DNA of 64,000 nucleotides, taken from Thauera carbonicopians. Its GTDB lineage: Bacteria; Pseudomonadota; Gammaproteobacteria; Burkholderiales; Rhodocyclaceae. The stretch spans positions 124,001 to 188,000 of the forward strand of contig NZ_JANUXN010000005.1 of the NCBI RefSeq assembly GCF_025699485.1. Direction: 5' to 3'. Below, piece after piece: positions 1 through 64,000 of the stretch. A program made the position numbers and the translations under genes. How positions within the stretch are numbered: position 1 is the stretch's first letter; each line of letters opens with the position of its first letter. The notes under the pieces were generated by a model. That model was not told the DNA's origin and made no database searches. It saw only the letters and a program-made list of their open reading frames with translations.

Positions 1-174
1 AACCCGATGGGCAAGGTGCTGGTGCTGGACATGGTCCTCAACGTCGCCAAGTACGGCGGCGAGAGCCGCTTCGAGCAGGCCACCGAGTGGGCGAAGAAGT
101 TCGCGCTGGTGACGGCGGCTGCGCTCGATCGCCCGGCGATCCGCGTCGACGTGGCGGGTTTCACCGTCGGTTGA
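1..174 (+). CDS. C-terminal fragment of an unrecognised protein
   Basis: The window opens inside this gene. Frame 1 is open for 57 codons to a TGA at 172-174. The visible tail starts NPMGKVLVLDMV and ends VDVAGFTVG, with a mixed hydrophobic/amphipathic composition and no motif I can name. Codon use is high G+C like the core genes that follow. It is convergent with metW. A G+C-rich inverted repeat (CCGCCA at 191, TGGCGG at 209) follows the stop without a T tract. Function is unknown because the N-terminal part lies outside the window. Confidence 0.6.
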   Translation, partial: NPMGKVLVLDMVLNVAKYGGESRFEQATEWAKKFALVTAAALDRPAIRVDVAGFTVG

Positions 175-240
175 TCCCCGCTGCCCGGGGCCGCCAGCCG
201 ATGGACGGTGGCGGCAGGGCGGTCAACGGTCCGGATGGGG

Positions 241-333
241 CGGGTAGGGCGTAGCGAACCCATCATGCCGGGCCACAGGCGCACCGCGGGCCTTTTTTGA
301 AGTGGTGGGTTTTGCCTTCGGCTCTACCCACCC
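241..333. repeat. Dispersed intergenic palindromic repeat, copy 1
   Basis: Two related arms face each other in this intergenic stretch. The one at 242-264 reads, on the minus strand, GATGGGTTCGCTACGCCC; the one at 304-332 reads GGTGGGTTTTGCCTTCGG. The second arm is itself a hairpin (GGTGGGT at 304-310, ACCCACC at 326-332). Very similar units recur at about 45770-45895, again between genes. This looks like a REP/BIME-like element. It lies between two convergent genes and could also act as a transcription terminator or mRNA-end structure. Confidence 0.55.
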
Positions 334-383
334 TGCCGATTCAAACGGCCTATGCAGGAACCGGGCTGATCGGCCGGCCCGGC

Positions 384-974
384 CTAGGCGGCCCGGCCCA
401 GCCGATACACCGCCACGCTGGCGAGGAAGTTCGGCTCTTCCAGCACCAGCTTGCCTTCGTCGAAAGCCAGCCGCTCGCGTACCGCGATGCCGTTCATCTC
501 GCACAGCACGTCGAAGTCGGCGATGGTGAAGAAGCGCACGTTGGGGGTGTTGAACCACTGGTGCGGCAGGCTCTCGGACACCGGCATGCGGCCGTTGAGG
601 ATGCTCTGGCGGTGCCGCCAGTAGCCGAAGTTCGGGAAGCTCACCACCGCCTCGCGGCCGACGCGCAGCATCTCGTGCAGGATGCCCTGGGTGTTGTGCA
701 TGGCCTGCAGCGACAGGCTCATGATGACGTGGTCGAAGAAGCCGTCCTCCAGGCCGACGAGGCCTTTCTCCAGATCCATCTGGATCACGTTGATGCCGTT
801 CCTGACGCTCGCCTGCAGCTTGTCGGGGTCGTTCTCGACGCCATAGCCCTGGACCTGGCGCACTTCCACCAGATGCCGGAGCAGGGTGCCGTCGCCGCAG
901 CCGAGGTCGAGCACCTTTTCGCCGGGCTCGATCCATTGCGCGATCACTTCATGGTCGTAACGATAGGCGGTCAT
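384..974 (-). CDS. metW: MetW methionine biosynthesis protein
   Basis: This is a 196-aa class I SAM-dependent methyltransferase-fold protein of the MetW family, the usual partner of MetX. Motif I is visible near the N-terminus (VLDLGCGDGTLLRHL, about residues 18-32), and the MetW-typical FPNFGYW stretch follows mid-protein. The start at 974 was chosen because the frame upstream of it is antisense noise over metX, while MTAYRYDHE matches the family N-terminus. The metX stop and this ATG are separated by one base, so the pair is translationally coupled. In other bacteria MetW is reported to partner MetX and support acyltransferase activity; that role here is inferred. Confidence 0.93.
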   Translation of the reverse strand: MTAYRYDHEVIAQWIEPGEKVLDLGCGDGTLLRHLVEVRQVQGYGVENDPDKLQASVRNGINVIQMDLEKGLVGLEDGFFDHVIMSLSLQAMHNTQGILHEMLRVGREAVVSFPNFGYWRHRQSILNGRMPVSESLPHQWFNTPNVRFFTIADFDVLCEMNGIAVRERLAFDEGKLVLEEPNFLASVAVYRLGRAA

Positions 975-975
975 G

Positions 976-2103
976 TCATACCTCGATGCGGTCGAACCAG
1001 GCCGACAGCAGCGCGTGGTAGCGCGCTTCGTCGAGCAGGAATGAGTCGTGGCCGGCGGGGCAGTCGATGTCCGCGTAGCTGACGTTGCGCTTGTTGTGCA
1101 GCAGCGCATAGACGATTTCGCGCGAGCGTTCGGGCGAGAAGCGCCAGTCGGTGGTGAAGGAGATCACCAGGAAGTCGGCGCTGGCGCGCGCCAGCGCGGC
1201 CGGCAGGCTGCCGCCGTAGTCGAAGGCGGGGTCGAAGTAGTCCAGCGCCTTGGTCGTCAGCAGGTAGGTGTTGGCGTCGAAGTAGCCGGCGAACTTGTCG
1301 CCCTGGTAGCGCAGGTAGGACTCGATCTCGAACTCGACGTCGTAGCTGTAGGTGTTGCGGCCGTGGCGCAGGCTGCGGCCGAATTTCTCCGCCATCGAAT
1401 CGTCGGACAGGTAGGTGATGTGGCCCACCATGCGCGCCAGCTTGAGGCCGCGCGCCGGCACCACGCCGTGCTCGTAGTAGTGGCCGCCGTGGAACTCGGG
1501 GTCGGTCAGGATGGCCTGGCGCGCGACTTCGTTGAAGGCGATGTTCTGCGCGGTGAGCTTGGGCGCGGCGGCGATCACGGCGACGTGGCCGACGCGTTCG
1601 GGGAACTGCAGCGACCACGACAGCGCCTGCATGCCGCCCAGGCTGCCGCCGACGACCGCGGCGAAGCGTGCTATGCCGAGCCGGTCGGCCAGCCGCGCCT
1701 GCGATTCGACCCAGTCCTCGACGGTGACGAAGGGGAAGTCGGCGCCCCACAGCTTGCCGGTGGCCGGATTGGTCTGGTTGGGGCCGGACGAGCCGTAGCA
1801 GCCGCCGAGGTTGTTCACCCCGATGACGAAGAACTTGCGCGTGTCCAGCGGCTTGCCCGGGCCGATCAGGTTGTCCCACCAGCCGACGTTGTGCGGATCG
1901 TCCGCATAGTGGCCGGCGAGGTGGTGCGAGCCCGACAGCGCGTGGCAGACCAGCACCGCGTTGTTGCGCTCGGCGTTGAGCGTGCCGTAGGTCTCGTAGA
2001 CCAGATGGTAGTTGTCGAGCTGCCCGCCGCTGCGCAGCTTGAGCGGCTCGGCGAAGTCCGCCCGCTGCGGTGCGACGACCCCGACGGATTGAGCTTGGAT
2101 CAT
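976..2103 (-). CDS. metX: Homoserine O-acyltransferase MetX
   Basis: This 375-aa alpha/beta-hydrolase-fold enzyme acylates homoserine with acetyl-CoA or succinyl-CoA in the first committed step of methionine synthesis. Seen in sequence: the oxyanion-region segment [11 protein letters not shown], the nucleophile elbow [10 protein letters not shown] (catalytic Ser), and the C-terminal GHDSFLLD with the catalytic His. Length is normal for the family. The acyl donor cannot be read with confidence; many proteobacterial MetX enzymes use succinyl-CoA. It is followed one base later by metW. Upstream lie, in order, a promoter, a SAM-II-like aptamer and an intrinsic terminator, so expression is probably repressed by S-adenosylmethionine. 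Confidence 0.95.
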
Positions 2104-2116
2104 GTTCGTGCCGTAG

Positions 2117-2154
2117 AAAACAAAAAACCCAGTCGGCTGAAGCAGCGGACTGGG
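2117..2154 (-). terminator. Intrinsic terminator/attenuator in the metX leader
   Basis: On the minus strand CCCAGTC pairs with GACTGGG (2148-2154 with 2128-2134). An inner GCTG/CAGC stem closes on a CTT loop, and a T-rich tract (TTTTTTGTTTT) follows. It sits between the SAM-II-like aptamer and the metX start, only about 25 bases before the ATG, which is the position expected of a riboswitch expression platform. Confidence 0.8.
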
Positions 2155-2155
2155 T

Positions 2156-2213
2156 GCCCTCGCTTTAGCCGTATTTGTTGAGCGCCCGCAAGCTGTTGAT
2201 CAAATCGGCGCTA
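2156..2213 (-). promoter_or_regulatory. SAM-II (SAM-alpha) riboswitch aptamer upstream of metX
   Basis: Read on the minus strand, AGCGCC (2212-2207) pairs with GGCGCU (2186-2181) to form P1. The loop starts with GAUUUGAUC and contains GCUUGC; the 3' tail reads AAAUACGGCUAAAGCGAGGG. This matches the SAM-II architecture: short P1, a GAUUU-type loop, a GC(U/A)UGC segment and an A-rich tail with GCUAAA that folds back as a pseudoknot. A GCUU/AAGC loop-tail pairing is possible. The location directly ahead of metX is the classic one. No covariance search could be run, so the assignment rests on motif order and context. Confidence 0.75.
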
Positions 2214-2222
2214 GGTCCGGCG

Positions 2223-2251
2223 AACTTAGCGCCCGCCGCGGGAAAAGTCAA
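2223..2251 (-). promoter_or_regulatory. Sigma-70-type promoter for metX
   Basis: On the minus strand a -35 TTGACT (2251-2246) and a -10 TAAGTT (2228-2223) are separated by exactly 17 bases. Transcription would begin just before the riboswitch P1 stem, which fits the leader architecture. The -10 matches the consensus at only three positions. Confidence 0.55.
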
Positions 2252-2300
2252 ACCTCGCGGCATGATAAGATTTTCCTCCGCATCACCAATCGGTACCGTC

Positions 2301-2504
2301 ATGATCCAGGTCATCGTCAATGGCCAGCCCCAAGCGCTGGCGCCCGGTCTCACCGTCCTCGGCCTGCTCGAAGCGCGCGGCCTCGTCGGCAAGCGCCTGG
2401 CGGTCGAGCGCAACGGCGACATCGTGCCCAAGGCGCGCCATGCCGAAGTGCAGCTCGCCGAGGGCGACCGGGTCGAGATCGTCGTCGCCGTCGGCGGCGG
2501 CTGA
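2301..2504 (+). CDS. thiS: Sulfur carrier protein ThiS
   Basis: This is a 67-aa ubiquitin-like sulfur carrier for thiazole synthesis in the thiamine pathway. The C-terminal VVAVGGG ends in the Gly-Gly that is adenylated and thiocarboxylated. The start MIQVIVNGQ at 2301 gives the family length; an upstream in-frame start would add residues that overlap the metX leader. thiG follows about 110 bases downstream, and ThiS and ThiG work together in thiazole phosphate formation. It is transcribed divergently from metX. Confidence 0.93.
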   Translation: MIQVIVNGQPQALAPGLTVLGLLEARGLVGKRLAVERNGDIVPKARHAEVQLAEGDRVEIVVAVGGG

Positions 2505-2612
2505 GTCCGGCACCCGCCGGCCGCAGGTCCGGCCGCTGAATCCGCCTTCGCGCAGCGCATGCATCGGCGCAAGCTCCACCCCATCATCGAGAACAACACA
2601 GGCTTTCACACC

Positions 2613-3398
2613 ATGAACGACCCCCTGGTCATCGCCGGCAAGTCCTACGGCTCGCGCCTGCTGGTCGGCACCGGCAAGTACAAGGATTTCACCGAGACCC
2701 GCGAGGCCATCGACGCCAGCGGCGCACAGATCGTCACCGTCGCCATCCGCCGCACCAACATCGGCCAGAACCCGGACGAACCCAACCTGCTCGACGTACT
2801 GCCGCCGGACCGCTTCACTATCCTGCCCAACACCGCCGGCTGCTACACCGCCGACGACGCGGTGCGCACGCTGCGCCTGGCGCGCGAGCTGCTCGACGGC
2901 CACGCGCTGGTCAAGCTCGAAGTGCTGGGCGACCCGAGCAACCTGTTCCCCAACATGCCGGAGACGCTGAAGGCGGCCGAGATCCTGGTCAAGGACGGCT
3001 TCGACGTCATGGTCTACTGTGCCGACGACCCGATCCAGGCCCGCATGCTGGAAGACATCGGCTGCGCCGCGGTGATGCCGCTGGCCTCGCTGATCGGCTC
3101 GGGCATGGGCATCCTGAACCCGTGGAACCTGCGCCTGATCATCGACAACGCCAAGGTGCCGGTGCTGGTCGATGCCGGCGTCGGCACCGCGTCGGATGCG
3201 GCGATCGCGATGGAGCTGGGCTGCGACGGCGTGCTGATGAACACCGCCATCGCCGGCGCCGGCCAGCCGGTGCTGATGGCGAGCGCGATGAAGAAGGCGG
3301 TCGAGGCCGGCCGCGAGGCCTTCCTGGCCGGACGCATGCCGCGCAAGTTCTACTCGGCCGACCCCAGCTCGCCGACCCAGGGGCTGATAGGTTCATGA
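2613..3398 (+). CDS. thiG: Thiazole synthase ThiG
   Basis: This 261-aa TIM-barrel enzyme condenses deoxyxylulose-phosphate, dehydroglycine and ThiS-thiocarboxylate into the thiamine thiazole. Family segments seen: [10 protein letters not shown] near the N-terminus, LPNTAGC, the catalytic-Lys stretch [15 protein letters not shown], and [12 protein letters not shown] with the phosphate-binding glycines. MNDPLVIAG at 2613 was chosen; the frame extends 18 codons further upstream but that part lacks family similarity. Its stop overlaps the trmB start (ATGA), so thiG and trmB are co-translated. Confidence 0.95.
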
Positions 3399-4156
3399 GC
3401 GAGGCAGGCGAAGTGCAGCACGACATGCAGCAAGCCGTGGCCGGTATCGAGATCATCGGCCGCGACAGTCCCGAGCACCGCTTCTCCAGCCGCAGCATCC
3501 GCAGCTTCGTGCTGCGCCAGGGCCGCATGTCCGAAGCGCAGCAGCGCTACCTGGACGAGATGCTGCCGAAGATCGGCATCGATTACCGCATGGCGCCGCT
3601 CGACCTGGATGCGGCCTTCGGCCGCCAAGCACCGAAGATCCTCGAGATCGGCTTCGGCATGGGCGAGACCACGGCGAAGATCGCCGCGGCGATGCCCGGC
3701 CACGACTTTCTCGGCATCGAAGTCCATACGCCGGGCGTCGGCGCGCTGTGCAAGCTGATCGCCGAAGGCAAGCTGAGCAACCTGCGCATCATGCAGCACG
3801 ACGCCGTCGAGGTGATGCGCGACATGATCGCCGACGGCGCGCTGGCCGGCGTGCATGTGTTTTTCCCCGACCCCTGGCGCAAGAAGCGCCACTTCAAGCG
3901 CCGCATCATCCAGCCGGATTTCGTCGCCCTGATCGCGCAGAAGCTGGCGCCGGGCGGCTACCTGCACTGCGCCACCGACTGGGAAGACTACGCGCACTGG
4001 ATGCTCGAGGTGATTTCCGCCGAGCCCCTGCTGCACAATACTGCCGACGGCTTCGCGCCGCGGCCCGACTACCGGCCGCTGACCAAGTTCGAGAACCGCG
4101 GCCTGAAGCTGGGCCACGGCGTCTGGGACCTGGTGTTCCGCCGCCGCACCGACTGA
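3395..4156 (+). CDS. trmB: tRNA (guanine-N7)-methyltransferase TrmB
   Basis: This 253-aa class I SAM methyltransferase makes m7G46 in the tRNA variable loop. Motif I is [10 protein letters not shown]; the TrmB-specific [10 protein letters not shown] and the C-terminal stretch around LTKFENRG are present. The start overlaps the thiG stop by four bases. The frame is open far upstream but that is a shadow of thiG. The first ~40 residues are less conserved in the family. sppA follows after 13 bases with its own Shine-Dalgarno sequence. Confidence 0.95.
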
Positions 4157-4169
4157 GGAGGGGCGTCCT

Positions 4170-6005
4170 GTGATCCGGGGCCTGTTCCGTTTCATCTTCG
4201 CCACGCTGCGGCTGTTCGTGCGCACACTGGACTTCGTCGTGCGCGGGCTGTTCTACGCCATGCTGGTGTTCGGCGTCGGCATGGTCGTGGCCTTCTTCTT
4301 CCGCCCCGAACCCGAGATCCCGGCCGGCTCCGCGCTGCTGCTGCGTCCGGGCGGCGCCATCGTCGAGCAGGCGGTGTTCGACGGGCCGCTGGACCTCCTC
4401 GGCTCCGGCGGTACGCCCACCGGGCAGAACGTGCTCGCCGACCTGCTCGAAGCGGTCCGCCTGGCCAAGGACGATGCACGCATCAGCGCGCTGGTGATCG
4501 AAACCGACCAGTTGATGGCCGGCGGCTTCTCCAAGCTGGGCGAGCTGCGCGACGCCATCCTCGACTTCAAGGCCTCGGGCAAGCCGGTGCTGGCGCGCGG
4601 CGAGCGCTTCACCCAGGGGCAGTACTACCTGGCGACGGCCGCCGACGAAGTGCACCTGTCGCCCGACGGCTTCGTGCTGCTGCACGGCCTGTCGCGCTAC
4701 GGCGCCTATTTCAAGGATGCGCTCGACAAGCTGGGCGTGAAGATGCACGTCTTCCGCGTCGGCGAATACAAGTCCTTCTCCGAGCCCTTCACCCGCAACG
4801 ACATGTCGGACGAGGATCGCGCCGCTTCGCGCGACCTGCTCGACGGCGTGTGGGCGATGCTGCGCGACGACGTCGCCGCGGCGCGCAAGCTGGCGCCGGA
4901 AGCGATCGACGCCCATGTGAACGACTATCGCGATGCGCTGGCGGCAGCCGGCGGCGACGGCGCGCTGGCGGCACGCAACGCCGGCCTGGTCGACCGCTTC
5001 AGCACGCGCGACGAATGGCGCGCACGCCTGATCGAGCGTGTCGGCACGAAGTCGCACAACAGTGATCCGCGCATGGTCGATGTCGATCGTTACCTGGCCG
5101 TGGCGCGGAGCAAGCAGCCGCAGCATGGCGAGCAGGTGGCGGTGCTGGTGGCGCAGGGGGCGATCGTCGATGGCCGCGAGCCGGCCGGCGTGGTCGGCGG
5201 CGACACCTTCGCCGAACTGATCCGCGCCGTCCGCAACGATGACCAGGTCAAGGCCCTGGTGCTGCGCATCGACAGCCCGGGCGGCAGCGCCTGGGCGTCC
5301 GAAGTCATCCGCCGCGAACTCGAACTGACGCGCAAGGCCGGCAAGCCGGTCATCGCCTCGATGAGTTCGGTGGCGGCATCCGGCGGCTACTGGATCGCCG
5401 CCGGTGCCGACGAGATCTGGGCGGCGCCGGCGACCCTGACCGGCTCGATCGGCATCTTCGCGATGTTCCCGGAGTTCTCCGAACCCTTGCAGCGCCTCGG
5501 CATCAACATCGACGGCGTCGCCACCGCGCCGCTCGCGGGTGCGCTCGATCCGCGCCGGCCGCTCAGCCCGGCCGCGGCCGAGGCGATGCAGCTTGGCATC
5601 GAGCACGGCTACCGCCGCTTCATCGATGTCGTCGCCAAGGCACGGGACATGAAACAGGGCGAAGTCGAGACCGTCGCCCGCGGCCGGGTGTGGCTCGGCG
5701 CGGCGGCGAGCGAGCTGGGCCTGGTGGACCAGACCGGCGGCCTGGAGGCGGCAGTCGCCGCCGCCGCGGCGCGCGCCGGCCTGGAGAGCTACGACGTGGT
5801 GTGGCCGGAGCCGGGCCAGTCGCTGCAGGAACGCCTGCTGCGCCGGCTGGCGGGTTTCGCCGGGCAGTTCGGCATCGAACTGCCCCAGGCCGCGCCGTCG
5901 CCGCTGCTTCGCCTGCTGGCCGAAGCGCAGGCGCCCGCAGCAGCCCTGCTGCAATGGAACGATCCGCAGCACCACTACCTGCATTGCCTGTGCGAGGCGC
6001 CCTGA
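4170..6005 (+). CDS. sppA: Signal peptide peptidase SppA (67 kDa type, S49)
   Basis: This 611-aa inner-membrane serine protease degrades cleaved signal peptides. It has one N-terminal membrane segment (about residues 24-46, AMLVFGVGMVVAFFF) and two tandem S49 repeats. The N-terminal repeat carries the general-base Lys in VGEYKSFSEPF; the C-terminal repeat carries the nucleophile in DSPGGSAWASEV. The two half-sites therefore build a Ser-Lys dyad as in E. coli SppA. The start is GTG at 4170, with GAGGAGGGG seven to fourteen bases upstream. The gene is long for a single-domain S49 but normal for the 67K class. Confidence 0.93.
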   Translation: MIRGLFRFIFATLRLFVRTLDFVVRGLFYAMLVFGVGMVVAFFFRPEPEIPAGSALLLRPGGAIVEQAVFDGPLDLLGSGGTPTGQNVLADLLEAVRLAKDDARISALVIETDQLMAGGFSKLGELRDAILDFKASGKPVLARGERFTQGQYYLATAADEVHLSPDGFVLLHGLSRYGAYFKDALDKLGVKMHVFRVGEYKSFSEPFTRNDMSDEDRAASRDLLDGVWAMLRDDVAAARKLAPEAIDAHVNDYRDALAAAGGDGALAARNAGLVDRFSTRDEWRARLIERVGTKSHNSDPRMVDVDRYLAVARSKQPQHGEQVAVLVAQGAIVDGREPAGVVGGDTFAELIRAVRNDDQVKALVLRIDSPGGSAWASEVIRRELELTRKAGKPVIASMSSVAASGGYWIAAGADEIWAAPATLTGSIGIFAMFPEFSEPLQRLGINIDGVATAPLAGALDPRRPLSPAAAEAMQLGIEHGYRRFIDVVAKARDMKQGEVETVARGRVWLGAAASELGLVDQTGGLEAAVAAAAARAGLESYDVVWPEPGQSLQERLLRRLAGFAGQFGIELPQAAPSPLLRLLAEAQAPAAALLQWNDPQHHYLHCLCEAP

Positions 6006-6053
6006 GGGGCGCGCGCATGTGTCATCCATCCCGAGCGTGAACAAGGAGACCGC

Positions 6054-6680
6054 ATGAGACTCAGCAGCCAGAGCTTTGCCGACGACAATCCCATCCCGGG
6101 CGAGTTTGCCTTCTGCATTCCGGCCGACGAGGGCTACGTGTGCCTGGGCGGCAACCACAATCCGCAACTGGAATGGTGCGAGGTGCCCGAAGGCACGCAA
6201 TCCTTCGTGCTGATCTGCCACGACCCCGACGTGCCGAGCAGGGGCGACGACGTGAACCAGGAAGGGCGCACGGTGCCGGTGGATCTGCCGCGGGTGGATT
6301 TCTTCCATTGGGTGCTGGTCGATCTGCCGCCCGACCTGCGTTCCATCGATGCCGGCCAGTTTTCCAACGAAGTGACGCCCGGCGGCAAGCAGGGGCCCGA
6401 CACTTCGCTCGGCGCCCGGCAGGGCGTCAACGACTACACTGCCTGGTTCGCCGGCGACGAGTCGATGAAGGGCGACTACTACGGCTACGACGGCCCCTGC
6501 CCGCCGTGGAACGACGAGCTGATGCACCACTACGTATTCACGCTGTATGCGCTGGACGTGGCGAACTGCCCGGTCGAAGGCCGCTTCAGCGGCCAGGACG
6601 TGCGCGCGGCGATCGACGGCCACGTGCTGGCGGAAGCGCGCATCACGGGGACGTATACGCTGAATCCGTCGCTGCTCTGA
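6054..6680 (+). CDS. YbhB/YbcL-family PEBP-like protein
   Basis: This 208-aa protein is of the phosphatidylethanolamine-binding/Raf-kinase-inhibitor-like family. The ligand-pocket signature CHDPDVPSR and the FFHWVLVDLP strand are present. It has no signal peptide, so it is probably cytoplasmic. AAGGAGA precedes the ATG at 6054. The biochemical role of bacterial members is poorly known. It lies 48 bases after sppA on the same strand and may be co-transcribed. Confidence 0.88.
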   Translation: MRLSSQSFADDNPIPGEFAFCIPADEGYVCLGGNHNPQLEWCEVPEGTQSFVLICHDPDVPSRGDDVNQEGRTVPVDLPRVDFFHWVLVDLPPDLRSIDAGQFSNEVTPGGKQGPDTSLGARQGVNDYTAWFAGDESMKGDYYGYDGPCPPWNDELMHHYVFTLYALDVANCPVEGRFSGQDVRAAIDGHVLAEARITGTYTLNPSLL

Positions 6681-6697
6681 TATTGCGCCGTTCCCGA

Positions 6698-6733
6698 CTC
6701 CCACCCGGCCCGCCTCTCGAGGTGGGAGCCGGG
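6698..6733. terminator. Hairpin between convergent genes
   Basis: CTCCCACC (6698-6705) pairs with GGTGGGAG (6721-6728), and an alternative CCCGGC/GCCGGG pairing overlaps it. It lies between the ends of the PEBP-like gene and hemW. There is only a short T tract (GGGGTTT), so termination is plausible but not certain. Confidence 0.4.
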
Positions 6734-6740
6734 CGGGGTT

Positions 6741-7958
6741 TCAGTCTTCCAGGAACACCTGCAACAGGTCGTTCAGGAAACGCTGCCCGCGTGCGCTGGG
6801 CCTGATGCGGTTGTTGCCCGCCTCCAGCAGCCCTTGTTCCTGCGCAGCGCGCAGCTTGCCGCCGATCGCCTCGAGCGGAATGCCGGTGCGCGCGGCGAAC
6901 AGCTTGGCCGGCACGCCATCGGTCAGGCGCAGCGCGTTCATCATGAATTCGAAGGGCAGTTCCGCCACCGCGACTTCGCGGGCTTCCTGCACGAAGTCGC
7001 CGCGCGCCGCGCCTTCGAGATAGCGTGCCGGGTGCTTGTGGCGCATCTCGCGGCGGATGCCTTCGTGGCTGGACAGCTTGCCGTGGGCGCCGGGGCCGAT
7101 GCCGAGGTAGTCGCCGAAAGTCCAGTAGTTGAGGTTGTGCCGGCTCTGGCCGTGCGGGCGGGCGAAGGCGGAGGTTTCGTAGTGCGCGAAGCCGGCGGCG
7201 GCGAGGCGGGCCTCGATCGCTTCCTGCATGTCGGCGGCGCTGTCGTCGTCGGGCAGCGATGGAGGGTCGTGGGCGAACGGGGTGTTCGGCTCCAGCGTCA
7301 GGTGGTAACAGGACAGGTGCTCGGTGCCGAAGCCGAGCGCGGTGTTCAGGTCGGCCAGCGCCTGCTCCAGCGTTTGGCCGGGCAGGGCGTACATCAGGTC
7401 GAGATTCACGCGCTCGAAATGCGTGGCGGCGGCCTCGATCGCGCGTTTTGCCTCGTCGCCGCCGTGGATGCGGCCGATTCTGGCCAGCATGGCGTCGTCG
7501 AAGCTCTGGATGCCGAGCGAGATGCGATTGACGCCGGCGGCGCGGTAGTCGCGGAAGCGTTCGGCTTCGACGGTGCCTGGGTTGGCTTCGAGGGTGATCT
7601 CGGCCAGCGGGTCGAGTTGCAGCAGCATGCGGACGCTGGTGAGCAGGGTATCGAGCGTGGGCGCCGACATCAGGCTGGGCGTGCCGCCGCCGATGAAGAT
7701 GCTGTGCACCCGCCGGCCCCAGACCTGTGGCAGCGCGTGCTGCAGGTCGGCGAGCACGGCGTCGAGCCAGGCCTGTTCCGGAATGCCGTTGTCGCGTGGT
7801 GTGTGCGAGTTGAAGTCGCAATAAGGGCACTTGCGCACGCACCAGGGGAAATGCACGTACAGCGCCAGCGGCGGCGGGGCATCGAGTTGCGGGCGCTGCG
7901 GCAGCGGCACTGTGCGTGCCGCCGGGGCGGGGGTGAGCGGGATGATGCGACGGGTCAC
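6741..7958 (-). CDS. hemW: Radical SAM haem chaperone HemW
   Basis: This 405-aa radical SAM protein resembles HemN but belongs to the HemW group that binds and delivers haem. The cluster motif is CVRKCPYC (CX3CX2C) in YVHFPWCVRKCPYCDF, about residues 36-51. GGGTPSL and the HemW-type C-terminal domain follow. The extra N-terminal cysteine of true HemN is absent. The start used is a GTG at 7958. It is the last gene of the minus-strand rph-rdgB-hemW set. Confidence 0.9.
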   Translation of the reverse strand: MTRRIIPLTPAPAARTVPLPQRPQLDAPPPLALYVHFPWCVRKCPYCDFNSHTPRDNGIPEQAWLDAVLADLQHALPQVWGRRVHSIFIGGGTPSLMSAPTLDTLLTSVRMLLQLDPLAEITLEANPGTVEAERFRDYRAAGVNRISLGIQSFDDAMLARIGRIHGGDEAKRAIEAAATHFERVNLDLMYALPGQTLEQALADLNTALGFGTEHLSCYHLTLEPNTPFAHDPPSLPDDDSAADMQEAIEARLAAAGFAHYETSAFARPHGQSRHNLNYWTFGDYLGIGPGAHGKLSSHEGIRREMRHKHPARYLEGAARGDFVQEAREVAVAELPFEFMMNALRLTDGVPAKLFAARTGIPLEAIGGKLRAAQEQGLLEAGNNRIRPSARGQRFLNDLLQVFLED

Positions 7959-8022
7959 GGCAGGGTCCAGGGCCGGGCGGAGCGGGGCGGCGCCGGACTG
8001 CGCGCCAGGCCCGCCCGGCGGC

Positions 8023-8624
8023 TTACAGCGGGTGTGATTCGAGGCGGGCGAGCAGGTGGCGCATCGCCGCGCCGCGGTGGCTGAGGGTGTTCTTCAGCGC
8101 GGCGTCGAGTTCGGCGGCGGTCTGTTCGAGTTCGGGCAGCCAGAACAGTGGGTCGTAGCCGAAGCCGCCTTCGCCGCGCTCGGCGCTGAGGATCTGGCCG
8201 TGCCATTCGCCGTCGGCGATCAGCGGCTGCGGATCGTCGGCGTAGCGCACCAGCACCACCACCGAGCAGAAATAGGCGCTGCGCTGTTCCGGATCGGGGA
8301 AGGCGGCCAGCTTTTCCAGCAGCAGGGCGTTGTTGCGCGCGTCGGACTTCGGCTCGCCGGCGAAGCGGGCCGATTGCACGCCGGGTGCACCGGCCAGCGC
8401 TGCGACGCACAGGCCGGAATCGTCGGCCACCGCCGGCAGGCCGGTGGCCGCGGCGGCGTGGCGGGCCTTGGCGAGCGCGTTCTCGACGAAGGTCAGGTGG
8501 GGCTCTTCGGCCTCGCCGACGCCCAGCGCGCTCTGCGGAATGATCTCGATGCCCAGCGGCGCGAGCAGGGCCTGCATTTCGGCCGCCTTCTTGGCGTTGT
8601 TGCTCGCCAGTACCAGTCGTTTGC

Positions 8625-8628
<4 letters not shown>
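8023..8628 (-). CDS. rdgB: XTP/dITP diphosphatase RdgB
   Basis: This 201-aa Ham1/RdgB enzyme hydrolyses dITP, XTP and related non-canonical nucleotides to monophosphates, keeping them out of DNA. Seen: the N-terminal [14 protein letters not shown], the central [12 protein letters not shown] and the GFGYDPLFW signature. The start at 8628 has GAGGAG a few bases upstream and overlaps the end of rph by four bases, so the two are translationally coupled. Confidence 0.95.
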
Positions 8629-9377
<749 letters not shown>

Positions 9378-9392
9378 GGGGATGTCCTGTAG

Positions 9393-10307
9393 CTATCGTT
9401 TGTCGAATTTGTGGATGGCGGCGTTGATCTCGCGGATCGCGCGTTCGATCTCGTCCTCGTCGAGGTCGACGAGGCGGCCGCTGCCGCGGCTGGAAAGCTC
9501 CATCTCGGTGGCGAAGTCGTCGAGCGCCATGGTCTGCGTCGAAATGGCGTCGGGCTGCGCCGCGCCGGTGTCGTCGTGCCAGCACATGGCCACCAGCGAC
9601 AGGTTGTCGGCCTTGTCGCCGCCGTGGAATTCGGCCCGGTCGAGCAACTGCGGCACGGCCTCGGCAAGCGGCTTGCCGTTCAGGCCGAAGACGATGGTGT
9701 CGTCGTCGAGCGGTCCCCACACGCCGTCGCTGCACAGCGCGATGAGGTCGCCGTCCTTCAGTGCGCAGGGCTCCGAATAGTCGATCTGCGGTGCATGCGT
9801 GCCGCCGAGGCAGGAGTAGATGCGGTTGCGTCCGGGATGGGTGGAGGCTTCGGCGGCGTTGATGATGCCTTGTTCGAGCAGCAACTGCACGCGCGAATGG
9901 TCGCGCGTTTGTTGCAGGATGCGGCCGCGGCGCAGCAGGTAGAGGCGGGAGTCGCCCGCATGGGCCCACCAGGCCGTGCCGTCCTGGACCACGCAGGCGA
10001 CGATCGTCGTGCGCGGCGCCTCGGCGAGATGGCGGTCGAAGCTGTCGTCAAGGATGGCGTGGTGCGCGCCGGTCAGCGCGCGCGACAGAAAGTGCAGCGG
10101 ATCGGCCAGCGCCGGGTGGGCGTCGCGCTGGAAGGCCTGGGTGATGTACTGCGCGGCGATGTGGGCCGCCAGCTCGCCGTGCTGATGTCCGCCCATGCCG
10201 TCGGCGACCAGCATCAGCAGCGCATCGCGCGAATAGCAGTAGGCGATGCGGTCCTGGTTGGCGGAGCGGCGGCCGGTGCGGCTTTCCTGGTAGATGGTGA
10301 ATCGCAT
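9393..10307 (-). CDS. PP2C-family Ser/Thr protein phosphatase
   Basis: This 304-aa PPM/PP2C phosphatase has its metal-binding motifs visible: NQDR near residue 18, LLMLVADGMGGHQHGE (about 32-47), WWAHAGDSRLY, and the C-terminal GGDKADNLSLV. The open frame runs further upstream through the kinase gene, but MRFTIYQESRTG at 10307 starts the domain and has GGAGCG close by. The kinase gene ends 11 bases upstream. A C-terminal extension of about 60 acidic residues lies beyond the catalytic core. It probably reverses phosphorylation by the neighbouring kinase. Confidence 0.92.
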   Translation of the reverse strand: MRFTIYQESRTGRRSANQDRIAYCYSRDALLMLVADGMGGHQHGELAAHIAAQYITQAFQRDAHPALADPLHFLSRALTGAHHAILDDSFDRHLAEAPRTTIVACVVQDGTAWWAHAGDSRLYLLRRGRILQQTRDHSRVQLLLEQGIINAAEASTHPGRNRIYSCLGGTHAPQIDYSEPCALKDGDLIALCSDGVWGPLDDDTIVFGLNGKPLAEAVPQLLDRAEFHGGDKADNLSLVAMCWHDDTGAAQPDAISTQTMALDDFATEMELSSRGSGRLVDLDEDEIERAIREINAAIHKFDKR

Positions 10308-10318
10308 GCTGCGCTCCT

Positions 10319-11275
10319 TCAACTGCGGCCGACGAAGGCCTTGAGCCGGCTGCCGAGATCGGTGAACCAGCGCGTGTGCGGCGTGGCCTCGGTCGTCGCC
10401 GTGGCTTTCTGCACCAGGGCTTTCTGCAGCGCATAGACGCTCTGCGGCCGGGCCAGCGGGTCGAGCTGCAGGCACCAGTCCACCAGCCCCAGCAACTGTG
10501 CGCTGTACTTCTCCGCATGCGTCCTGCTGAGCGGCTGCAGCGTGTCGTGCTTGACGCGCTCGTCCGCGCGCGGCGGCGCCTTGCCGACGATACAGGCGTG
10601 CAGCGCGGCGCCGACGCTGTAGACGTCGCTCCAGGGGCCGAGCTGGTCGCGGCGGTCGTACTGTTCGGGGGCGGCGAAACCGGGGGTGTACATGGGCTTG
10701 AGCACCGGCTGGTTGCTCGCCAGCGTCTGGCGCGAGGCGCCGAAGTCGAGCAGCACCGGCGTGCCGTCGGCGCGCAGGTAGATGTTGGAAGGCTTGATGT
10801 CCAGGTGCAGCAGTTTGTGCGCATGCACCTCGCGCAGGCCGTTCAGCATGCGCACGAACACCGTGCGGATGAAGGACTCCTTCAGCTCGCCGCGATGCTT
10901 CTGGATGATGTCGTGCAGCGTGCGGCCGCGCTCGAACTGCATCACCATGTACACCGTGCCGTTGGCGCGAAAGAAGTTCAGCACGCGGACCACGTTGGGA
11001 TGCAGCAGCTTGGCCAGCGAGCGCCCTTCCTCGAAGAAGCATTTCATGCCGTAGCGAAAGGCGGGCAGATGCTCCTCAGACACCTGCGGCTCGATCTCGC
11101 CATCCTTGCGCAGCGCCAGCGAGTTGGGCAGGTATTCCTTGATCGCCACCGGCGTGCCGACTTCGTCGTGTGCCAGATACACGATCGAGAACCCGCCCAG
11201 CGACAACTGGCGGTCGATGCGGTACTGGTCGAGCTGGAAGCCTGCGGGCAGCGCGCAGTTGGCTTGAGGCGGCAT
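10319..11275 (-). CDS. Hanks-type Ser/Thr protein kinase
   Basis: This is a 318-aa single-domain kinase. It has a glycine-rich loop LSLGGFSIVYLA (final Gly of GxGxFG replaced), VAIKEYLP with the ATP-anchoring Lys, HLDIKPSNIYL in place of HRD, LDFGASR as the DFG segment, and PGFAAPEQY as the APE motif. No transmembrane or PASTA segments are visible, so it is probably cytoplasmic. HLD instead of HRD puts it in the RD-minus group. It is the first gene of the minus-strand operon with the PP2C phosphatase and rph. Confidence 0.9.
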   Translation of the reverse strand: MPPQANCALPAGFQLDQYRIDRQLSLGGFSIVYLAHDEVGTPVAIKEYLPNSLALRKDGEIEPQVSEEHLPAFRYGMKCFFEEGRSLAKLLHPNVVRVLNFFRANGTVYMVMQFERGRTLHDIIQKHRGELKESFIRTVFVRMLNGLREVHAHKLLHLDIKPSNIYLRADGTPVLLDFGASRQTLASNQPVLKPMYTPGFAAPEQYDRRDQLGPWSDVYSVGAALHACIVGKAPPRADERVKHDTLQPLSRTHAEKYSAQLLGLVDWCLQLDPLARPQSVYALQKALVQKATATTEATPHTRWFTDLGSRLKAFVGRS

Positions 11276-11293
11276 CTTCGTGGGCGCTAGAAT
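11264..11293 (+). promoter_or_regulatory. Candidate promoter for yicC
   Basis: TTGAGG (11264-11269) and TAGAAT (11288-11293) are spaced by 18 bases and point to yicC, 75 bases downstream. The -35 overlaps the first codons of the divergent kinase gene. Confidence 0.5.
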
Positions 11294-11367
11294 CCGGGCT
11301 TTCCCAGCCTCTTTCCTGAGTGGGACCCGCAGTGTAATCCATCGCGCCGGGTTCCCGGAGACCCCCG

Positions 11368-12234
11368 ATGATCCAAAGCATGACCGGCTTCGCGGTCCAG
11401 ACCCGCGACCTGGGCAGCGTCAGCCTGCACCTTGAACTGCGCAGCGTGAATTCACGCTATCTCGACCTCGGCTTCCGCATCGTCGACGACCTGCGCCAGG
11501 CCGAACCCGCCATCCGCGAGCGCATCAGCGCCCGCCTCGGCCGCGGCAAGGTCGAATGCCGCCTGAATCTGCAGGCCGGCCATAGCGCCCCGCGCAGCCT
11601 GGCGCTGAACGGCACGCTCGCCGACCAGCTCGCCGAAGCCCAGGCCACGCTGCGCGCGCGCTTCCCCGACGCCGCGCCGCTGTCGGTGAACGAACTGCTG
11701 CGCTGGCCCGGCATGCTCGCCGACGACAGCCTCGGCTTCGACGAACTGCTGCCGCACATCCGCGCGCTGGCCGACGCCGCCCTCGACGAAATGATCGCCA
11801 CCCGCCGGCGCGAAGGCGAAAAGCTCGCCGACGCCATCCGCGAGCGCGTCGCCCGCATGCGCGAACTGGTCGCCACCGCCTCGCCGCGCATGCCCGCCAT
11901 CGTCGCCGAATACCAGGACCGCCTCACCGCCAAGCTGCGCGACGCCGTCGCCAGCCTGGACGAAGACCGCATCCGCCAGGAAGTCGCCCTCTACGCCCAG
12001 CGCATCGATGTCGCGGAGGAACTGACGCGGCTGAGCACTCATCTCGATGAGGTGGAGCGCATTCTGAAAGCGCCCGGTGCTGCGGGCAAGCGGCTGGATT
12101 TCCTGATGCAGGAGCTGAATCGGGAGGCGAACACGTTGGCGTCGAAATCGCCGGCGACCGACATCACGGGAATTGCGATGGAGATGAAGGTGTTGATCGA
12201 GCAGATGCGTGAGCAGGTGCAAAACTTAGAATGA
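11368..12234 (+). CDS. yicC: YicC-family endoribonuclease
   Basis: This 288-aa protein has the YicC N-terminal signature MIQSMTGFA, the LRSVNSRYLD stretch and the C-terminal DUF1732-type sequence ending in MKVLIEQMREQVQN. E. coli YicC is reported to act on small RNAs as a nuclease; activity here is inferred from family. In many betaproteobacteria yicC is close to gmk, but here gmk lies 28 kb away, with accessory DNA between them. Confidence 0.93.
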   Translation: MIQSMTGFAVQTRDLGSVSLHLELRSVNSRYLDLGFRIVDDLRQAEPAIRERISARLGRGKVECRLNLQAGHSAPRSLALNGTLADQLAEAQATLRARFPDAAPLSVNELLRWPGMLADDSLGFDELLPHIRALADAALDEMIATRRREGEKLADAIRERVARMRELVATASPRMPAIVAEYQDRLTAKLRDAVASLDEDRIRQEVALYAQRIDVAEELTRLSTHLDEVERILKAPGAAGKRLDFLMQELNREANTLASKSPATDITGIAMEMKVLIEQMREQVQNLE

Positions 12235-12404
12235 GGGGGCGGGTGGGGATATGTGGCCCAATTTCTGGATATTCCGATCGAACTCATCGGACGACAATGC
12301 CGGCATGGTGGTTCCTCTTCATACTGGACTCACCATGCAAAAATCTGTCGGTATGCTCAATTTCTCTCAACCGCATCAGGTTGAGTCGTTTGAAGAGGGA
12401 GCAT

Positions 12405-12425
12405 AGCCTTCCCACAGGGAAGGCT
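12405..12425. terminator. Perfect hairpin between yicC and the drmB-like gene
   Basis: AGCCTTCCC (12405-12413) and GGGAAGGCT (12417-12425) make a nine-base-pair stem with a three-base loop, between two convergent genes. There is no adjoining T tract on either strand. The rest of 12235-12508 shows no gene and probably holds the left island junction. Confidence 0.45.
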
Positions 12426-12508
12426 GGGTGGAGGTAATCGGGCAAGGTAATAGATGGTATCCAGATAATGAAAATCCTGTGCGACTCGCGGCAAATAGGA
12501 TGGGCGGA

Positions 12509-14698
12509 TTAATTGACCATGTCGAGGTAGCCGCAGATGGGTGCCCCTCGCTTGTCGAGGCGCGGCATGCCGCCAATGGAACGCAGAACCGATCGTGACA
12601 GTAGCTTGTTGCCGGCAATGCAGGATGTCTCTGGCATCATTATGCAGTCAGGGCATGCTCCGCCGCGTGCCGTACAAAGTGAGCCCGTGCCGCATTGAGT
12701 GGCCTTTGAGCCCAACATCGCCGTCAACATTGCAGTACCCGTATTGCGCCAGAGCGCCGACAGGTTACCCAGGTCCATCGTGGTTCCGTTGCGATAGACC
12801 ACAAAGGCCAAATCAGCAGGGAAGATGTATTCGCCAAGCGAACCTAGGTCTAGGCCGGAATATTCGGAGACGTGCTTCATCAATAGGTGCGAATAGCTGT
12901 GGAGCAACGTATACAGGTAGAGATAGACGGGGGGTGTAGTCGTCTCGGGCAGATTGTCCAGGAATGGACTCATTGACTCTGTTGCGCCCAACAGGCCCGC
13001 GCCAATTTTCTCGCCGGCGTTCAGCGTGAACATGTCCGGGCATTTCAAACTATGCAGCCATTCGAGAACACTTTCTTCTTTGAGGCGTACGTAAATGGCC
13101 TCGTTACCCTGTTGGACAACGTACACGGGATACCGTGTGCTGTCGTTTTGCTTTACCGGTGGAAACAGATTCAGACGGACAGGCATGTCCATGCCGCGCT
13201 TGTCCCGGAGAATGGGTGTCGACTCCATTCTGGAGTAGCCGAAGCTGAAGCGACATAGATCAAACTCGCGGATGAGCCCCATGTCGTCAAGCCCCATCTT
13301 GTCGAGCAAAGTACGCGTCGCAGCCTGAACTTGCTCCGTCCTGTCCTTGTCCTCGGGCGCAAGGTCTTCGTCCAACCTGGTGAACGAGACATATGGTTTC
13401 TTGCCGTTCGTTCTGGTCTCGACGTCAAGGCGGGAACTCTTCAATGTGGCATGCTCGATAGCCAGACGGAACGGGTCGAACTTCGATGCAAACTTCGATT
13501 GCCTGTCGCGGATGTTCGATAGCACCGTTAGCGGAAGGTCCACCTTTGGCAGCAGAATCTGGCGTCGCCGAAGTTCATCTAGGACGCGTTGCTTGTGACT
13601 ATAAGCAAGGTTAATTGACCCTTTGAGGGTCGTACGTATGGGTTCTGGAAACTCCTCCAGCGTATGGATTTGTTGCACAGCCGCCAGATAGTCCGCTAAG
13701 TCTTTGGTGCACTCGGGCTTGCCCTCGCAGGCTTTTTGTACGTCTTCGTCCGCAATATCCTGAGCGGCGAATCCATACTGCTTGGCGACAAAATCTTTGA
13801 GCTCTGCCTCCCGCCCGGGTCTTAGGCAAGTCAGCAGCTGCTGACTGCCATCCTTGAAGTCGATGAATAGGTCAGATTTGACGTAGTAGGCACTCGACGC
13901 TCGATAGGGGGCTGCTTGCATGCGCACTTCGGTCAAACGGTCGGGCCCCATTGCAGTGCCAATGATCCGCAGCGTGTCGCGGTCGTTCTGCAGCCACTTC
14001 GGTGAGAGTGGCTTCTCGCAGACAGCACATTCGAAGAACCAGTCACCGATGCCAGCGGATCGTCGATTCAACTTGAACTGAGAACTGCCGCATACGCAGC
14101 TGTCGCGGTGCTTGACAGCCCGGCCTTCTCGGTTGCAATGCCATTGGCCCGGGAAGGGGGCCTCCCAGTGGCCGGACCAGTGTACGAAGATGACGTCCAG
14201 CTGCTCCCAGTCACACTTTCCCTTTGTCTTCGGATTAGGGCAGTGGGCTGAAGACAAATTTCCCAGATCCTTATCTAGCTCCTCGAGTGTTTCATAGTCT
14301 TGGAACATCCCGCAGGTCCGGCAAACGAACGCCAGAGGCGCTGGCGTGTATTCCATGTGGGATGGACGGCAAAGGTAGAAGCGATCCTGCCCGGGCAACT
14401 GAAACTCCATCTCCGTCGGGTCGAGCATGGCCCGATCCACGCACTGCGCAGGCAAGATACTTGGTTTTGTCGGGTCATTGTCGCGCACCGATGAGGCAGC
14501 GTTAAACCACGCTCTTCCGAGCTCGTTCATTCGCTCGAACAGCAAGTCCTTAGTCGATTCGGACAACTGGATGGGTTCTCCGGCCGACGAGCGGGCGATG
14601 CACGACCCCATGCCGCCCTCGAAGGTAAAGAAGCTCTCTGGTGCATAGGCTGTCGCAAGCTGGTTGCGCGAACGATTCATTGTTTTTGCTTTGGCCAT
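12509..14698 (-). CDS. DrmB-like DUF1998 protein of a DISARM-related module
   Basis: This 729-aa protein carries the DUF1998 features of DrmB, the partner of the DrmA helicase in DISARM. Zinc-ligand clusters are seen in the N-terminal third (VCRTCG, then HCPN and KCDW, then CVCGS and ECAVC). A second set near the C-terminus reads CGTGSLC, CPDC and TSC, followed by NKLLSRSVL. The central segment includes YLYTLLHSYSHLLM, a helix common in DUF1998 proteins. The start at 14698 has GGGAG nine bases upstream and lies 14 bases after the helicase stop. In DISARM, DrmA and DrmB act together on phage DNA; that function is inferred here. Confidence 0.8.
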   Translation of the reverse strand: MAKAKTMNRSRNQLATAYAPESFFTFEGGMGSCIARSSAGEPIQLSESTKDLLFERMNELGRAWFNAASSVRDNDPTKPSILPAQCVDRAMLDPTEMEFQLPGQDRFYLCRPSHMEYTPAPLAFVCRTCGMFQDYETLEELDKDLGNLSSAHCPNPKTKGKCDWEQLDVIFVHWSGHWEAPFPGQWHCNREGRAVKHRDSCVCGSSQFKLNRRSAGIGDWFFECAVCEKPLSPKWLQNDRDTLRIIGTAMGPDRLTEVRMQAAPYRASSAYYVKSDLFIDFKDGSQQLLTCLRPGREAELKDFVAKQYGFAAQDIADEDVQKACEGKPECTKDLADYLAAVQQIHTLEEFPEPIRTTLKGSINLAYSHKQRVLDELRRRQILLPKVDLPLTVLSNIRDRQSKFASKFDPFRLAIEHATLKSSRLDVETRTNGKKPYVSFTRLDEDLAPEDKDRTEQVQAATRTLLDKMGLDDMGLIREFDLCRFSFGYSRMESTPILRDKRGMDMPVRLNLFPPVKQNDSTRYPVYVVQQGNEAIYVRLKEESVLEWLHSLKCPDMFTLNAGEKIGAGLLGATESMSPFLDNLPETTTPPVYLYLYTLLHSYSHLLMKHVSEYSGLDLGSLGEYIFPADLAFVVYRNGTTMDLGNLSALWRNTGTAMLTAMLGSKATQCGTGSLCTARGGACPDCIMMPETSCIAGNKLLSRSVLRSIGGMPRLDKRGAPICGYLDMVN

Positions 14699-14712
14699 CC
14701 TGTTGTCTCCCG

Positions 14713-17700
14713 TCAGCTACGCGCTTCTGTAGCGCTATCGGTCGAATCGATATCTGCCCCTGAACCCCGGCGGATAAAAGTCATCGTACGCGCAGTCATT
14801 CCCCCTTTTACCGGCCTCGAAGCGGCGTCGATACTCGACTCACGAATGAGTCCAGGCTGGTCCACATCGCGTAGAGAGGTCATCGGCCGGAGCAGGTTGT
14901 CGCGCTCAGCGAAAAACTTCACCAGATGCGTGGCGTTGACCAGGCGGTCGATGTTCAGGTCTTGCTGGTAGTGAGTCAGCTGACGCTTGAGCAACGAGCG
15001 GTAGTGGCGCTTTCCTTCCGGTGACGGTGAGAATGGCAGTCCCAGAGCTTTCTCCATGAACGCTTCGGTCGCTTTCATATTGGCCGGCACGGCTAGGAAA
15101 TCGCGTACGTCATGAGCCATCGCGTACGTCGGGCTGTTACGTTTCTTGTTGTCGTCTACCGCGCACAATCGTTCGATGGCATTCATGCCGCAAACGTATT
15201 CCTGGAAGAAACTTGGCATCACGCGCACAAGTGCTTTTTCCGCCCAACGGTCCACCGCGGCCGGCAAAATCATCCGTTCCAGGAAGCGATGGAAGATGTC
15301 ATGAATTTCGAGCACGAACCGGTCTCGGTAGCGCTGCGGCACGGGCACCAGCAGCGAAAATCCTACGTGGGTACGGCCGACGCGTGATGAGGCTTGAATG
15401 TATTCCGCGATGTCCGATGGAATGCCGGCGAAGAACATCGCATTGAACTCCTCCACATCGACGCCATGTGAGATGGCAGATGTGGCAATGATCGACCGCA
15501 GCGTGTTGTTGAGCTCTGGGAATGGCTGCTCTGCACCAACGCGTGCCTCGGCCCTCCGGACGATGTCCTGTATGTCTGCAGCAGAGACAGCGCCCGAGAT
15601 GAGTTCAGAAATCAAGACGTGCTCGTTGTATCCCTCCGCACGATGGAGCTTCTCGAACTGCACCTTCTCGGTATCAATGACTTGGTCACCCCCCTTTTTG
15701 TTGGTGACATAGGTCAGGGCAATGCGGTGCAGGTCTACCAGGGTGAGCAAGGTCGCGGCATCTGCCTGTGTCAGCAGTCGAACGAATTGGGGCTGTAGGG
15801 GGCCAGGCGACACCCAGCGAATCAGCTCGTTGCGTGCAGCCTTTTCCTTGACCGGATCTTCGCTTCTGAGGCGTTCGTACAGGTCCGTAAGCATGAGGTG
15901 GTAGTGGCCCAGGACGGCGGCCATGGCGACGGTATGACGGTGCCCATTGGTCAGGACAGAGCCGTAGACCCGCGCCCAGTGACTCCGCAACTCGACATCG
16001 CTGACGGACATGGCGGCACGCTCGGTATCGTCTGGCATGTCGTCCGGTTGCATGGGGGTTGCATAGAAGGAATCGTAGAGTGTCGGCCCCGGGTGGGGGA
16101 ACTGAACCGTGTTATCGCGCTGATAGAGGTGGCACATTTGCCGTTGCGGCTCGGTGACCGTGGCCGAGGCGGCAATGACCTTGATTTTCCGGCGCACCGT
16201 CGAATCGGGTTCGTACGATAGGCAACCCTTCAACAACGGAGCAAGGTGGTCGAAAGCAGCGTCCAGCGCAGATTCGAACAGGCCGGAGAATGTGCCCAGA
16301 GACTCATCCAGAAGGTGCGCCTCATCCTGAATCAGCAGGGCAGGGAATGGGTCAAAGAATCGTTTTTCTCCGGATGAAAATGCCGGAAACAATGCCCGCG
16401 AGCTAGCACCGGGGTGCCCATCCCACTCTCTCGACTTCATCGGCACCAACAGGCGTTCGCTGCCGGTTTCAACCAGCGGCGCGAAGCCGAACATGCCGAA
16501 GAACTTGCGGATGGTGCCTTGCGACTGGCCGATGGCAGCCAGCTTATCGACCGTGCCCAGTAACACGGATGGAGCCAAATCGTAGATGTCCTCGTCCACG
16601 ATGTAAAAAGGCAGAGGGGTCGGCTTGATGAAGCGCGCGTTCCAAGAGCACTGCTCCTTGGGAGCGGAGCAGTAGTGGCCCATCGCATTGGCACCATTGC
16701 CGGAATGGCGACGTAGTGCGAGCAGGCTGCCGTCCTTGTTCCCGCAGAATGGGCAGGAGGAAAGCTTCAACCAGCGCTCACGGGCGCTTTTGTAGGGCTG
16801 GAGGTCCTTGTATTTGGGTTCGGTGCTGGGGAGAACCTCGTCGTCACGTGGCACTTCGTTGTAGCCGTCTGCGGAATGCCAGTTGGGGGTGTTGCTGCCC
16901 CCTACCCAGAATCCGAGTGAGAACGGCTCGCCCGGATGTTGACGCGCATGCCGTACCTCTTCGGCGGCACCCATGGTGGCGAAAGTTCGACGGGCTTGCT
17001 GCAGCGTGAGCAGGCGCAGCGGATAGCGCATCAACGCCGACACGCCCCTATGTTTGCCACGCAGTCGGTCGAGAAAGAGCACGAACACAAGCAGGCCAAG
17101 GAAGGCTTCAGACTTTCCGCCGCCGGTTGAGAAGTACAGCAGTGTGACGGCGTTGGCATGCTTGGCAACGTCGGCTGTATAGAAGTCGTGAAACTTGGGG
17201 ATGCGCGTTGCGAATGCCGGGATGGAAGCCAGGATGAATGCGAGCTGGAAAAGGCGCCATTCGTCGTACCCCTTCGACCTGGCAACCTTGGACATGGCGG
17301 TGTTCATCGACACCCATGCCTCGAACGGAATGCCCAGCGGCGATTTTTGGATGCCCGGGCCGCTCCAGTGCGCACGCGACTTTTCAAGGATGGCCAAGCC
17401 GCAACGGATCGCACCCAGCTCCCTGCGCCAAGCTATGAGGTCCTCATGCAGCTTGTCGTGCTCCGCCGCCAATTGCTCGGCTGCGTTAGGCCCATCGAGC
17501 CCTTGGCCGACCGGGTGCTGCTCAACTTGGGTCAGCCAGGCTTCATATGCCGCGATGAGGGGTTGGAGACCGGCCAGGCAGTCGGGCTGGGCCAGCTTCT
17601 CTATCCTACGTTCGACCGCCCCATCGGTTGGGATGATTCGCGGCAATACGTAGCGTGGAGCCCACGTCGTCGTGAGGCGATGCAGCGCGTCGTTCTTCGT

Positions 17701-18909
17701 GAGCGTAATGCCACCATTGAAACCGAGCGCTGGATATTTAAGGTATTGGTTGTATCGGTACGATGGTTTGACGCGATCTAGATGGAGAAACAGATGGTCA
17801 ATCGCCGGCAAGGTCACAGATATAGAGAGCTGAAAGAGTGCGGGCTCCAATTCTCTGAAGTTGTCTTTTGTGAGCGGTGATGTCCAGTTCTCAAGCGCCA
17901 CATGCACGGTGAGGCGAGTCGCGTCAACCGGGTCAGGCACTGCTTGAACGACCCACCGCAGATCGAGTTTCGGAATCACGATGGGAAGGCTGGAAGTCCG
18001 AACCGCTTCAAGATAGCGCTGCCAGTCGCGTACGTTGGACGGACGTACCCGCACACGGCGGTAGCCCCATTGCTTTCCACCGAAGTTGGGGTCGGTGCTG
18101 GCAACCCAATCTGAAAGCTGTTTGGCGATGGCTTCGTTCAGAGCGTGGCTTGCCTTTTTCGCATCAGCCTCCGCCGTTGCCGGCGTAAATTCGAACGCAG
18201 GCAGCGTCAGTTCGAGCCGGAGCCATTTCGGCGGAGGCGGGATATCGTCCGCGAGGGCATCGGGTGTGACGGGGCCGACGGCGATCTCCTGGGCGGGGCG
18301 GACCTCGCCTTCCACACCGTCTTCGTCTTCCTCCCCAGCCGTTGCTTCAGTTTCTTCGCTGGGTGGTGTCCGGTCCAGGCGGTTGTCGAAGGGTAGTCCC
18401 ATGGACTCGTACACACCCTTTCGGGCCTCGTAACTCTGCGCAGCCCATTCCGGATTTGACTTGCCGCCTGGCAGCGTCGCCTCGAGCGTCGTCAGAGCGT
18501 TCTTGACTCTACTACGGATTTCAGTGCGTGCCTCTTTGGTCAATGGGAAGGTGGGCTCAAGACGGCCACCAGGCTTCATGTCGTCCTCGTTCGGGAGAAT
18601 CCGTACGTAGACGGCGCCGGTCAGAGACACACTCAGATTCGTATTCGTCGCGGCCGAGCGAAGCTGAAAGTCCATACCGTGCGCACTGATACGAATCGGG
18701 TCGGCTTCCTCATCCCCGCTACGCTCTTCGGCAGGCATCGGCACGATGAATTCCGACATCAGCGTAGCACTTGGTTTTGCGCCGTAAATGACTTTGTAAA
18801 AGTCGCCTCGGCCAGCGAGCCGTGCCGACAGCCCATTCAGCAAACTGTCTACAACGGCCTCCTTGTAGGCAGGATGGATGTTGCGCGGGTTCTCACTGAG
18901 AATGGGCAC
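14713..18909 (-). CDS. DrmA-like DEAH superfamily 2 helicase
   Basis: This is a ~1398-aa helicase. Motifs in order: Walker A in FSTGGGKSEAFLGL (about residue 595), DEAH in LIQDEAHLLDE (about 860), SATVTEPQRQ as motif III, and the C-terminal AEYIQASSRVGR as motif VI (about 1170). A zinc-knuckle pattern (CPFCGN, then HYCSAPKEQCSW) lies between the first two motifs. This arrangement, with a long non-catalytic N-terminus, resembles DrmA of DISARM. I start it at the GTG at 18909 (AGGGGA upstream). The 55 extra codons read from 19074 are low-complexity antisense-like sequence over the upstream gene's end. It overlaps that gene by 17 bases. Confidence 0.82.
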   Translation of the reverse strand: MPILSENPRNIHPAYKEAVVDSLLNGLSARLAGRGDFYKVIYGAKPSATLMSEFIVPMPAEERSGDEEADPIRISAHGMDFQLRSAATNTNLSVSLTGAVYVRILPNEDDMKPGGRLEPTFPLTKEARTEIRSRVKNALTTLEATLPGGKSNPEWAAQSYEARKGVYESMGLPFDNRLDRTPPSEETEATAGEEDEDGVEGEVRPAQEIAVGPVTPDALADDIPPPPKWLRLELTLPAFEFTPATAEADAKKASHALNEAIAKQLSDWVASTDPNFGGKQWGYRRVRVRPSNVRDWQRYLEAVRTSSLPIVIPKLDLRWVVQAVPDPVDATRLTVHVALENWTSPLTKDNFRELEPALFQLSISVTLPAIDHLFLHLDRVKPSYRYNQYLKYPALGFNGGITLTKNDALHRLTTTWAPRYVLPRIIPTDGAVERRIEKLAQPDCLAGLQPLIAAYEAWLTQVEQHPVGQGLDGPNAAEQLAAEHDKLHEDLIAWRRELGAIRCGLAILEKSRAHWSGPGIQKSPLGIPFEAWVSMNTAMSKVARSKGYDEWRLFQLAFILASIPAFATRIPKFHDFYTADVAKHANAVTLLYFSTGGGKSEAFLGLLVFVLFLDRLRGKHRGVSALMRYPLRLLTLQQARRTFATMGAAEEVRHARQHPGEPFSLGFWVGGSNTPNWHSADGYNEVPRDDEVLPSTEPKYKDLQPYKSARERWLKLSSCPFCGNKDGSLLALRRHSGNGANAMGHYCSAPKEQCSWNARFIKPTPLPFYIVDEDIYDLAPSVLLGTVDKLAAIGQSQGTIRKFFGMFGFAPLVETGSERLLVPMKSREWDGHPGASSRALFPAFSSGEKRFFDPFPALLIQDEAHLLDESLGTFSGLFESALDAAFDHLAPLLKGCLSYEPDSTVRRKIKVIAASATVTEPQRQMCHLYQRDNTVQFPHPGPTLYDSFYATPMQPDDMPDDTERAAMSVSDVELRSHWARVYGSVLTNGHRHTVAMAAVLGHYHLMLTDLYERLRSEDPVKEKAARNELIRWVSPGPLQPQFVRLLTQADAATLLTLVDLHRIALTYVTNKKGGDQVIDTEKVQFEKLHRAEGYNEHVLISELISGAVSAADIQDIVRRAEARVGAEQPFPELNNTLRSIIATSAISHGVDVEEFNAMFFAGIPSDIAEYIQASSRVGRTHVGFSLLVPVPQRYRDRFVLEIHDIFHRFLERMILPAAVDRWAEKALVRVMPSFFQEYVCGMNAIERLCAVDDNKKRNSPTYAMAHDVRDFLAVPANMKATEAFMEKALGLPFSPSPEGKRHYRSLLKRQLTHYQQDLNIDRLVNATHLVKFFAERDNLLRPMTSLRDVDQPGLIRESSIDAASRPVKGGMTARTMTFIRRGSGADIDSTDSATEARS

Positions 18910-21661
18910 TTGGCTTCCCCTTCTTGCTTGTCTCCGTACGCGGAGGTACAACGCGTTCGACACGGTAAACGCAGCACAACGCCTCCTGCTGGAGGTGCTG
19001 GATGATCGCCTGAGGTAGCTTGCGGTAGATTGCTGCGCTCTCAGGCTGGAATAGGATTTCGGCGTAACGGGCAACCAACTCCCGTCCTAGGTATTGATTT
19101 AGACGCCGTGCGTTTCGGACGAAGCCCCAATGCTGCTCGGCGGCTTCGTCGCTAATGTCCAGGGCTTTGCAGAACACCTTGAAATACTTCGCATCCTTCG
19201 AGGCGTGCGGCTTGGTGTCGTCCTTCGCTTGCAAGGCCAGCCAGTAGTACACACGGCCTGGTCGACAGTTCGTCGCTTGAGGGTCAATGTCGACCATTCT
19301 TGCGTGGATTTCCCGCGCCAACGCGGACCGCTTCGTGGCCTTGAACATCATCGCGCAACGTCTTTGCACGTCATCGTGGTACAGCTTGAGCAGCATGCGC
19401 ACGGGGTGTGCGACTGAGCTTATGCCTTCGTCGTTCAGTTGTAGTGACGACTCCAGCTTGGCACGCAGTTCGTCGCTCATGTCAAAGATGAAATCGCCTG
19501 GGTGAATGGCGCTGGCAGCAGTGCGCCTGAAAGGAGGGTCTTCATCTGGCACGTGGCGGTAGACCCATCCTGAGGCGTACATCAGTCCGTCACCCTCCAG
19601 TTCGAACTTGTAGTACGTTTGCTCGCCACCTTGGCCGTTGTTCCCGTACTCATCGAACTTGAACGTCATCGGTATTTCGCGCAATTTTCCGATAACGATG
19701 GGGTTCGGGACTTCAGCCAATCGTCGTCCGAGCTCTTGGGCCAACAACCCGATACGTCCTCGGTACGCTTTGAACGCTCCGACCTCTTTCATGCCAGTCA
19801 ATGTCTGAAGGGCGGATTCGGCTTGTCGATACGCAACCAGGATCGCAGTACCGTGTGGCACGTCTGGGTGCGTGACCAGAATACGAAGCACATCCGGGTT
19901 CATTCCGACGAATGCAAAATGCTTGCCTTTGCGTTCGTCGGGGAGCGTCTTGGCCACAGTCGAAAGCGTATGCCATTCAAGGCGTGCCTCGGCAGTGGGC
20001 CAGTCGTTCGCCAAATTGCGCTGGAGGAAGCGAAGGGCCAATAACACGTACTTGTTGCTGGGTAGCACTAGCGAGATGCCATGACGCCCAGTCAAAGCAT
20101 GCTTCCTGACTTCGGCCAGCATACGGGCTGCCATTGGGGTTGCATTATTCCAGTCGTCGAGGAGTTTTTCGGCGCGCTCAATCGTCTGCTCAACCGATGT
20201 GCGAACTTCGTTCAAGGCACCAGAGGCCAGTGCCTCACGGAGCGCCTCTTTTATTGGTATCCAGGCGTTCTGGTGACTGCCATAGTCGCCGGCCTCAGCC
20301 TCAGCTGAGACCGCGGTCAAATCTCTATACCCTGCTGGCATGTTGGACAGTCGCAGGATATACATGCACGCTTGGAACAGCGCTTTGTGTGCTGGAGTGT
20401 CTTCACCGCGGGCTTTGGTGGTCAGCCGTTGGAATGCCAAGGCGAGCTGAGACGCATCCCGGTCGACAATGCTGACACTGAAATTGGCGTTGCTGCGCTG
20501 GGCCGGCTCCCAATTCGAAGGTACAGGATGTGCTGAGAGTAAAGAGCCGTCGGCTTCGGCGGCCCACACCTTTGTCGAGAAGGTCGGATTGAAGCCATGA
20601 AACTGCTTTCGCAGGATGAAGAAGGTCTTGGGATCGTCGGTGACGACGACTGCCCCGGTATCGGCGAAACCGTTTTCGCGTGCGAACAACAAGAAATCAA
20701 GGATGCGTCTGACTGCAGAGTCGTCCGTGTGCAACGCGGCATGGGTGGCGTCGAGTAGTAGAACTTCCGGTCGCCCCTCCGCCTTCAGGGCTGGCGCAGC
20801 AAGGGCGGTTCGCCACATGTCTTTTTTGGCGGTGTGATGCACGACCATCAGTGCCCCTGGTGCCTTGTCGGGGATACTCCATTCCAAGCTGACCTGCTGA
20901 CGCAAATCACGCCGACTTGCAAGTCGCTCGACCTTGGACAAGGTTCGTTCGAGAGGATTGGCTACCAATGTTCCCCAGGTTCGTTTGGCTGGATCGAAGA
21001 CAAATGCGGGAACCAGTTCTGCGAGCGATGGATTGGGCAGCTCTGGGGAATGCAGACTAACGTCATTAAGCCCCCCAAGAGCGGCCAGAAATGCTGGTGA
21101 GGATGTGCAGGTCTCCGGTTCGGTTGAGCCATGCTCCTTTTGTACCCATAGCTGCCGATACAGCTCGCTGAGCGCTTGACGGTCCGCGAGCACGCTGTGC
21201 AGCGGTGCGCGGCATGCATGGTTGCCTGGGTACAGCAGAGTACGCAGTCCTCGCAGATCCTTGGCAAAGACACGCTCAACATTGGCTAAGGCATGCAGGA
21301 GCGGCAACGACGTCAGCTTAGCCGGCCAGACCAGGCAAAGGGTAACGCCGCCCTCGTCCGCCGCTGCCAGAAGCGTGCTCACGAGCCCATTCGTCCAAGG
21401 CTGCGGCGCGATAGATTCGTTCCCCGTCCTTGCTTGGTAGGTCAGATGTGCGCTTCCAGCGCGGACCTGTGCCCAGGGACGTTGTATGCGTAATGCAGAA
21501 GCCGGAGGAGTGGGCGAGGTGGATGCCTGTACGCTGGGCTTTCGTACTTGGTGCTTGGAACCAATGGGCTTGGCTGTGATCTTGCGCGCTAGTTCACCGC
21601 GCTTTTTCCGGGCTTTTTCTCGATCGGCTAGGCGCTCGGCCAGTGGCTTAAATTCAGGCAT
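18893..21661 (-). CDS. Large DrmE-like protein of the DISARM-related module
   Basis: This is a 922-aa protein I cannot name with certainty. It has a basic N-terminal tail (REKARKKRGELARK) and a helicase-like middle with a degenerate Walker-B-like strand (VLLLDATHAAL, then GAVVVTDDPKTFFILRK). A C-terminal region contains HPGDFIFDMSDELRAKLE, a pattern I associate with DrmE of class 2 DISARM. No intact Walker A was found. ATG 21661 was preferred over the TTG at 21694, which abuts the methyltransferase stop. It lies between the methyltransferase and helicase genes, overlapping the latter, so it is a structural member of the same operon. Alternative: a distinct, undescribed accessory subunit. Confidence 0.6.
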   Translation of the reverse strand: MPEFKPLAERLADREKARKKRGELARKITAKPIGSKHQVRKPSVQASTSPTPPASALRIQRPWAQVRAGSAHLTYQARTGNESIAPQPWTNGLVSTLLAAADEGGVTLCLVWPAKLTSLPLLHALANVERVFAKDLRGLRTLLYPGNHACRAPLHSVLADRQALSELYRQLWVQKEHGSTEPETCTSSPAFLAALGGLNDVSLHSPELPNPSLAELVPAFVFDPAKRTWGTLVANPLERTLSKVERLASRRDLRQQVSLEWSIPDKAPGALMVVHHTAKKDMWRTALAAPALKAEGRPEVLLLDATHAALHTDDSAVRRILDFLLFARENGFADTGAVVVTDDPKTFFILRKQFHGFNPTFSTKVWAAEADGSLLSAHPVPSNWEPAQRSNANFSVSIVDRDASQLALAFQRLTTKARGEDTPAHKALFQACMYILRLSNMPAGYRDLTAVSAEAEAGDYGSHQNAWIPIKEALREALASGALNEVRTSVEQTIERAEKLLDDWNNATPMAARMLAEVRKHALTGRHGISLVLPSNKYVLLALRFLQRNLANDWPTAEARLEWHTLSTVAKTLPDERKGKHFAFVGMNPDVLRILVTHPDVPHGTAILVAYRQAESALQTLTGMKEVGAFKAYRGRIGLLAQELGRRLAEVPNPIVIGKLREIPMTFKFDEYGNNGQGGEQTYYKFELEGDGLMYASGWVYRHVPDEDPPFRRTAASAIHPGDFIFDMSDELRAKLESSLQLNDEGISSVAHPVRMLLKLYHDDVQRRCAMMFKATKRSALAREIHARMVDIDPQATNCRPGRVYYWLALQAKDDTKPHASKDAKYFKVFCKALDISDEAAEQHWGFVRNARRLNQYLGRELVARYAEILFQPESAAIYRKLPQAIIQHLQQEALCCVYRVERVVPPRTETSKKGKPSAHSQ

Positions 21662-21694
21662 TAGAGATAATCCGAACTGACTCGCGTTGCCCAA

Positions 21695-23440
21695 TCAGCA
21701 CTGGACAACGAGCCCGAAGGCTTCGTGCACCGCCGCATCCATTGAGTCGCTATTGGCTATGGCCTCCTTAAGCAACCGCGGGTTTGGCAGCGCGAGTTGA
21801 TTGAGCTCGAACGCCGAAACGTTGGTAGCGCCGGAAATACATCGGAAGCAGCGGTCGATGAGGTGTGTGCTCAGAAGTGCGGCTAATTCTTCGGGTGGCA
21901 ACGCCGGTTTATCGCTTTTCTGCTCGAGGATGACTACATGGTTCTCGCCGATAAAGCCACCATAAGTCGAGAAAACGCCTGGTGACACCGCGGCGGCCAC
22001 CAGACGGCGGGGCTGGTCATTCGACGTCACACGCTGTATCACCACGCACGGCGACCTAACGACCGATGAGTGCGTCTTGTGGCCCGGGTCCACAAAGCGA
22101 TGTTCGCCGTGATTGGTAGAGGTGTCTTCAAGTCGCACGACGCCACCGGCCGTGATGTCCCGTGACCAGAGTAGAGGCATAGCTGTGTGTGCATTGGCCT
22201 GTTTCGCATCTTGAAGCGACTCGAATTTAGGGCGCTTGTCGCGATTCCAGACATATGCGCCTATGCGCACCTTGTAGCCATAATCAGAGAGACGGAACGC
22301 AGAGCGCATGGTGGCCTTGAGGAGCCTTACATCCGCGATGGCACGTGGAATAGACCACACAGCGCCGGAGTTTGGCAGCAGGCATTCACCCACGCTCTGA
22401 TACTGGCCCGTGCCAGACACTACAGAGACGGCGGCTTGTACCTGCGCGCGCTCCTCTTCGATACGCCGGCGCAGGACGGTCAATGCCGTTTCTTGTTCTA
22501 CGTCGATGAATACGCCCTGCCGGTCGCTGACCATGCCGATGTGTTCGACATCGGTATTACGCATGAGGAACTTGCGCAGCTGGCCGAAGTACAGACCGGA
22601 CAAAAAACTGGTCGGTGTGACCAACGCAGCACGCCCGCCTGTGCGCAGCAAGCGTACGCACAGGGCAATGAACAGGCAGTAGAGGTTTGGCTGAGCTTCG
22701 ATAACCTCCGCATAGGCGTCGCGCAATGGCAGCAGCTCCTCGGCCGTCATCTTGCGATACGGTGGATTGCAGACGACAACATCGACGGTGCTCAGATTGG
22801 TGGCGAACCGGATCAATGAGTTCGCCTGATAGACTTTAAACGTCGGGACGTAGCCGGTCTTCCGGATTTCACTATGCAGCGCCATGCGCAGGAAATGCTT
22901 GGACATCTCGCAAAGCGTCTTGTCCAACTCGGTACCGTGGAGGTGCTGCTCAATGTGTTTAAGCCGCCGGCGTGGCCTGACGCCCTTCGCCACCAGCGCT
23001 TCTCGCATGCGTAGTGCAATCGGGACCAAGAAGGCGGCGCCACCGCAGGCCGGATCCATGAAGGACTGGCGTCCAAAGTCAACGCCTTGCTGGGCTAGAT
23101 CATCGAGTAGTCCATCGGTCAACGACGCCGGCGTGAAGAACATCGCCAACTGCTTCCGATAGCTTTCCTCGACCAATACCGCGTATGAGGAGCTGAGCCA
23201 ATATGTGGCTTCAAGGAGGCTCAGCTGATGCAGTACAGCCACGAACGCTTCCAGCTCCGGCTCAGCAGCAAGCGCCTTAGAATAGGGCAGGGACGGCTCT
23301 GGCAGTGCAGGAAATGCGGTCTTGCACCACATGCGCAACACCGTCCCAACAAGCGTTGGCACATCGCTGTCACAACGCTTGGCTGCCAAGCCGAGTGCTT
23401 TGATATGTCGTGTGATGAGCAGCTTCGACGGCGGCAGCAT
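21695..23440 (-). CDS. N6-adenine DNA methyltransferase of the DISARM-related module
   Basis: This ~581-aa gamma-type adenine methyltransferase has a helical N-terminus with FFTPASLTDGLLDDL, SAM motif I DPACGGAAFL (about residue 126), and the catalytic NPPY in VVCNPPYRK (about 223). A C-terminal target-recognition-like region (about 320-570) follows. Start 23440 has GGAGG eight bases upstream; ATG 23458 lies six codons earlier without a good Shine-Dalgarno. It is the first gene of a four-gene minus-strand operon and presumably marks host DNA as self. It is shorter than BREX PglX and lacks a fused nuclease or helicase. Confidence 0.88.
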   Translation of the reverse strand: MLPPSKLLITRHIKALGLAAKRCDSDVPTLVGTVLRMWCKTAFPALPEPSLPYSKALAAEPELEAFVAVLHQLSLLEATYWLSSSYAVLVEESYRKQLAMFFTPASLTDGLLDDLAQQGVDFGRQSFMDPACGGAAFLVPIALRMREALVAKGVRPRRRLKHIEQHLHGTELDKTLCEMSKHFLRMALHSEIRKTGYVPTFKVYQANSLIRFATNLSTVDVVVCNPPYRKMTAEELLPLRDAYAEVIEAQPNLYCLFIALCVRLLRTGGRAALVTPTSFLSGLYFGQLRKFLMRNTDVEHIGMVSDRQGVFIDVEQETALTVLRRRIEEERAQVQAAVSVVSGTGQYQSVGECLLPNSGAVWSIPRAIADVRLLKATMRSAFRLSDYGYKVRIGAYVWNRDKRPKFESLQDAKQANAHTAMPLLWSRDITAGGVVRLEDTSTNHGEHRFVDPGHKTHSSVVRSPCVVIQRVTSNDQPRRLVAAAVSPGVFSTYGGFIGENHVVILEQKSDKPALPPEELAALLSTHLIDRCFRCISGATNVSAFELNQLALPNPRLLKEAIANSDSMDAAVHEAFGLVVQC

Positions 23441-23944
23441 CAAGCGAGCCTCCGACATCGGCCTAGCGTGGCAGCTTCATCTACTCCCGACTCTTCGATC
23501 ATCCCCCTCCCCTAAACCTGCGTTTGTCTTGGCGACTTCTTCCGCACCTGCAAGACCGGCAGAGCCGGACATAGTGGTACCGCCGAGGCCCTACGCCGCT
23601 GCCTCCCCTTGGTTTCGTGATGCGTGCACCTGATGGCCACGGACCAACGTCGCTCTATCTGCCCTGCGGGATGTACCGCCGGTTGCTGGGCTGCTCTACA
23701 CCCGCCATGCCTTCATGGGGTGGAAGGCTGTTGTTGCTATGGTGAGGGATTTTACCGTGCAGCAGATGCTAACGAAATAGCCAGAAGCCGTGGCTTGGCG
23801 TTGTACCTTGTCGAAACCGGGCATCTCGTTGTGCGAAGATACAAGCGGGATTTTGGCTACCGCGGTCGTTTGCCTGTGGTGTGGATGCCGTAGTAGCCTG
23901 TCATGCAGCGTTCGCAGCGAAACCTCGAAAGGGAGGACAATCTC
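23441..23944. other. Divergent intergenic region between the methyltransferase and Argonaute genes
   Basis: About 500 bases separate two divergent defence operons and must hold both promoters; I could not identify convincing -35/-10 pairs. A plus-strand frame ends at 23893 with ~47 codons of protein-like composition (FYRAADANEIARSRGL onward), but it has no good start and no recognised family. GGGAGG at 23931-23936 is the ribosome binding site for the Argonaute gene. Confidence 0.4.
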
Positions 23945-26900
23945 TTGGTTGTACATCAGTTGACTGTCGATGCCCTCGTGCGCTCGATTGGTGTGGCACG
24001 AGACAGGCCGTTGTTGGTCTTCCTTGGTGCCGGCGCTTCAATGAGTTCAGGCATGCCGTCGGCGGACCAATGTCTTTGGGAGTGGAAGCGGAGCATCTTC
24101 CTGACCAATAACCCAGGCTTAGAGGCTCAGTTCAGCGAACTGTCACTGCCTTCAGTCAGACACCGCATCCAAGCCTGGTTGGATAGCAGGCGCAAGTACC
24201 CACCAGAAGGGAGCCCCGAGGAGTATTCGGTCTATATCGAGGAATGCTTCGCCCGTAGCGACGACAGGCGTATGTACTTTGAGCGATGGGTCAAGCAGTC
24301 CAGCCCTTACCTGGGATACCAGCTCCTTGCAGAACTCGCCCGTCAAGGGATGATTGCTTCCGTCTGGACTACTAACTTTGATGGGCTCGCAGCCCGTGCA
24401 GCCGTGGCGGCGGGAATAACGGTGACGGAGATTGGCATTGATTGCCAGCAACGTCTGTACCGCAATCCCGGAGAAGGCGAGATGCAGTGTATCTCACTGC
24501 ATGGGGACTATCGCTACGATGCCTTAAAGAACACGCGTCGCGAACTTGAAGAACAAGAAACGGAATTGCGTAAAGTGCTGCTGGAAAAGCTGCGCACCCA
24601 TCCCGTCCTGGTATGTGGATACAGCGGTCGGGATCGAAGCGTCATGCAGGTCTTCTATGATGCATATCGAGAGAGCGCTGGCAAGAACCCCCTCTATTGG
24701 GCCCAGTATGGCGACTCAGACCCTCCTTCCGAAGTACGGCGCCTGATTTCAGCCAACGAAGGTACGGAGCCTTTCGGGTATCACATCCCAAATGTCGTCT
24801 TTGATGATCTCATGCGGCGCTTGGTGCTTCATGTAACTTCGCAGGAAGACCGGGAGCGTATCGAGTTAACCCTCAGCCGTTTCAAGGCTGACCCGGTAAG
24901 CCAGCGTACCGCCTTTTCATTGCCGTCACTGCCAGTGACGGGGTTGGTGAAAAGCAATGCATTCCCGATGGTTCCGCCCCGAGAGATTATTGAGTTCGAT
25001 CTCTTGGAGTGGCCTGCTCCAGGTACCGTCTGGTCAACATTGCGTGAAATTGGCGACCGCCACGGCTTTGTGGCCGCCCCGTTCAGAGGGAAGGTGTACG
25101 CCATGGCAACTATCGACCAGCTGAAAGCAGCGTTCGGTGCGAACGTTAACGGTACGTTCAACCGCGTTGCCATTAGCGATGAGGATCTGCGCTATGAAGA
25201 TGGCACGGGTAATCAGCTCATGCGGCGTGCGGTAGTCATCTCGTTGTCACGCGCGGAAGGATGCCGGTCTGATCTCGACTCGCTCATCTGGGACGCCAAC
25301 GCGTATAAGCAAGAAAAACTCGACGAGCGCTTATGGCAGGTTCATCAAGCAGTGATTCTGCAAGCCAAGACGCTAGCCGACGGCCTGGCACTTGTAATGA
25401 AACCAACGCTCTTTGTTTCCGATCGTCAGGGGAATGCCGCTCCGATCGAGGTAGAACGCGCACTAAAAGTCAAGGTTCTGGGATACCAACACAACAAGGA
25501 GTTCAACGAAGCCCTTGAGATGTGGCGAAATCGCCTTTTACCGCACCGGGATGTACAGGTCCGCTTCCCAGACGTGGAAAATGGCATCACGTTCTCGATC
25601 TCGTCCTGGCCACTCTTTGCTCGAATCACGGATGAGCGCTCTGGAACAGTCAAGCTGACGGATAGCCAAGAGCGTGCCGCACCTCAGGTGGGCTTGCAGC
25701 TCTCCGAACCGAAACTCACCTTTGCGAGCTCAACGGGAGCTGGTCTTGCAGAAGACACCCACCCAGTCCGCGGTCTGCTGCAAAACCGCCCGTTCGATGC
25801 TTTGCTGACAGAGGCGGGTATCTCCACGAAGCTACGGGTGGCGATTATTGCGCCGGCGAAGGACGCGAGGAGAGTGCACCAATATTTATCTCAATTGCAC
25901 GGTGCCGTCGATCCGACGAAATACGACTCGGACTACTTGCTATCATTCCCTGGCTTCAGCGCCGCCTTCAAATGTTCCCTGGAGATTGCTGAGCCCGGCC
26001 AACGATCATTCGTTGAGCTTGTAGAGCCTACGGAGGATTCACCGTCCGCATGCCGAATGCTTGGTGTACGAATCGCTTCTGCGCTATCTTCGCTGAAAGC
26101 CGCGGAGAGCCCGAGTGTCACCTTTATCTATATTCCGACACGCTGGCACGGCCTGCGCGGATATGAGTTGGAAAACGAGCGATTCGATCTGCACGACTTC
26201 GTCAAATCGTCCGCAATTCCCCTCGGTTGCTCAACGCAGTTTCTGGAAGAAGATACCCTAAACAACTTGCAACAGTGTCGCGTGCGTTGGTGGTTGTCTC
26301 TTGCAATATACGCCAAAGGAATGCGTACTCCATGGGCCTTGAAAGAGCTGGACAAGGATTCGGCATATGTCGGAATTGGCTTCAGTCTTCGTCCCAAGGG
26401 TGAAGGTCCAGGGCACGTCGTACTGGGGTGCAGCCATCTCTACAGTCCCAGCGGTCACGGGCTGCAGTTCCGTCTGAGCAAGATCGAAGAACCGATCATG
26501 CGCAGGAAGAATGCCTTCATGAGCTTCGAAGATGCTAGACGCCTTGGTGAAGGCATTCGGGAGCTGTTTTTCAATGCACACCTTCGTCTACCCAGACGCA
26601 TTGTTGTTCATAAGCAAACGCCGTTTCTCAAGGCTGAGAGAGAAGGGCTACAAGCAGGACTTCAAGGCGTAGATTGCGTAGAGCTTCTTCAGATCTACGT
26701 CGACGACACGCTCAGATATCTAGCCTCTCGACCCAATAAGGGAGGTGGTTTCGGGATCGACAATTTCCCCATCCGACGGGGCACCACGATTGTGGTCGAT
26801 GATCAAACGGCGTTGCTTTGGGTTCACGGAGCGTCAACCGCACTCAATCCTAAATTGACATACTATCAAGGCAAGAGGCGTATTCCAGCGCCACTCGTAC

Positions 26901-27097
26901 TGGTTCGCCATGCGGGAACGAGTGAACTCATGCAGCTGGCGGACGAAGTACTCGGCTTGTCGAAGATGAACTTCAACAGCTTTGATCTCTACGGCCAGCT
27001 ACCCGCAACGATCGAAACCTCCAGGCGTGTAGCCGCAATTGGCGCGCTATTGGATCGATATAGCGATCGCTCCTACGATTACCGTCTATTCATGTAA
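23945..27097 (+). CDS. Single-chain Sir2-APAZ-PIWI short Argonaute
   Basis: This is a ~1050-aa fusion. The N-terminal SIR2 domain shows FLGAGAS, TTNFDG with the catalytic Asn-Asp region, LHGDYRYD with the catalytic His, and VCGYSGRD (about residues 28-230). An APAZ-like region follows, then MID/PIWI domains with FIYIPTRWHG and the C-terminal LYGQLPATIETSRRVAAIG. The PIWI catalytic acid is replaced (AYVGIGFSL), as in short Argonautes that do not cleave. Related proteins (GsSir2/Ago, CcSir2-Ago) use guide RNA to sense invading DNA and then deplete NAD+ and kill the cell. Start: TTG at 23945, with GGGAGG eight bases upstream; ATG 23903 is possible but lacks a Shine-Dalgarno. The gene starts a plus-strand defence run. 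Confidence 0.88.
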   Translation: MVVHQLTVDALVRSIGVARDRPLLVFLGAGASMSSGMPSADQCLWEWKRSIFLTNNPGLEAQFSELSLPSVRHRIQAWLDSRRKYPPEGSPEEYSVYIEECFARSDDRRMYFERWVKQSSPYLGYQLLAELARQGMIASVWTTNFDGLAARAAVAAGITVTEIGIDCQQRLYRNPGEGEMQCISLHGDYRYDALKNTRRELEEQETELRKVLLEKLRTHPVLVCGYSGRDRSVMQVFYDAYRESAGKNPLYWAQYGDSDPPSEVRRLISANEGTEPFGYHIPNVVFDDLMRRLVLHVTSQEDRERIELTLSRFKADPVSQRTAFSLPSLPVTGLVKSNAFPMVPPREIIEFDLLEWPAPGTVWSTLREIGDRHGFVAAPFRGKVYAMATIDQLKAAFGANVNGTFNRVAISDEDLRYEDGTGNQLMRRAVVISLSRAEGCRSDLDSLIWDANAYKQEKLDERLWQVHQAVILQAKTLADGLALVMKPTLFVSDRQGNAAPIEVERALKVKVLGYQHNKEFNEALEMWRNRLLPHRDVQVRFPDVENGITFSISSWPLFARITDERSGTVKLTDSQERAAPQVGLQLSEPKLTFASSTGAGLAEDTHPVRGLLQNRPFDALLTEAGISTKLRVAIIAPAKDARRVHQYLSQLHGAVDPTKYDSDYLLSFPGFSAAFKCSLEIAEPGQRSFVELVEPTEDSPSACRMLGVRIASALSSLKAAESPSVTFIYIPTRWHGLRGYELENERFDLHDFVKSSAIPLGCSTQFLEEDTLNNLQQCRVRWWLSLAIYAKGMRTPWALKELDKDSAYVGIGFSLRPKGEGPGHVVLGCSHLYSPSGHGLQFRLSKIEEPIMRRKNAFMSFEDARRLGEGIRELFFNAHLRLPRRIVVHKQTPFLKAEREGLQAGLQGVDCVELLQIYVDDTLRYLASRPNKGGGFGIDNFPIRRGTTIVVDDQTALLWVHGASTALNPKLTYYQGKRRIPAPLVLVRHAGTSELMQLADEVLGLSKMNFNSFDLYGQLPATIETSRRVAAIGALLDRYSDRSYDYRLFM

Positions 27098-27235
27098 GTA
27101 CGCTGAGGATGGTAGGCTGCGCGGTCTTGATCGATTGTTGCAGTCGCGTTGGCTGGTGCCGGCGCATGCCGCCTACCTGCAATACCACCGTGCCCGGTTT
27201 ACGAGCGCGCCGAACGTTGATTCTGAGGGTAGTAA

Positions 27236-28159
27236 ATGAAGTTCTGGGTTGGCGTAACCGACAACGCCTGGTTCAGTTTTCTGAGCCAGTCGGCCCCTGA
27301 TGAAGTCAACTTCTGGCAACCTCGGGGTGCCACCACCTACGCCGGCTTGACGCCGGGCACGCCTTTCCTGTTCAAGCTCAAGCGCCCCTACCACCATATC
27401 GTGGGAGGCGGCTATTTCGTGAAGTCGACTTCGCTGCCGCTGTCCATCGCCTGGGAAGCGTTCGGACACAAGAACGGCGCAGCGCAACGCAGCGTCTTCG
27501 AGAAGATGATCCGCAGCCTACTCGCCGATCCGGCAGCGAGAGATCCGGAGATCGGCTGCACCGTACTCGCCCAGCCGTTCTTCTGGCCGCGCGAGGCCTG
27601 GATACCCGACCCGATCGACTTTTCCGCCAACATCGTTCGGGGACGCTACTATGACACGGCCGAACCCGCCGGTGAGCACCTCTGGGCCGAGGTGCAGGCG
27701 AGAGTCACGGCACAACCCAGCGAACCGCCCGGGGTCAGTGAGCCTGTATCGCTGCAGCGCTATGGGGCACCCGTACCGATCCGACCCAGGTTGGGACAAG
27801 GCGCTTTCCGGGTGCTGGTCACCGATGCCTACCAGCGGCGCTGCGCACTGACCGGCGAATCCACCTTACCCGTGCTGGAGGCAGCGCACATCCAGCCCTA
27901 TGCGGAAAGTGGCCCGCATGATCCCGCCAACGGGTTGCTGCTGCGCTCCGACTTTCACAAGTTGTTCGACATCGGCCTGGTGACCATCACTCCGGATTAC
28001 CACATTGAGGTCAGCCCGCGTATCCGCGAGGAGTGGTTCAATGGCAAGGCCTACTATCGCCTGCATGGTCAGCCACTGCTCCGGCTGCCGGAACATCCGG
28101 ATCAGCGCCCTGGCGCGGCCTACCTGCGCTGGCACAACGAGAATCGTTATGTTGGTTAG
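27236..28159 (+). CDS. PUA-like/HNH endonuclease, probable modification-dependent restriction enzyme
   Basis: This 307-aa protein has two parts. Residues 1-110 (WVGVTDNAWFSFL, FLFKLKRPYHHIVGGGYF) look like a PUA/EVE-like fold of the kind that reads modified bases. The C-terminal half is an HNH_2-type nuclease: CALTGE, LEAAHIQPYAE, NGLLLRSDFHKLFD and HIEVSP. The closest described architecture would be a type IV, modification-dependent restriction enzyme; the substrate is inferred. It has its own start 138 bases after the Argonaute gene. Confidence 0.8.
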   Translation: MKFWVGVTDNAWFSFLSQSAPDEVNFWQPRGATTYAGLTPGTPFLFKLKRPYHHIVGGGYFVKSTSLPLSIAWEAFGHKNGAAQRSVFEKMIRSLLADPAARDPEIGCTVLAQPFFWPREAWIPDPIDFSANIVRGRYYDTAEPAGEHLWAEVQARVTAQPSEPPGVSEPVSLQRYGAPVPIRPRLGQGAFRVLVTDAYQRRCALTGESTLPVLEAAHIQPYAESGPHDPANGLLLRSDFHKLFDIGLVTITPDYHIEVSPRIREEWFNGKAYYRLHGQPLLRLPEHPDQRPGAAYLRWHNENRYVG

Positions 28160-28260
28160 GGGGCGAGCAGAGGAGGATCATCCCGGGATCCGATGTGAGA
28201 ATGTCGGTGGGGCAGCATTACGATGTCAGTCCGACGGGTAGCGGGGACGAAGGAGGGGTA

Positions 28261-29747
28261 GTGGAGGACAGGAATGTCGACAAACCGAACCTGGACGGGT
28301 TGTCCGACGCGGACGCGCTCAACACCATCGGAAGGCTGGTCGACCAAGCGTCCGATACCGACAATCTGATTCTCGTTGCCCACGCGCTCGATCTCGCAGA
28401 CCAACTGGAAGCGCGTGGTTTGGGGGGGAGGCGCGGGCCCTGCTCGACTATTTCCGTGCCAACGCATGGGCATGCCGGTATCAACGACGCTATCGCGAAC
28501 GCGAGGACTTGTGGAACTTCGAGCAGCTCGAGATCCAACAACAGATATTTCTGCTGCGCCGTGCGGCGCATGGTTCCGGGTTCGCCGCAATGGAGCCGGT
28601 CCGGCGCTGCCAGATACTGACCAACCTCGGCAACCAGTTTGATGCGTTAGGCCGCTTCGTCGAGGCGCGTGCCTGCTGGAGCGCCGCCTTGGCCATCGAC
28701 CCTCGGTTCTGGATGGCCAAGGCGAATCGGGGCCGCGGGCTTATGTACTACGCTGCGGCGCTGTACGATCCGGGCCATGAAGGCGTGTTCGCCTATCACG
28801 CCTACCGAGACCTTGCCAAAGCGGTGGAACTGATCAATCTTCTTCCGCACTTGGGCGACCCTGGGGTGCAGAGGGCCTTTGTGCAGGCCGCTAAGCAGAT
28901 TGCGCAGCATTACGATCTGGAGGCCATCGGTCAGTCGTACCGGCCTGATGCCTGGTCATTGGGCGAGAGCCCGACAGAACAGGCCTACCGTCGCTGGTGC
29001 CTGAAGCACACGCTGTTTCTCAATCCGTTGAATGACGTCGATCCGGTGCCGATCGCCGCACAGGATGTTTTGAGCCTACCGGATTTCACCTTGCCGGCGG
29101 GTAAGCCGCCGATCGTGACTGGCATGTTCAATGAACTCAAACAGTTGTTCGTCTCGGCACGATGGCTGTTGTGGGAAGGAACCCATGCGGAAGAAGCCCA
29201 CTTTTCGGACCGAGAGGTGCTGCTGTTCAACACGTTGGACTATCCGTCTTACGGGCTCTCGCTTGAAAAAGTAAAAATGGCCTTTAGACTGGGTTACTCG
29301 CTTTTTGACAAAATCGCCTACTTCCTTAATTTCTACCTTGGCTTAGGCGTTGCCGAACACCAAGTGAGCTTCAGAACGATCTGGCGCGAGAAGAAAGGTG
29401 GGCCGTTGCGGGTGCTCGTCGCCAACTCAGAAAACTGGCCGCTTCGCGGCTTGTACTGGCTGAGTAAGGATCTTTTTGAGAAAGAGGTAAAGGACACGAC
29501 AGAGCCGGAGGCGCGTGCCTTGGCTGAACTTCGCAACCACCTTGAACACAAGTACGTGAAGGTATGCGAGATGTCGGTGCCTCTACGCGGCAAGGACCAT
29601 CCGTTCCACGACACTTTGGCCTACTACGTCACTCGATTGGAGCTGGAGCAGAAGACGTTGCGGCTCCTGCAACTGGTTCGGTCGGCACTCGTATACCTGT
29701 CGCTGGCCAGGAGGAGCGCAGACGGGCCAGGGGCAAGAAGGGGCTGA
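28261..29747 (+). pseudogene. TPR-HEPN (LA2681-type) protein, interrupted by a G-tract frameshift
   Basis: The first part reads from a GTG at 28261 (AGGAGG four bases upstream) through NTIGRLVDQASD to LEARGLGG. At a run of seven Gs (about 28422-28428) the frame breaks. The continuation in the other frame reads ALLDYFRANAWACRYQRR and then LWNFEQLEIQQQI to the stop at 29747. One extra G would restore a single ~495-aa protein. A TPR-like region (ILTNLGNQFDALGRFVEA) and a C-terminal HEPN domain with LRNHLEHKY (R-x4-H ribonuclease motif) follow, matching the LA2681 family. It may be a pseudogene, phase-variable, or a sequencing error. If only the downstream frame is used, a 412-aa product from 28509 is possible. 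Confidence 0.7.
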
Positions 29748-29781
29748 GCGCACCTATGTCACTCAATATCTGGCGTGACGA

Positions 29782-30999
29782 ATGGAAGCGATGAGCGAAC
29801 GTATGGAGAACAAAAAATCCAGAGGGCGGTATGACTTCTCCGCCTCTGTCCGCCGGCAGATCGCCGAGCGTGCGGGGTACCAGTGCAGCTTCCCCGGGTG
29901 CAATCGCCGGACCACGGGTATCGGGGCCAATGGTCAATATGTTTCCCACAGCGGATACGCTGCCCACATCTACTCCGCAGCTTCCAATGGACCCCGCGGC
30001 CAAGGCGGGTTGACGCCCGAGGAGTTGCACAGCGCGGACAACGGGATATGGCTCTGTGGCAGACATGCCAAGCTCGTGGACAACCACCAGGGAAGTGCCT
30101 ATCCGCCGGAGGTACTGCATAGCTACAAGGCCCTGCACGAGTCACGTGTTGCCCTGGAGCACGAACGATTGTTCCCACCGATCGGTTGGCTGCACGAGTT
30201 CTCAGTCGGGCAGAATCCGTTGTTCGTGTCGGGGCAGCGCTTCCAGTTCGCCAAGCTGAATCTACTCTATGGGATGAACGGAACCGGCAAGACAGCATTA
30301 ATTGAATGGATTACCGGATTTTTCGATCCGGAGCGATTTTCGCACTGGATGACTGTCCAGTCATTGCCGATCCAGGTGAGGATGTCGGTGTTGAATCCAA
30401 AGCTGCAGCAACTGTCCGTGACCGCATCAGGGGGCGATGCGGCCTACGAGATCGACGGGAGCCCGTGTGCCTTCGTGCCGTTGGGCTTTAAGGTGATTCA
30501 ACCGTGCCGCTCGACCATAGCTTGTGGGGACCATATCGAGTGGTTGTCACGCGCCTTGGGTTTGCCGAAGGCGGTTATCAGGGGGTTGGTGCAGGAAGCG
30601 AACCGTTTTCCACACGCGAGAGCCGCTAATCTCCGCTTTGAGCGCAATCCGGGCGATGGGGTAGAGGTTCTCCGCCTGGATATGCCGGAAAGGCCACCAG
30701 GGGTAACTCTGAATAGTTTGAGTGGAGGCGAAGAGGCCGGAGTCGTACTGGAATTGGCTACCGCCGCGGCACGGCTTTCAGGCCGATACTGCCCCACGCT
30801 TCTAGTACTGGAGGAGATACCGTCGGTTTTCGTGGACGGCTTCTTCGATACCTACTCGCATCACCTGTTGGATCCGGTCAACCAGTTCCAGACGCTGATG
30901 AGTCTGCCGAATCGGGGATTGGACCTCGGTAACGTGCAATGGAATGGATGGCAGGTCATCCATACTCATGGCCAGCCGCCTGAATTGAAGTTCACATAG
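29782..30999 (+). CDS. HNH nuclease-ABC ATPase fusion protein
   Basis: This 405-aa two-domain protein has an N-terminal HNH part (residues 17-120): CSFPGC (C35, C40), AAHI (H62), NGIWLCGRHAKLVDN (C92, H95). The C-terminal ATPase part shows Walker A GMNGTGKT (164-171), ABC signature LNSLSGGEE, and Walker B TLLVLEEIP. There is no coiled-coil arm between the motifs, unlike SMC/Rad50 ATPases. The domain pair recalls Septu, where PtuA (ATPase) and PtuB (HNH) are separate, but here both are in one chain in reverse order. It follows the HEPN gene by 34 bases, suggesting a two-gene unit. The first three in-frame ATGs (29782, 29791, 29803) cannot be separated by Shine-Dalgarno evidence. Confidence 0.75.
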   Translation: MEAMSERMENKKSRGRYDFSASVRRQIAERAGYQCSFPGCNRRTTGIGANGQYVSHSGYAAHIYSAASNGPRGQGGLTPEELHSADNGIWLCGRHAKLVDNHQGSAYPPEVLHSYKALHESRVALEHERLFPPIGWLHEFSVGQNPLFVSGQRFQFAKLNLLYGMNGTGKTALIEWITGFFDPERFSHWMTVQSLPIQVRMSVLNPKLQQLSVTASGGDAAYEIDGSPCAFVPLGFKVIQPCRSTIACGDHIEWLSRALGLPKAVIRGLVQEANRFPHARAANLRFERNPGDGVEVLRLDMPERPPGVTLNSLSGGEEAGVVLELATAAARLSGRYCPTLLVLEEIPSVFVDGFFDTYSHHLLDPVNQFQTLMSLPNRGLDLGNVQWNGWQVIHTHGQPPELKFT

Positions 31000-31101
31000 C
31001 GGCGATGCGCGTTTTGACGTGAGTGCCTACAGCCTAGTGGTGGGTGCTTTTGGCCGATATTATGTGGCGAGGCGGAGGAAGCTCAACCGAGTTTACCGAA
31101 C

Positions 31102-31263
31102 TCAAAGCGGCAACTCAGACGTCAGCCTGATCTGCTGCATCGGGATGTCCGTCTTGACGCTTTGCACTCCCTTGATCCGCGTGAGGTGGTCGACCTGGAA
31201 TTTCCGATAGGCGTTGAGGTCGGCGGCTACGATGCGGAGCAGGTCAGGCGGTCCAAAATATTG
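31102..31263 (-). pseudogene. Remnant of an Lrp/AsnC-family regulator (C-terminus)
   Basis: On the minus strand 53 codons read PPDLLRIVAADLNAYRKF, then DHLTRIKGVQSVKTDIP, and end TSELPL before a TGA at 31102. This is the typical Lrp/AsnC effector-domain C-terminus. The DNA-binding N-terminus is missing: the frame degenerates upstream of 31263. It is a decayed fragment with no expected function. Confidence 0.7.
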
Positions 31264-31367
31264 ACGGCCACGGGGGCTTTGGAGTCTTTTTCGCGCTTGG
31301 CCCCATCGTAGCGGGCAAAGTTACTGCTAGTGGGTGCGCGTCCGACTGTCCGGAATCTATTGAACCC

Positions 31368-31466
31368 TCAACTCTGCGTTACTGCTTGGGGAGCGTCAGA
31401 TGTTCCAGGCTTGCCATCGGCCAGCAGCCAGCACATCGCCACCGAGTTGTCGAGCACGAAACTCAT
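31368..31466 (-). pseudogene. Truncated PIN-domain (VapC-type) toxin
   Basis: The frame starts MSFVLDNSVAMCWLLADG, a typical PIN N-terminus with the first acidic metal ligand (Asp6), but stops after 32 codons at 31368. The remaining catalytic acids are gone. The ATG overlaps the antitoxin stop (ATGA), as in intact operons. It is therefore a dead toxin next to an apparently intact antitoxin. Confidence 0.75.
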
Positions 31467-31708
31467 GCTCGGCCTTCGTTGATCAGCGCCTTGAGATCGA
31501 CCCCCTTGACGGGCGGCACTGCGCGCATGAACTGACGCATCGCCTCAACGGCCGCCACGGCATCCGCCTGCTCACTGCCTTCGGCCAGCACTAGGTCAGC
31601 AACCGGTTCGCCACGCAGGGTGATCGTGTAGCGCTTGCCTGCCTGTACGCCGCGGAGCAACTCCGGCAGCTTGGCCTTGGCCTCATACGAGCCGATTTCA
31701 ACGTTCAT
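31463..31708 (-). CDS. Phd/YefM-type antitoxin
   Basis: This 81-aa antitoxin has the DNA-binding signature SYEAKAKLPELL followed by GKRYTITLRGEPVADLV, then an acidic-to-helical C-terminus that would embrace a PIN toxin. The partner is truncated just downstream. It may persist as an orphan repressor or be on the way to loss. A palindromic operator overlaps its promoter. Confidence 0.88.
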   Translation of the reverse strand: MNVEIGSYEAKAKLPELLRGVQAGKRYTITLRGEPVADLVLAEGSEQADAVAAVEAMRQFMRAVPPVKGVDLKALINEGRA

Positions 31709-31732
31709 GGCATTCTCCGGTTGAATCAGACT

Positions 31733-31761
31733 GGACTATAGACTAGTCCCAGTGGAATCAA
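31733..31761 (-). promoter_or_regulatory. Promoter and operator of the antitoxin gene
   Basis: On the minus strand a -35 TTGATT (31761-31756) and a -10 TATAGT (31740-31735) are 15 bases apart. An inverted repeat GGACTA-N5-TAGTCC (31733-31749) covers the -10, as expected for autorepression by a Phd-like antitoxin. The 15-base spacing is short for sigma-70. Confidence 0.5.
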
Positions 31762-32061
31762 GGACGGCGTTTCGTCCGCATAGAATCGGCCTTCAGCTGT
31801 TCGCCAAAGGTGGCCCCAGTGATACAACGACCACACGATACAAGGGTAACAATGGTGCTTCGACGAGGCACCAAGTCGCGCCGGCCTATGGCATCGTGAC
31901 AGCCTCAGCGGTATCCGCGTGGCGCACGATTCCTGTGGGGTAAATGCACTGACCCCGCGACTTTGGGGCAACGCCCGAATTTTTACCTCACAGCCTCCTC
32001 GTCAATCGCCGTGGAGATCGCGCTATGACTGAGGCTGAACACGTCCGCTGCGCGCCCTCGA
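31762..32061. other. Non-coding junction between the defence island and the RND operon
   Basis: About 300 bases without a supported gene. A short segment near 31940-31985 (around ACTGACCCCGCGAC and CCCGAATTTTTACC) resembles insertion-sequence ends by eye, but no transposase or matching inverted end was found, so this stays unproven. Confidence 0.35.
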
Positions 32062-33591
32062 TCAATCGTCGCGCACGACCTGCCCCACCACCGCCAGAGG
32101 TTCGCCGGTCGTGCCCGCCACCCCGTCCCAGCCGCCGCCGAGCGCGCGTATCAGCCCCACCGTGCTGCGCGCGCGCTCGCCGTCGAGCTGGACGGCCGCC
32201 CGTCGCTGCTGCAGCACGCTGCGGTCGGCATCGATGACCTCGAAATGGCTCGTTGCCCCTTCGCGATACTGCAGGCGGGACAGGCGGGCGGCGCGCTCGG
32301 CGGCGGCGACCGCCTCGTCCTGCGCGTGGGTGCGCGCGCCGAGCAGGCGCAGCGCGGCGAGGCCGTCCTCGACCTCGCGGAAGGCCTCGAGCACGCTCTG
32401 GCGGTAGCGCGCGACCTCCTCTTCGTACACCGCGCGGGCGCGGTCGAGCCCGGCCTGCCTGCGGCCGCCGTCGAAGATCGGCAGCGACAGCATGCCGCCC
32501 ACCAGCGGGCCGAGCAGGAAGGTCCGGCTGGACCACTGGAAGAGGTCGCCGAGTTCGGCCGACTCGTGGCCGAACGCGCCGGTCAGCGTCAGGCGCGGGA
32601 AGAAGGCCGCGTGCGCCGCGCCGATGCGGGCATTGGCGGCGGCCATGGCGCGCTCGGCGGCGGCGATGTCGGGGCGGCGTTCGAGCAGCGCCGACGGCAG
32701 CCCGGCCGGCACCTCGACCGTGATCCGCCCGAGCGGCCGCGGTGCGAAGTCGAACGCGGCCGGCGGTCGGCCGAGCAGGATCGCGAGCGCGTGCTCGGCC
32801 ATGGCGCGGCGGCGGGCGATGCCGTGCGCCTCGGCCTGGGTCGCGGCCAGTTCGGTGCGGGCGCGGGCGACTTCGAGTTCGCCGATGTCGCCGGCCTCGA
32901 AGCGGCGCCGCACCAGTTCCAGCGCCTCGGCGCGCAGGCTCACGGTGGCGTCGAACAGAGCCTGCTCGGCGTCGAGTTCGCGAAGCAGAAAATAGGCCTG
33001 GGCGACGTCGGCCTGCAGCGCGAGCTGCACCGAGCGCAGCAAGGCCTCGTACTGCTGGCTGTCGGCGCCGGCGGCGGCGACCGTCGAGGCGACGCGGCCG
33101 AACAGGTCGACCTCGTAGGCGATGCCGAGCTGCGCGCGCCACAGGGTGTCGGGCGACACCGGGGCATCCTCGTCCAGGCCCTGGGAGGCGGGCGAGGGCC
33201 GCTGGCGGGTGGGGCCGAAGCCGGCGTCGACCTGCGGCATGCGCTCGGCACGGGCGCTGCCTTCCAGCGCGCGCGCCTGGGCGAGGCGTGCGGCGGCGGC
33301 CTTGAGATCCTGATTGGACTCCAGCGCCTCGGCCTGGAGCGCGTTCAGCACGTCGTCGCCGAACAGCCGCCACCATTCGCCGCGGTGCCGGTCCTCGGCC
33401 GGCGTGGCGGTCTTCCAGCGCGCCGCGGCGGCGGCTTCGAGCGCCGGGTCGGCTTCCTTGAACGCGGCCGGGGTGGTGACCGCCGGGCGTTCGTAGACCG
33501 GTGCCAGCGAGCAGCCGGCGAGCGTGAGCAGGGTGGCGAGCAGCAGCGGAATCCGCCGCGCGCGGGAGCTGCGTGTGTGGGGTGCTCTCAT
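32062..33591 (-). CDS. RND efflux outer-membrane lipoprotein (NodT family)
   Basis: This 509-aa TolC-like outer-membrane factor has a lipoprotein signal peptide with lipobox LAGC, a CSLAPVYERP N-terminus typical of OprM/NodT, and two OEP repeats rich in coiled-coil helices. PIFDGGRRQAGLDRA is the canonical turn of the second repeat. Start 33591 gives the signal peptide; the frame is open a little further upstream. It lies 16 bases after the RND pump gene, so the three components form one operon. Confidence 0.93.
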   Translation of the reverse strand: MRAPHTRSSRARRIPLLLATLLTLAGCSLAPVYERPAVTTPAAFKEADPALEAAAAARWKTATPAEDRHRGEWWRLFGDDVLNALQAEALESNQDLKAAAARLAQARALEGSARAERMPQVDAGFGPTRQRPSPASQGLDEDAPVSPDTLWRAQLGIAYEVDLFGRVASTVAAAGADSQQYEALLRSVQLALQADVAQAYFLLRELDAEQALFDATVSLRAEALELVRRRFEAGDIGELEVARARTELAATQAEAHGIARRRAMAEHALAILLGRPPAAFDFAPRPLGRITVEVPAGLPSALLERRPDIAAAERAMAAANARIGAAHAAFFPRLTLTGAFGHESAELGDLFQWSSRTFLLGPLVGGMLSLPIFDGGRRQAGLDRARAVYEEEVARYRQSVLEAFREVEDGLAALRLLGARTHAQDEAVAAAERAARLSRLQYREGATSHFEVIDADRSVLQQRRAAVQLDGERARSTVGLIRALGGGWDGVAGTTGEPLAVVGQVVRDD

Positions 33592-33607
33592 GTCGTCGGC
33601 TCCGTGC

Positions 33608-36600
33608 TCAGGACGCGAGATGGGGTGCGGGAATCGGCGCCGCATGCGGGCTGGCGCTGTGCAGCTTGCGGCCGCCGCCCAGCGTGCGCAGCAGCACGTA
33701 GAACACCGGCGTCAGGAAGAGGCCGAACACGGTCACTCCGAGCATGCCGAAGAACACCGCCACGCCCATCGCCTGGCGCATCTCGGCGCCGGCGCCGGAC
33801 GACAGCACCAGCGGCACCACGCCCATGATGAAGGCAATGGAGGTCATCAGGATGGGACGCAGGCGCAGCCGGCTGGCTTCGATGGCGGCTTCCTTCGGCG
33901 TGCTGCCCTGCAGTTCCAGCTCGCGGGCGAACTCGACGATGAGGATGGCGTTCTTGGCCGACAGCCCCACCAGCACCATCAGTCCGATCTGGGTGAACAG
34001 GTTGTTGTCGCCGCCGGTCAGCCACACCCCGCCGAGCGCGGCGAGGATGCTCATCGGCACGATCATGATCACCGCCAGCGGCAGGGTCAGGCTCTCGTAC
34101 TGGGCGGCCAGCACGAGGAAGACCAACAGCACGCTCAGCGGGAAGATCCATACCCCGGCATTGCCCGCCAGGATCTTCTGGTAGGTGAGGTCGGTCCATT
34201 CGAAGCGGATGCCGGGCGGCAGGACTTCGGCGGCGATGCGCTCGGCCGCGGCCTCGGCTTGGTCGGAGGAATAGCCGGGCGCCGGGCCGCCGTTGATGTC
34301 GGCCGCGGTGTAGCCGTTGTAGCGCACCACCATCTCCGGGCCGAAACCGTTGGACACCCTCACCAGCGAAGACAGCGGCACCATCTCGCCGGCGGCGTTG
34401 CGCGTCTTCAACTGGCCGATGTCCTCGGGCCGGGCGCGGAAGGGGGCGTCGGCCTGGGCGCGCACCTGGTAGACGCGGCCGAAGCGGTTGAAGTCGTTCA
34501 CGTACAGCGAGCCGAGATAGATCTGCATGGTGTCGAACACGTCGGTGACCGACACGCCGAGCTGCTTGGCCTTGACCCGGTCCAGATCCACGTCGAGCTG
34601 CGGCACGTTGATCTGATAGCTGGTGAAGGCGGGGCCGAGTTCCGGCGCCTCTTGCGCGGCGGCGATGAAGGCGCGCGCAGCGGCGTCGAGTTCGGCATAG
34701 CCGAGCGCGCCGCGGTCCTCGATCTGCAGCTTGAAGCCGCCCAGCGTGCCCAGGCCCATCACCGGCGGCGGCGGGAACACGGCGATGAAGGCGTCCTTGA
34801 TCGCGGCGTACCGGCTGTCGAGCGCGGCGGTGATGGCGCCGGCCGAGAGTTCCGCCGCGCGCCGCTCGGCGAAGGGCTTGAGGGTGACGAACACGATGCC
34901 GGCCGAGGAGCTGTTGGTGAAGCCGTTGATCGACAGGCCGGGGAAAGCGATGGCGCTCTGCACGCCGGGCTGTTCCAGGGCGATCTCGCCCATGCGGCGG
35001 ATGACCTCCTCGGTGCGGTCGAGCGAGGCGCCGTTGGGCAGTTGGGCGAAGCTGATCAGGTATTGCTTGTCCTGCGCCGGCACGAAGCCGCCGGGCAGGA
35101 TCCACGACACGCCGGCGGTGAGCGCCAGCAGCACCGCGTACAAGCCCATCATCCTGCCCTTGCGCACGATCGCGCCGCCGACGCCGCGGCCGTAGTCTTC
35201 CGAGGCGCGGCCGAAGGCGCGGTTGAAGCGGGCGAAGAAGCCGCCGAGCGTGCGGTTCATCGCCCGCGTCAGCCAGTCGGGCCGGTGGTCGTGGTGGCCT
35301 TTCAGCAGCAACGCGGCCAGTGCCGGCGACAGGGTCAGCGAGTTGAAGGCGGAGATCACCGTGGAGATGGCGATGGTCATCGCGAACTGCTTGTAGAACT
35401 GGCCGGTGAGCCCGGTCATGAAGGCGAGCGGCACGAACACCGCCACCAGGGTGAGCGCAATGGCGATGATCGGGCCGCTGACCTCCTGCATCGCGCGGTA
35501 GGTGGCGTCGCGCGGCGCGAGGCCGGCGGCGATGTTGCGCTCGACGTTCTCGACCACGACGATGGCGTCGTCCACCACGATGCCGATCGCCAGCACCATG
35601 CCGAACAGCGACAGCGCGTTGATCGAATAGCCGAAGGCCAGCATCAGGCCGAAGGTGCCGACGATGGACACCGGCACCGCCAGCAGCGGAATGATGGAGG
35701 CGCGCCAGGTCTGCAGGAACAGGATCACCACCAGCACCACCAGCGCCACCGCCTCGAGCAGCGTCACCACCACGGCCTTGATGCTGGCGCGCACGAACTG
35801 GGTGGGGTCGTATTCGATGCGGTAGTCGACCGAGTCGGGAAAGTCCTGCTTCAGTTCCGCCATGGCCGCGCGCACCTGCTCGGACACCGCCAGTGCATTG
35901 GCGCCCGGCGACTGCATGATGCCCATGCCGATGGCGGGTTTGTTGTCGAGCAGCGAGCGCAGGCCGTACTCGGCCGCGTCCAGCTCGACGCGGGCGACGT
36001 CGCCGAGCCGGGTGACGCCGCCGTCGGCCGAGGTCTTGAGCACGATGTCGCGGAACTCCACCTCGGTGGTCAGCCGCCCCTGGGCATTCACCGAGAACTG
36101 CAGCGGCACGTCGGGCAGCGTGGGCGAGGCGCCGATCACGCCGGCCGCGACCTGCAGGTTCTGCTCGCGGATGGCGCGCACCACGTCGCTGGCGGTGAGG
36201 CCGCGCTGGGCGACCTTGTTCGGGTCCAGCCACACGCGCATGGCGTAGTTGCCCGCACCCCAGATCGCCACCTCGCCGACGCCGGTGATGCGCGACAGGC
36301 GGTCCTTGACGTTGAGCACCGCGTAGTTGCGCAGATAGGTGGCGTCGTAGCGGTCGTCCGGCGACACCAGATGCACCACCAGGGTCAGTGTCGGCGAGCT
36401 CTTCACCGTGGTCACGCCGAGCCGTTGCACGTCCTCCGGCAGCCGCGGCAGCGCCTGCGAGACGCGGTTCTGCACCAGTTGCTGGGCCTTGTCCGGGTCG
36501 ACGCCGAGGCGGAAATGCACGGTGAGCGTGAGGTTGCCGTCGCTGTTGGCCTGCGACTGCATGTACAGCATGTCCTCGACGCCGTTGATCGACTCTTCCA

Positions 36601-36799
36601 GCGGCGAGGCCACGGTCTCGGCGATCACCTTGGGGTTGGCGCCGGGGTACTGGGCGCGCACCACCACCGAGGGCGGCACCACTTCCGGGTACTCCGAGAT
36701 CGGCAACTGGAACATCGCCAGCAGGCCGCCGAGCAGGATCAGTACCGACAGCACGCTGGCGAAGATCGGCCGGTCGATGAAGAATTTCGAGATGTTCAT
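33608..36799 (-). CDS. RND multidrug efflux permease (HAE1/AcrB family)
   Basis: This ~1063-aa inner-membrane proton antiporter has the N-terminal FIDRPIFASVLSVLILLGG, twelve expected membrane segments in two halves and two large periplasmic loops. The proton-relay segment GIVVDDAIVVVENVERN carries the paired Asp residues. Sequence character is closest to the MexF/OqxB subgroup. The start at 36799 (MNISKFFI) was chosen over an upstream in-frame ATG. It follows the adaptor gene by 10 bases. Substrates cannot be predicted. Confidence 0.95.
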   Translation of the reverse strand: MNISKFFIDRPIFASVLSVLILLGGLLAMFQLPISEYPEVVPPSVVVRAQYPGANPKVIAETVASPLEESINGVEDMLYMQSQANSDGNLTLTVHFRLGVDPDKAQQLVQNRVSQALPRLPEDVQRLGVTTVKSSPTLTLVVHLVSPDDRYDATYLRNYAVLNVKDRLSRITGVGEVAIWGAGNYAMRVWLDPNKVAQRGLTASDVVRAIREQNLQVAAGVIGASPTLPDVPLQFSVNAQGRLTTEVEFRDIVLKTSADGGVTRLGDVARVELDAAEYGLRSLLDNKPAIGMGIMQSPGANALAVSEQVRAAMAELKQDFPDSVDYRIEYDPTQFVRASIKAVVVTLLEAVALVVLVVILFLQTWRASIIPLLAVPVSIVGTFGLMLAFGYSINALSLFGMVLAIGIVVDDAIVVVENVERNIAAGLAPRDATYRAMQEVSGPIIAIALTLVAVFVPLAFMTGLTGQFYKQFAMTIAISTVISAFNSLTLSPALAALLLKGHHDHRPDWLTRAMNRTLGGFFARFNRAFGRASEDYGRGVGGAIVRKGRMMGLYAVLLALTAGVSWILPGGFVPAQDKQYLISFAQLPNGASLDRTEEVIRRMGEIALEQPGVQSAIAFPGLSINGFTNSSSAGIVFVTLKPFAERRAAELSAGAITAALDSRYAAIKDAFIAVFPPPPVMGLGTLGGFKLQIEDRGALGYAELDAAARAFIAAAQEAPELGPAFTSYQINVPQLDVDLDRVKAKQLGVSVTDVFDTMQIYLGSLYVNDFNRFGRVYQVRAQADAPFRARPEDIGQLKTRNAAGEMVPLSSLVRVSNGFGPEMVVRYNGYTAADINGGPAPGYSSDQAEAAAERIAAEVLPPGIRFEWTDLTYQKILAGNAGVWIFPLSVLLVFLVLAAQYESLTLPLAVIMIVPMSILAALGGVWLTGGDNNLFTQIGLMVLVGLSAKNAILIVEFARELELQGSTPKEAAIEASRLRLRPILMTSIAFIMGVVPLVLSSGAGAEMRQAMGVAVFFGMLGVTVFGLFLTPVFYVLLRTLGGGRKLHSASPHAAPIPAPHLAS

Positions 36800-36809
36800 G
36801 GCGGCGCGC

Positions 36810-38003
36810 TCAGCTCTTGTCGGGGTCGCCGGCATCGCGCGCGGCGGCGGCCGGGGCGGGGGCGCCCGACATCAGCACCGGCCGGGGATCGACCGCCTGC
36901 CCGGGGCGGGTGCGCTGCAGGCCGTTGACCACGATGCGCTCGCCCTCCCGCAGCCCCTCCTCGACGATCCGCAGCGGCCCCTGCGCGGCGCCCAGCGTGA
37001 CTTCGCGGTAGGCGGCGCGGTTGGCCTCGTCCACCACCAGCACGAAACGCTTGTCCTGGTCGGTGCCGATCGCCTTCTCGTCGATCAGAACGGCCTCACG
37101 CGGCGTGCTGCTGCCCAGCCGGATGCGGGCGTAGAGGCCGGGCAGCAGGGTGCCGTCGGCGTTGTCGAACACGGCACGCACGCGGATCGTGCCGCTGGAA
37201 GTGTCCATGCGGTTGTCCACCGAGCTGACCGTGCCGCGGCGCGGATGGCCGTCCTCGTTGGCCAGCCCCAGGTGCACCGGCACGCCGGCCTCGCCCTGGC
37301 GACCGTTGATGATGGCGAGGAAACTCTGCTCATCGACGTCGAAGGCGGCGTACATGCGCGCCATCGACACCAGCGTGGTCAGCGGCGGCGTGCCCGGCCC
37401 GGCGGCGACGACGTTGCCGACGGTCGCTTCCGCCCGCGACAGCTTGCCGGCCACAGGCGCGGTGATGCGGGTGTATTCGAGGTCGAGGCGGGCCGATTCG
37501 AGCGCGGCGCGGGCGGCCAGCCGGTTGGCCTCGGCCTCGCGCGCGGCGTTGCGCTTCTCTTCGTAGTCGCGCCGGGCGATGGCGTTGTCGACGATCAGCC
37601 GTTCGCCACGTGCGAGATCGCCGGCAGTGTAGGCGGCGCGCGCTTCGGCGGCGGCGAGCCGGGCACGGGCATGTTCGAGCGCGGCGGCGTAGGGCCGGGG
37701 GTCTATGGTGAATAGCGGATCGCCCTTGTTCACCAGCGCGCCGTCCTGGAAATGCACCGCAGTGATGGTGCCGGATACCAGCGGCCGGATCTCGACCCGG
37801 TCCACCGCTTCCAGCCGGCCGGAATAGCTGTGCCAGTCGGTGATCTGCCGGCTGGCGACGGTCGCCACATCGACCGGGCTGGGCGGCGGCGCGACGGTGG
37901 CCTGGGCATCGGCCTGCGGGCCGAATGCGGCGAAGCCGCCGCCGAGGACGAGCAGCACCGCGATCGCGGCGGCGAGGGCATGGGGCTTGCGCGAGAGGGA
38001 CAT
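36810..38003 (-). CDS. RND efflux periplasmic adaptor (MFP)
   Basis: This 397-aa membrane-fusion protein starts with a signal peptide (MSLSRKPHALAAAIAVLLVL). It shows the adaptor signature VEIRPLVSGTITAVHF, the split lipoyl domain and a helical hairpin with IARRDYEEK, then beta-barrel and membrane-proximal domains. It is the first gene of the efflux operon, divergent from the LysR-family gene. The start at 38003 is set by the signal peptide; the longer frame lies in the promoter region. Confidence 0.94.
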   Translation of the reverse strand: MSLSRKPHALAAAIAVLLVLGGGFAAFGPQADAQATVAPPPSPVDVATVASRQITDWHSYSGRLEAVDRVEIRPLVSGTITAVHFQDGALVNKGDPLFTIDPRPYAAALEHARARLAAAEARAAYTAGDLARGERLIVDNAIARRDYEEKRNAAREAEANRLAARAALESARLDLEYTRITAPVAGKLSRAEATVGNVVAAGPGTPPLTTLVSMARMYAAFDVDEQSFLAIINGRQGEAGVPVHLGLANEDGHPRRGTVSSVDNRMDTSSGTIRVRAVFDNADGTLLPGLYARIRLGSSTPREAVLIDEKAIGTDQDKRFVLVVDEANRAAYREVTLGAAQGPLRIVEEGLREGERIVVNGLQRTRPGQAVDPRPVLMSGAPAPAAAARDAGDPDKS

Positions 38004-38183
38004 CGTGTACTCCTTGTCGGGGGATCGCGGCGCCGGCAGGCGGCGGGCGATCAGGTGTTTCAGGGGCGCTCCGGTGGCGGGGCGTCGTGCCTGGCCGCAT
38101 GCGTGGCGGCTTCGGTCATGTCGCAGTGCATCAAATCTTGGCTGTTGTTTTGTCCTGGATAAATGTGCCGAATTCGGAAACAC

Positions 38184-38202
38184 TATTCGCTCATCGCGAA
38201 TA
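38184..38202. promoter_or_regulatory. LysR-type operator in the efflux/LysR intergenic region
   Basis: TATTCGC-N5-GCGAATA (38184-38202) is a perfect seven-base inverted repeat in the 268-base gap between the divergent adaptor and LysR genes, with the T-N11-A form of LysR-type sites. It is the likely binding site of the adjacent regulator. No other strong element was identified in this gap. Confidence 0.6.
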
Positions 38203-38271
38203 ATCTCAGCCAGGATTGACGGATAATTCGCCCACCGGCGGGTTCGCGGACAGGAATCAGGAGCAGGGGAA

Positions 38272-39279
38272 ATGGATCGTTTTCAGGCCATGCAGGTGTT
38301 CACGCGCGTGGTGGATGCCAACAGCTTTTCGCGCGCGGCCGACAGCCTCGGGCTGCCGCGCGCCACCGTCACCACCATCATCCAGAATCTCGAACGCCTG
38401 CTGCAGGTGCGGCTGCTCAACCGCAGCACGCGGCGGCTGAGCCTGACCCAGGACGGCGCCGCCTACTACGAACGCTGCGTTGCCATCCTGGCCGACGTCG
38501 AGGAGACCGAGGCCTCGTTCCGCGAAGCCGCGCGCGCGCCGCGCGGCCGGCTGCGCATCGACGTGCCGGCCGCGCTTGGCCGCCTGGTATTGATTCCCTA
38601 TCTGTGCGAGTTCCATACCCGCCATCCCGAGGTCGAGCTCGCCATCGGCATGAGCGACCGGCCGGTGGACATGGTGCGCGAGGCGGTCGACTGCGCGATC
38701 CGGATCGGCCAGTTGCCGGACTCCTCGCTGGTGGCGCGCCGTATCGGCACCTTCTTCGTCGTTACCTGCGCGGCGCCGGCCTACCTCGAACGCCACGGCG
38801 AACCGAAGGCCATCGCCGACCTCGCCGGGCATCACGCGGTGCATTACTTCTCCAGCCTGACCGGCCGTCCCATGGACTGGGATTTCGTCGTCGATGGTGA
38901 AGTCGCCGAGGTCAAGATGAAGGGCGTGGTGGCGGTCAACGATGGCGATGCCTACCTCGCCTGTGCGCTGCAGGGCTTCGGGCTGGTGCAGGCGCCGCGC
39001 TTCATGGTGTCGCCGCATCTGGAATCCGGCGCGCTGCAAGAGGTGCTGCCGCAGTGGCAGCCGTCCTCGCTGCCGATATCGGTGGTCTATCCCGCCAGCC
39101 GCCACCTGTCGCCCAAGGTGCGCGCCTTCGTCGATTGGGTCACCGAGCTGTTCGCCGCCTGCCCGCTGCTCGGCGGCCGCGCCGCGGTCGATTACTGCTG
39201 CAGCTACGAGGGGCCGTGCACCGGCAACACGCTGCGCTCGGTGGCCGAGCAACACAATCTGGCCGAGAGCGTGCTGTAG
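38272..39279 (+). CDS. LysR-family regulator of the divergent efflux operon
   Basis: This 335-aa protein has an N-terminal winged HTH (MDRFQAMQVFTRVVDANSFSR, recognition helix near LPRATVTTIIQNLERLL) and a substrate-binding-like domain of the CrgA type (GRLRIDVPAALGRLV). It is probably an activator of the adjacent RND operon in response to an unknown compound. GGGGAA precedes the ATG. The C-terminal ~25 residues, with several Cys, extend past the usual end. Confidence 0.92.
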   Translation: MDRFQAMQVFTRVVDANSFSRAADSLGLPRATVTTIIQNLERLLQVRLLNRSTRRLSLTQDGAAYYERCVAILADVEETEASFREAARAPRGRLRIDVPAALGRLVLIPYLCEFHTRHPEVELAIGMSDRPVDMVREAVDCAIRIGQLPDSSLVARRIGTFFVVTCAAPAYLERHGEPKAIADLAGHHAVHYFSSLTGRPMDWDFVVDGEVAEVKMKGVVAVNDGDAYLACALQGFGLVQAPRFMVSPHLESGALQEVLPQWQPSSLPISVVYPASRHLSPKVRAFVDWVTELFAACPLLGGRAAVDYCCSYEGPCTGNTLRSVAEQHNLAESVL

Positions 39280-39300
39280 GCCCGGGACGGTTCAGCTGAT

Positions 39301-39510
39301 TCAACCGCCTTTCGAGGTGGTCTGTGCGTTGCTGGGTGCAGGCCTGGCCGTGGCCAATCCGCGCATGGCGCGTGTACCGTATCGTGATGAGGATGGCGAG
39401 AGTGTGTGGGGTTCGCTCATGCGTCCTTCAGTCGGCTGCCCAGGATAGTGCGTCAGATGGCCGACCCGCAGGTCGCCCAGGCGCACTTCCAGTGTGCGCA
39501 CGGTATTCAT
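39301..39510 (-). pseudogene. Truncated hipA toxin gene
   Basis: The frame begins MNTVRTLEVRLGDLRVGHL, typical of the HipA N-terminal subdomain, and overlaps the hipB stop by four bases. After about 24 residues the sequence is no longer HipA-like and it stops at 69 codons, so the kinase core is absent. The toxin is dead. Confidence 0.7.
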
Positions 39511-39851
39511 TCCGGATCCTTCAGATGCTCGAATTCGGTCAGCAGATCCATCGGGGCTGATTCAGGGACGGGCGGGGTCGATTTGCCGGAAAGCCGTTTC
39601 TGCTCCAGCAGAGCGGCTTGCCCGATCGGAACCAGCGCTACCTCCAGGCCGAGAGAACTGGCGTAGGTGAGGAAGGTGTCCAGCGTGACTTCGCGGCCGT
39701 TCTCGATCTTCGATACCGTGCCCTGGCGCATGTGTTTCACATTGCCCTGAGCCAGGCCGGCCGCTTCGCGGGCACGGCGCAACTGCTTGCCCAGCAGGGC
39801 GAGCGTTTCAGGGTTACGGACACGCGATTGCGGTTTCATGCCATACGACAT
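39507..39851 (-). CDS. HipB-like XRE-family regulator/antitoxin
   Basis: This 114-aa Cro/C1-type HTH protein (GKQLRRAREAAGLAQGNV, recognition region QGTVSKIENGRE) has a short tail. It would neutralise and autoregulate with HipA, but only the start of hipA remains. The Pro/Ser-rich C-terminus is variable. Confidence 0.85.
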   Translation of the reverse strand: MSYGMKPQSRVRNPETLALLGKQLRRAREAAGLAQGNVKHMRQGTVSKIENGREVTLDTFLTYASSLGLEVALVPIGQAALLEQKRLSGKSTPPVPESAPMDLLTEFEHLKDPE

Positions 39852-39922
39852 AGCGATTCATCTTTGCTGTATTTATACGATAAAGCGTGTTTTTTGCAAG
39901 GTATAAGTCGCTATGGCGTATA
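39849..39922 (-). promoter_or_regulatory. hipB promoter/operator region
   Basis: A+T-rich leader with nested inverted repeats: CATAGCGA (39849-39856) pairs with TCGCTATG (39908-39915), and TATACG (39874-39879) with CGTATA (39917-39922). The first repeat overlaps the hipB start codon. These are likely HipB operators. Confidence 0.4.
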
Positions 39923-39937
39923 AAAATTGAACTCCGA

Positions 39938-40780
39938 TCAGATCATCTCCAGCGGGCTGGGCCTCGTCGGCGGCGGAAAGATCCGATCCAGCTCCGCCCG
40001 AAGTTCGGCGTCGATGACGACATCCAGCGCGCCGAAGTTCTCCTCCACCCGGCCGCGGCCCGTCGCCTTAGGGATGGCGATGACACCTTCCTGATGGAGC
40101 AGCCAGGCCAGCGCCAGTTGGGCGGCGGTGACGCTCCGCGATGCGGCAAGCGATGCGAATTCCCGATTGCGCAGCAGCCGCGCCTGCTCCAGCGGCGAGT
40201 AGGCCATCACCGGCATGTTGCGGGCCTGGCACCAGGGCAGCAGATCCCATTCGATGCCGCGGCGGGACAGGTTGTACAGCACCTGATCGACGGCGCAGCG
40301 TTCACCTTCCGGCTCGGTGAACAGGGCTTTCATGTCCCGCACGTCCAGGTTGCTGACGCCCCAGTGGCGGATCTTGCCGGCCGCCCGCAGGCGCTCGAAG
40401 GCTTCCACGGTTTCATCGAGCGGGATCGAGCCGCTCCAGTGCAGCAGGTATAGATCCAGGCAATCCACGCCGAGCCGTTCCAGGCTGCGCTCGCAGGCGA
40501 TGGGCATCGAGCGCCGGCCGGCGTTGTGCGGATAGACCTTGCTGACGATGAAGACCTGGTCACGGCGGCCGCGAATGGCTTCGCCGATCAAGGTCTCGGA
40601 AGCGCCTTCGCCGTACATCTCGGCGGTGTCGATCAGTGTCATGCCGAGGTCGATGCCGTGCTGCAGCGCGGCGATCTCGTCGGCCCTGCGCGCCGGGTCC
40701 TCGCCCATCATCCAGGTTCCCATGCCCAGCGCAGGGACGTGTTCTCCGGAGGGTAGTGCAATGGTCTTCATGTTTTTCAT
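39938..40780 (-). CDS. Aldo/keto reductase
   Basis: This ~280-aa NADPH-dependent oxidoreductase of the AKR family shows the catalytic tetrad: Asp and Tyr in [11 protein letters not shown], Lys in SKVYPHNAG, His in YLLHWSGS. The cofactor-binding C-terminal stretch [14 protein letters not shown] is present. The start at 40780 ([10 protein letters not shown]) is used; 40771 is an equal alternative. It may sit at the right edge of the accessory region. Substrate is unknown. Confidence 0.9.
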
Positions 40781-40901
40781 CCCATGATTGTCGGCTTGCC
40801 GTCGCATCGTAGATCAGTCGAGCCCGCAGAGGGCGGCCGACAGGCGGTGCGGGCGCTGCCCACGACCCTCCGTCCCGCCCGCGTTACAATCCCAGCCTTC
40901 A

Positions 40902-40926
40902 ACCGCCCACCGGGCGGTGTTTTTTG
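40902..40926 (+). terminator. Intrinsic terminator-like hairpin ahead of gmk
   Basis: ACCGCCC (40902-40908) pairs with GGGCGGT (40912-40918) around an ACC loop, followed by GTTTTTT. It is 20 bases upstream of gmk and just downstream of a TACAAT -10-like element (40885-40890). It could end upstream transcription or act as a leader attenuator. Confidence 0.65.
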
Positions 40927-40945
40927 CGAATTTGCGAGCGTCCCC

Positions 40946-41560
40946 ATGTCCGGAACCCTTTTCATCGTCACCGCGCCGTCCGGCGCCGGCAAGACCACGC
41001 TGGTGCATGGTCTGCTGCAGCGCGATGCGCGCGTGCAGCTGTCGATCTCGTACACCACGCGTGCGCCGCGCGCCGGCGAGCAGGACGGGCGGGAGTACCA
41101 CTTCGTCGATGTGCCGGCTTTCCGCGCCTTGCGCGACCGCGGCGAGTTCCTCGAGTGGGCCGAGGTGCATGGCAACTACTACGCTACCTCCAAGGTCTGG
41201 CTGCGCGAACAGATCGCCGCCGGGCGCGACACCTTGCTGGAGATCGACTGGCAGGGCGCGCAGCAGGTGCGCAAGGTCTTCCCGGAGGCGGTGGGGGTGT
41301 TCATCCTGCCGCCGTCGATGGAGGAGCTCGAATCCCGCCTGCGCGGGCGCGGCACCGACAGCGACGAGGTCATCAGCCGGCGCCTGCTGGGCGCGCGCGG
41401 GGAAATGCGCCATGTGGCGGAATTCGACTACGTTATAATCAACGACGAAATCGATCAGGCGCTGGACGACCTGGTTGCCGTGGTACGCGCCTCGCGGCTG
41501 CGCCATGCCAGCCAGCACAAGCGCCATCCCGAATATTTCGACTTTTTGGAACAGGATTGA
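40946..41560 (+). CDS. gmk: Guanylate kinase
   Basis: This 204-aa enzyme phosphorylates GMP to GDP. It has the P-loop [10 protein letters not shown], the GMP-binding [11 protein letters not shown] and the DWQGAQQV region. Start [12 protein letters not shown] at 40946 was chosen over the longer frame because the P-loop should lie near residue 10. It is followed by rpoZ with two bases between stop and start, the usual order in betaproteobacteria. Confidence 0.96.
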
Positions 41561-41562
41561 AC

Positions 41563-41778
41563 ATGGCCCGCATCACCGTCGAAGACTGCCTGAAGAAGAT
41601 TCCCAACCGCTTCCAGCTCACGCTGGCGGCGACCTACCGCGCGCGCCAGCTGACCATCGGCAGCACGCCGCAGATCGAGCTCGACCCGTCCGACAAGGAC
41701 AAGCCCACCGTGATCGCGCTGCGCGAAGTCGCCGCCGGCAAGGTCGGGCTGGAGATGCTGAACCGCGGCCAGGCCTGA
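41563..41778 (+). CDS. rpoZ: RNA polymerase omega subunit
   Basis: This 71-aa protein has the omega start [19 protein letters not shown] and the AATYRARQL helix, with a C-terminal tail ending RGQA. Omega promotes RNA polymerase assembly and contributes to the (p)ppGpp response, which fits its position just before the (p)ppGpp enzyme gene. Confidence 0.96.
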
Positions 41779-41802
41779 GCCGGGTCGTGAGGGGCTAGAC
41801 AC

Positions 41803-44007
41803 ATGGACGAGAGCGAGCGGGAAGCCCCTCAGGAACCTTTTCGCCCGCCGCCGTCGAGCGTGCTGTCGCTCGACTTCCAGGGACTGAAGACCAAGCTGCT
41901 GACCTACATGCGTGCCGAGGACGTCGGCCGCGTGGAGGCAGCCTATCACTTTGCCGCCGACGCCCATGCCGGGCAGTTCCGCGTCAGCGGCGAGCCCTAC
42001 GTCAGCCATCCGGTCGCTGTGGCCTCGCTGGTGGCCGACTGGCACCTCGATCCGCAGGCGCTGATCGCCGCGCTCCTCCACGACGTGATGGAGGACACCC
42101 ACATCCCCAAGGCGGAGATCGCCGAACGCTTCGGCAAGGTTTCGGCCGAGTTGGTCGATGGCCTGTCCAAGCTCGACAAGATCGAGTTCCGCTCGCACGA
42201 GGAAGCGCAGGCCGAGAACTTCCGCAAGATGCTGCTGGCGATGGCGAGCGACCTGCGCGTCATCCTGATCAAGCTGGCCGACCGCCTGCACAACATGCGC
42301 ACGCTCGGCCACATGCGCCCGGCCAAGCGCCGCCGCATCGCCAACGAGACGCTGGAAATCTACGCGCCGATCGCCAACCGGCTCGGCCTCAATGACCTGT
42401 ACCGCGAGCTGCAGGAGCTGTCCTTCAGCAACAAGTACCCGCTGCGCTACCGGGTGCTGGCCAAGGCCATCCGTGCGGCGCGCGGCAACCGCCGCGAAGT
42501 GGTCGGCAAGGTCAGCACGGCGATCGAGGAACGGCTGCCGCAATGGGGCATCACCGCCGAGGTCAGCGGCCGCGAGAAACACCTCTACGGCATCTACCGC
42601 AAGATGGCCGAGAAGCACCTGTCGTTTTCGCAGGTGCTGGACATCTACGGCTTCCGCGTCATCGTCGGCGAGGTGTCGAGCTGCTATCTGGCGCTGGGTG
42701 CGCTGCACTCGATGTACAAGCCGGTGCCGGGCAAGTTCAAGGACTACATCGCGATCCCCAAGGCCAACGGCTACCAGAGCCTGCACACGACGCTGATCGG
42801 TCCCTTCGGCACGCCGGTCGAAGTGCAGATCCGCACGCGCGAGATGCACCACATCGCCGAGGCCGGCGTGGCCTCGCACTGGCTGTACAAGGAAGACGAG
42901 AAGACGCTGACCGAGCTGCAGCAGAAGACGCATTCCTGGCTGCAGTCCCTGCTCGAGCTGCAGTCCGCCTCGGGCGAGGCCACCGAGTTCCTCGAGCACG
43001 TCAAGATCGACCTGTTTCCGGGCGAGGTCTATGTGTTCTCGCCCAAGGGCACGATCTTCTCGATGCCCAAGGGCTCGACGCCGGTCGATTTCGCCTACGC
43101 GGTGCATACCGACATCGGCAACCGCTGCGTGGCCTGCCGCATCAACGGCGACCTGATGCCGCTGCGCAGCGAGCTGAACAATGGCGACCAGGTCGAGATC
43201 ATCACCGCCGCCCATGCCAACCCCAACCCGGCCTGGCTGTCGTATGCGCGCACCGGCAAGGCGCGGGCGCAGATCCGCCATTTCATGAAGAACGCCCAGC
43301 AGGACGAGTCCGTCGCGCTGGGCGAGCGCCTGCTCAACCAGGCGCTGCGGCCGCATGGCCTGACCCTGGGCCAGATCTCGACTTTCGCCTGGGAGCGCTT
43401 CCTGCGCGACCGCGGCGTGCGCCACAAGAAGGAGATCTTCTCCGACCTCGGCCTGGGCAAGCGCCTGCCGGCGATCATCGCGCGCCGCCTGGCGCAGGCG
43501 CAGGACATGGAATCGGGCCGGCCCGACGTGATCAAGCCGAAGCCGGCGGGCGCGATCACGATCCGCGGTTCCGAAGGCATCGCGGTGCAGCTGGCGCGCT
43601 GCTGTCATCCGATCCCGGGCGATCCGATCATCGGCACGCTGCGCAAGGGCCAGGGGCTGGAAGTGCATACCCACGACTGCCCGAGCGTGGCCAAGCTGCG
43701 CGGCGACCGCGGGCGCTGGGTGGATGTCGAATGGGAAGCCGGCGACGACCGCCTGTTCGACGTCGGCATCCGCGTGCTGACGCGCAACGCGCGCGGCGTG
43801 CTGGCGCGGGTGGCCAGCGCCATCGCCGAGGAAGACTGCAACATCCAGAGCGTGCACATGGACAACGAGCAGGGGGCCTACACCGCGCTCAACTTCACCT
43901 TGCAGGTGCGCGACCGCATGCACCTGGCGCGCGTCATGCGCGCGGTGCGGCGGGTGCAGGAAGTGGTGCGCATCGGCCGCGTCAAGGGCGACGGCCGCGC
44001 GGTCTGA
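41803..44007 (+). CDS. spoT: Bifunctional (p)ppGpp synthetase/hydrolase (SpoT/Rel)
   Basis: This 734-aa enzyme makes and degrades (p)ppGpp. It has an N-terminal HD hydrolase (ALIAALLHDVMEDT), a synthetase domain with GIYRKMAEKHL and GFRVIVGEV, a TGS domain (VYVFSPKGTIFSMP) and a C-terminal ACT domain. Both catalytic regions look intact, so it is a Rel/SpoT-type enzyme rather than RelA. It lies 24 bases after rpoZ. Confidence 0.95.
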   Translation: MDESEREAPQEPFRPPPSSVLSLDFQGLKTKLLTYMRAEDVGRVEAAYHFAADAHAGQFRVSGEPYVSHPVAVASLVADWHLDPQALIAALLHDVMEDTHIPKAEIAERFGKVSAELVDGLSKLDKIEFRSHEEAQAENFRKMLLAMASDLRVILIKLADRLHNMRTLGHMRPAKRRRIANETLEIYAPIANRLGLNDLYRELQELSFSNKYPLRYRVLAKAIRAARGNRREVVGKVSTAIEERLPQWGITAEVSGREKHLYGIYRKMAEKHLSFSQVLDIYGFRVIVGEVSSCYLALGALHSMYKPVPGKFKDYIAIPKANGYQSLHTTLIGPFGTPVEVQIRTREMHHIAEAGVASHWLYKEDEKTLTELQQKTHSWLQSLLELQSASGEATEFLEHVKIDLFPGEVYVFSPKGTIFSMPKGSTPVDFAYAVHTDIGNRCVACRINGDLMPLRSELNNGDQVEIITAAHANPNPAWLSYARTGKARAQIRHFMKNAQQDESVALGERLLNQALRPHGLTLGQISTFAWERFLRDRGVRHKKEIFSDLGLGKRLPAIIARRLAQAQDMESGRPDVIKPKPAGAITIRGSEGIAVQLARCCHPIPGDPIIGTLRKGQGLEVHTHDCPSVAKLRGDRGRWVDVEWEAGDDRLFDVGIRVLTRNARGVLARVASAIAEEDCNIQSVHMDNEQGAYTALNFTLQVRDRMHLARVMRAVRRVQEVVRIGRVKGDGRAV

Positions 44008-44098
44008 AGCCTGCGCACGGGGCGGTGCATCGCCGCAGCGGCGCGTTTTGCCGCTGGCTGCTAGAATTGCGGCCACTTCAGAACAGGGGGGCCCGACG

Positions 44099-44287
44099 AT
44101 GGCGATGTACGAATCCGATCACACCAAGTTCATGCGCGAGTGGATGGCCAAGCATCCCGAAGAGCAGACCGAGCAGAAGAAAGGCCGCGCCCTGTGGTGG
44201 GACAAGCCGCAATCGGTCGAGGAGCAGCAGCGCCTGCAGGAAGCGCGCGTGCCGGTGAAGCCCTACTACTACGACGCCAATCACTGA
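44099..44287 (+). CDS. DUF3460 family protein
   Basis: This 62-aa acidic protein reads MAMYESDHTKFMREWM and ends VPVKPYYYDANH, the pattern of DUF3460, a small betaproteobacterial family of unknown function. CTAGAAT at 44061-44067 may be its -10. No signal peptide. Confidence 0.85.
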   Translation: MAMYESDHTKFMREWMAKHPEEQTEQKKGRALWWDKPQSVEEQQRLQEARVPVKPYYYDANH

Positions 44288-44324
44288 GCCGTCTCCCCTT
44301 GCTGCCGGGCCGGGCGCCGAACGC

Positions 44325-45749
44325 ATGAGTCTGCCGCGCCGGCTTGCCTTCATCGACGTCGAAAGCACCGGCGCCCATCCGGTACGCGACCGCATCACCG
44401 AGATCGCCATCCTCCGTGTCGAGGATGGCGTGCTCGTCGACCGCTGGGAAAGCCTGGTCGACCCGCAGGCGCCCATCCCGCCGCTGATCCGGCAGATTAC
44501 CGGCATCAGCGACGAAATGGTCGCCGGCGCGCCGTGCTTCGGCGAGCTCGCCGACCAGGTGCAGGCCTTGCTGGCCGGCCACGTGTTCGTCGCCCACAAT
44601 GCCCGTTTCGATTTCGGCTTCATCAAGAATGCCTTCGCCCGCATCGGGCGGGATTTCGATGCGCCGGTGCTGTGTACCGTCAAGCTGTCGCGGGCGCTGT
44701 TTCCCGAGCATCACCGCCATGGGCTGGATGCGCTGATCGAGCGCCACGACCTGCACTGCGGCGCCCGCCACCGGGCGATGGGCGACACCGAGGCGCTGTG
44801 GCAGTTCGTGCAGCTGGCGCAGGCGCGCTTCGAGCCCGAAGTGCTGCAGCGCGCGGTCGAGCGCGCGATGAAGGCGCCGGCGTCGCCGCCCGGACTGCCG
44901 GAGGGCTTGCTCGAAGCCTTGCCGGACGAGCCCGGCCTCTATTTCCTGCATGCCGAAGCAGAAGCGCCACCGCCCGGACGCATCGACCGCCCGCTGTTCA
45001 TCGGCCGCGCCGCCAGTCTGCGGGCAAGGGTCAAGGAGCATTTCGCCGGCAGCACGCGCAAGGGCAAGGGCGCCGAACTGCGCGAACGGACCCGCCGCAT
45101 CGAATGGATAGCAACGGCCGGCGAACTCGGTTCGCTGCTGCTCGAAGCCGAGTTCGTCAAGCGCCTGCGGCCGCCGTCGAACCGCCTGCCCGAAGACGGT
45201 GGCGAAGCGTTTGCGCTACGCCTGATCGAGAATCGCCGGCGCGCGCCGATCTACGAGCGAGTGCCGGTCGCCGGCGCCGATCCCGCCACCTGGGCGGGCC
45301 TGCACGGCCTGTTCCGCAACAAGCGCGAGGCGGACAACCGGCTGCGCGAACTGGCCATGCTCTACCGCCTGTGCCCGCGCCGGCTCGGCCTGGAGCCGGG
45401 CACGGCCGGAGCATGCTCGGCGTTTCAGGCGCGCCGCTGCGCCGGCGTCTGTGCCCGCCGGGAAACGGCGGCGGAACACGACGCCAGGCTGCTGGGCGGC
45501 CTGGCCTCGCTCGGCGTCAAACCCTGGCCATGGCCGGGTGCGGTGGTGGTCGGCGAGCGCGATGCCCATTCGGGGCGCGAAGCCTGGCATGTCTTCGACC
45601 AGTGGTGCCACCTCGGCAGCGTGGCGCGGCGCGAGGAATTGCCGACGATAGGGAGGGAGCGCCGCTTCGACATCGACACCTGGCGCCTGCTCGGGCGCTG
45701 GTTCGCCGTGCCCGCCCATCTGGACGCTGTCGAGCCGTTCGAGTCCTGA
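44325..45749 (+). CDS. DEDDh exonuclease-GIY-YIG nuclease fusion
   Basis: This 474-aa protein has an N-terminal DnaQ-like exonuclease (FIDVESTGAHP, HNARFDFGFIK, RHRAMGDTEAL, about residues 8-175) joined to a UvrC-like GIY-YIG domain (PGLYFLHAE, then LFIGRAASLRARVKEH) and a cysteine-bearing tail (CSAFQARRCAGVC). Such fusions are thought to act in DNA repair, related to Cho/UvrC; the exact role is inferred. The GIY tyrosines are diverged (GLYFL and FIGRA), so nuclease activity of that half is uncertain. Confidence 0.88.
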   Translation: MSLPRRLAFIDVESTGAHPVRDRITEIAILRVEDGVLVDRWESLVDPQAPIPPLIRQITGISDEMVAGAPCFGELADQVQALLAGHVFVAHNARFDFGFIKNAFARIGRDFDAPVLCTVKLSRALFPEHHRHGLDALIERHDLHCGARHRAMGDTEALWQFVQLAQARFEPEVLQRAVERAMKAPASPPGLPEGLLEALPDEPGLYFLHAEAEAPPPGRIDRPLFIGRAASLRARVKEHFAGSTRKGKGAELRERTRRIEWIATAGELGSLLLEAEFVKRLRPPSNRLPEDGGEAFALRLIENRRRAPIYERVPVAGADPATWAGLHGLFRNKREADNRLRELAMLYRLCPRRLGLEPGTAGACSAFQARRCAGVCARRETAAEHDARLLGGLASLGVKPWPWPGAVVVGERDAHSGREAWHVFDQWCHLGSVARREELPTIGRERRFDIDTWRLLGRWFAVPAHLDAVEPFES

Positions 45750-45769
45750 TGCGTGGCGAGGGTTTCTGC

Positions 45770-45895
45770 GGGGTGGGATGGGTCGAGCCGCGCAGGTCGA
45801 GCCGCGCAGCTAGAGCCGAGGGCGAAACCCATCACCTTCGACGGGCGTCATGGCCGATGGGTTTTGCTACGCTCTACCCATGCTACGGCTCTGAG
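45770..45895. repeat. Dispersed intergenic palindromic repeat, copy 2
   Basis: Contains GATGGGTTTTGCTACGCTC (from 45856) and, on the opposite strand, GGTGATGGGTTTCGCCCTCG (from about 45835). These match the arms at 241-333. A 14-base unit (GGTCGAGCCGCGCA) is also duplicated in tandem at 45781-45808. It lies between two convergent genes. Confidence 0.55.
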
Positions 45896-45912
45896 GCAGT
45901 CGAGCCGTCGCC

Positions 45913-46608
45913 TTAATGCGATGCGGCGCGCCTGAGCTGGCTGACCTTGTCCAGCACCAGGCCGCGGCGCCCCTGCGGGCGCACCAGGCCGTCGCGGACG
46001 AAGCGCGACAGCACGCGCGAGAAGGTCTCGGGGGTGAGGTTGAGCTGGGCGGCGATGGTCTGCTTGTCGGAGGCGAGATGGATCTCCGCATGCTCGGCGC
46101 CCTGCGGCGCGAGCTGAGCCAGATACTGCGCCACGCGTTGGGTGCTGCTGAGCTGGATACAGAGCTGCATGTGCATCATCATCTCGTAGCTGGCGGCGGC
46201 GAGGCGGGTGCTCATGGCCTCGGCGAACGTGGGTTCGGCGGCCATCGCTTCGCGCACCAGCGCCACGGGAACCTGCAGCAGCCGGGTATTGCGTCCGGCC
46301 ATTGCCATTGCCATCGCCGGGCGCCCCAGCAGGGCGGCTTCCTCGGCGAAAATGTCGCCGGCGCCGACGATGCGGATGAGCTTCTCGCTGCCCGAAGGCG
46401 CGAGCAGCAGGCATTTCACTTCGCCGTCGAGGACCACGTGCATACAGGAGGGAACGTCCTGCGCCTGGAGGACGATCTCGCCCCGTTCCGCGCGTATCAG
46501 GCGCGAGGCGGAGACCAGTTGGTGCAGGCGCGCGTCGCCGAGCAGATCGAAGGGCGCGATCTCGCTCAGGCTGGGGATGCTGGCGGGGGTCTTTACTCGT
46601 GTCATCAT
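45913..46608 (-). CDS. Crp/Fnr-family regulator, DNR-like
   Basis: This 231-aa protein has a cNMP-binding-like sensor domain (GEIVLQAQDVP, AGDIFAEEAALLG) and a C-terminal winged HTH whose recognition helix ETFSRVLSRF has the E-SR residues of Fnr. The N-terminal cysteine cluster of Fnr is missing, so it is more like the haem-type DNR/NarR group. It probably binds TTGAC/T-type sites such as the one before napF. ATG 46608 follows AGGAG. It is divergent from narX. Confidence 0.88.
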   Translation of the reverse strand: MMTRVKTPASIPSLSEIAPFDLLGDARLHQLVSASRLIRAERGEIVLQAQDVPSCMHVVLDGEVKCLLLAPSGSEKLIRIVGAGDIFAEEAALLGRPAMAMAMAGRNTRLLQVPVALVREAMAAEPTFAEAMSTRLAAASYEMMMHMQLCIQLSSTQRVAQYLAQLAPQGAEHAEIHLASDKQTIAAQLNLTPETFSRVLSRFVRDGLVRPQGRRGLVLDKVSQLRRAASH

Positions 46609-46690
46609 CGGCTCCTGCTGGCTGCAGCCAAGTCTAGTCAGGGGGGCTGATGCATCCAAGGCAGGGCGGCGGCGGTGCAGGCGCGCGGCA

Positions 46691-46706
46691 TACCTCCAAA
46701 GAGGTA
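46691..46706. promoter_or_regulatory. NarL-type 7-2-7 binding site
   Basis: TACCTCC-AA-AGAGGTA (46691-46706) is an inverted pair of NarL heptamers with the 2-base spacing bound preferentially by NarL/NarP. It lies in the 284-base gap between the DNR-like gene and narX, whose product pair is encoded downstream. It may autoregulate narXL or repress the regulator. No other element in this gap was clear. Confidence 0.6.
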
Positions 46707-46892
46707 TCTGCATGGCATGCAAGTGCCTGTAAACATTGGATGATATATTCGTTCCCCGGCCGATGTCGGCGCTTGCGGGTATAAAGGGGTAGGCCGGAAA
46801 TCCGTACTTGAAATGAATGGGTGGGCGGGAATCGGTGTGAGCCGGATGGAAAACACAGGGGGCGTCGGCAAACGGGACGCCGGAGGGACTGC

Positions 46893-48842
46893 ATGAAGTT
46901 CGCGATGCCGCGCCTGATCGTCAGGCATTCGATCCTGCTGCTGGTGGCGGTGGCGATGCTCGCGCTCGCGCTGATCAGCCTGGCCGGCATGAGCGCGTCG
47001 GTGATGGTCGCCGAGAGCGTGCAGGGCAGTGCCAGCGCGATCAACCACGCCGGCGCGCTGCGGCGGCTGACCCACCGGGCGGCGAGTCTGGTGATCGCGG
47101 GGGCGCCGAGCGGAACCTTGTCGCTGCCGCGGGTGGAGGCCGCCATCGCCGACTTCGAGCGCGTGCTGGAACACCCTGAACTGCAGCGCATCGTGCAGCG
47201 CGAGCCCGGCGGGCTGTTCGCCGCCACCTATCGCGGTGTCGAATCGGCCTGGCGGCTCAGCGTCAGATCCAGCCTGAAGGGCGTGGCGCAACTGGGGCCG
47301 GCGGCATCGGCCGGACAGATCGAGGCCTTGCTCGGCGACGTCGACCGTTTCGTCGATCAGCTCAATACCCTGGTGTTCGTGCTGGAGCAGGATACCGAGG
47401 CCCGCATCGGCGACCTGAGCGAGATCCTGGCCGGCGCCATCATCGCCACGCTGGTGGTCATCGCCGCGGCGCTGGTGGTGCTGCGCGCTTCGCTGCTGAA
47501 GCCGCTGGGCGGCCTGCTGGCGGCGACGCGGGCGGTCGCGCGCGGCGACTACTCGGCGCGCGTGGAGCACGTCGGCCACGACGAACTCGGCCGCGTGGGC
47601 GCGACCTTCAACCTGATGGCGGGCGAGATCTCGCGCCAGTACCAGACCCTGGAACAGCGCGTGGCCGAGAAGACGCTGGAGCTGCAGCGCAGCAACCGCG
47701 CGCTGGAACTGCTCTACCACGCCATCGCCCGCCTCTACCAGGCGCCGACCGAACCGGCGGTCTATGAGGCCACGCTGCGCGACATCGACCACGTCGCCGG
47801 CCTGGACGGCAGCTTCGCCTGTATCGAGCCCCGCCAGGGCGGGGCGGCAACGGTGATCGCCTCGACCATCGGCCCCTGCGTCGACCGCAGCGCGCGCGGC
47901 GACGAGGCCTGCAACGCCTGCCGCGCCCAATCGGCAGCAGGCGAAACGGTCGAGGGCGAGCGCAAGCTGCTGCGCTTTCCGCTGCGCGACCGCGAGCACC
48001 ATTACGGCATGTTACGGCTGGCGCTGCCGGCCGACCATGGGCTGGAGGACTGGCAGCGCCAACTGGTCGAAGCGCTGTCGCGCCACATCGGCATGGCGCT
48101 TGGGGCCGCCCGCCGCGGCGAGCAGGAGCGCCTGCTGGCGCTGCAGGAAGAGCGCTCGGTGATCGCGCGTGAACTGCACGACTCGCTTGCGCAGTCGCTG
48201 TCCTACATGAAGATCCAGATGAGCCTGCTGCAGCGCGCGCTGGCCGATCCGGCGCGCCTGAGCGATGCGGACACGATCCTGGGCGACCTGCGCAACGGGG
48301 TGAATGACGCCTACCGCCAGTTGCGCGAACTGCTGGTGTCCTTCCGCCTCGAGCTGTCCGGCGACCTGCGCAGCCTGCTGCGCGCGGCGGTGGCGGAATA
48401 CGGCGAGCGCGCGGATGTCGACATCACGCTCGACATCCGCCTGGCCGGCTGCAGCCTGACGCCCAACCAGGAAGTCCACGTGCTGCAGATCGTGCGCGAG
48501 GCGCTGTCGAACATGCTGCGCCACGCGCTGGCGCGCCATGCGCGCGTGGGCCTGGAGTGCGACGAAGCGGGCTACGTCACGGTCTCGATCGAGGACGACG
48601 GCGTCGGCATCGACGAAGGGCCGATCGGCGGCCGCGACCACCACGGCCTGTCGATCATGCGCGAACGCGCGCGCAGCCTCGGCGGCACGATCGAGATCGG
48701 CCGCCGCAGCGAAGGCGGCACCCGTGTCGGCGCCCGCTTCCAGGCCGTCACCGCCGCGCCTGCTTCCGCGCAATCCCCCCTGCCTGCCATTCCGCCCGCG
48801 TTCACGGGCACTGCACTGTTCCAGCAAGGAAACCGCCGATGA
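46893..48842 (+). CDS. narX: Nitrate/nitrite sensor kinase NarX-like
   Basis: This 649-aa sensor has an N-terminal membrane segment (ILLLVAVAMLALALISLAG) and a periplasmic ligand-binding P-box-like INHAGALRRLTHR. A second membrane segment (IIATLVVIAAALVVL), a HAMP domain and a cysteine-bearing linker (CVDRSARGDEACNAC) follow. The HisKA_3 box is IARELHDSLAQSLSYMKIQ, followed by an HATPase domain (EDDGVGID). GGAGGG five bases before 46893 fixes the start. It overlaps narL by four bases. Confidence 0.9.
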   Translation: MKFAMPRLIVRHSILLLVAVAMLALALISLAGMSASVMVAESVQGSASAINHAGALRRLTHRAASLVIAGAPSGTLSLPRVEAAIADFERVLEHPELQRIVQREPGGLFAATYRGVESAWRLSVRSSLKGVAQLGPAASAGQIEALLGDVDRFVDQLNTLVFVLEQDTEARIGDLSEILAGAIIATLVVIAAALVVLRASLLKPLGGLLAATRAVARGDYSARVEHVGHDELGRVGATFNLMAGEISRQYQTLEQRVAEKTLELQRSNRALELLYHAIARLYQAPTEPAVYEATLRDIDHVAGLDGSFACIEPRQGGAATVIASTIGPCVDRSARGDEACNACRAQSAAGETVEGERKLLRFPLRDREHHYGMLRLALPADHGLEDWQRQLVEALSRHIGMALGAARRGEQERLLALQEERSVIARELHDSLAQSLSYMKIQMSLLQRALADPARLSDADTILGDLRNGVNDAYRQLRELLVSFRLELSGDLRSLLRAAVAEYGERADVDITLDIRLAGCSLTPNQEVHVLQIVREALSNMLRHALARHARVGLECDEAGYVTVSIEDDGVGIDEGPIGGRDHHGLSIMRERARSLGGTIEIGRRSEGGTRVGARFQAVTAAPASAQSPLPAIPPAFTGTALFQQGNRR

Positions 48843-49489
48843 ACGAACTGTCCGTCGAATCCATCCTGATCGTCGATGACCACCCCCTGTTCCGCAAGGG
48901 GCTCGCCCAGCTGCTGCAGACCGTGCCGGGCTTCCGCCTGGTGGGCGAGGCGGCCGGCGGCGAGGAGGGCATCGAGATGGCGCGCGCGCGGCAGCCGGAC
49001 CTGGTGCTGCTCGACCTCAACATGCGCGACCTCAACGGCCTGGAAGTACTGCGCCAGTTGCGCCAGTTGAAACCCGAGCCGCGGGTGGTCATGATCACCG
49101 TGTCCGACCAGGGCGAGGACGTGGTCGCCGCGCTGCGCGGCGGCGCCGACGGCTATCTGCTGAAGGACATGGAGCCCGAGGCAATGCTGGAAGCGCTCGT
49201 CGCCGTCGCCGCCGGCCGCGTCGTCATTCCGCCGCAGCTCAACCACCTGCTGGCCGCGGCACTGCGCAGCGAAGCCCGGCCGCAGACGCCCGATGCCGCC
49301 GGCCTGACCGAACAGGAAACGCGCATCCTCGAGAAGATCGCTGCCGGGCTGTCGAACAAGATGATCGGGCGCGAGCTCGACATCGCCGAAGGCACGGTCA
49401 AGGTCCACGTCAAGCACATCCTGCGCAAGCTCGACCTGCGCTCGCGCGTCGAAGCCGCGGTGTGGGCGGTGGCGCACCTGCGCACCTGA
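48839..49489 (+). CDS. narL: Nitrate-responsive regulator NarL-like
   Basis: This 216-aa NarL/FixJ response regulator has the phospho-acceptor Asp in VLLDLNMRDLNG, switch Lys in LLKDM, and a LuxR-type HTH (TEQETRILEKIAAGLSNKMI, then GTVKVHVKHIL). The start overlaps the narX stop, so the sensor and regulator are made together. It likely controls nap and perhaps the neighbouring genes. Confidence 0.93.
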   Translation: MNELSVESILIVDDHPLFRKGLAQLLQTVPGFRLVGEAAGGEEGIEMARARQPDLVLLDLNMRDLNGLEVLRQLRQLKPEPRVVMITVSDQGEDVVAALRGGADGYLLKDMEPEAMLEALVAVAAGRVVIPPQLNHLLAAALRSEARPQTPDAAGLTEQETRILEKIAAGLSNKMIGRELDIAEGTVKVHVKHILRKLDLRSRVEAAVWAVAHLRT

Positions 49490-49520
49490 GGCCGGGCAAT
49501 CTTCCGCATTCGCGCCGTTC

Positions 49521-49534
49521 TTGACGGCGGTCAA
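49521..49534. promoter_or_regulatory. Fnr/DNR-type box before napF
   Basis: TTGAC-GGCG-GTCAA (49521-49534) is a perfect 14-base Fnr-type palindrome. A weak -10 (TTGAAT, 49557-49562) would place it near -41.5, an activator position. A second inverted repeat (GCGGTCA-A-TGACCGC, 49527-49541) overlaps it. CGTACATA occurs twice downstream (49569, 49585), possibly NarL-related. Confidence 0.65.
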
Positions 49535-49609
49535 TGACCGCACTCCGACTATGGGTTTGAATCGGCGGCGTACATATGGCACGCCGTACATAGGCTGCCC
49601 GGAGGATTC

Positions 49610-50146
49610 GTGCAAACGGCTTCACTTTCCCGTCGGGGTTTTCTGCGTGGCGGCATGCGCGCGGTGGTCCCGGCCGTCCGTCCTCCGTGGGCGCGGGTCG
49701 AGGTGGCCTTCCTCGCCGCCTGTACCCGTTGCGATGCCTGTATCGACGCCTGTCCGACCGACATCCTGCTGAGGGCGGACGGCGGCTTTCCCGGCGTCGA
49801 CTTTTCCGCCGGCGCCGGTGAATGCACGTTCTGCGGTGAATGCGTGGCGCACTGCGAACCGCAGGCCTTGGTGCGCAGCGCGGAAGACGGCGCGCCGTGG
49901 GCGCTGAAGGCGAGCATCGGCCGCGGCTGCCTCGCCGAATCGGGCGTCGAATGCCGTGTCTGCGGCGAAAACTGCCCGGTGGGAGCGATCCGCTTCCGTC
50001 CGCGTCTCGGCGGCGTGGCCTTGCCGCAACTGGACGCCGAAGCCTGTACCGGCTGCGGTGCCTGCTTCGCGCCCTGTCCGACGCGGGCGATCGCGGTGAC
50101 GGCGGACAGGGCGGCGAACGAACTTCCGACAGAGAGCGAACGATGA
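49610..50146 (+). CDS. napF: NapF ferredoxin-type protein
   Basis: This 178-aa iron-sulfur protein carries CX2CX2CX3C motifs (CTRCDACIDACP, CTFCGECVAHC, and CTGCGACFAPCP) plus CRVCGENCP, giving about four 4Fe-4S clusters. NapF is thought to act in NapA maturation. GTG start at 49610 follows GGAGGA, with an unusually short spacing of three bases. It overlaps napD by four bases. A twin-arginine-like SRRGFL occurs near the N-terminus. Confidence 0.9.
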   Translation: MQTASLSRRGFLRGGMRAVVPAVRPPWARVEVAFLAACTRCDACIDACPTDILLRADGGFPGVDFSAGAGECTFCGECVAHCEPQALVRSAEDGAPWALKASIGRGCLAESGVECRVCGENCPVGAIRFRPRLGGVALPQLDAEACTGCGACFAPCPTRAIAVTADRAANELPTESER

Positions 50147-50397
50147 AGATTGCAAGTCTGGTACTGCGGGCGCTGCCCGCGGATTTCCCGGAAATCAAGG
50201 CGGCGCTGGCACAAATCCCGGGGGTCGAGATCCACGGCTCTTCCGAGGAGGTCGGCCGCATCGTGGTCACGGTGGAGGATGGCGAGGGCTGGTCGGTCAC
50301 CGATTCGATCCTCGCGGTGAACCTCGCGCCCAAGGTGCAGGCGGTGACGCTGGCTTACGAATATACCGATGACGGTCTGGAATTGACGGAGGAATGA
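50143..50397 (+). CDS. napD: NapD chaperone
   Basis: This 84-aa NapD-family protein binds the NapA twin-arginine signal and guides maturation. Family residues are seen in [10 protein letters not shown] and the [12 protein letters not shown] strand. The ATG overlaps the napF stop; napA starts two bases after its end. Confidence 0.9.
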
Positions 50398-50398
50398 A

Positions 50399-52945
50399 AT
50401 GAGCATGAATCGGCGTGATTTCATCAAGAGCAATGCGGTCGCCGCGGCCGCCGCGACCGCTGGCATCGGCATTCCGGTGGTCACCCAGGCACAGGGCGTG
50501 GCCAGCGCCGGCACCAAGGTGCGTTGGGACAAGGCCGCCTGCCGCTTCTGCGGCACCGGCTGTTCGGTGCTGGTCGGCGTGCAGAACGGCCGCATCGTCG
50601 CCACCCAGGGCGACCCGGATTCGCCGGTCAACCGCGGCCTGAACTGCATCAAGGGCTACTTCCTGTCCAAGATCATGTACGGCGAGGACCGCCTGACCCA
50701 GCCGCTGCTGCGCATGAAGAACGGCAAGTACGACAAGAACGGCGAGTTCACGCCGGTGTCGTGGGACCAGGCCTTCGACATCATGGAACAGAAGTGGAAG
50801 GTCGCGCTGAAGGAGCACGGCCCGGAATCGATCGCGATGTTCGGCTCGGGCCAATGGACGATCTGGGAAGGCTACGCCGCTTCCAAGCTGATGAAGGCGG
50901 GCTTCCGCAGCAACAACCTCGACCCCAACGCGCGCCACTGCATGGCCTCGGCGGTGGTCGGCTTCATGCGCACCTTCGGCATCGACGAGCCGATGGGCTG
51001 CTACGACGACATCGAGAACACCGACAGCTTCGTGCTGTGGGGCTCGAACATGGCCGAGATGCACCCCATCCTGTGGAGCCGCATCACCGACCGCCGCCTG
51101 TCCAGGGATGGCTGCGAAGTCCATGTGCTGTCGACCTTCGAGCACCGCTCCTACGAGCTGGCCGACAACCCGATGATCTTCGTGCCGCAGACCGACCTGG
51201 CGATCCTGAACTACATCTGCAACCACATCATTCAGACCAATCGGGTCAACACCGAGTTCGTCAATCGCAACGTCAAGTTCAAGATCGGCGAGGGCGACAT
51301 CGGTTTCGGCCTGCGCCCCAACCATCCGCTCGAAGCCAAGGCCACCAGCAACGGCTATCCGGGTCAGGACGGCAAGCCCAAGGGCGACACCGGCGCGGCG
51401 CGCGACTGCAGCTTCGAGGACTTCGCCGCCTTCGTCGCCGAATACACGCTGGAGAAGGTGTCGAAGCTGTCCGGCGTGCCGGAAGACCGCCTGCTCAAGC
51501 TCGCCGAGCAGTACGCCGACCCGAACCGCAAGGTGGTCTCGTTCTGGACCATGGGCTTCAACCAGCACACCCGCGGCACCTGGGTGAACAACATGATCTA
51601 CAACGTCCACCTGCTGGTGGGCAAGATCTCCGAGCCCGGCAACAGCCCGTTCTCGCTGACTGGCCAGCCCTCGGCCTGCGGCACCGCACGCGAAGTCGGC
51701 ACTTTCGCCCACCGCCTGCCGGCCGACATGGTCGTCACCAATCCGGCGCATCGCGCGCATTCCGAAGAATTGTGGCAACTGCCGGAAGGCACGATCCCGG
51801 CCAAGGTCGGCTATCACGCCGTGGCCCAGAGCCGGGCGCTGAAGGACGGCAAGATCAAGTGCTACTGGACCACGACCACCAACAACATGCAGGCCGGTCC
51901 GAACATCAATGACGAGATCTACCCGGGCTGGCGCAATCCGGAAGCCTTCGTCGTGGTGTCGGACGTCTATCCGACCGTGTCCGCGCTGTCGGCCGACCTG
52001 ATCCTGCCGTGCGCGATGTGGGCCGAGAAGGAAGGCGCTTTCGGCAACGCCGAGCGCCGCACCCAGTTCTGGCGCCAGCAGGTGTCGGCGCCGGGCGAGG
52101 CCAAGTCCGACCTGTGGCAGTACATCCAGTTCGCCAAGCGCTTCAAGGTCGAGGAAGTGTGGCCGGCCGAACTGATCGACAAGAAGCCGGAGTACAAGGG
52201 CAAGACCCTGTACGACGTGCTCTACGCCAACGGCCAGGTCAACAAGTTCCCGCTGTCCGACGTCGAAAAGGCGAACGCCCACGCGATCCCGGGCTACATG
52301 AACGACGAATCGAAGGAACTCGGCTTCTACCTGCAGAAAGGCCTGTTCGAGGAATACGCCGCCTTCGGCCGTGGCCATGCCCACGACCTCGCCGACTTCG
52401 ACGTCTATCACAAGGCGCGCGGCCTGCGCTGGCCGGTGGTGGACAACAAGGAAACCCTGTGGCGCTTCCGTGAAGGCTACGACCCCTACGTCAAGGCCGG
52501 CGAAGGCGTGAAGTTCTACGGTCACAAGGACAACAAGGCTATCGTCTTCGCGCTGCCCTACCAGGACCCGCCCGAGATGCCCGATGCCGAGTACGACATG
52601 TGGCTGTGCACCGGCCGCGTGCTGGAGCACTGGCACACCGGCTCGATGACCCGCCGCGTGCCCGAGCTGCACCGCTCGGTGCCCGAAGCCCAGATCTTCA
52701 TGCACCCGGACGACGCGCAGAAACGCGGGCTGCAGCGCGGCATGGTGGTGAAGGTCGCGTCGCGCCGCGGTGAGATGACGGCCCGCCTCGAAACCCGCGG
52801 CCGCAACAAGCCGCCGGTCGGGCTGATCTTCGTGCCCTTCTTCGACGAAGCCAGGCTGGTCAACAAGCTCACGCTCGACGCCACCTGCCCGCTGTCGAAG
52901 GAAACCGACTTCAAGAAGTGCGCAGTCAAGGTGATGAAGGCCTGA
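50399..52945 (+). CDS. napA: Periplasmic nitrate reductase catalytic subunit NapA
   Basis: This 848-aa molybdopterin enzyme reduces nitrate to nitrite. It starts with a Tat signal ([12 protein letters not shown]) and has the 4Fe-4S motif [11 protein letters not shown] with a fourth Cys in GLNCIKGY. The Mo-ligating Cys is in [12 protein letters not shown]. The C-terminal [16 protein letters not shown] is the molydopterin-binding segment. The sequence is full length. Electrons arrive through NapB/NapC and NapGH, all encoded downstream. Confidence 0.97.
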
Positions 52946-53015
52946 TCCACCGGAGGTGCGAGCACCGTAGCTTTGCCGACCGGGGGGTAGGGCCGGGCGC
53001 GGGCTCGCAACGACC

Positions 53016-53906
53016 ATGAACGACACCATGAAACCGACCAGCCGTGCTGCCGCCAGCACGTCGTCGCCGCGCCGCCGCTTCCTCAAGGATGCGGCGGGCG
53101 TCGCCGGCGGTGCGGGCCTGCTCGCGCTCGGCGCCGGCATGTACGCCAGGCAGGCCTCGGCGCTGCCGGCGACTGCCATCCGCCCCCCCGGCGCGCTCGC
53201 CGAAGCCGCCTTCCTCGCCGCCTGTGTGCGCTGCGGCCTGTGCGTGCGCGACTGTCCCTACGACACGCTGAGGCTGGCCGAACTCGGCGACGGCGTGGCG
53301 ACCGGCACGCCGTATTTCCTGGCGCGCGACATCCCGTGCGAAATGTGTGAGGACATCCCCTGTGTCGTCGCCTGTCCGAGCGGCGCGCTCGACCGCGCAC
53401 TCACCGACATCGGCGAGGCGAGGATGGGGCTGGCGGTGCTGATCGACCAGGAGAACTGCCTCAACTTCCTCGGCCTGCGCTGCGACGTCTGCTACCGCGT
53501 CTGCCCGGTCATCGACAAGGCGATCACGCTCGAGCGCATGCACAACCCGCGCTCGGACCGCCACGCGATGCTGCTGCCGACGGTGCATTCCGAGCACTGC
53601 ACCGGCTGCGGCAAGTGCGAGAAATCCTGTGTGCTGCCCGGCGAGTCGGCGATCAAGGTGCTGCCGATCAAGCTCGCGCAGGGCTCGAAGGCCGAGCACT
53701 ACATGCGCGGCTGGGAAGAGAAGGACGCCGCCGGCGAATCGCTGATCGGCGAGCAGCTCGAACTGCCGGTGCGCGGCCTGGAGGACAAGGCCTACGGCGA
53801 CACCCGCGTGCGGCCGGGCGAAGGCCCGCAGGCGCCGCCGGCGGTGCCCGACTACGCGCCTGCCCGTCCGCCGGGCGGCGGCCTCGATTCGGGGTGGAAG
53901 CCATGA
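53016..53906 (+). CDS. napG: NapG quinol-dehydrogenase iron-sulfur subunit
   Basis: This 296-aa protein has a Tat-type signal ([10 protein letters not shown]) and four ferredoxin motifs ([46 protein letters not shown]). It works with NapH to feed electrons from quinol to NapAB. Its stop overlaps napH (ATGA). The C-terminus is proline rich. Confidence 0.94.
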
Positions 53907-54850
53907 ACGCGCAGACGACGACCGGCCAGGCGACCGGCACTCGGCCGGAGCGCAAGGTTCCGCCCACCAGCGTGCGCGGCGCGGCGATGCGCGGCGTGGT
54001 GGCGCGGCCCGGGCACGAGGCGATCGAAGCCAAGGGCTGGCTGCGTGCGCACAAGTGGCTGCTGCTGCGGCGGACCTCGCAGTTCGGCATCCTGGCGCTG
54101 TTCCTGGTCGGACCCTGGTTCGGCTGGTGGATCGTCAAGGGCAATCTGTCGTCGAGCCTGACGCTCGGTCTGCTGCCGCTGACCGACCCCTTCCTGATCG
54201 CGCAGCAGCTCGCTGCGGGTCAGTGGCCCTACCGCGAGGTCTTGCTGGGCGGCGGCATCGTGCTCGCCTTCTACCTGCTGCTCGGCGGCCGGCTGTTCTG
54301 CTCCTGGGTGTGCCCGGTGAATCTCGTCACCGACGCCGCCGCCTGGCTGCGCCGCCGCCTCGGCCTGAAAGGCGGCAAGGCGCCGGCGGCCAATACCCGC
54401 CACTGGCTGCTCGGTTTCGTGCTGGTGATCGCCGCGGTGACCGGTTCGCTGGCCTGGGAGTGGGTGAACCCGGTGTCGATGCTGCATCGCGGCCTGATCT
54501 TCGGCTTCGGCCTGGCCTGGGGCATCGTCGGCGGCATCTTCCTGTACGACCTGCTGATCGCGCCGCGCGGCTGGTGCGGCCACCTGTGCCCGCAAGGCGC
54601 GTTCTACGCCCTGCTGGGGCGGGCTTCGCTGCTCAAGGTGTCGGCGGACAAGCGCCGCGACTGCAACGACTGCATGGACTGCTTCGCGGTCTGCCCCGAA
54701 CCCCAGGTCATCCGTCCGGCGCTGAAGGGCGTCGGCCAGGACCACCCCCTGATTCTGGATGCCGAATGCACCACCTGCGGACGCTGCGTGGATGTCTGCG
54801 GCAAGGACGTTTTCCGTATTACGACCCGATTCAACAGGAGCGAGTCATGA
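53903..54850 (+). CDS. napH: NapH membrane quinol-dehydrogenase subunit
   Basis: This 315-aa membrane protein has four transmembrane helices and two CX3CP motifs (CSWVCPVN and CGHLCPQG). Two C-terminal ferredoxin motifs ([12 protein letters not shown] and [12 protein letters not shown]) complete it. It is typical of NapH. The start overlaps the napG stop and the end overlaps napB. Confidence 0.94.
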
Positions 54851-55299
54851 AAAAAATCACACGCAATCTGGTACTCGCGCTCGTCGCCGCCGTCGGCTTC
54901 GGCGCGGTGATGCCGGCCGTGGCCACGGCCCAGACGGTCAAGAGCATCCGCGGCGCCGACGTCGCGGAGCCCGAGCCGCAGGTCGGCCACTTCCGCCAGT
55001 TGCCCGACCAGGCGCCGATCGACCGCGAGTACGTGCAGCAGCCGCCGCTGATCCCGCACAAGGTCGAAGGCTACGAAGTCACGATGAACTTCAACAAGTG
55101 CATGGATTGCCACGCCTGGAGCCGCTACAAGGAAACCGGCGCGACCAAGGTCAGCCTGACCCATTTCAAGGACCGTGACGGCGGCGAACTGTCGAACATC
55201 TCGCCGCGCCGCTACTTCTGCATGCAGTGCCACGTGCCGCAGACCGACGCCAAGCCGCTGGTCGGCAACAGTTTCCAGCGCGCGGAAGGGCTGCGCTGA
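54847..55299 (+). CDS. napB: NapB diheme cytochrome c
   Basis: This 150-aa periplasmic protein has a signal peptide ([18 protein letters not shown], cleavage near ATAQ) and two haem sites CMDCH and CMQCH. NapB accepts electrons from NapC and passes them to NapA. The ATG overlaps the napH stop. Confidence 0.95.
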   Translation: MKKITRNLVLALVAAVGFGAVMPAVATAQTVKSIRGADVAEPEPQVGHFRQLPDQAPIDREYVQQPPLIPHKVEGYEVTMNFNKCMDCHAWSRYKETGATKVSLTHFKDRDGGELSNISPRRYFCMQCHVPQTDAKPLVGNSFQRAEGLR

Positions 55300-55322
55300 C
55301 GCATCGACCAACGGGGATCGCC

Positions 55323-55952
55323 ATGACCGACAACAACAAGAGCCTGATGCAGCGCATTCGCGGCGCCGGCTGGGCTGCCATCGCGCTGCTCTTCGCCGCC
55401 GGCGTGATCTTCTGGGGAGGCTTCAACTGGGCCCTGGAAATGACCAACACGGAGAAGTTCTGCATTTCCTGCCACGAGATGGAGGAAAACGTCTTCAAGG
55501 AGTACCGCAACACCATCCACTACCAGAACCGCACCGGCGTGCGCGCGACCTGCCCGGACTGCCACGTGCCGAAGGAGTGGGGGCCGAAGATGATCCGCAA
55601 GATCAAGGCTTCTCGCGAGGTGTACGGCAAGATCATGGGCACCATCAGCACGCCCGAGAAGTTCGCCGCCGAGCGCCTGCGCCTGGCGCAGAACGAGTGG
55701 GGGCGGATGAAGGCGAACAACTCGCAGGAATGCCGCAACTGCCACAACTACGAGTATTTCGACTACTCGGTGCAGGGCCGCCGCTCCAACCAGATGCACC
55801 AGTCCGGCTTTGCCGCGGGCCAGACCTGCATCGACTGCCACAAGGGCATCGCCCATTCGCTGCCGCCGGTCGATCAGCACATCGGCCTCCCGCACGAAGG
55901 CGTGGCGCCTGAAGTGCTGCACCCGCCGGTCCGGCAGGGGACGCCTGAATAA
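55323..55952 (+). CDS. napC: NapC tetraheme cytochrome
   Basis: This 209-aa quinol dehydrogenase of the NapC/NirT family has one N-terminal membrane anchor (GWAAIALLFAAGVIFWGG) and four haem sites (CISCH, CPDCH, CRNCH, CIDCH). It feeds NapB. It is the last gene of the operon before a strong terminator. Confidence 0.96.
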   Translation: MTDNNKSLMQRIRGAGWAAIALLFAAGVIFWGGFNWALEMTNTEKFCISCHEMEENVFKEYRNTIHYQNRTGVRATCPDCHVPKEWGPKMIRKIKASREVYGKIMGTISTPEKFAAERLRLAQNEWGRMKANNSQECRNCHNYEYFDYSVQGRRSNQMHQSGFAAGQTCIDCHKGIAHSLPPVDQHIGLPHEGVAPEVLHPPVRQGTPE

Positions 55953-56035
55953 GGGGCACCCGGCGAGGGCAGCCGGTACCCGGCCGCTCTGGGTTCGGCC
56001 GGCAAGGGCACCGACAGCCGCTTCCGGCTCGAAGG

Positions 56036-56063
56036 AACGCAGCGCCATGGCGCTGCGTTTTTT
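56036..56063 (+). terminator. Terminator of the nap operon
   Basis: AACGCAGCGC and GCGCTGCGTT (56036-56059) form a ten-base-pair stem around CATG, followed by TTTT. It is a classic intrinsic terminator 84 bases after napC. The region 56064-56348 holds no gene and carries A+T-rich promoter-like DNA for the next gene. Confidence 0.9.
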
Positions 56064-56348
56064 CTTTGCATGGAGGTGCGTGCAAGGGCTGCCGGGTTAC
56101 GGCCCGGAATGTCGCCGGAATGGATTCCTCTGCCATCGGGGTGGCATGGCGTCAAGTTGCATTTTGCATAATTTGCCCTGTATTCCGCAAAAATGTTGTT
56201 CATAAACGACATTTCCAGCATCAAGAACATATTCGGACGGCGCCATCACGGCCAAAAGCTCCCGGTTTCGTAGTACAAGCCACGAAAGGCCGACATAGGC
56301 CGTTACAAAACAATAAACCTGCACGTACAGGTCCGGAGGAGGCTCGTG

Positions 56349-57401
56349 ATGACCGAGATAATCGCTGCCGAAGCGAGGTTCGAACACGAACGCATCGCCC
56401 ATTGCCGTACCGAGATGGATGCCTTGCTGCAGTCGGGTCATCACATCGAGGCGGACGCGTCGGCGCCGTTCGACCTGCATCTGAAGCATTTCCGGCTCGG
56501 CATGCTGGAAATGTTCGAAGTGTGCGGCTCCGCGCACGTGATGCAGGTGCAGGGCGTCAATGATGGCGCCGCCGTACTGCTGAACGTGGCCGGCAGCGGC
56601 TCGTTGAGGCAGGGGCCGCGCGAGGCGCGCCTGCAGCCCGGGTCGCTGCACCTGCTCGACGACGCCGCTGCGTTCATGCTCCAGCTACCCGAGGAGTTCT
56701 GCCATCTGGTGCTGCGCGTGCCGCGTCCCGCGCTGGAAGGGGTGATGCGCGACTGGCGGCCGCTGACGGTGTCCTGTATGGCGTCCTGTTGCGGTTCGGC
56801 GGCGGTGTTCGCCGGCACCCTGCGCGGTATCTTCGGCCAGCGCAAAACCCTGGCGCCCTCCGACTTCAAGACCTGTGCCGACGCCTTGCTCGGCCTGCTG
56901 GGCGGCATGCTGGCCAGCTTCGCCCGCCAGGTCGGGGACGAAACCTCGTCGGTCGAGGCCTACCATCTCGAGCGGGTCAAGGCTTTCGCGCGCGCCCATC
57001 TGGCCGATGCCGAACTGGACGTCAAGCTGATCGCCGCCGAGGTCGGCCTGTCGGCGAGCTACATCCACCGCCTCTTCGCTCGCTGCACGATGACGCTGAT
57101 GCAGTGGATCACCGCCGAGCGGCTCGATGCCTGCCATCGCGAGCTGTCCGCGCCCGGTAGGCTCAAGCGGCCGGTCTACCTGATCGCGCAGGAATGGGGC
57201 TTCGCCAACCAGGCCCACTTCAGCCGCGCCTTCCGCGCCCGTTTCGGCGTCAGCCCGAGCGACGTCAGGAGCGGGCTGGCGCCCTGCTGCAGCGGCGCCG
57301 CGCCCTGCACCCAGGGCACGGCGACCGATTGCGCAAACATCGGTTCACTTTCCGGCAAGGCGCGTGCGCGTAAGGGAATTAGACTCGTGCCAAATTTGTA
57401 A
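56349..57401 (+). CDS. AraC-family regulator
   Basis: This ~350-aa regulator has an N-terminal AraC_binding_2-like domain (LKHFRLGMLEMFE) and a C-terminal double HTH (LIAAEVGLSASYIHRLF, then AQEWGFANQAHFSRAFRARF). GGAGGAGG lies six bases before ATG 56349. It is upstream of the decaheme operon and may control it; the inducer is unknown. Confidence 0.88.
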   Translation: MTEIIAAEARFEHERIAHCRTEMDALLQSGHHIEADASAPFDLHLKHFRLGMLEMFEVCGSAHVMQVQGVNDGAAVLLNVAGSGSLRQGPREARLQPGSLHLLDDAAAFMLQLPEEFCHLVLRVPRPALEGVMRDWRPLTVSCMASCCGSAAVFAGTLRGIFGQRKTLAPSDFKTCADALLGLLGGMLASFARQVGDETSSVEAYHLERVKAFARAHLADAELDVKLIAAEVGLSASYIHRLFARCTMTLMQWITAERLDACHRELSAPGRLKRPVYLIAQEWGFANQAHFSRAFRARFGVSPSDVRSGLAPCCSGAAPCTQGTATDCANIGSLSGKARARKGIRLVPNL

Positions 57402-57414
57402 CGATCCAGTTACA
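57397..57414. promoter_or_regulatory. Palindrome between araC-like gene and decaheme operon
   Basis: TGTAAC-N6-GTTACA (57397-57414) is a perfect six-base inverted repeat overlapping the AraC-family stop codon and about 200 bases upstream of the decaheme cytochrome gene. It is a candidate operator for a dimeric regulator. The rest of 57415-57611 shows no clear element. Confidence 0.45.
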
Positions 57415-57611
57415 GCCCGGAGTCGGCCGCGGACAGTCAGGCGCCCGACCCGAGGCAGAAGCCAAAGGAGGGTGTCCCGCGCGTGCTTGCCGCCAAGGCG
57501 GTGCCACGTCCGCTCGGGGTGGTGTTCTCCCTCTGTTTTCACCCGATGGGTGCCGCCGTTTCGCGGGCGGCTGCCGTGATGCGCCGGCATTGCAGGCGAG
57601 GAGACGAAGAT

Positions 57612-58610
57612 ATGAGAGTTCCCGGTGTATTTCCTGCCCTGCGGGCGATGCTGGCGGCGGTTTCGCTGCTTGCGGCGAGTGTGGCCAACGCCGCGGACGG
57701 GCAGCCGGCCCGCCACGCCACCTATGTCGGCGAACAGGTCTGCGTCTCCTGTCACCAGGTCGAGGAATCCCACTTCGGCCATACCCTGCATGCCAAGATC
57801 TTCCGCCAGAACCCCAGGAACGATGTCGAGCGCCAGGTCTGCGAAGCCTGTCATGGCCCCGGCTCGCTGCACGCCGAGAACATGGCCGTCGAATCGACCG
57901 ACCCGGTGGCGCAGGGCGAGGAGGCCTGGGACAAGATCGTCGACAAGTCGCTGATCGTCGGCTTCACCAAGTCCTGGGGCACGTCGATCGACAAGATGAA
58001 CGGGCAGTGCCTGAGCTGTCACGAAGGCGGCCAGCGCATGCACTGGCCGGGCTCCACCCACGATCTGAACAAGCTCGCCTGCAGCGACTGCCACAACCCG
58101 ATGGCGCGCTTCTCGGGCACCAGCCTGCTGAAGAAGCAGAGCATCACCCAGGTCTGCGAAAGCTGCCATTCGCAGCAGCGCGCCGAGTTCCGCAAGCGTT
58201 CGCACATGCCGGTGCCCGAAGGCAAGATGAGCTGCGCCGACTGCCACAACCCGCACGGCACCGTCACCGCGCCGCTGCTCAAGGCCGACTCGGTCAACGA
58301 CCTCTGCTACAGCTGTCACGCCGAGAAGCGCGGCCCCTTCATCTGGGAGCATGCGCCGGTGCGCGAGGCCTGCACCAACTGCCACACGCCGCACGGCAGC
58401 AACCACGACAAGCTGCTGCAGGTCGCCCGTCCCGCGCTGTGCCAGCAGTGCCATGCCAACACCAACCATCCGTCGGTGTTCTACAACGCCGGACAGCTGG
58501 CCGGCAACGAAACCGGGCTCAATTCCCGCGTCATGGGCCGTTCGTGCCAGAACTGCCACACGCAGATCCACGGCAGCAACCACCCGGCGGGTGCCCGCTT
58601 CCAGCGCTGA
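57612..58610 (+). CDS. Decaheme c-type cytochrome (MtrA/DmsE family)
   Basis: This 332-aa periplasmic protein starts with a signal peptide (MRVPGVFPALRAMLAAVSLL) and has ten CXXCH haem sites: CVSCH, CEACH, CLSCH, CSDCH, CESCH, CADCH, CYSCH, CTNCH, CQQCH, CQNCH. That count and size fit the MtrA/DmsE/PioA family. GAGGAGA precedes the ATG at 57612; the longer frame upstream lacks a Shine-Dalgarno. Known members insert into an outer-membrane porin and carry electrons across the membrane; the neighbour is such a porin. Confidence 0.94.
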   Translation: MRVPGVFPALRAMLAAVSLLAASVANAADGQPARHATYVGEQVCVSCHQVEESHFGHTLHAKIFRQNPRNDVERQVCEACHGPGSLHAENMAVESTDPVAQGEEAWDKIVDKSLIVGFTKSWGTSIDKMNGQCLSCHEGGQRMHWPGSTHDLNKLACSDCHNPMARFSGTSLLKKQSITQVCESCHSQQRAEFRKRSHMPVPEGKMSCADCHNPHGTVTAPLLKADSVNDLCYSCHAEKRGPFIWEHAPVREACTNCHTPHGSNHDKLLQVARPALCQQCHANTNHPSVFYNAGQLAGNETGLNSRVMGRSCQNCHTQIHGSNHPAGARFQR

Positions 58611-58625
58611 TCGGAGGGATACGAC

Positions 58626-61331
58626 ATGAACAACGTCAATGCGAATCGCGCGGCCGTCCGTTCCTCCATGCCGCCGCGGGTACGGATGCTGAGCGTGCTG
58701 GTGGGCGGCGCGCTGGTGCTGATGGCAGCCGAGCGGGTGTGGGCGGATTCGGCCGTCGGTGCCGACACCACGCTGGGCAACGCGCTCAACCTGGCGCCGA
58801 TCAACCCGGTGACGCATACCGGCGGCTACGACTTCGACGGCATGAGCGGCGACCCCCATGCGGCGCGCACGCCGACCGGGCAACTGTACGACCGGCCCAG
58901 GGTGCCGACCGACCGCATCCATGACACCGCGGGCGGCTGGCAGTACCTCGGCTTCGTCGAGTTCGGCATCACCCACGTTTCGGGCGACTACCGCGAGCAG
59001 GGCTTCAAGCGCTACAAGGACGTCGGCAACGGCGGCTACCTGAGCGCCTTCGGCGTCTCCGCCGAAAAGGCGGATTCGGCCCACTATTTCGAAGTGGTCG
59101 GCGGCGGCGTCGATCGTGACGACCAGTTCTACGGCGCCACTTTCGGCCGCTACAACGATTGGCGCGTCAAGGCCTTCTACAACGAAACGCCGCACGTGTT
59201 CACGACCTCGTTCCGCTCGCTGTGGGACGGTGCCGGCAGCAAGAACCTGACGCTGAAGCCCGATTCGGGCCTGACGCCCGGCGGCAGCGGCAGCCAGGCG
59301 GCCGACAATCAGGCCATCACCGCGGCTGCCCAGGCCAACATGAACACCGAGCTCGGCCTGGTGCGCAAGAAGGGCGGCCTGCGCCTCGACATGACCCTCA
59401 CCGACAACCTGAAGCTGTTTGCCGGCTATTCGCTGGAGAAGCGTGAAGGATCGCGGCCTTTCGGCTCGGTGTGGGCGGGCGGCGGCGGCCAGATGCAGAT
59501 GGAGCTGATCGAGCCGATCGACTACGAGACGCACGATTTCGTCGGCGGCCTGTACTACAACGACGCGCTGAACAGCTTCAACCTGCAGGCTTCGGCTTCG
59601 CTGTTCCGCAACAACGCCGGCACGCTGAACTTCGAGACGCCGTTCCGGGTGAATGCCGCCGGCGTCACCGGCGCGACGCCCGGCATGTTCACCAGCGGGC
59701 GCTTCGACCTCTACCCGGACAACGAGGCCTACAACATCAAGGGCGAGTACGCGCGCAAGCTGCCGGAGCTGATGAACGGCCGCTTCACCGCAGTGGTGTC
59801 GATGGGCTCGTCGCGCCAAGACGACAAGCTGATGCCCTACACGAGCTATTCCGGCCTCAGCCCGAACATTGCGTCTTCGGCCAACTGGAACAGCCGGGAT
59901 GCGCTCAGCCGCCAGTCGGCGGACGCCCGCATCGACACCCGGCTGATCGACCTCGGGCTGTCGCTGAACCCGACCAGCCGCCTGAACCTCAAGGCCAAGG
60001 CGCGCTACTACGAAACCCGCAACCACACCGATTACCTGGCGTGCAACCCCAATGCCGAATACAACGACAGCGGCGATGGCACGCCGGGCGGCGTCAGCGC
60101 TTTCGGCTGCACCGGCGTGTGGGGCCGGATGATCAACGACGGCAGCGCGGTGTCGCTGTACAACCCGGCCGCGCCGAGCGGCAACGTCGTGATCCGCAGC
60201 GTGCCCTACGACTACCGCAAGCTGAATACCGGCCTGACGGCAGACTGGCGGCTGGACAGCGGCAGCATCAACGCCGCCTACGAGCGCGAAACCTACTCGC
60301 GCGACCACCGCGAACGCGACAAGACCTGGGAAGACAAGTACAAGCTCGGTTATATCAATCGCAGCATCGAGGACACCACGATCCGGCTGTCCTTCGCCCA
60401 TGACCGCCGCCGCGGCAGCAGCTACCACACCCACCATCCGTATGCGAGCTTCCTGAGCGGCGCGCTGGCGCCGATGCCGGATACCGGCAACGTGCAGTCC
60501 TGGGTGCTGCACATGAACAACGGCATGCGCAAGTACGATCTCGCCGACCGTACCCAGAACACGCTCAATGCCCGCCTCAACTATATGCCGCGCGAGGACC
60601 TGGACATCGGCCTGTCGGCCCAGTTGAAGGAAATCCGCTATCCGAGTTCGGATTACGGCCGCGACGGCAAGCACCGGCAGAACTGGTTCAACGTCGATGT
60701 CGACTGGCAGTACAGCCCGGTCAGCAATTTCTACGCTTTCTATTCCTTCCAGCGCGGCACGCTGGGCCAGACCGGCGTGCCGAGCGGCGGCGGTTCGGGC
60801 TGCATCATCGGCAACAACACCAGCATGGGCGTGATCACGCCGGAGAACGCGGAGGACATCTGCCAGAGCCCGAACTCCGGCGCGGTGTTCGTCGCGGCCA
60901 ACTTCTGGGAACTGGACCACAAGGACCGCAGCGACACGCTGGGCCTCGGCCTGCGCCACGACTTCGGCAAGTTCAAGGTCGACTTCAGCTACACCTACGC
61001 CAAGAGCAGGACCGAGATGAAGTACTCGCTGCCGGCGAACCTGGCACCGGCGGCCGCGGCGGCGGCCGGCAGCGGCTTCCCGGACCTGACCACCAGCCAG
61101 AACATCTTCGAGGCCAACCTGCTGATGCCGGTGAACAAGACGGTGACCGCCCGCCTGCTGCTGCGCCACGAATACGGCAAGTACCGCGACTGGCACTACA
61201 GCGGCCTGCAGTCCGATCCGGTGGCGGTGAACGCGCCCGGCACCGGCGCGCCGACCGCGGTCATCCTGGACGCCGGGCCGCAGAACTACCGTGCCAGCCT
61301 GATCGGCCTGCTGCTGCAGGTCAGGCTGTGA
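58626..61331 (+). CDS. MtrB/PioB-family outer-membrane porin
   Basis: This 901-aa beta-barrel has a signal-like start (RMLSVLVGGALVLMAAERV), many aromatic-rich alternating strands and a terminal strand ending LLLQVRL. Length and position beside a decaheme cytochrome indicate the MtrB/PioB sheath protein. It lacks the CXXC pair near the N-terminus of Shewanella MtrB. It lies 15 bases after the cytochrome gene. Confidence 0.9.
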   Translation: MNNVNANRAAVRSSMPPRVRMLSVLVGGALVLMAAERVWADSAVGADTTLGNALNLAPINPVTHTGGYDFDGMSGDPHAARTPTGQLYDRPRVPTDRIHDTAGGWQYLGFVEFGITHVSGDYREQGFKRYKDVGNGGYLSAFGVSAEKADSAHYFEVVGGGVDRDDQFYGATFGRYNDWRVKAFYNETPHVFTTSFRSLWDGAGSKNLTLKPDSGLTPGGSGSQAADNQAITAAAQANMNTELGLVRKKGGLRLDMTLTDNLKLFAGYSLEKREGSRPFGSVWAGGGGQMQMELIEPIDYETHDFVGGLYYNDALNSFNLQASASLFRNNAGTLNFETPFRVNAAGVTGATPGMFTSGRFDLYPDNEAYNIKGEYARKLPELMNGRFTAVVSMGSSRQDDKLMPYTSYSGLSPNIASSANWNSRDALSRQSADARIDTRLIDLGLSLNPTSRLNLKAKARYYETRNHTDYLACNPNAEYNDSGDGTPGGVSAFGCTGVWGRMINDGSAVSLYNPAAPSGNVVIRSVPYDYRKLNTGLTADWRLDSGSINAAYERETYSRDHRERDKTWEDKYKLGYINRSIEDTTIRLSFAHDRRRGSSYHTHHPYASFLSGALAPMPDTGNVQSWVLHMNNGMRKYDLADRTQNTLNARLNYMPREDLDIGLSAQLKEIRYPSSDYGRDGKHRQNWFNVDVDWQYSPVSNFYAFYSFQRGTLGQTGVPSGGGSGCIIGNNTSMGVITPENAEDICQSPNSGAVFVAANFWELDHKDRSDTLGLGLRHDFGKFKVDFSYTYAKSRTEMKYSLPANLAPAAAAAAGSGFPDLTTSQNIFEANLLMPVNKTVTARLLLRHEYGKYRDWHYSGLQSDPVAVNAPGTGAPTAVILDAGPQNYRASLIGLLLQVRL

Positions 61332-61389
61332 GCCGGAACATCCTTCCAGCCGATCGAGATCGCCACCACCGCGCGGTACAGGAGGCAAA

Positions 61390-62022
61390 GTGAGAATGAA
61401 ACGTTCGAGAATGATCCTGGCGTCGGCCTGTGCAGGCCTGCTGCTCACCGCCGCCGCCGCGTCCGCCGAGGTGATCGGCGACATCGAGCGCGGCAAGGCG
61501 CTGGCGGGCGAGATCTGCGTCGCCTGCCACGGCGCGGACGGCAACAGCCCGGTGCCGATGTTTCCGAAGCTCGCCGGCCAGCACGCCGACTACGCGCTGA
61601 AGCAACTGCAGGAGTTCGCCAGCGGGCGGCGCCACAGCGACATCATGAAGCCGATCGTCGAAGGCCTCAGCACCCGCGACATGGCCGACGTGGCGGTGTT
61701 CTTCGCCGCGCAGCAGCCCTTGCCGGGCCAGGTGGACGATCCGTCGATGCTCGATGCCGGGCGCCGCGTCTTCAACGAGGGCAACCCCGACCAGGGCGTG
61801 CCGGCCTGTGCCGGCTGCCATGGCGCCAACGGCATCGGCAACGCGCGCTATCCGCGGCTCGCCGGCCAGTACCCGGCCTACGTGCTCGACCAGATGGCGC
61901 AGTTCGCCGATGGCCGCCGCAGCAACGACAAGCGCCTGATGCAGACCATCGCCAGCCGCCTCGGCGAGACCGAGACCCGCGCAGTGGCCGAGTACATCGC
62001 CAGCCTGGAGGGCAGCAAATGA
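61390..62022 (+). CDS. Diheme cytochrome c4-type
   Basis: This ~210-aa periplasmic protein has a signal peptide (MILASACAGLLLTAAAASA) and two haem sites CVACH and CAGCH in tandem cytochrome-c folds, each with a distal Met in PKLAGQH- and PRLAGQY-type regions. GTG 61390 or ATG 61396 can serve as the start. It overlaps the next gene by four bases. Confidence 0.93.
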   Translation: MRMKRSRMILASACAGLLLTAAAASAEVIGDIERGKALAGEICVACHGADGNSPVPMFPKLAGQHADYALKQLQEFASGRRHSDIMKPIVEGLSTRDMADVAVFFAAQQPLPGQVDDPSMLDAGRRVFNEGNPDQGVPACAGCHGANGIGNARYPRLAGQYPAYVLDQMAQFADGRRSNDKRLMQTIASRLGETETRAVAEYIASLEGSK

Positions 62023-62720
62023 GATACGCATTGTCCGCCATGAGCCTGCTGCTCGTGGCCTGTGGCTCGACCGTGGCGCAGACCGGCAGCGCGCCGCGCG
62101 CGCCGGGGATCGAATCCAGCGGCTACGTCTGGAACCAGCCCGATCCCGACAAGGATGCCGCGCTCGCGCACCGTCCCGACATCGGGCAGGGCAAGATCGC
62201 CTACGAAGTCTGCCAGGGCTGCCACCAGCCCGACGGTGCCGGGCGCGCCGACGCCATCTATCCCAGCCTGGCGGGCCAGCACGCCTCGGTGCTGATCAAG
62301 CAGATGATGGACGTGCGCGCGGGCCGCCGCGACAACCCGAAGATGCATCCCTTCGTCGGCGAATGGGTGGTGTCGGTCGAGGACGTGGCCAACATCGCCG
62401 CCTATCTCAGCCAGTTGCCGATCTCGCTCGACAACGGCAAGGGCAGCGGCAACCGCCTGGCGCGCGGCCGCGAGCTCTACGACAACGACTGTGCCAACTG
62501 CCACGGCGACAACGGCGAAGGCCGGGCGGACGAGTTCTATCCGCTGGTGGCGCATCAGCACTACGCCTACCTGTACAAGGAGGCGGTGATGATCCGCGAC
62601 GGCGAGCGGCGCAACGCCAACCCGAAGATGGTCGCCGTGATCCGCGACTACAGCAACGAGGACCTGAAGGCGGTCAGCGACTACATGTCGAGGCTGGCGC
62701 TGCCGGCGGCCGGGCGCTAG
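62019..62720 (+). CDS. Diheme c4-type cytochrome, probable lipoprotein
   Basis: This 233-aa protein has a lipobox-like LLLVACGS, followed by two haem sites CQGCH and CANCH. It resembles c4 cytochromes and follows the previous one with an ATGA overlap, suggesting an electron relay with the decaheme conduit. Membrane anchoring is inferred from the signal sequence. Confidence 0.9.
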   Translation: MRYALSAMSLLLVACGSTVAQTGSAPRAPGIESSGYVWNQPDPDKDAALAHRPDIGQGKIAYEVCQGCHQPDGAGRADAIYPSLAGQHASVLIKQMMDVRAGRRDNPKMHPFVGEWVVSVEDVANIAAYLSQLPISLDNGKGSGNRLARGRELYDNDCANCHGDNGEGRADEFYPLVAHQHYAYLYKEAVMIRDGERRNANPKMVAVIRDYSNEDLKAVSDYMSRLALPAAGR

Positions 62721-62804
62721 TTCCGGAACCATCGCGAAAGGATTTGCGCTTCAGGCGGCGCCGCGCGTTCCGCGGGGCCGCTTGTTGTGGTTCAATCCTG
62801 CACC

Positions 62805-63431
62805 ATGCTCGAAGTAGATGATCTCGCCTGCCTGAAAGGCGATCGCCTGTTGTTTCGCGGCCTCGCTTTTCGCCTGCAGGCGGGGGAGCTGCTGCGCGTC
62901 GCCGGCCCCAACGGCGTCGGCAAGACCAGCCTGCTGCGGCTGGTCACCGGACTGGCGCTGGCCGAGGCCGGCGAGGTGCGCTGGCAGGGCACGCCGATCC
63001 GCCGCGATCGCGAAGCTTTCCATCGCGAACTGCTCTATCTCGGCCACGCACCCGCGATCAACGACTTGCTGAGCCCGCTCGAGAACCTGCGCTTCGCCTG
63101 TGCCGCCGCGGGCGACGGCAGCGACGAGGAGGCCTGTACCCAGGCGCTGGTGCGCATCGGCCTGGCGAACCAGCTCGACTTGCCGGCCCGCGTGCTGTCG
63201 CAGGGCCAGCGCCGCCGCGTCGGCCTGGCGCGCTTGTTCCTGTCGGCGCGGCGCAAGCTGTGGGTGCTCGACGAGCCTTTCACCGCGCTCGATGTCAAGG
63301 CGGTGGCCGATCTGGCCCAGGCCTTGTCGGACCACTGCGCCGGCGGCGGCATGGTGATGCTGACCACGCACCAGGATGCGCCCTTCGCGGTGGCGCCGCG
63401 CGTGCTCGACGTCGGAGCCTACGCATGCTGA
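62805..63431 (+). CDS. ccmA: Haem exporter ATPase CcmA
   Basis: This 208-aa ABC ATPase has Walker A PNGVGKTS, signature LSQGQRRRV and Walker B KLWVLDEPFTALD. CcmAB is part of cytochrome c maturation. ATG 62805 was preferred over GTG 62787. ccmB starts seven bases before its end. Confidence 0.94.
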   Translation: MLEVDDLACLKGDRLLFRGLAFRLQAGELLRVAGPNGVGKTSLLRLVTGLALAEAGEVRWQGTPIRRDREAFHRELLYLGHAPAINDLLSPLENLRFACAAAGDGSDEEACTQALVRIGLANQLDLPARVLSQGQRRRVGLARLFLSARRKLWVLDEPFTALDVKAVADLAQALSDHCAGGGMVMLTTHQDAPFAVAPRVLDVGAYAC

Positions 63432-64000
63432 GCACCTTCCTCGCCGTGCTGCGGCGCGACCTGCTGCTGGCCTGGCGCGGCCGCGCCGATGTGCTGGTCA
63501 CGCTCGCTTTCTTCGTCATCGTCGTCTGCCTGTTCCCCTTCGGCGTCGGCGCCGAACCGAACCAGTTGAGGGCAATCGCGCCCGGCGTGCTGTGGGTTGC
63601 CGCGCTGCTTGCCTGCCTGCTGTCGCTGCACCGGCTGTTCGCGCAGGACCACGCCGACGGAACCCTGGAGCAGCTTCTCCTGTCTAGCGAGCCTGCTGCA
63701 CTGTGGGTGGCGGCGAAAGTGCTGGCCTTCTGGCTCAGCACCGGCCTGCCGGTGGTGGCGGTGGCGCCCGGTTTGGCGCTGCTGCTTGACCTTGAGCAAG
63801 GCGCCTTGCCGGTGCTGGTCTTAAGTTTGGCCCTGGGGACACCGATCCTGGGTCTGCTCGGTGCCGTCGGCGCCGCACTGACGCTGGGCCTGCGTGGCGG
63901 CGGCATGCTGCTGGCGCTGCTGGTGCTGCCGCTGTTCGTGCCGGTGCTGATCTTCGGCGCCGGCGCGGTCGAGGCGGAGGCCTCGGGCACCGGTGCCGCG
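63425..64000 (+). CDS. ccmB: CcmB haem exporter subunit (partial)
   Basis: The frame starts MLSTFLAVLRRDLLLAW and has hydrophobic segments LVTLAFFVIVVCLFP and GVLWVAALLACLL, typical of CcmB. It overlaps ccmA and is cut by the window end after 192 codons. Its products assemble the c-type cytochromes encoded just upstream. Confidence 0.93.
   Translation, partial: MLSTFLAVLRRDLLLAWRGRADVLVTLAFFVIVVCLFPFGVGAEPNQLRAIAPGVLWVAALLACLLSLHRLFAQDHADGTLEQLLLSSEPAALWVAAKVLAFWLSTGLPVVAVAPGLALLLDLEQGALPVLVLSLALGTPILGLLGAVGAALTLGLRGGGMLLALLVLPLFVPVLIFGAGAVEAEASGTGAA

Follow-up and report, generated by a model that had tools for sequence, protein, structure and literature searches.

DISARM operons of class 1 comprise DrmD, DrmMI, DrmA, DrmB and DrmC, and those of class 2 comprise DrmMII, DrmE, DrmA, DrmB and DrmC. 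The window considered here, the whole 64,000-nt stretch of Thauera carbonicopians DNA that was analysed, carries a DISARM-like block of four genes (MT, E, DrmA and DrmB), all on the minus strand and spanning positions 12509-23458 in the list of open reading frames (ORFs):

21695..23458, minus strand: MT, N6-adenine DNA methyltransferase, TaqI/Alw26-like, 587 aa, with NPPY
18893..21661, minus strand: E, putative divergent DrmE-type protein, 922 aa, start set from relatives
14713..18909, minus strand: DrmA, SF2 helicase, 1398 aa, GTG start
12509..14698, minus strand: DrmB, DUF1998-type protein, 729 aa, C-terminal cysteines conserved

The block has the core features of DISARM, namely a DrmA-type YprA helicase and an adjoining, separate DUF1998 protein, DrmB. 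As in class 2, an E-type protein directly precedes this core, and DrmC comes last in those relatives that have it. Unlike class 2, the methyltransferase is of the adenine type and not a DrmMII cytosine methyltransferase, E is too divergent for the DrmE models, DrmA of this branch forms a clade of its own, and the window operon has no DrmC, although the PADLOC rule as printed in PMC9252829 requires this gene in a class 2 operon. Under the rule in that printed form, the operon would count as neither DISARM type. With class 1 the locus shares adenine methylation chemistry, besides the DrmA-DrmB core; however, it lacks DrmD, its methyltransferase measures 587 aa against about 1533 aa (L088) and 1365 aa (L094) for methyltransferases lying beside DrmD, and its DrmA falls outside the class 1 rows of the DrmA tree.

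Gene organization and assignment of MT, DrmA and DrmB

All four genes described in an earlier note on this DNA, including the 922-aa E, were recovered as minus-strand ORFs. The longest frame of E is 18893..21694 (933 aa) and that of DrmA is 14713..19074 (1453 aa); comparison with seven close relatives places the likely starts at 21661 and at a GTG at 18909, respectively. The gene overlaps previously thought to run through the operon are limited to E and DrmA (17 nt), whereas MT and E are separated by 33 nt and DrmA and DrmB by 14 nt.

The best PADLOC model for MT is PDLC03338, a Type II methyltransferase (E = 9.8e-184). MT also matches Pfam N6_Mtase (1.1e-16) and Eco57I (1.5e-13), adenine methyltransferases in the PDB (E = 4.8e-27 with a 27-row profile) and, under the model cut-off, TIGR02987 of the Alw26 family (5e-18). 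The window protein contains the motifs DPACGGAAF and NPPY. Together with the Pfam, PADLOC and PDB matches, the latter motif bears out the earlier identification of an adenine methyltransferase. No DrmMI or DrmMII model is found for MT among the best 25 of its 51 PADLOC matches. Across 17 close loci, the catalytic and C-terminal halves of MT are conserved to a similar extent, hence there is no sign of motif switching.

DrmA matches the PADLOC DrmA model (E = 1.6e-85), NF038325 (E = 3.2e-104; 350 bits against a cut-off of 950) and the DrmA chain of PDB 7s9v_A (E = 2e-65), which supports its identity, and it carries the helicase motifs GGGKS, QDEAH, SAT and QASSRVGR. DrmB is likewise upheld but more weakly, chiefly in its C-terminal part: E = 2.4e-16 with PADLOC DrmB, 45.5 bits against a cut-off of 240 with NF038324, and E = 2.1e-9 with PDB 7s9v_B over residues 593-705 (30-row profile). 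Of 77 relatives, at least 95% retain the zinc-type cysteines C669, C675, C682, C685 and C693.

A YprA-type helicase and a DUF1998 part are also found in Druantia and ARMADA, and ARMADA has a methyltransferase as well (available text of PMC12458937). Unlike these systems, the window operon encodes the two parts in separate genes, which the same text gives as the DISARM state. Placement in Druantia or BREX, an outcome that the earlier note had said would speak against its reading, was rejected, since the PADLOC matches to these systems are weak: DruE 7e-6 (against 1.6e-85 for DrmA), BrxH 0.0035 and, for MT, BREX PglX 3e-8.

The E protein, a probable divergent relative of DrmE

E had been proposed to be DrmE-like. 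The DrmE models do not match it directly, whether in PADLOC-DB 2.0.0 (window and five relatives) or in NCBIfam 20.0 (window and one relative); support comes from profile-profile comparison. A 66-sequence E profile aligned with DrmE-type profiles at hhalign probabilities of 98.1, 95.2 and 90.3, in comparison alignments with just two sequences above the DrmE_fam cut-off. These matches span about 400 of the 922 residues, in the second half of E. Control comparisons yielded 0.1 (A3 with DrmA), 0.5 (A3 with DrmB) and 0.3 (A5 with MT). Single E-position proteins gave 63, 20, 1.4 and 0.2, showing that the significance of the match depends on the alignments. A search of 150 genomes of the phylum with DrmE_fam returned no match, and plasmid records therefore supplied the DrmE references; a haloarchaeal DrmE used as tblastn query retrieved its own record and nothing else. 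The profile-profile comparison thus supports a remote homology between E and DrmE.

The AlphaFold2 model of E (pLDDT 87) matches SF2 helicases in Foldseek with E = 5e-6, yet with TM scores of 0.19-0.31. The case for a helicase fold is weakened by the N-terminal domain, which on its own matches nothing in the PDB at E <= 0.001. A Walker A motif is absent from the P-loop position in all 74 E proteins. Going by the predicted structure, E may, tentatively, be described as a helicase-like fold without Walker A.

A Lactiplantibacillus plasmid (L144) encodes a cytosine methyltransferase, an 801-aa protein, a DrmA-like helicase and a DUF1998 protein in the same order as the window operon, with no DrmC annotated after the DUF1998 gene.

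Related loci and the distribution of DrmC

The neighbourhood survey comprised 80 related loci with flanks of up to 10 kb, and counts refer to the loci assessable for each gene. E was found in 74/74, MT in 73/73 and DrmB in 79/79, and E immediately preceded DrmA in 72 of 74. Chance grouping is excluded because the complete four-gene set is present in 71 of the 80 loci. Judging from record titles, the branch is mostly proteobacterial. In the DrmA tree, built with FastTree and with long reference branches, 83 rows form a clade with full local support; this clade and six E-position references share a fully supported branch away from class 1, while the Haliscomenobacter E-position reference falls elsewhere. 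The branch is distinguished by the pairing of a short TaqI/Alw26-like adenine methyltransferase with a divergent protein of DrmE type. Relatives of DrmA were not found in viral contigs (DrmA alignment scan), nor did phage records contain a DrmA match at 1e-20.

DrmC and DrmD are indeed missing beside the operon: there is no similarity to DrmC within 2.5 kb after DrmB, and no ORF of the operon corresponds to DrmD. Genome-wide, no match reaches the level of either protein (five PLD matches of at most 49.5 bits against the DrmC cut-off of 133; at most 40 bits for DrmD against a cut-off of 610). The idea that the missing DrmC marks the variant did not hold, as a DrmC-type PLD gene is present in 56 of the 73 relatives that could be assessed, among them the four nearest tree rows (L013, L008, L010 and L015). 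Nor do close relatives always include DrmC, a pattern that would have told against a variant: the gene is absent in 17 of 73, and L012, L018 and L009 are close relatives without it. Its absence is scattered over the DrmA tree (at least 15 changes), and no constant replacement after DrmB was seen to recur in the 17 DrmC-less loci. The window operon belongs to a coherent branch and is one of its DrmC-less members. Such repeated absence is in line with the dispensability of DrmC in tested DISARM, as stated in the available text of PMC9142583.

Absence of DrmC could also be the first step in the decay of a DISARM copy that is no longer active. Among the 80 loci, a core gene is broken into two ORFs in each of L018 (DrmA), L043, L058 and L073 (E), L044 and L078 (MT) and L064 (DrmB), and DrmC is interrupted in L042, although some of these cases may reflect sequencing or assembly errors. 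However, none of the four window ORFs is truncated and their motifs are present, the window genes are 59-87% identical, gene by gene, in 13 of the 16 close relatives compared, and DrmC-less copies are spread across many branches. We regard decay as unlikely.

Proposed function

Altogether, we think it probable that the operon specifies a DISARM-type, presumably anti-phage system, of an unnamed branch allied to the DrmE-bearing class 2, with the following proposed mechanism. MT would provide a self mark by methylating adenine within a host sequence motif. By analogy with DrmAB of another DISARM, DrmA and DrmB would act together as a helicase complex, loading onto phage DNA that is unmodified and has exposed ends, and then translocating. 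E, which resembles a helicase lacking ATPase motifs and is presumably inactive itself, would be a non-catalytic partner aiding recognition or assembly. Most members of the branch have the PLD nuclease DrmC; the present copy, which does not, would act by blocking phage DNA or via another cellular nuclease. A broader proposal, made tentatively and with our judgement tilting slightly against it, is that the branch represents a third DISARM class in dozens of genomes; E would then reveal DrmE to be a helicase paralogue that has lost ATP binding, acting as scaffold or sensor beside DrmA/DrmB, and DrmC would be an optional component, dropped in many lineages with defence retained.

The open literature, in the portions available to us, describes no DISARM class combining an adenine methyltransferase with a DrmE-type protein, and the branch is apparently a recurring one, unnamed so far. 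With E unrecognised by PADLOC-DB 2.0.0 and NCBIfam 20.0 models in the proteins tested, and the operon outside both DISARM types under the PADLOC rule as printed, many such operons may stay unlabelled. The role of DrmE and the requirement for DrmC can be tested directly in this branch, since some close natural operons have DrmC (L013, L008, L010, L015) and others lack it (window, L012, L018).

Genomic island and neighbouring genes

12237..31907, no strand: low-GC block (0.55-0.59) that holds the operon and neighbouring defence-like genes; bounded by yicC on the left, right boundary uncertain
23903..27097, plus strand: SIR2-prokaryotic Argonaute fusion, 1064 aa, divergent neighbour not assigned to the system (PADLOC pAgo PDLC02384, 1246.8 bits; Pfam SIR2_2, 2e-14)
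27236..28159, plus strand: HNH endonuclease, neighbour (Pfam HNH_2, 7e-13)

The operon sits in a low-GC insertion adjoining yicC. In 5 of 8 congeners yicC is directly followed by gmk, so these genomes are without the segment at window positions 12237-40935. No direct repeats (18 nt or longer) were found on either side of the block in 11000-33000; the only indications of its right end are a rise in GC content beyond about 31.3 kb and a single match in L120 (150 bases, 76%).

The SIR2-Argonaute gene and the operon are divergent neighbours with 444 nt between them, and a SIR2-Argonaute relative (in two ORFs) lies just upstream of MT in L018, as might be expected if the two formed one composite system. 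We find this highly improbable, in that L018 has the only clear copy among the 80 loci (a piece at the locus end in L081 scores 71 bits and a weak match in L084 scores 31 bits) and PADLOC treats SIR2-pAgo as a separate family.

A nuclease of the island acting in trans, for instance the HNH protein encoded at 27236, might instead substitute for DrmC as effector. The same low-GC block holds the HNH gene, 3.8 kb from the operon start, and the DrmC-less loci L012 and L021 have ABC-3C genes nearby with a weak Cap4-nuclease match. However, the HNH profile matches the window alone among the loci searched (flanks of up to 10 kb), the HNH gene is on the opposite strand, past another gene, and the genes 3' of DrmB vary among DrmC-less loci, making such a substitution quite doubtful. 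The HNH protein is related to a family of phosphorothioate-dependent restriction enzymes (NF045808, E = 2.5e-19, under the cut-off).

The operon and its relatives

The operon comprises the genes for an N6-adenine methyltransferase (MT), a 922-aa DrmE-type protein (E), the helicase DrmA and the DUF1998-type protein DrmB:

21695..23458, minus strand: MT, ORF in the window
18893..21661, minus strand: E, ORF with start set by comparison with seven close relatives
14713..18909, minus strand: DrmA, ORF with start set in the same way
12509..14698, minus strand: DrmB, ORF in the window

The genes had been described as overlapping in an earlier note; this holds for E and DrmA (17 nt) but not for MT and E, which are 33 nt apart, nor for DrmA and DrmB (14 nt apart). 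Searches of PADLOC, NCBIfam, Pfam and PDB bore out three of the proposed identities. DrmA matches the PADLOC DrmA model (1.6e-85), PDB DrmA (2e-65 with a four-row profile) and NF038325 (3.2e-104, yet under that model's cut-off), and contains GGGKS, QDEAH, SAT and QASSRVGR. DrmB matches the PADLOC DrmB model (2.4e-16) and, over its C-terminal end, PDB DrmB (6.5e-4 as a single sequence, 2.1e-9 when a 30-row profile was used), and it retains the C-terminal cysteines found in its relatives. MT, with DPACGGAAF and NPPY, matches PADLOC PDLC03338 Type II methyltransferase (9.8e-184) and Pfam N6_Mtase, and its closest solved structures are adenine methyltransferases (4.8e-27).

To survey gene content, the genome collection was scanned once with a DrmA alignment, the best 80 of 332 relatives were taken, and gene presence was scored with profiles grown on these 80 loci. 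Fragments were scored as present, and the near-identical pairs L009/L024 and L045/L048 were each counted twice. Because loci were chosen by DrmA similarity, the fractions describe this branch and not DISARM as a whole. E was present in 74/74 assessable loci, MT in 73/73 and DrmB in 79/79; all four genes occurred together in 71 of the 80. MT lies before the DrmA-DrmB block in 66 of its 73 loci and after it in seven. In L017, L020 and L022, MT is 38-42% identical to that of the window and DrmA 67-71%; the diverged MT may reflect methyltransferase exchange within the branch.

In a FastTree tree of 96 DrmA proteins, the 83 branch members form a group of their own with full local support. A wider branch, also fully supported, unites this group with six E-position references (two Haloplanus, Haladaptatus, Streptomyces, Rubrobacter and Allocoleopsis). 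Two class 1 rows and the remaining references lie outside, including Haliscomenobacter, which has an E-position protein too. Deep placements are provisional, since long branches meet. Thirteen genomes in an even draw of 398 from the phylum have a DrmA match at 1e-20; in four, one of them the window's genome, it covers most of the protein with an identity of at least 46%. The genus was sampled with 24 further genomes: one gave a partial match (38% identity) and the other 23 gave none.

E as a probable remote relative of DrmE

The window's E matches no PADLOC or NCBIfam family at 0.1, its single Pfam row is under the cut-off, and five relatives gave zero PADLOC matches at E 1. DrmE_fam (cut-off 80 bits) was run against eleven E-position proteins taken from plasmid records. 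Two passed (L092, 130 bits; L100, 104 bits), five scored 24-67 bits (L093, L095, L097, L099, L146) and four had no match (L091, L096, L144, L145). The proposed likeness to DrmE, missed by the family searches with the window protein, did emerge in profile-profile comparisons. A 66-row E profile matched a profile of eight of the eleven plasmid proteins (probability 98.1, E 8e-14), a profile of three haloarchaeal proteins, two of which pass the DrmE_fam cut-off (95.2, 2.7e-8), and a profile of five proteins including that of Lactiplantibacillus (90.3, 1.5e-6). Single E-position proteins in place of alignments gave probabilities of 63, 20, 1.4 and 0.2, and controls 0.1, 0.5 and 0.3. The match spans E residues ~480 to 880. 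On these sequence comparisons we take E to be a remote homologue of DrmE. Profile positions ~664-742 weakly match a PDB intein structure (E=0.028), a stretch also common to DrmE-type proteins.

With an AlphaFold2 model of E (64 sequences; pLDDT 87, pTM 0.81) as query, Foldseek returned 25 PDB chains at E <= 0.001. Every one is a helicase of the RIG-I/MDA5/LGP2/Dicer/FANCM kind; TM is 0.19-0.31. The N-terminal domain alone (pLDDT 92) had zero PDB matches at E <= 0.001; below a VirB4, helicases made up most of its top rows. None of 74 E proteins has a Walker A at the P-loop position (L084 has a motif-like match elsewhere). The Walker B Asp is retained in 57/74; at the position after it, where active helicases have Glu, 69/74 carry Ala or Leu. 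Given these matches and Walker states, it is plausible, though not established, that E is a helicase-like pseudo-enzyme.

DrmC and the DISARM types

No similarity to DrmC, the PLD nuclease of DISARM, was found within 2.5 kb past DrmB in the window. Genome-wide, there are five PLD matches to NF038319, none above 49.5 bits, where the cut-off is 133. When the DrmC of a relative served as query, the top match (E 3e-8) lay within a 551-aa frame. Loci were assessable when a DrmC-type gene was found or at least 700 nt followed DrmB. By this measure 56 of 73 loci among the best 80 of 332 have the gene and 17 lack it. The 56 include L031, with a match of just 28 bits, and L042, where the gene is interrupted; the HxKx4D motif is missing in L014, L031, L036 and L039. 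With L031, L036 and L042 scored absent, the DrmA tree requires at least 15 changes in DrmC presence. The four rows closest to the window (L013, L008, L010, L015) have DrmC. Close relatives do not always carry it, however: in the smallest well-supported set, of five members, DrmC is present in L013 and L014 and absent from L012, L018 and the window. Since DrmC is described in one account of DISARM as dispensable and often missing (PMC9142583), its loss is neither novel nor proof that the operon is inactive.

On the suggestion of an undescribed DISARM-related variant, the branch lies outside both alternatives of the PADLOC rule as printed, DrmABC with DrmD and DrmMI or DrmABC with DrmE and DrmMII (PMC9252829). 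A helicase-family survey mentions, in a passage without description, many uncharacterised DISARM-like classes (PMC12458937), and DISARM-like operons with ShdA are reported from Pseudomonas (PMC10270631). A Lactiplantibacillus plasmid (L144) has a class-2-like operon of cytosine methyltransferase, 801-aa protein, helicase and DUF1998 protein, with no DrmC annotated; the 801-aa protein matches no NCBIfam model at 0.1.

Genomic setting

GC content is 0.55-0.59 over 12240 to 31300 and 0.67-0.70 in the surroundings. In five of eight congeners compared yicC is directly followed by gmk, so that 12237-40935 of the window is extra sequence relative to them. The other three congeners have different sequence at the junction, which is thus a variable site among those compared. 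A high-GC efflux operon makes up the right part of the window's extra sequence (32.1-38.2 kb). Where the low-GC block ends on the right is uncertain: in one congener (L120), 150 bases ~80 bases from yicC are 76% like window 31908-32045. In L025, which has the operon too, an integrase separates DrmB from a yicC gene, and islands at yicC have been described from Shewanella, among others (PMC12016545). Next to the operon lie:

23903-27097, plus strand: SIR2-prokaryotic Argonaute fusion, 1064 aa
plus strand, after the fusion: HNH protein
28509-29747, plus strand: TPR-type protein with LA2681-like HEPN domain (Pfam 2.5e-72), possibly an RNase-type defence gene
29782-30999, plus strand: 405-aa AAA-like protein, AAA/ABC ATPase matches under Pfam cut-offs

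These neighbours are treated as independent of the operon because a clear SIR2-Argonaute adjoins it only in L018 of the 80 loci. Plasmid relatives in Sagittula and a Paracoccaceae bacterium match 71% of the fusion (about 32% identity), and each match spans two annotated features. Judged by eye only, the N-terminus of the 405-aa protein is HNH-like. Elsewhere, DUF3732 ATPase-type genes adjoin the operon in L009 and L012, and ABC-three-component CTD7 genes, with a weak Cap4-nuclease match, in L012 and L021.
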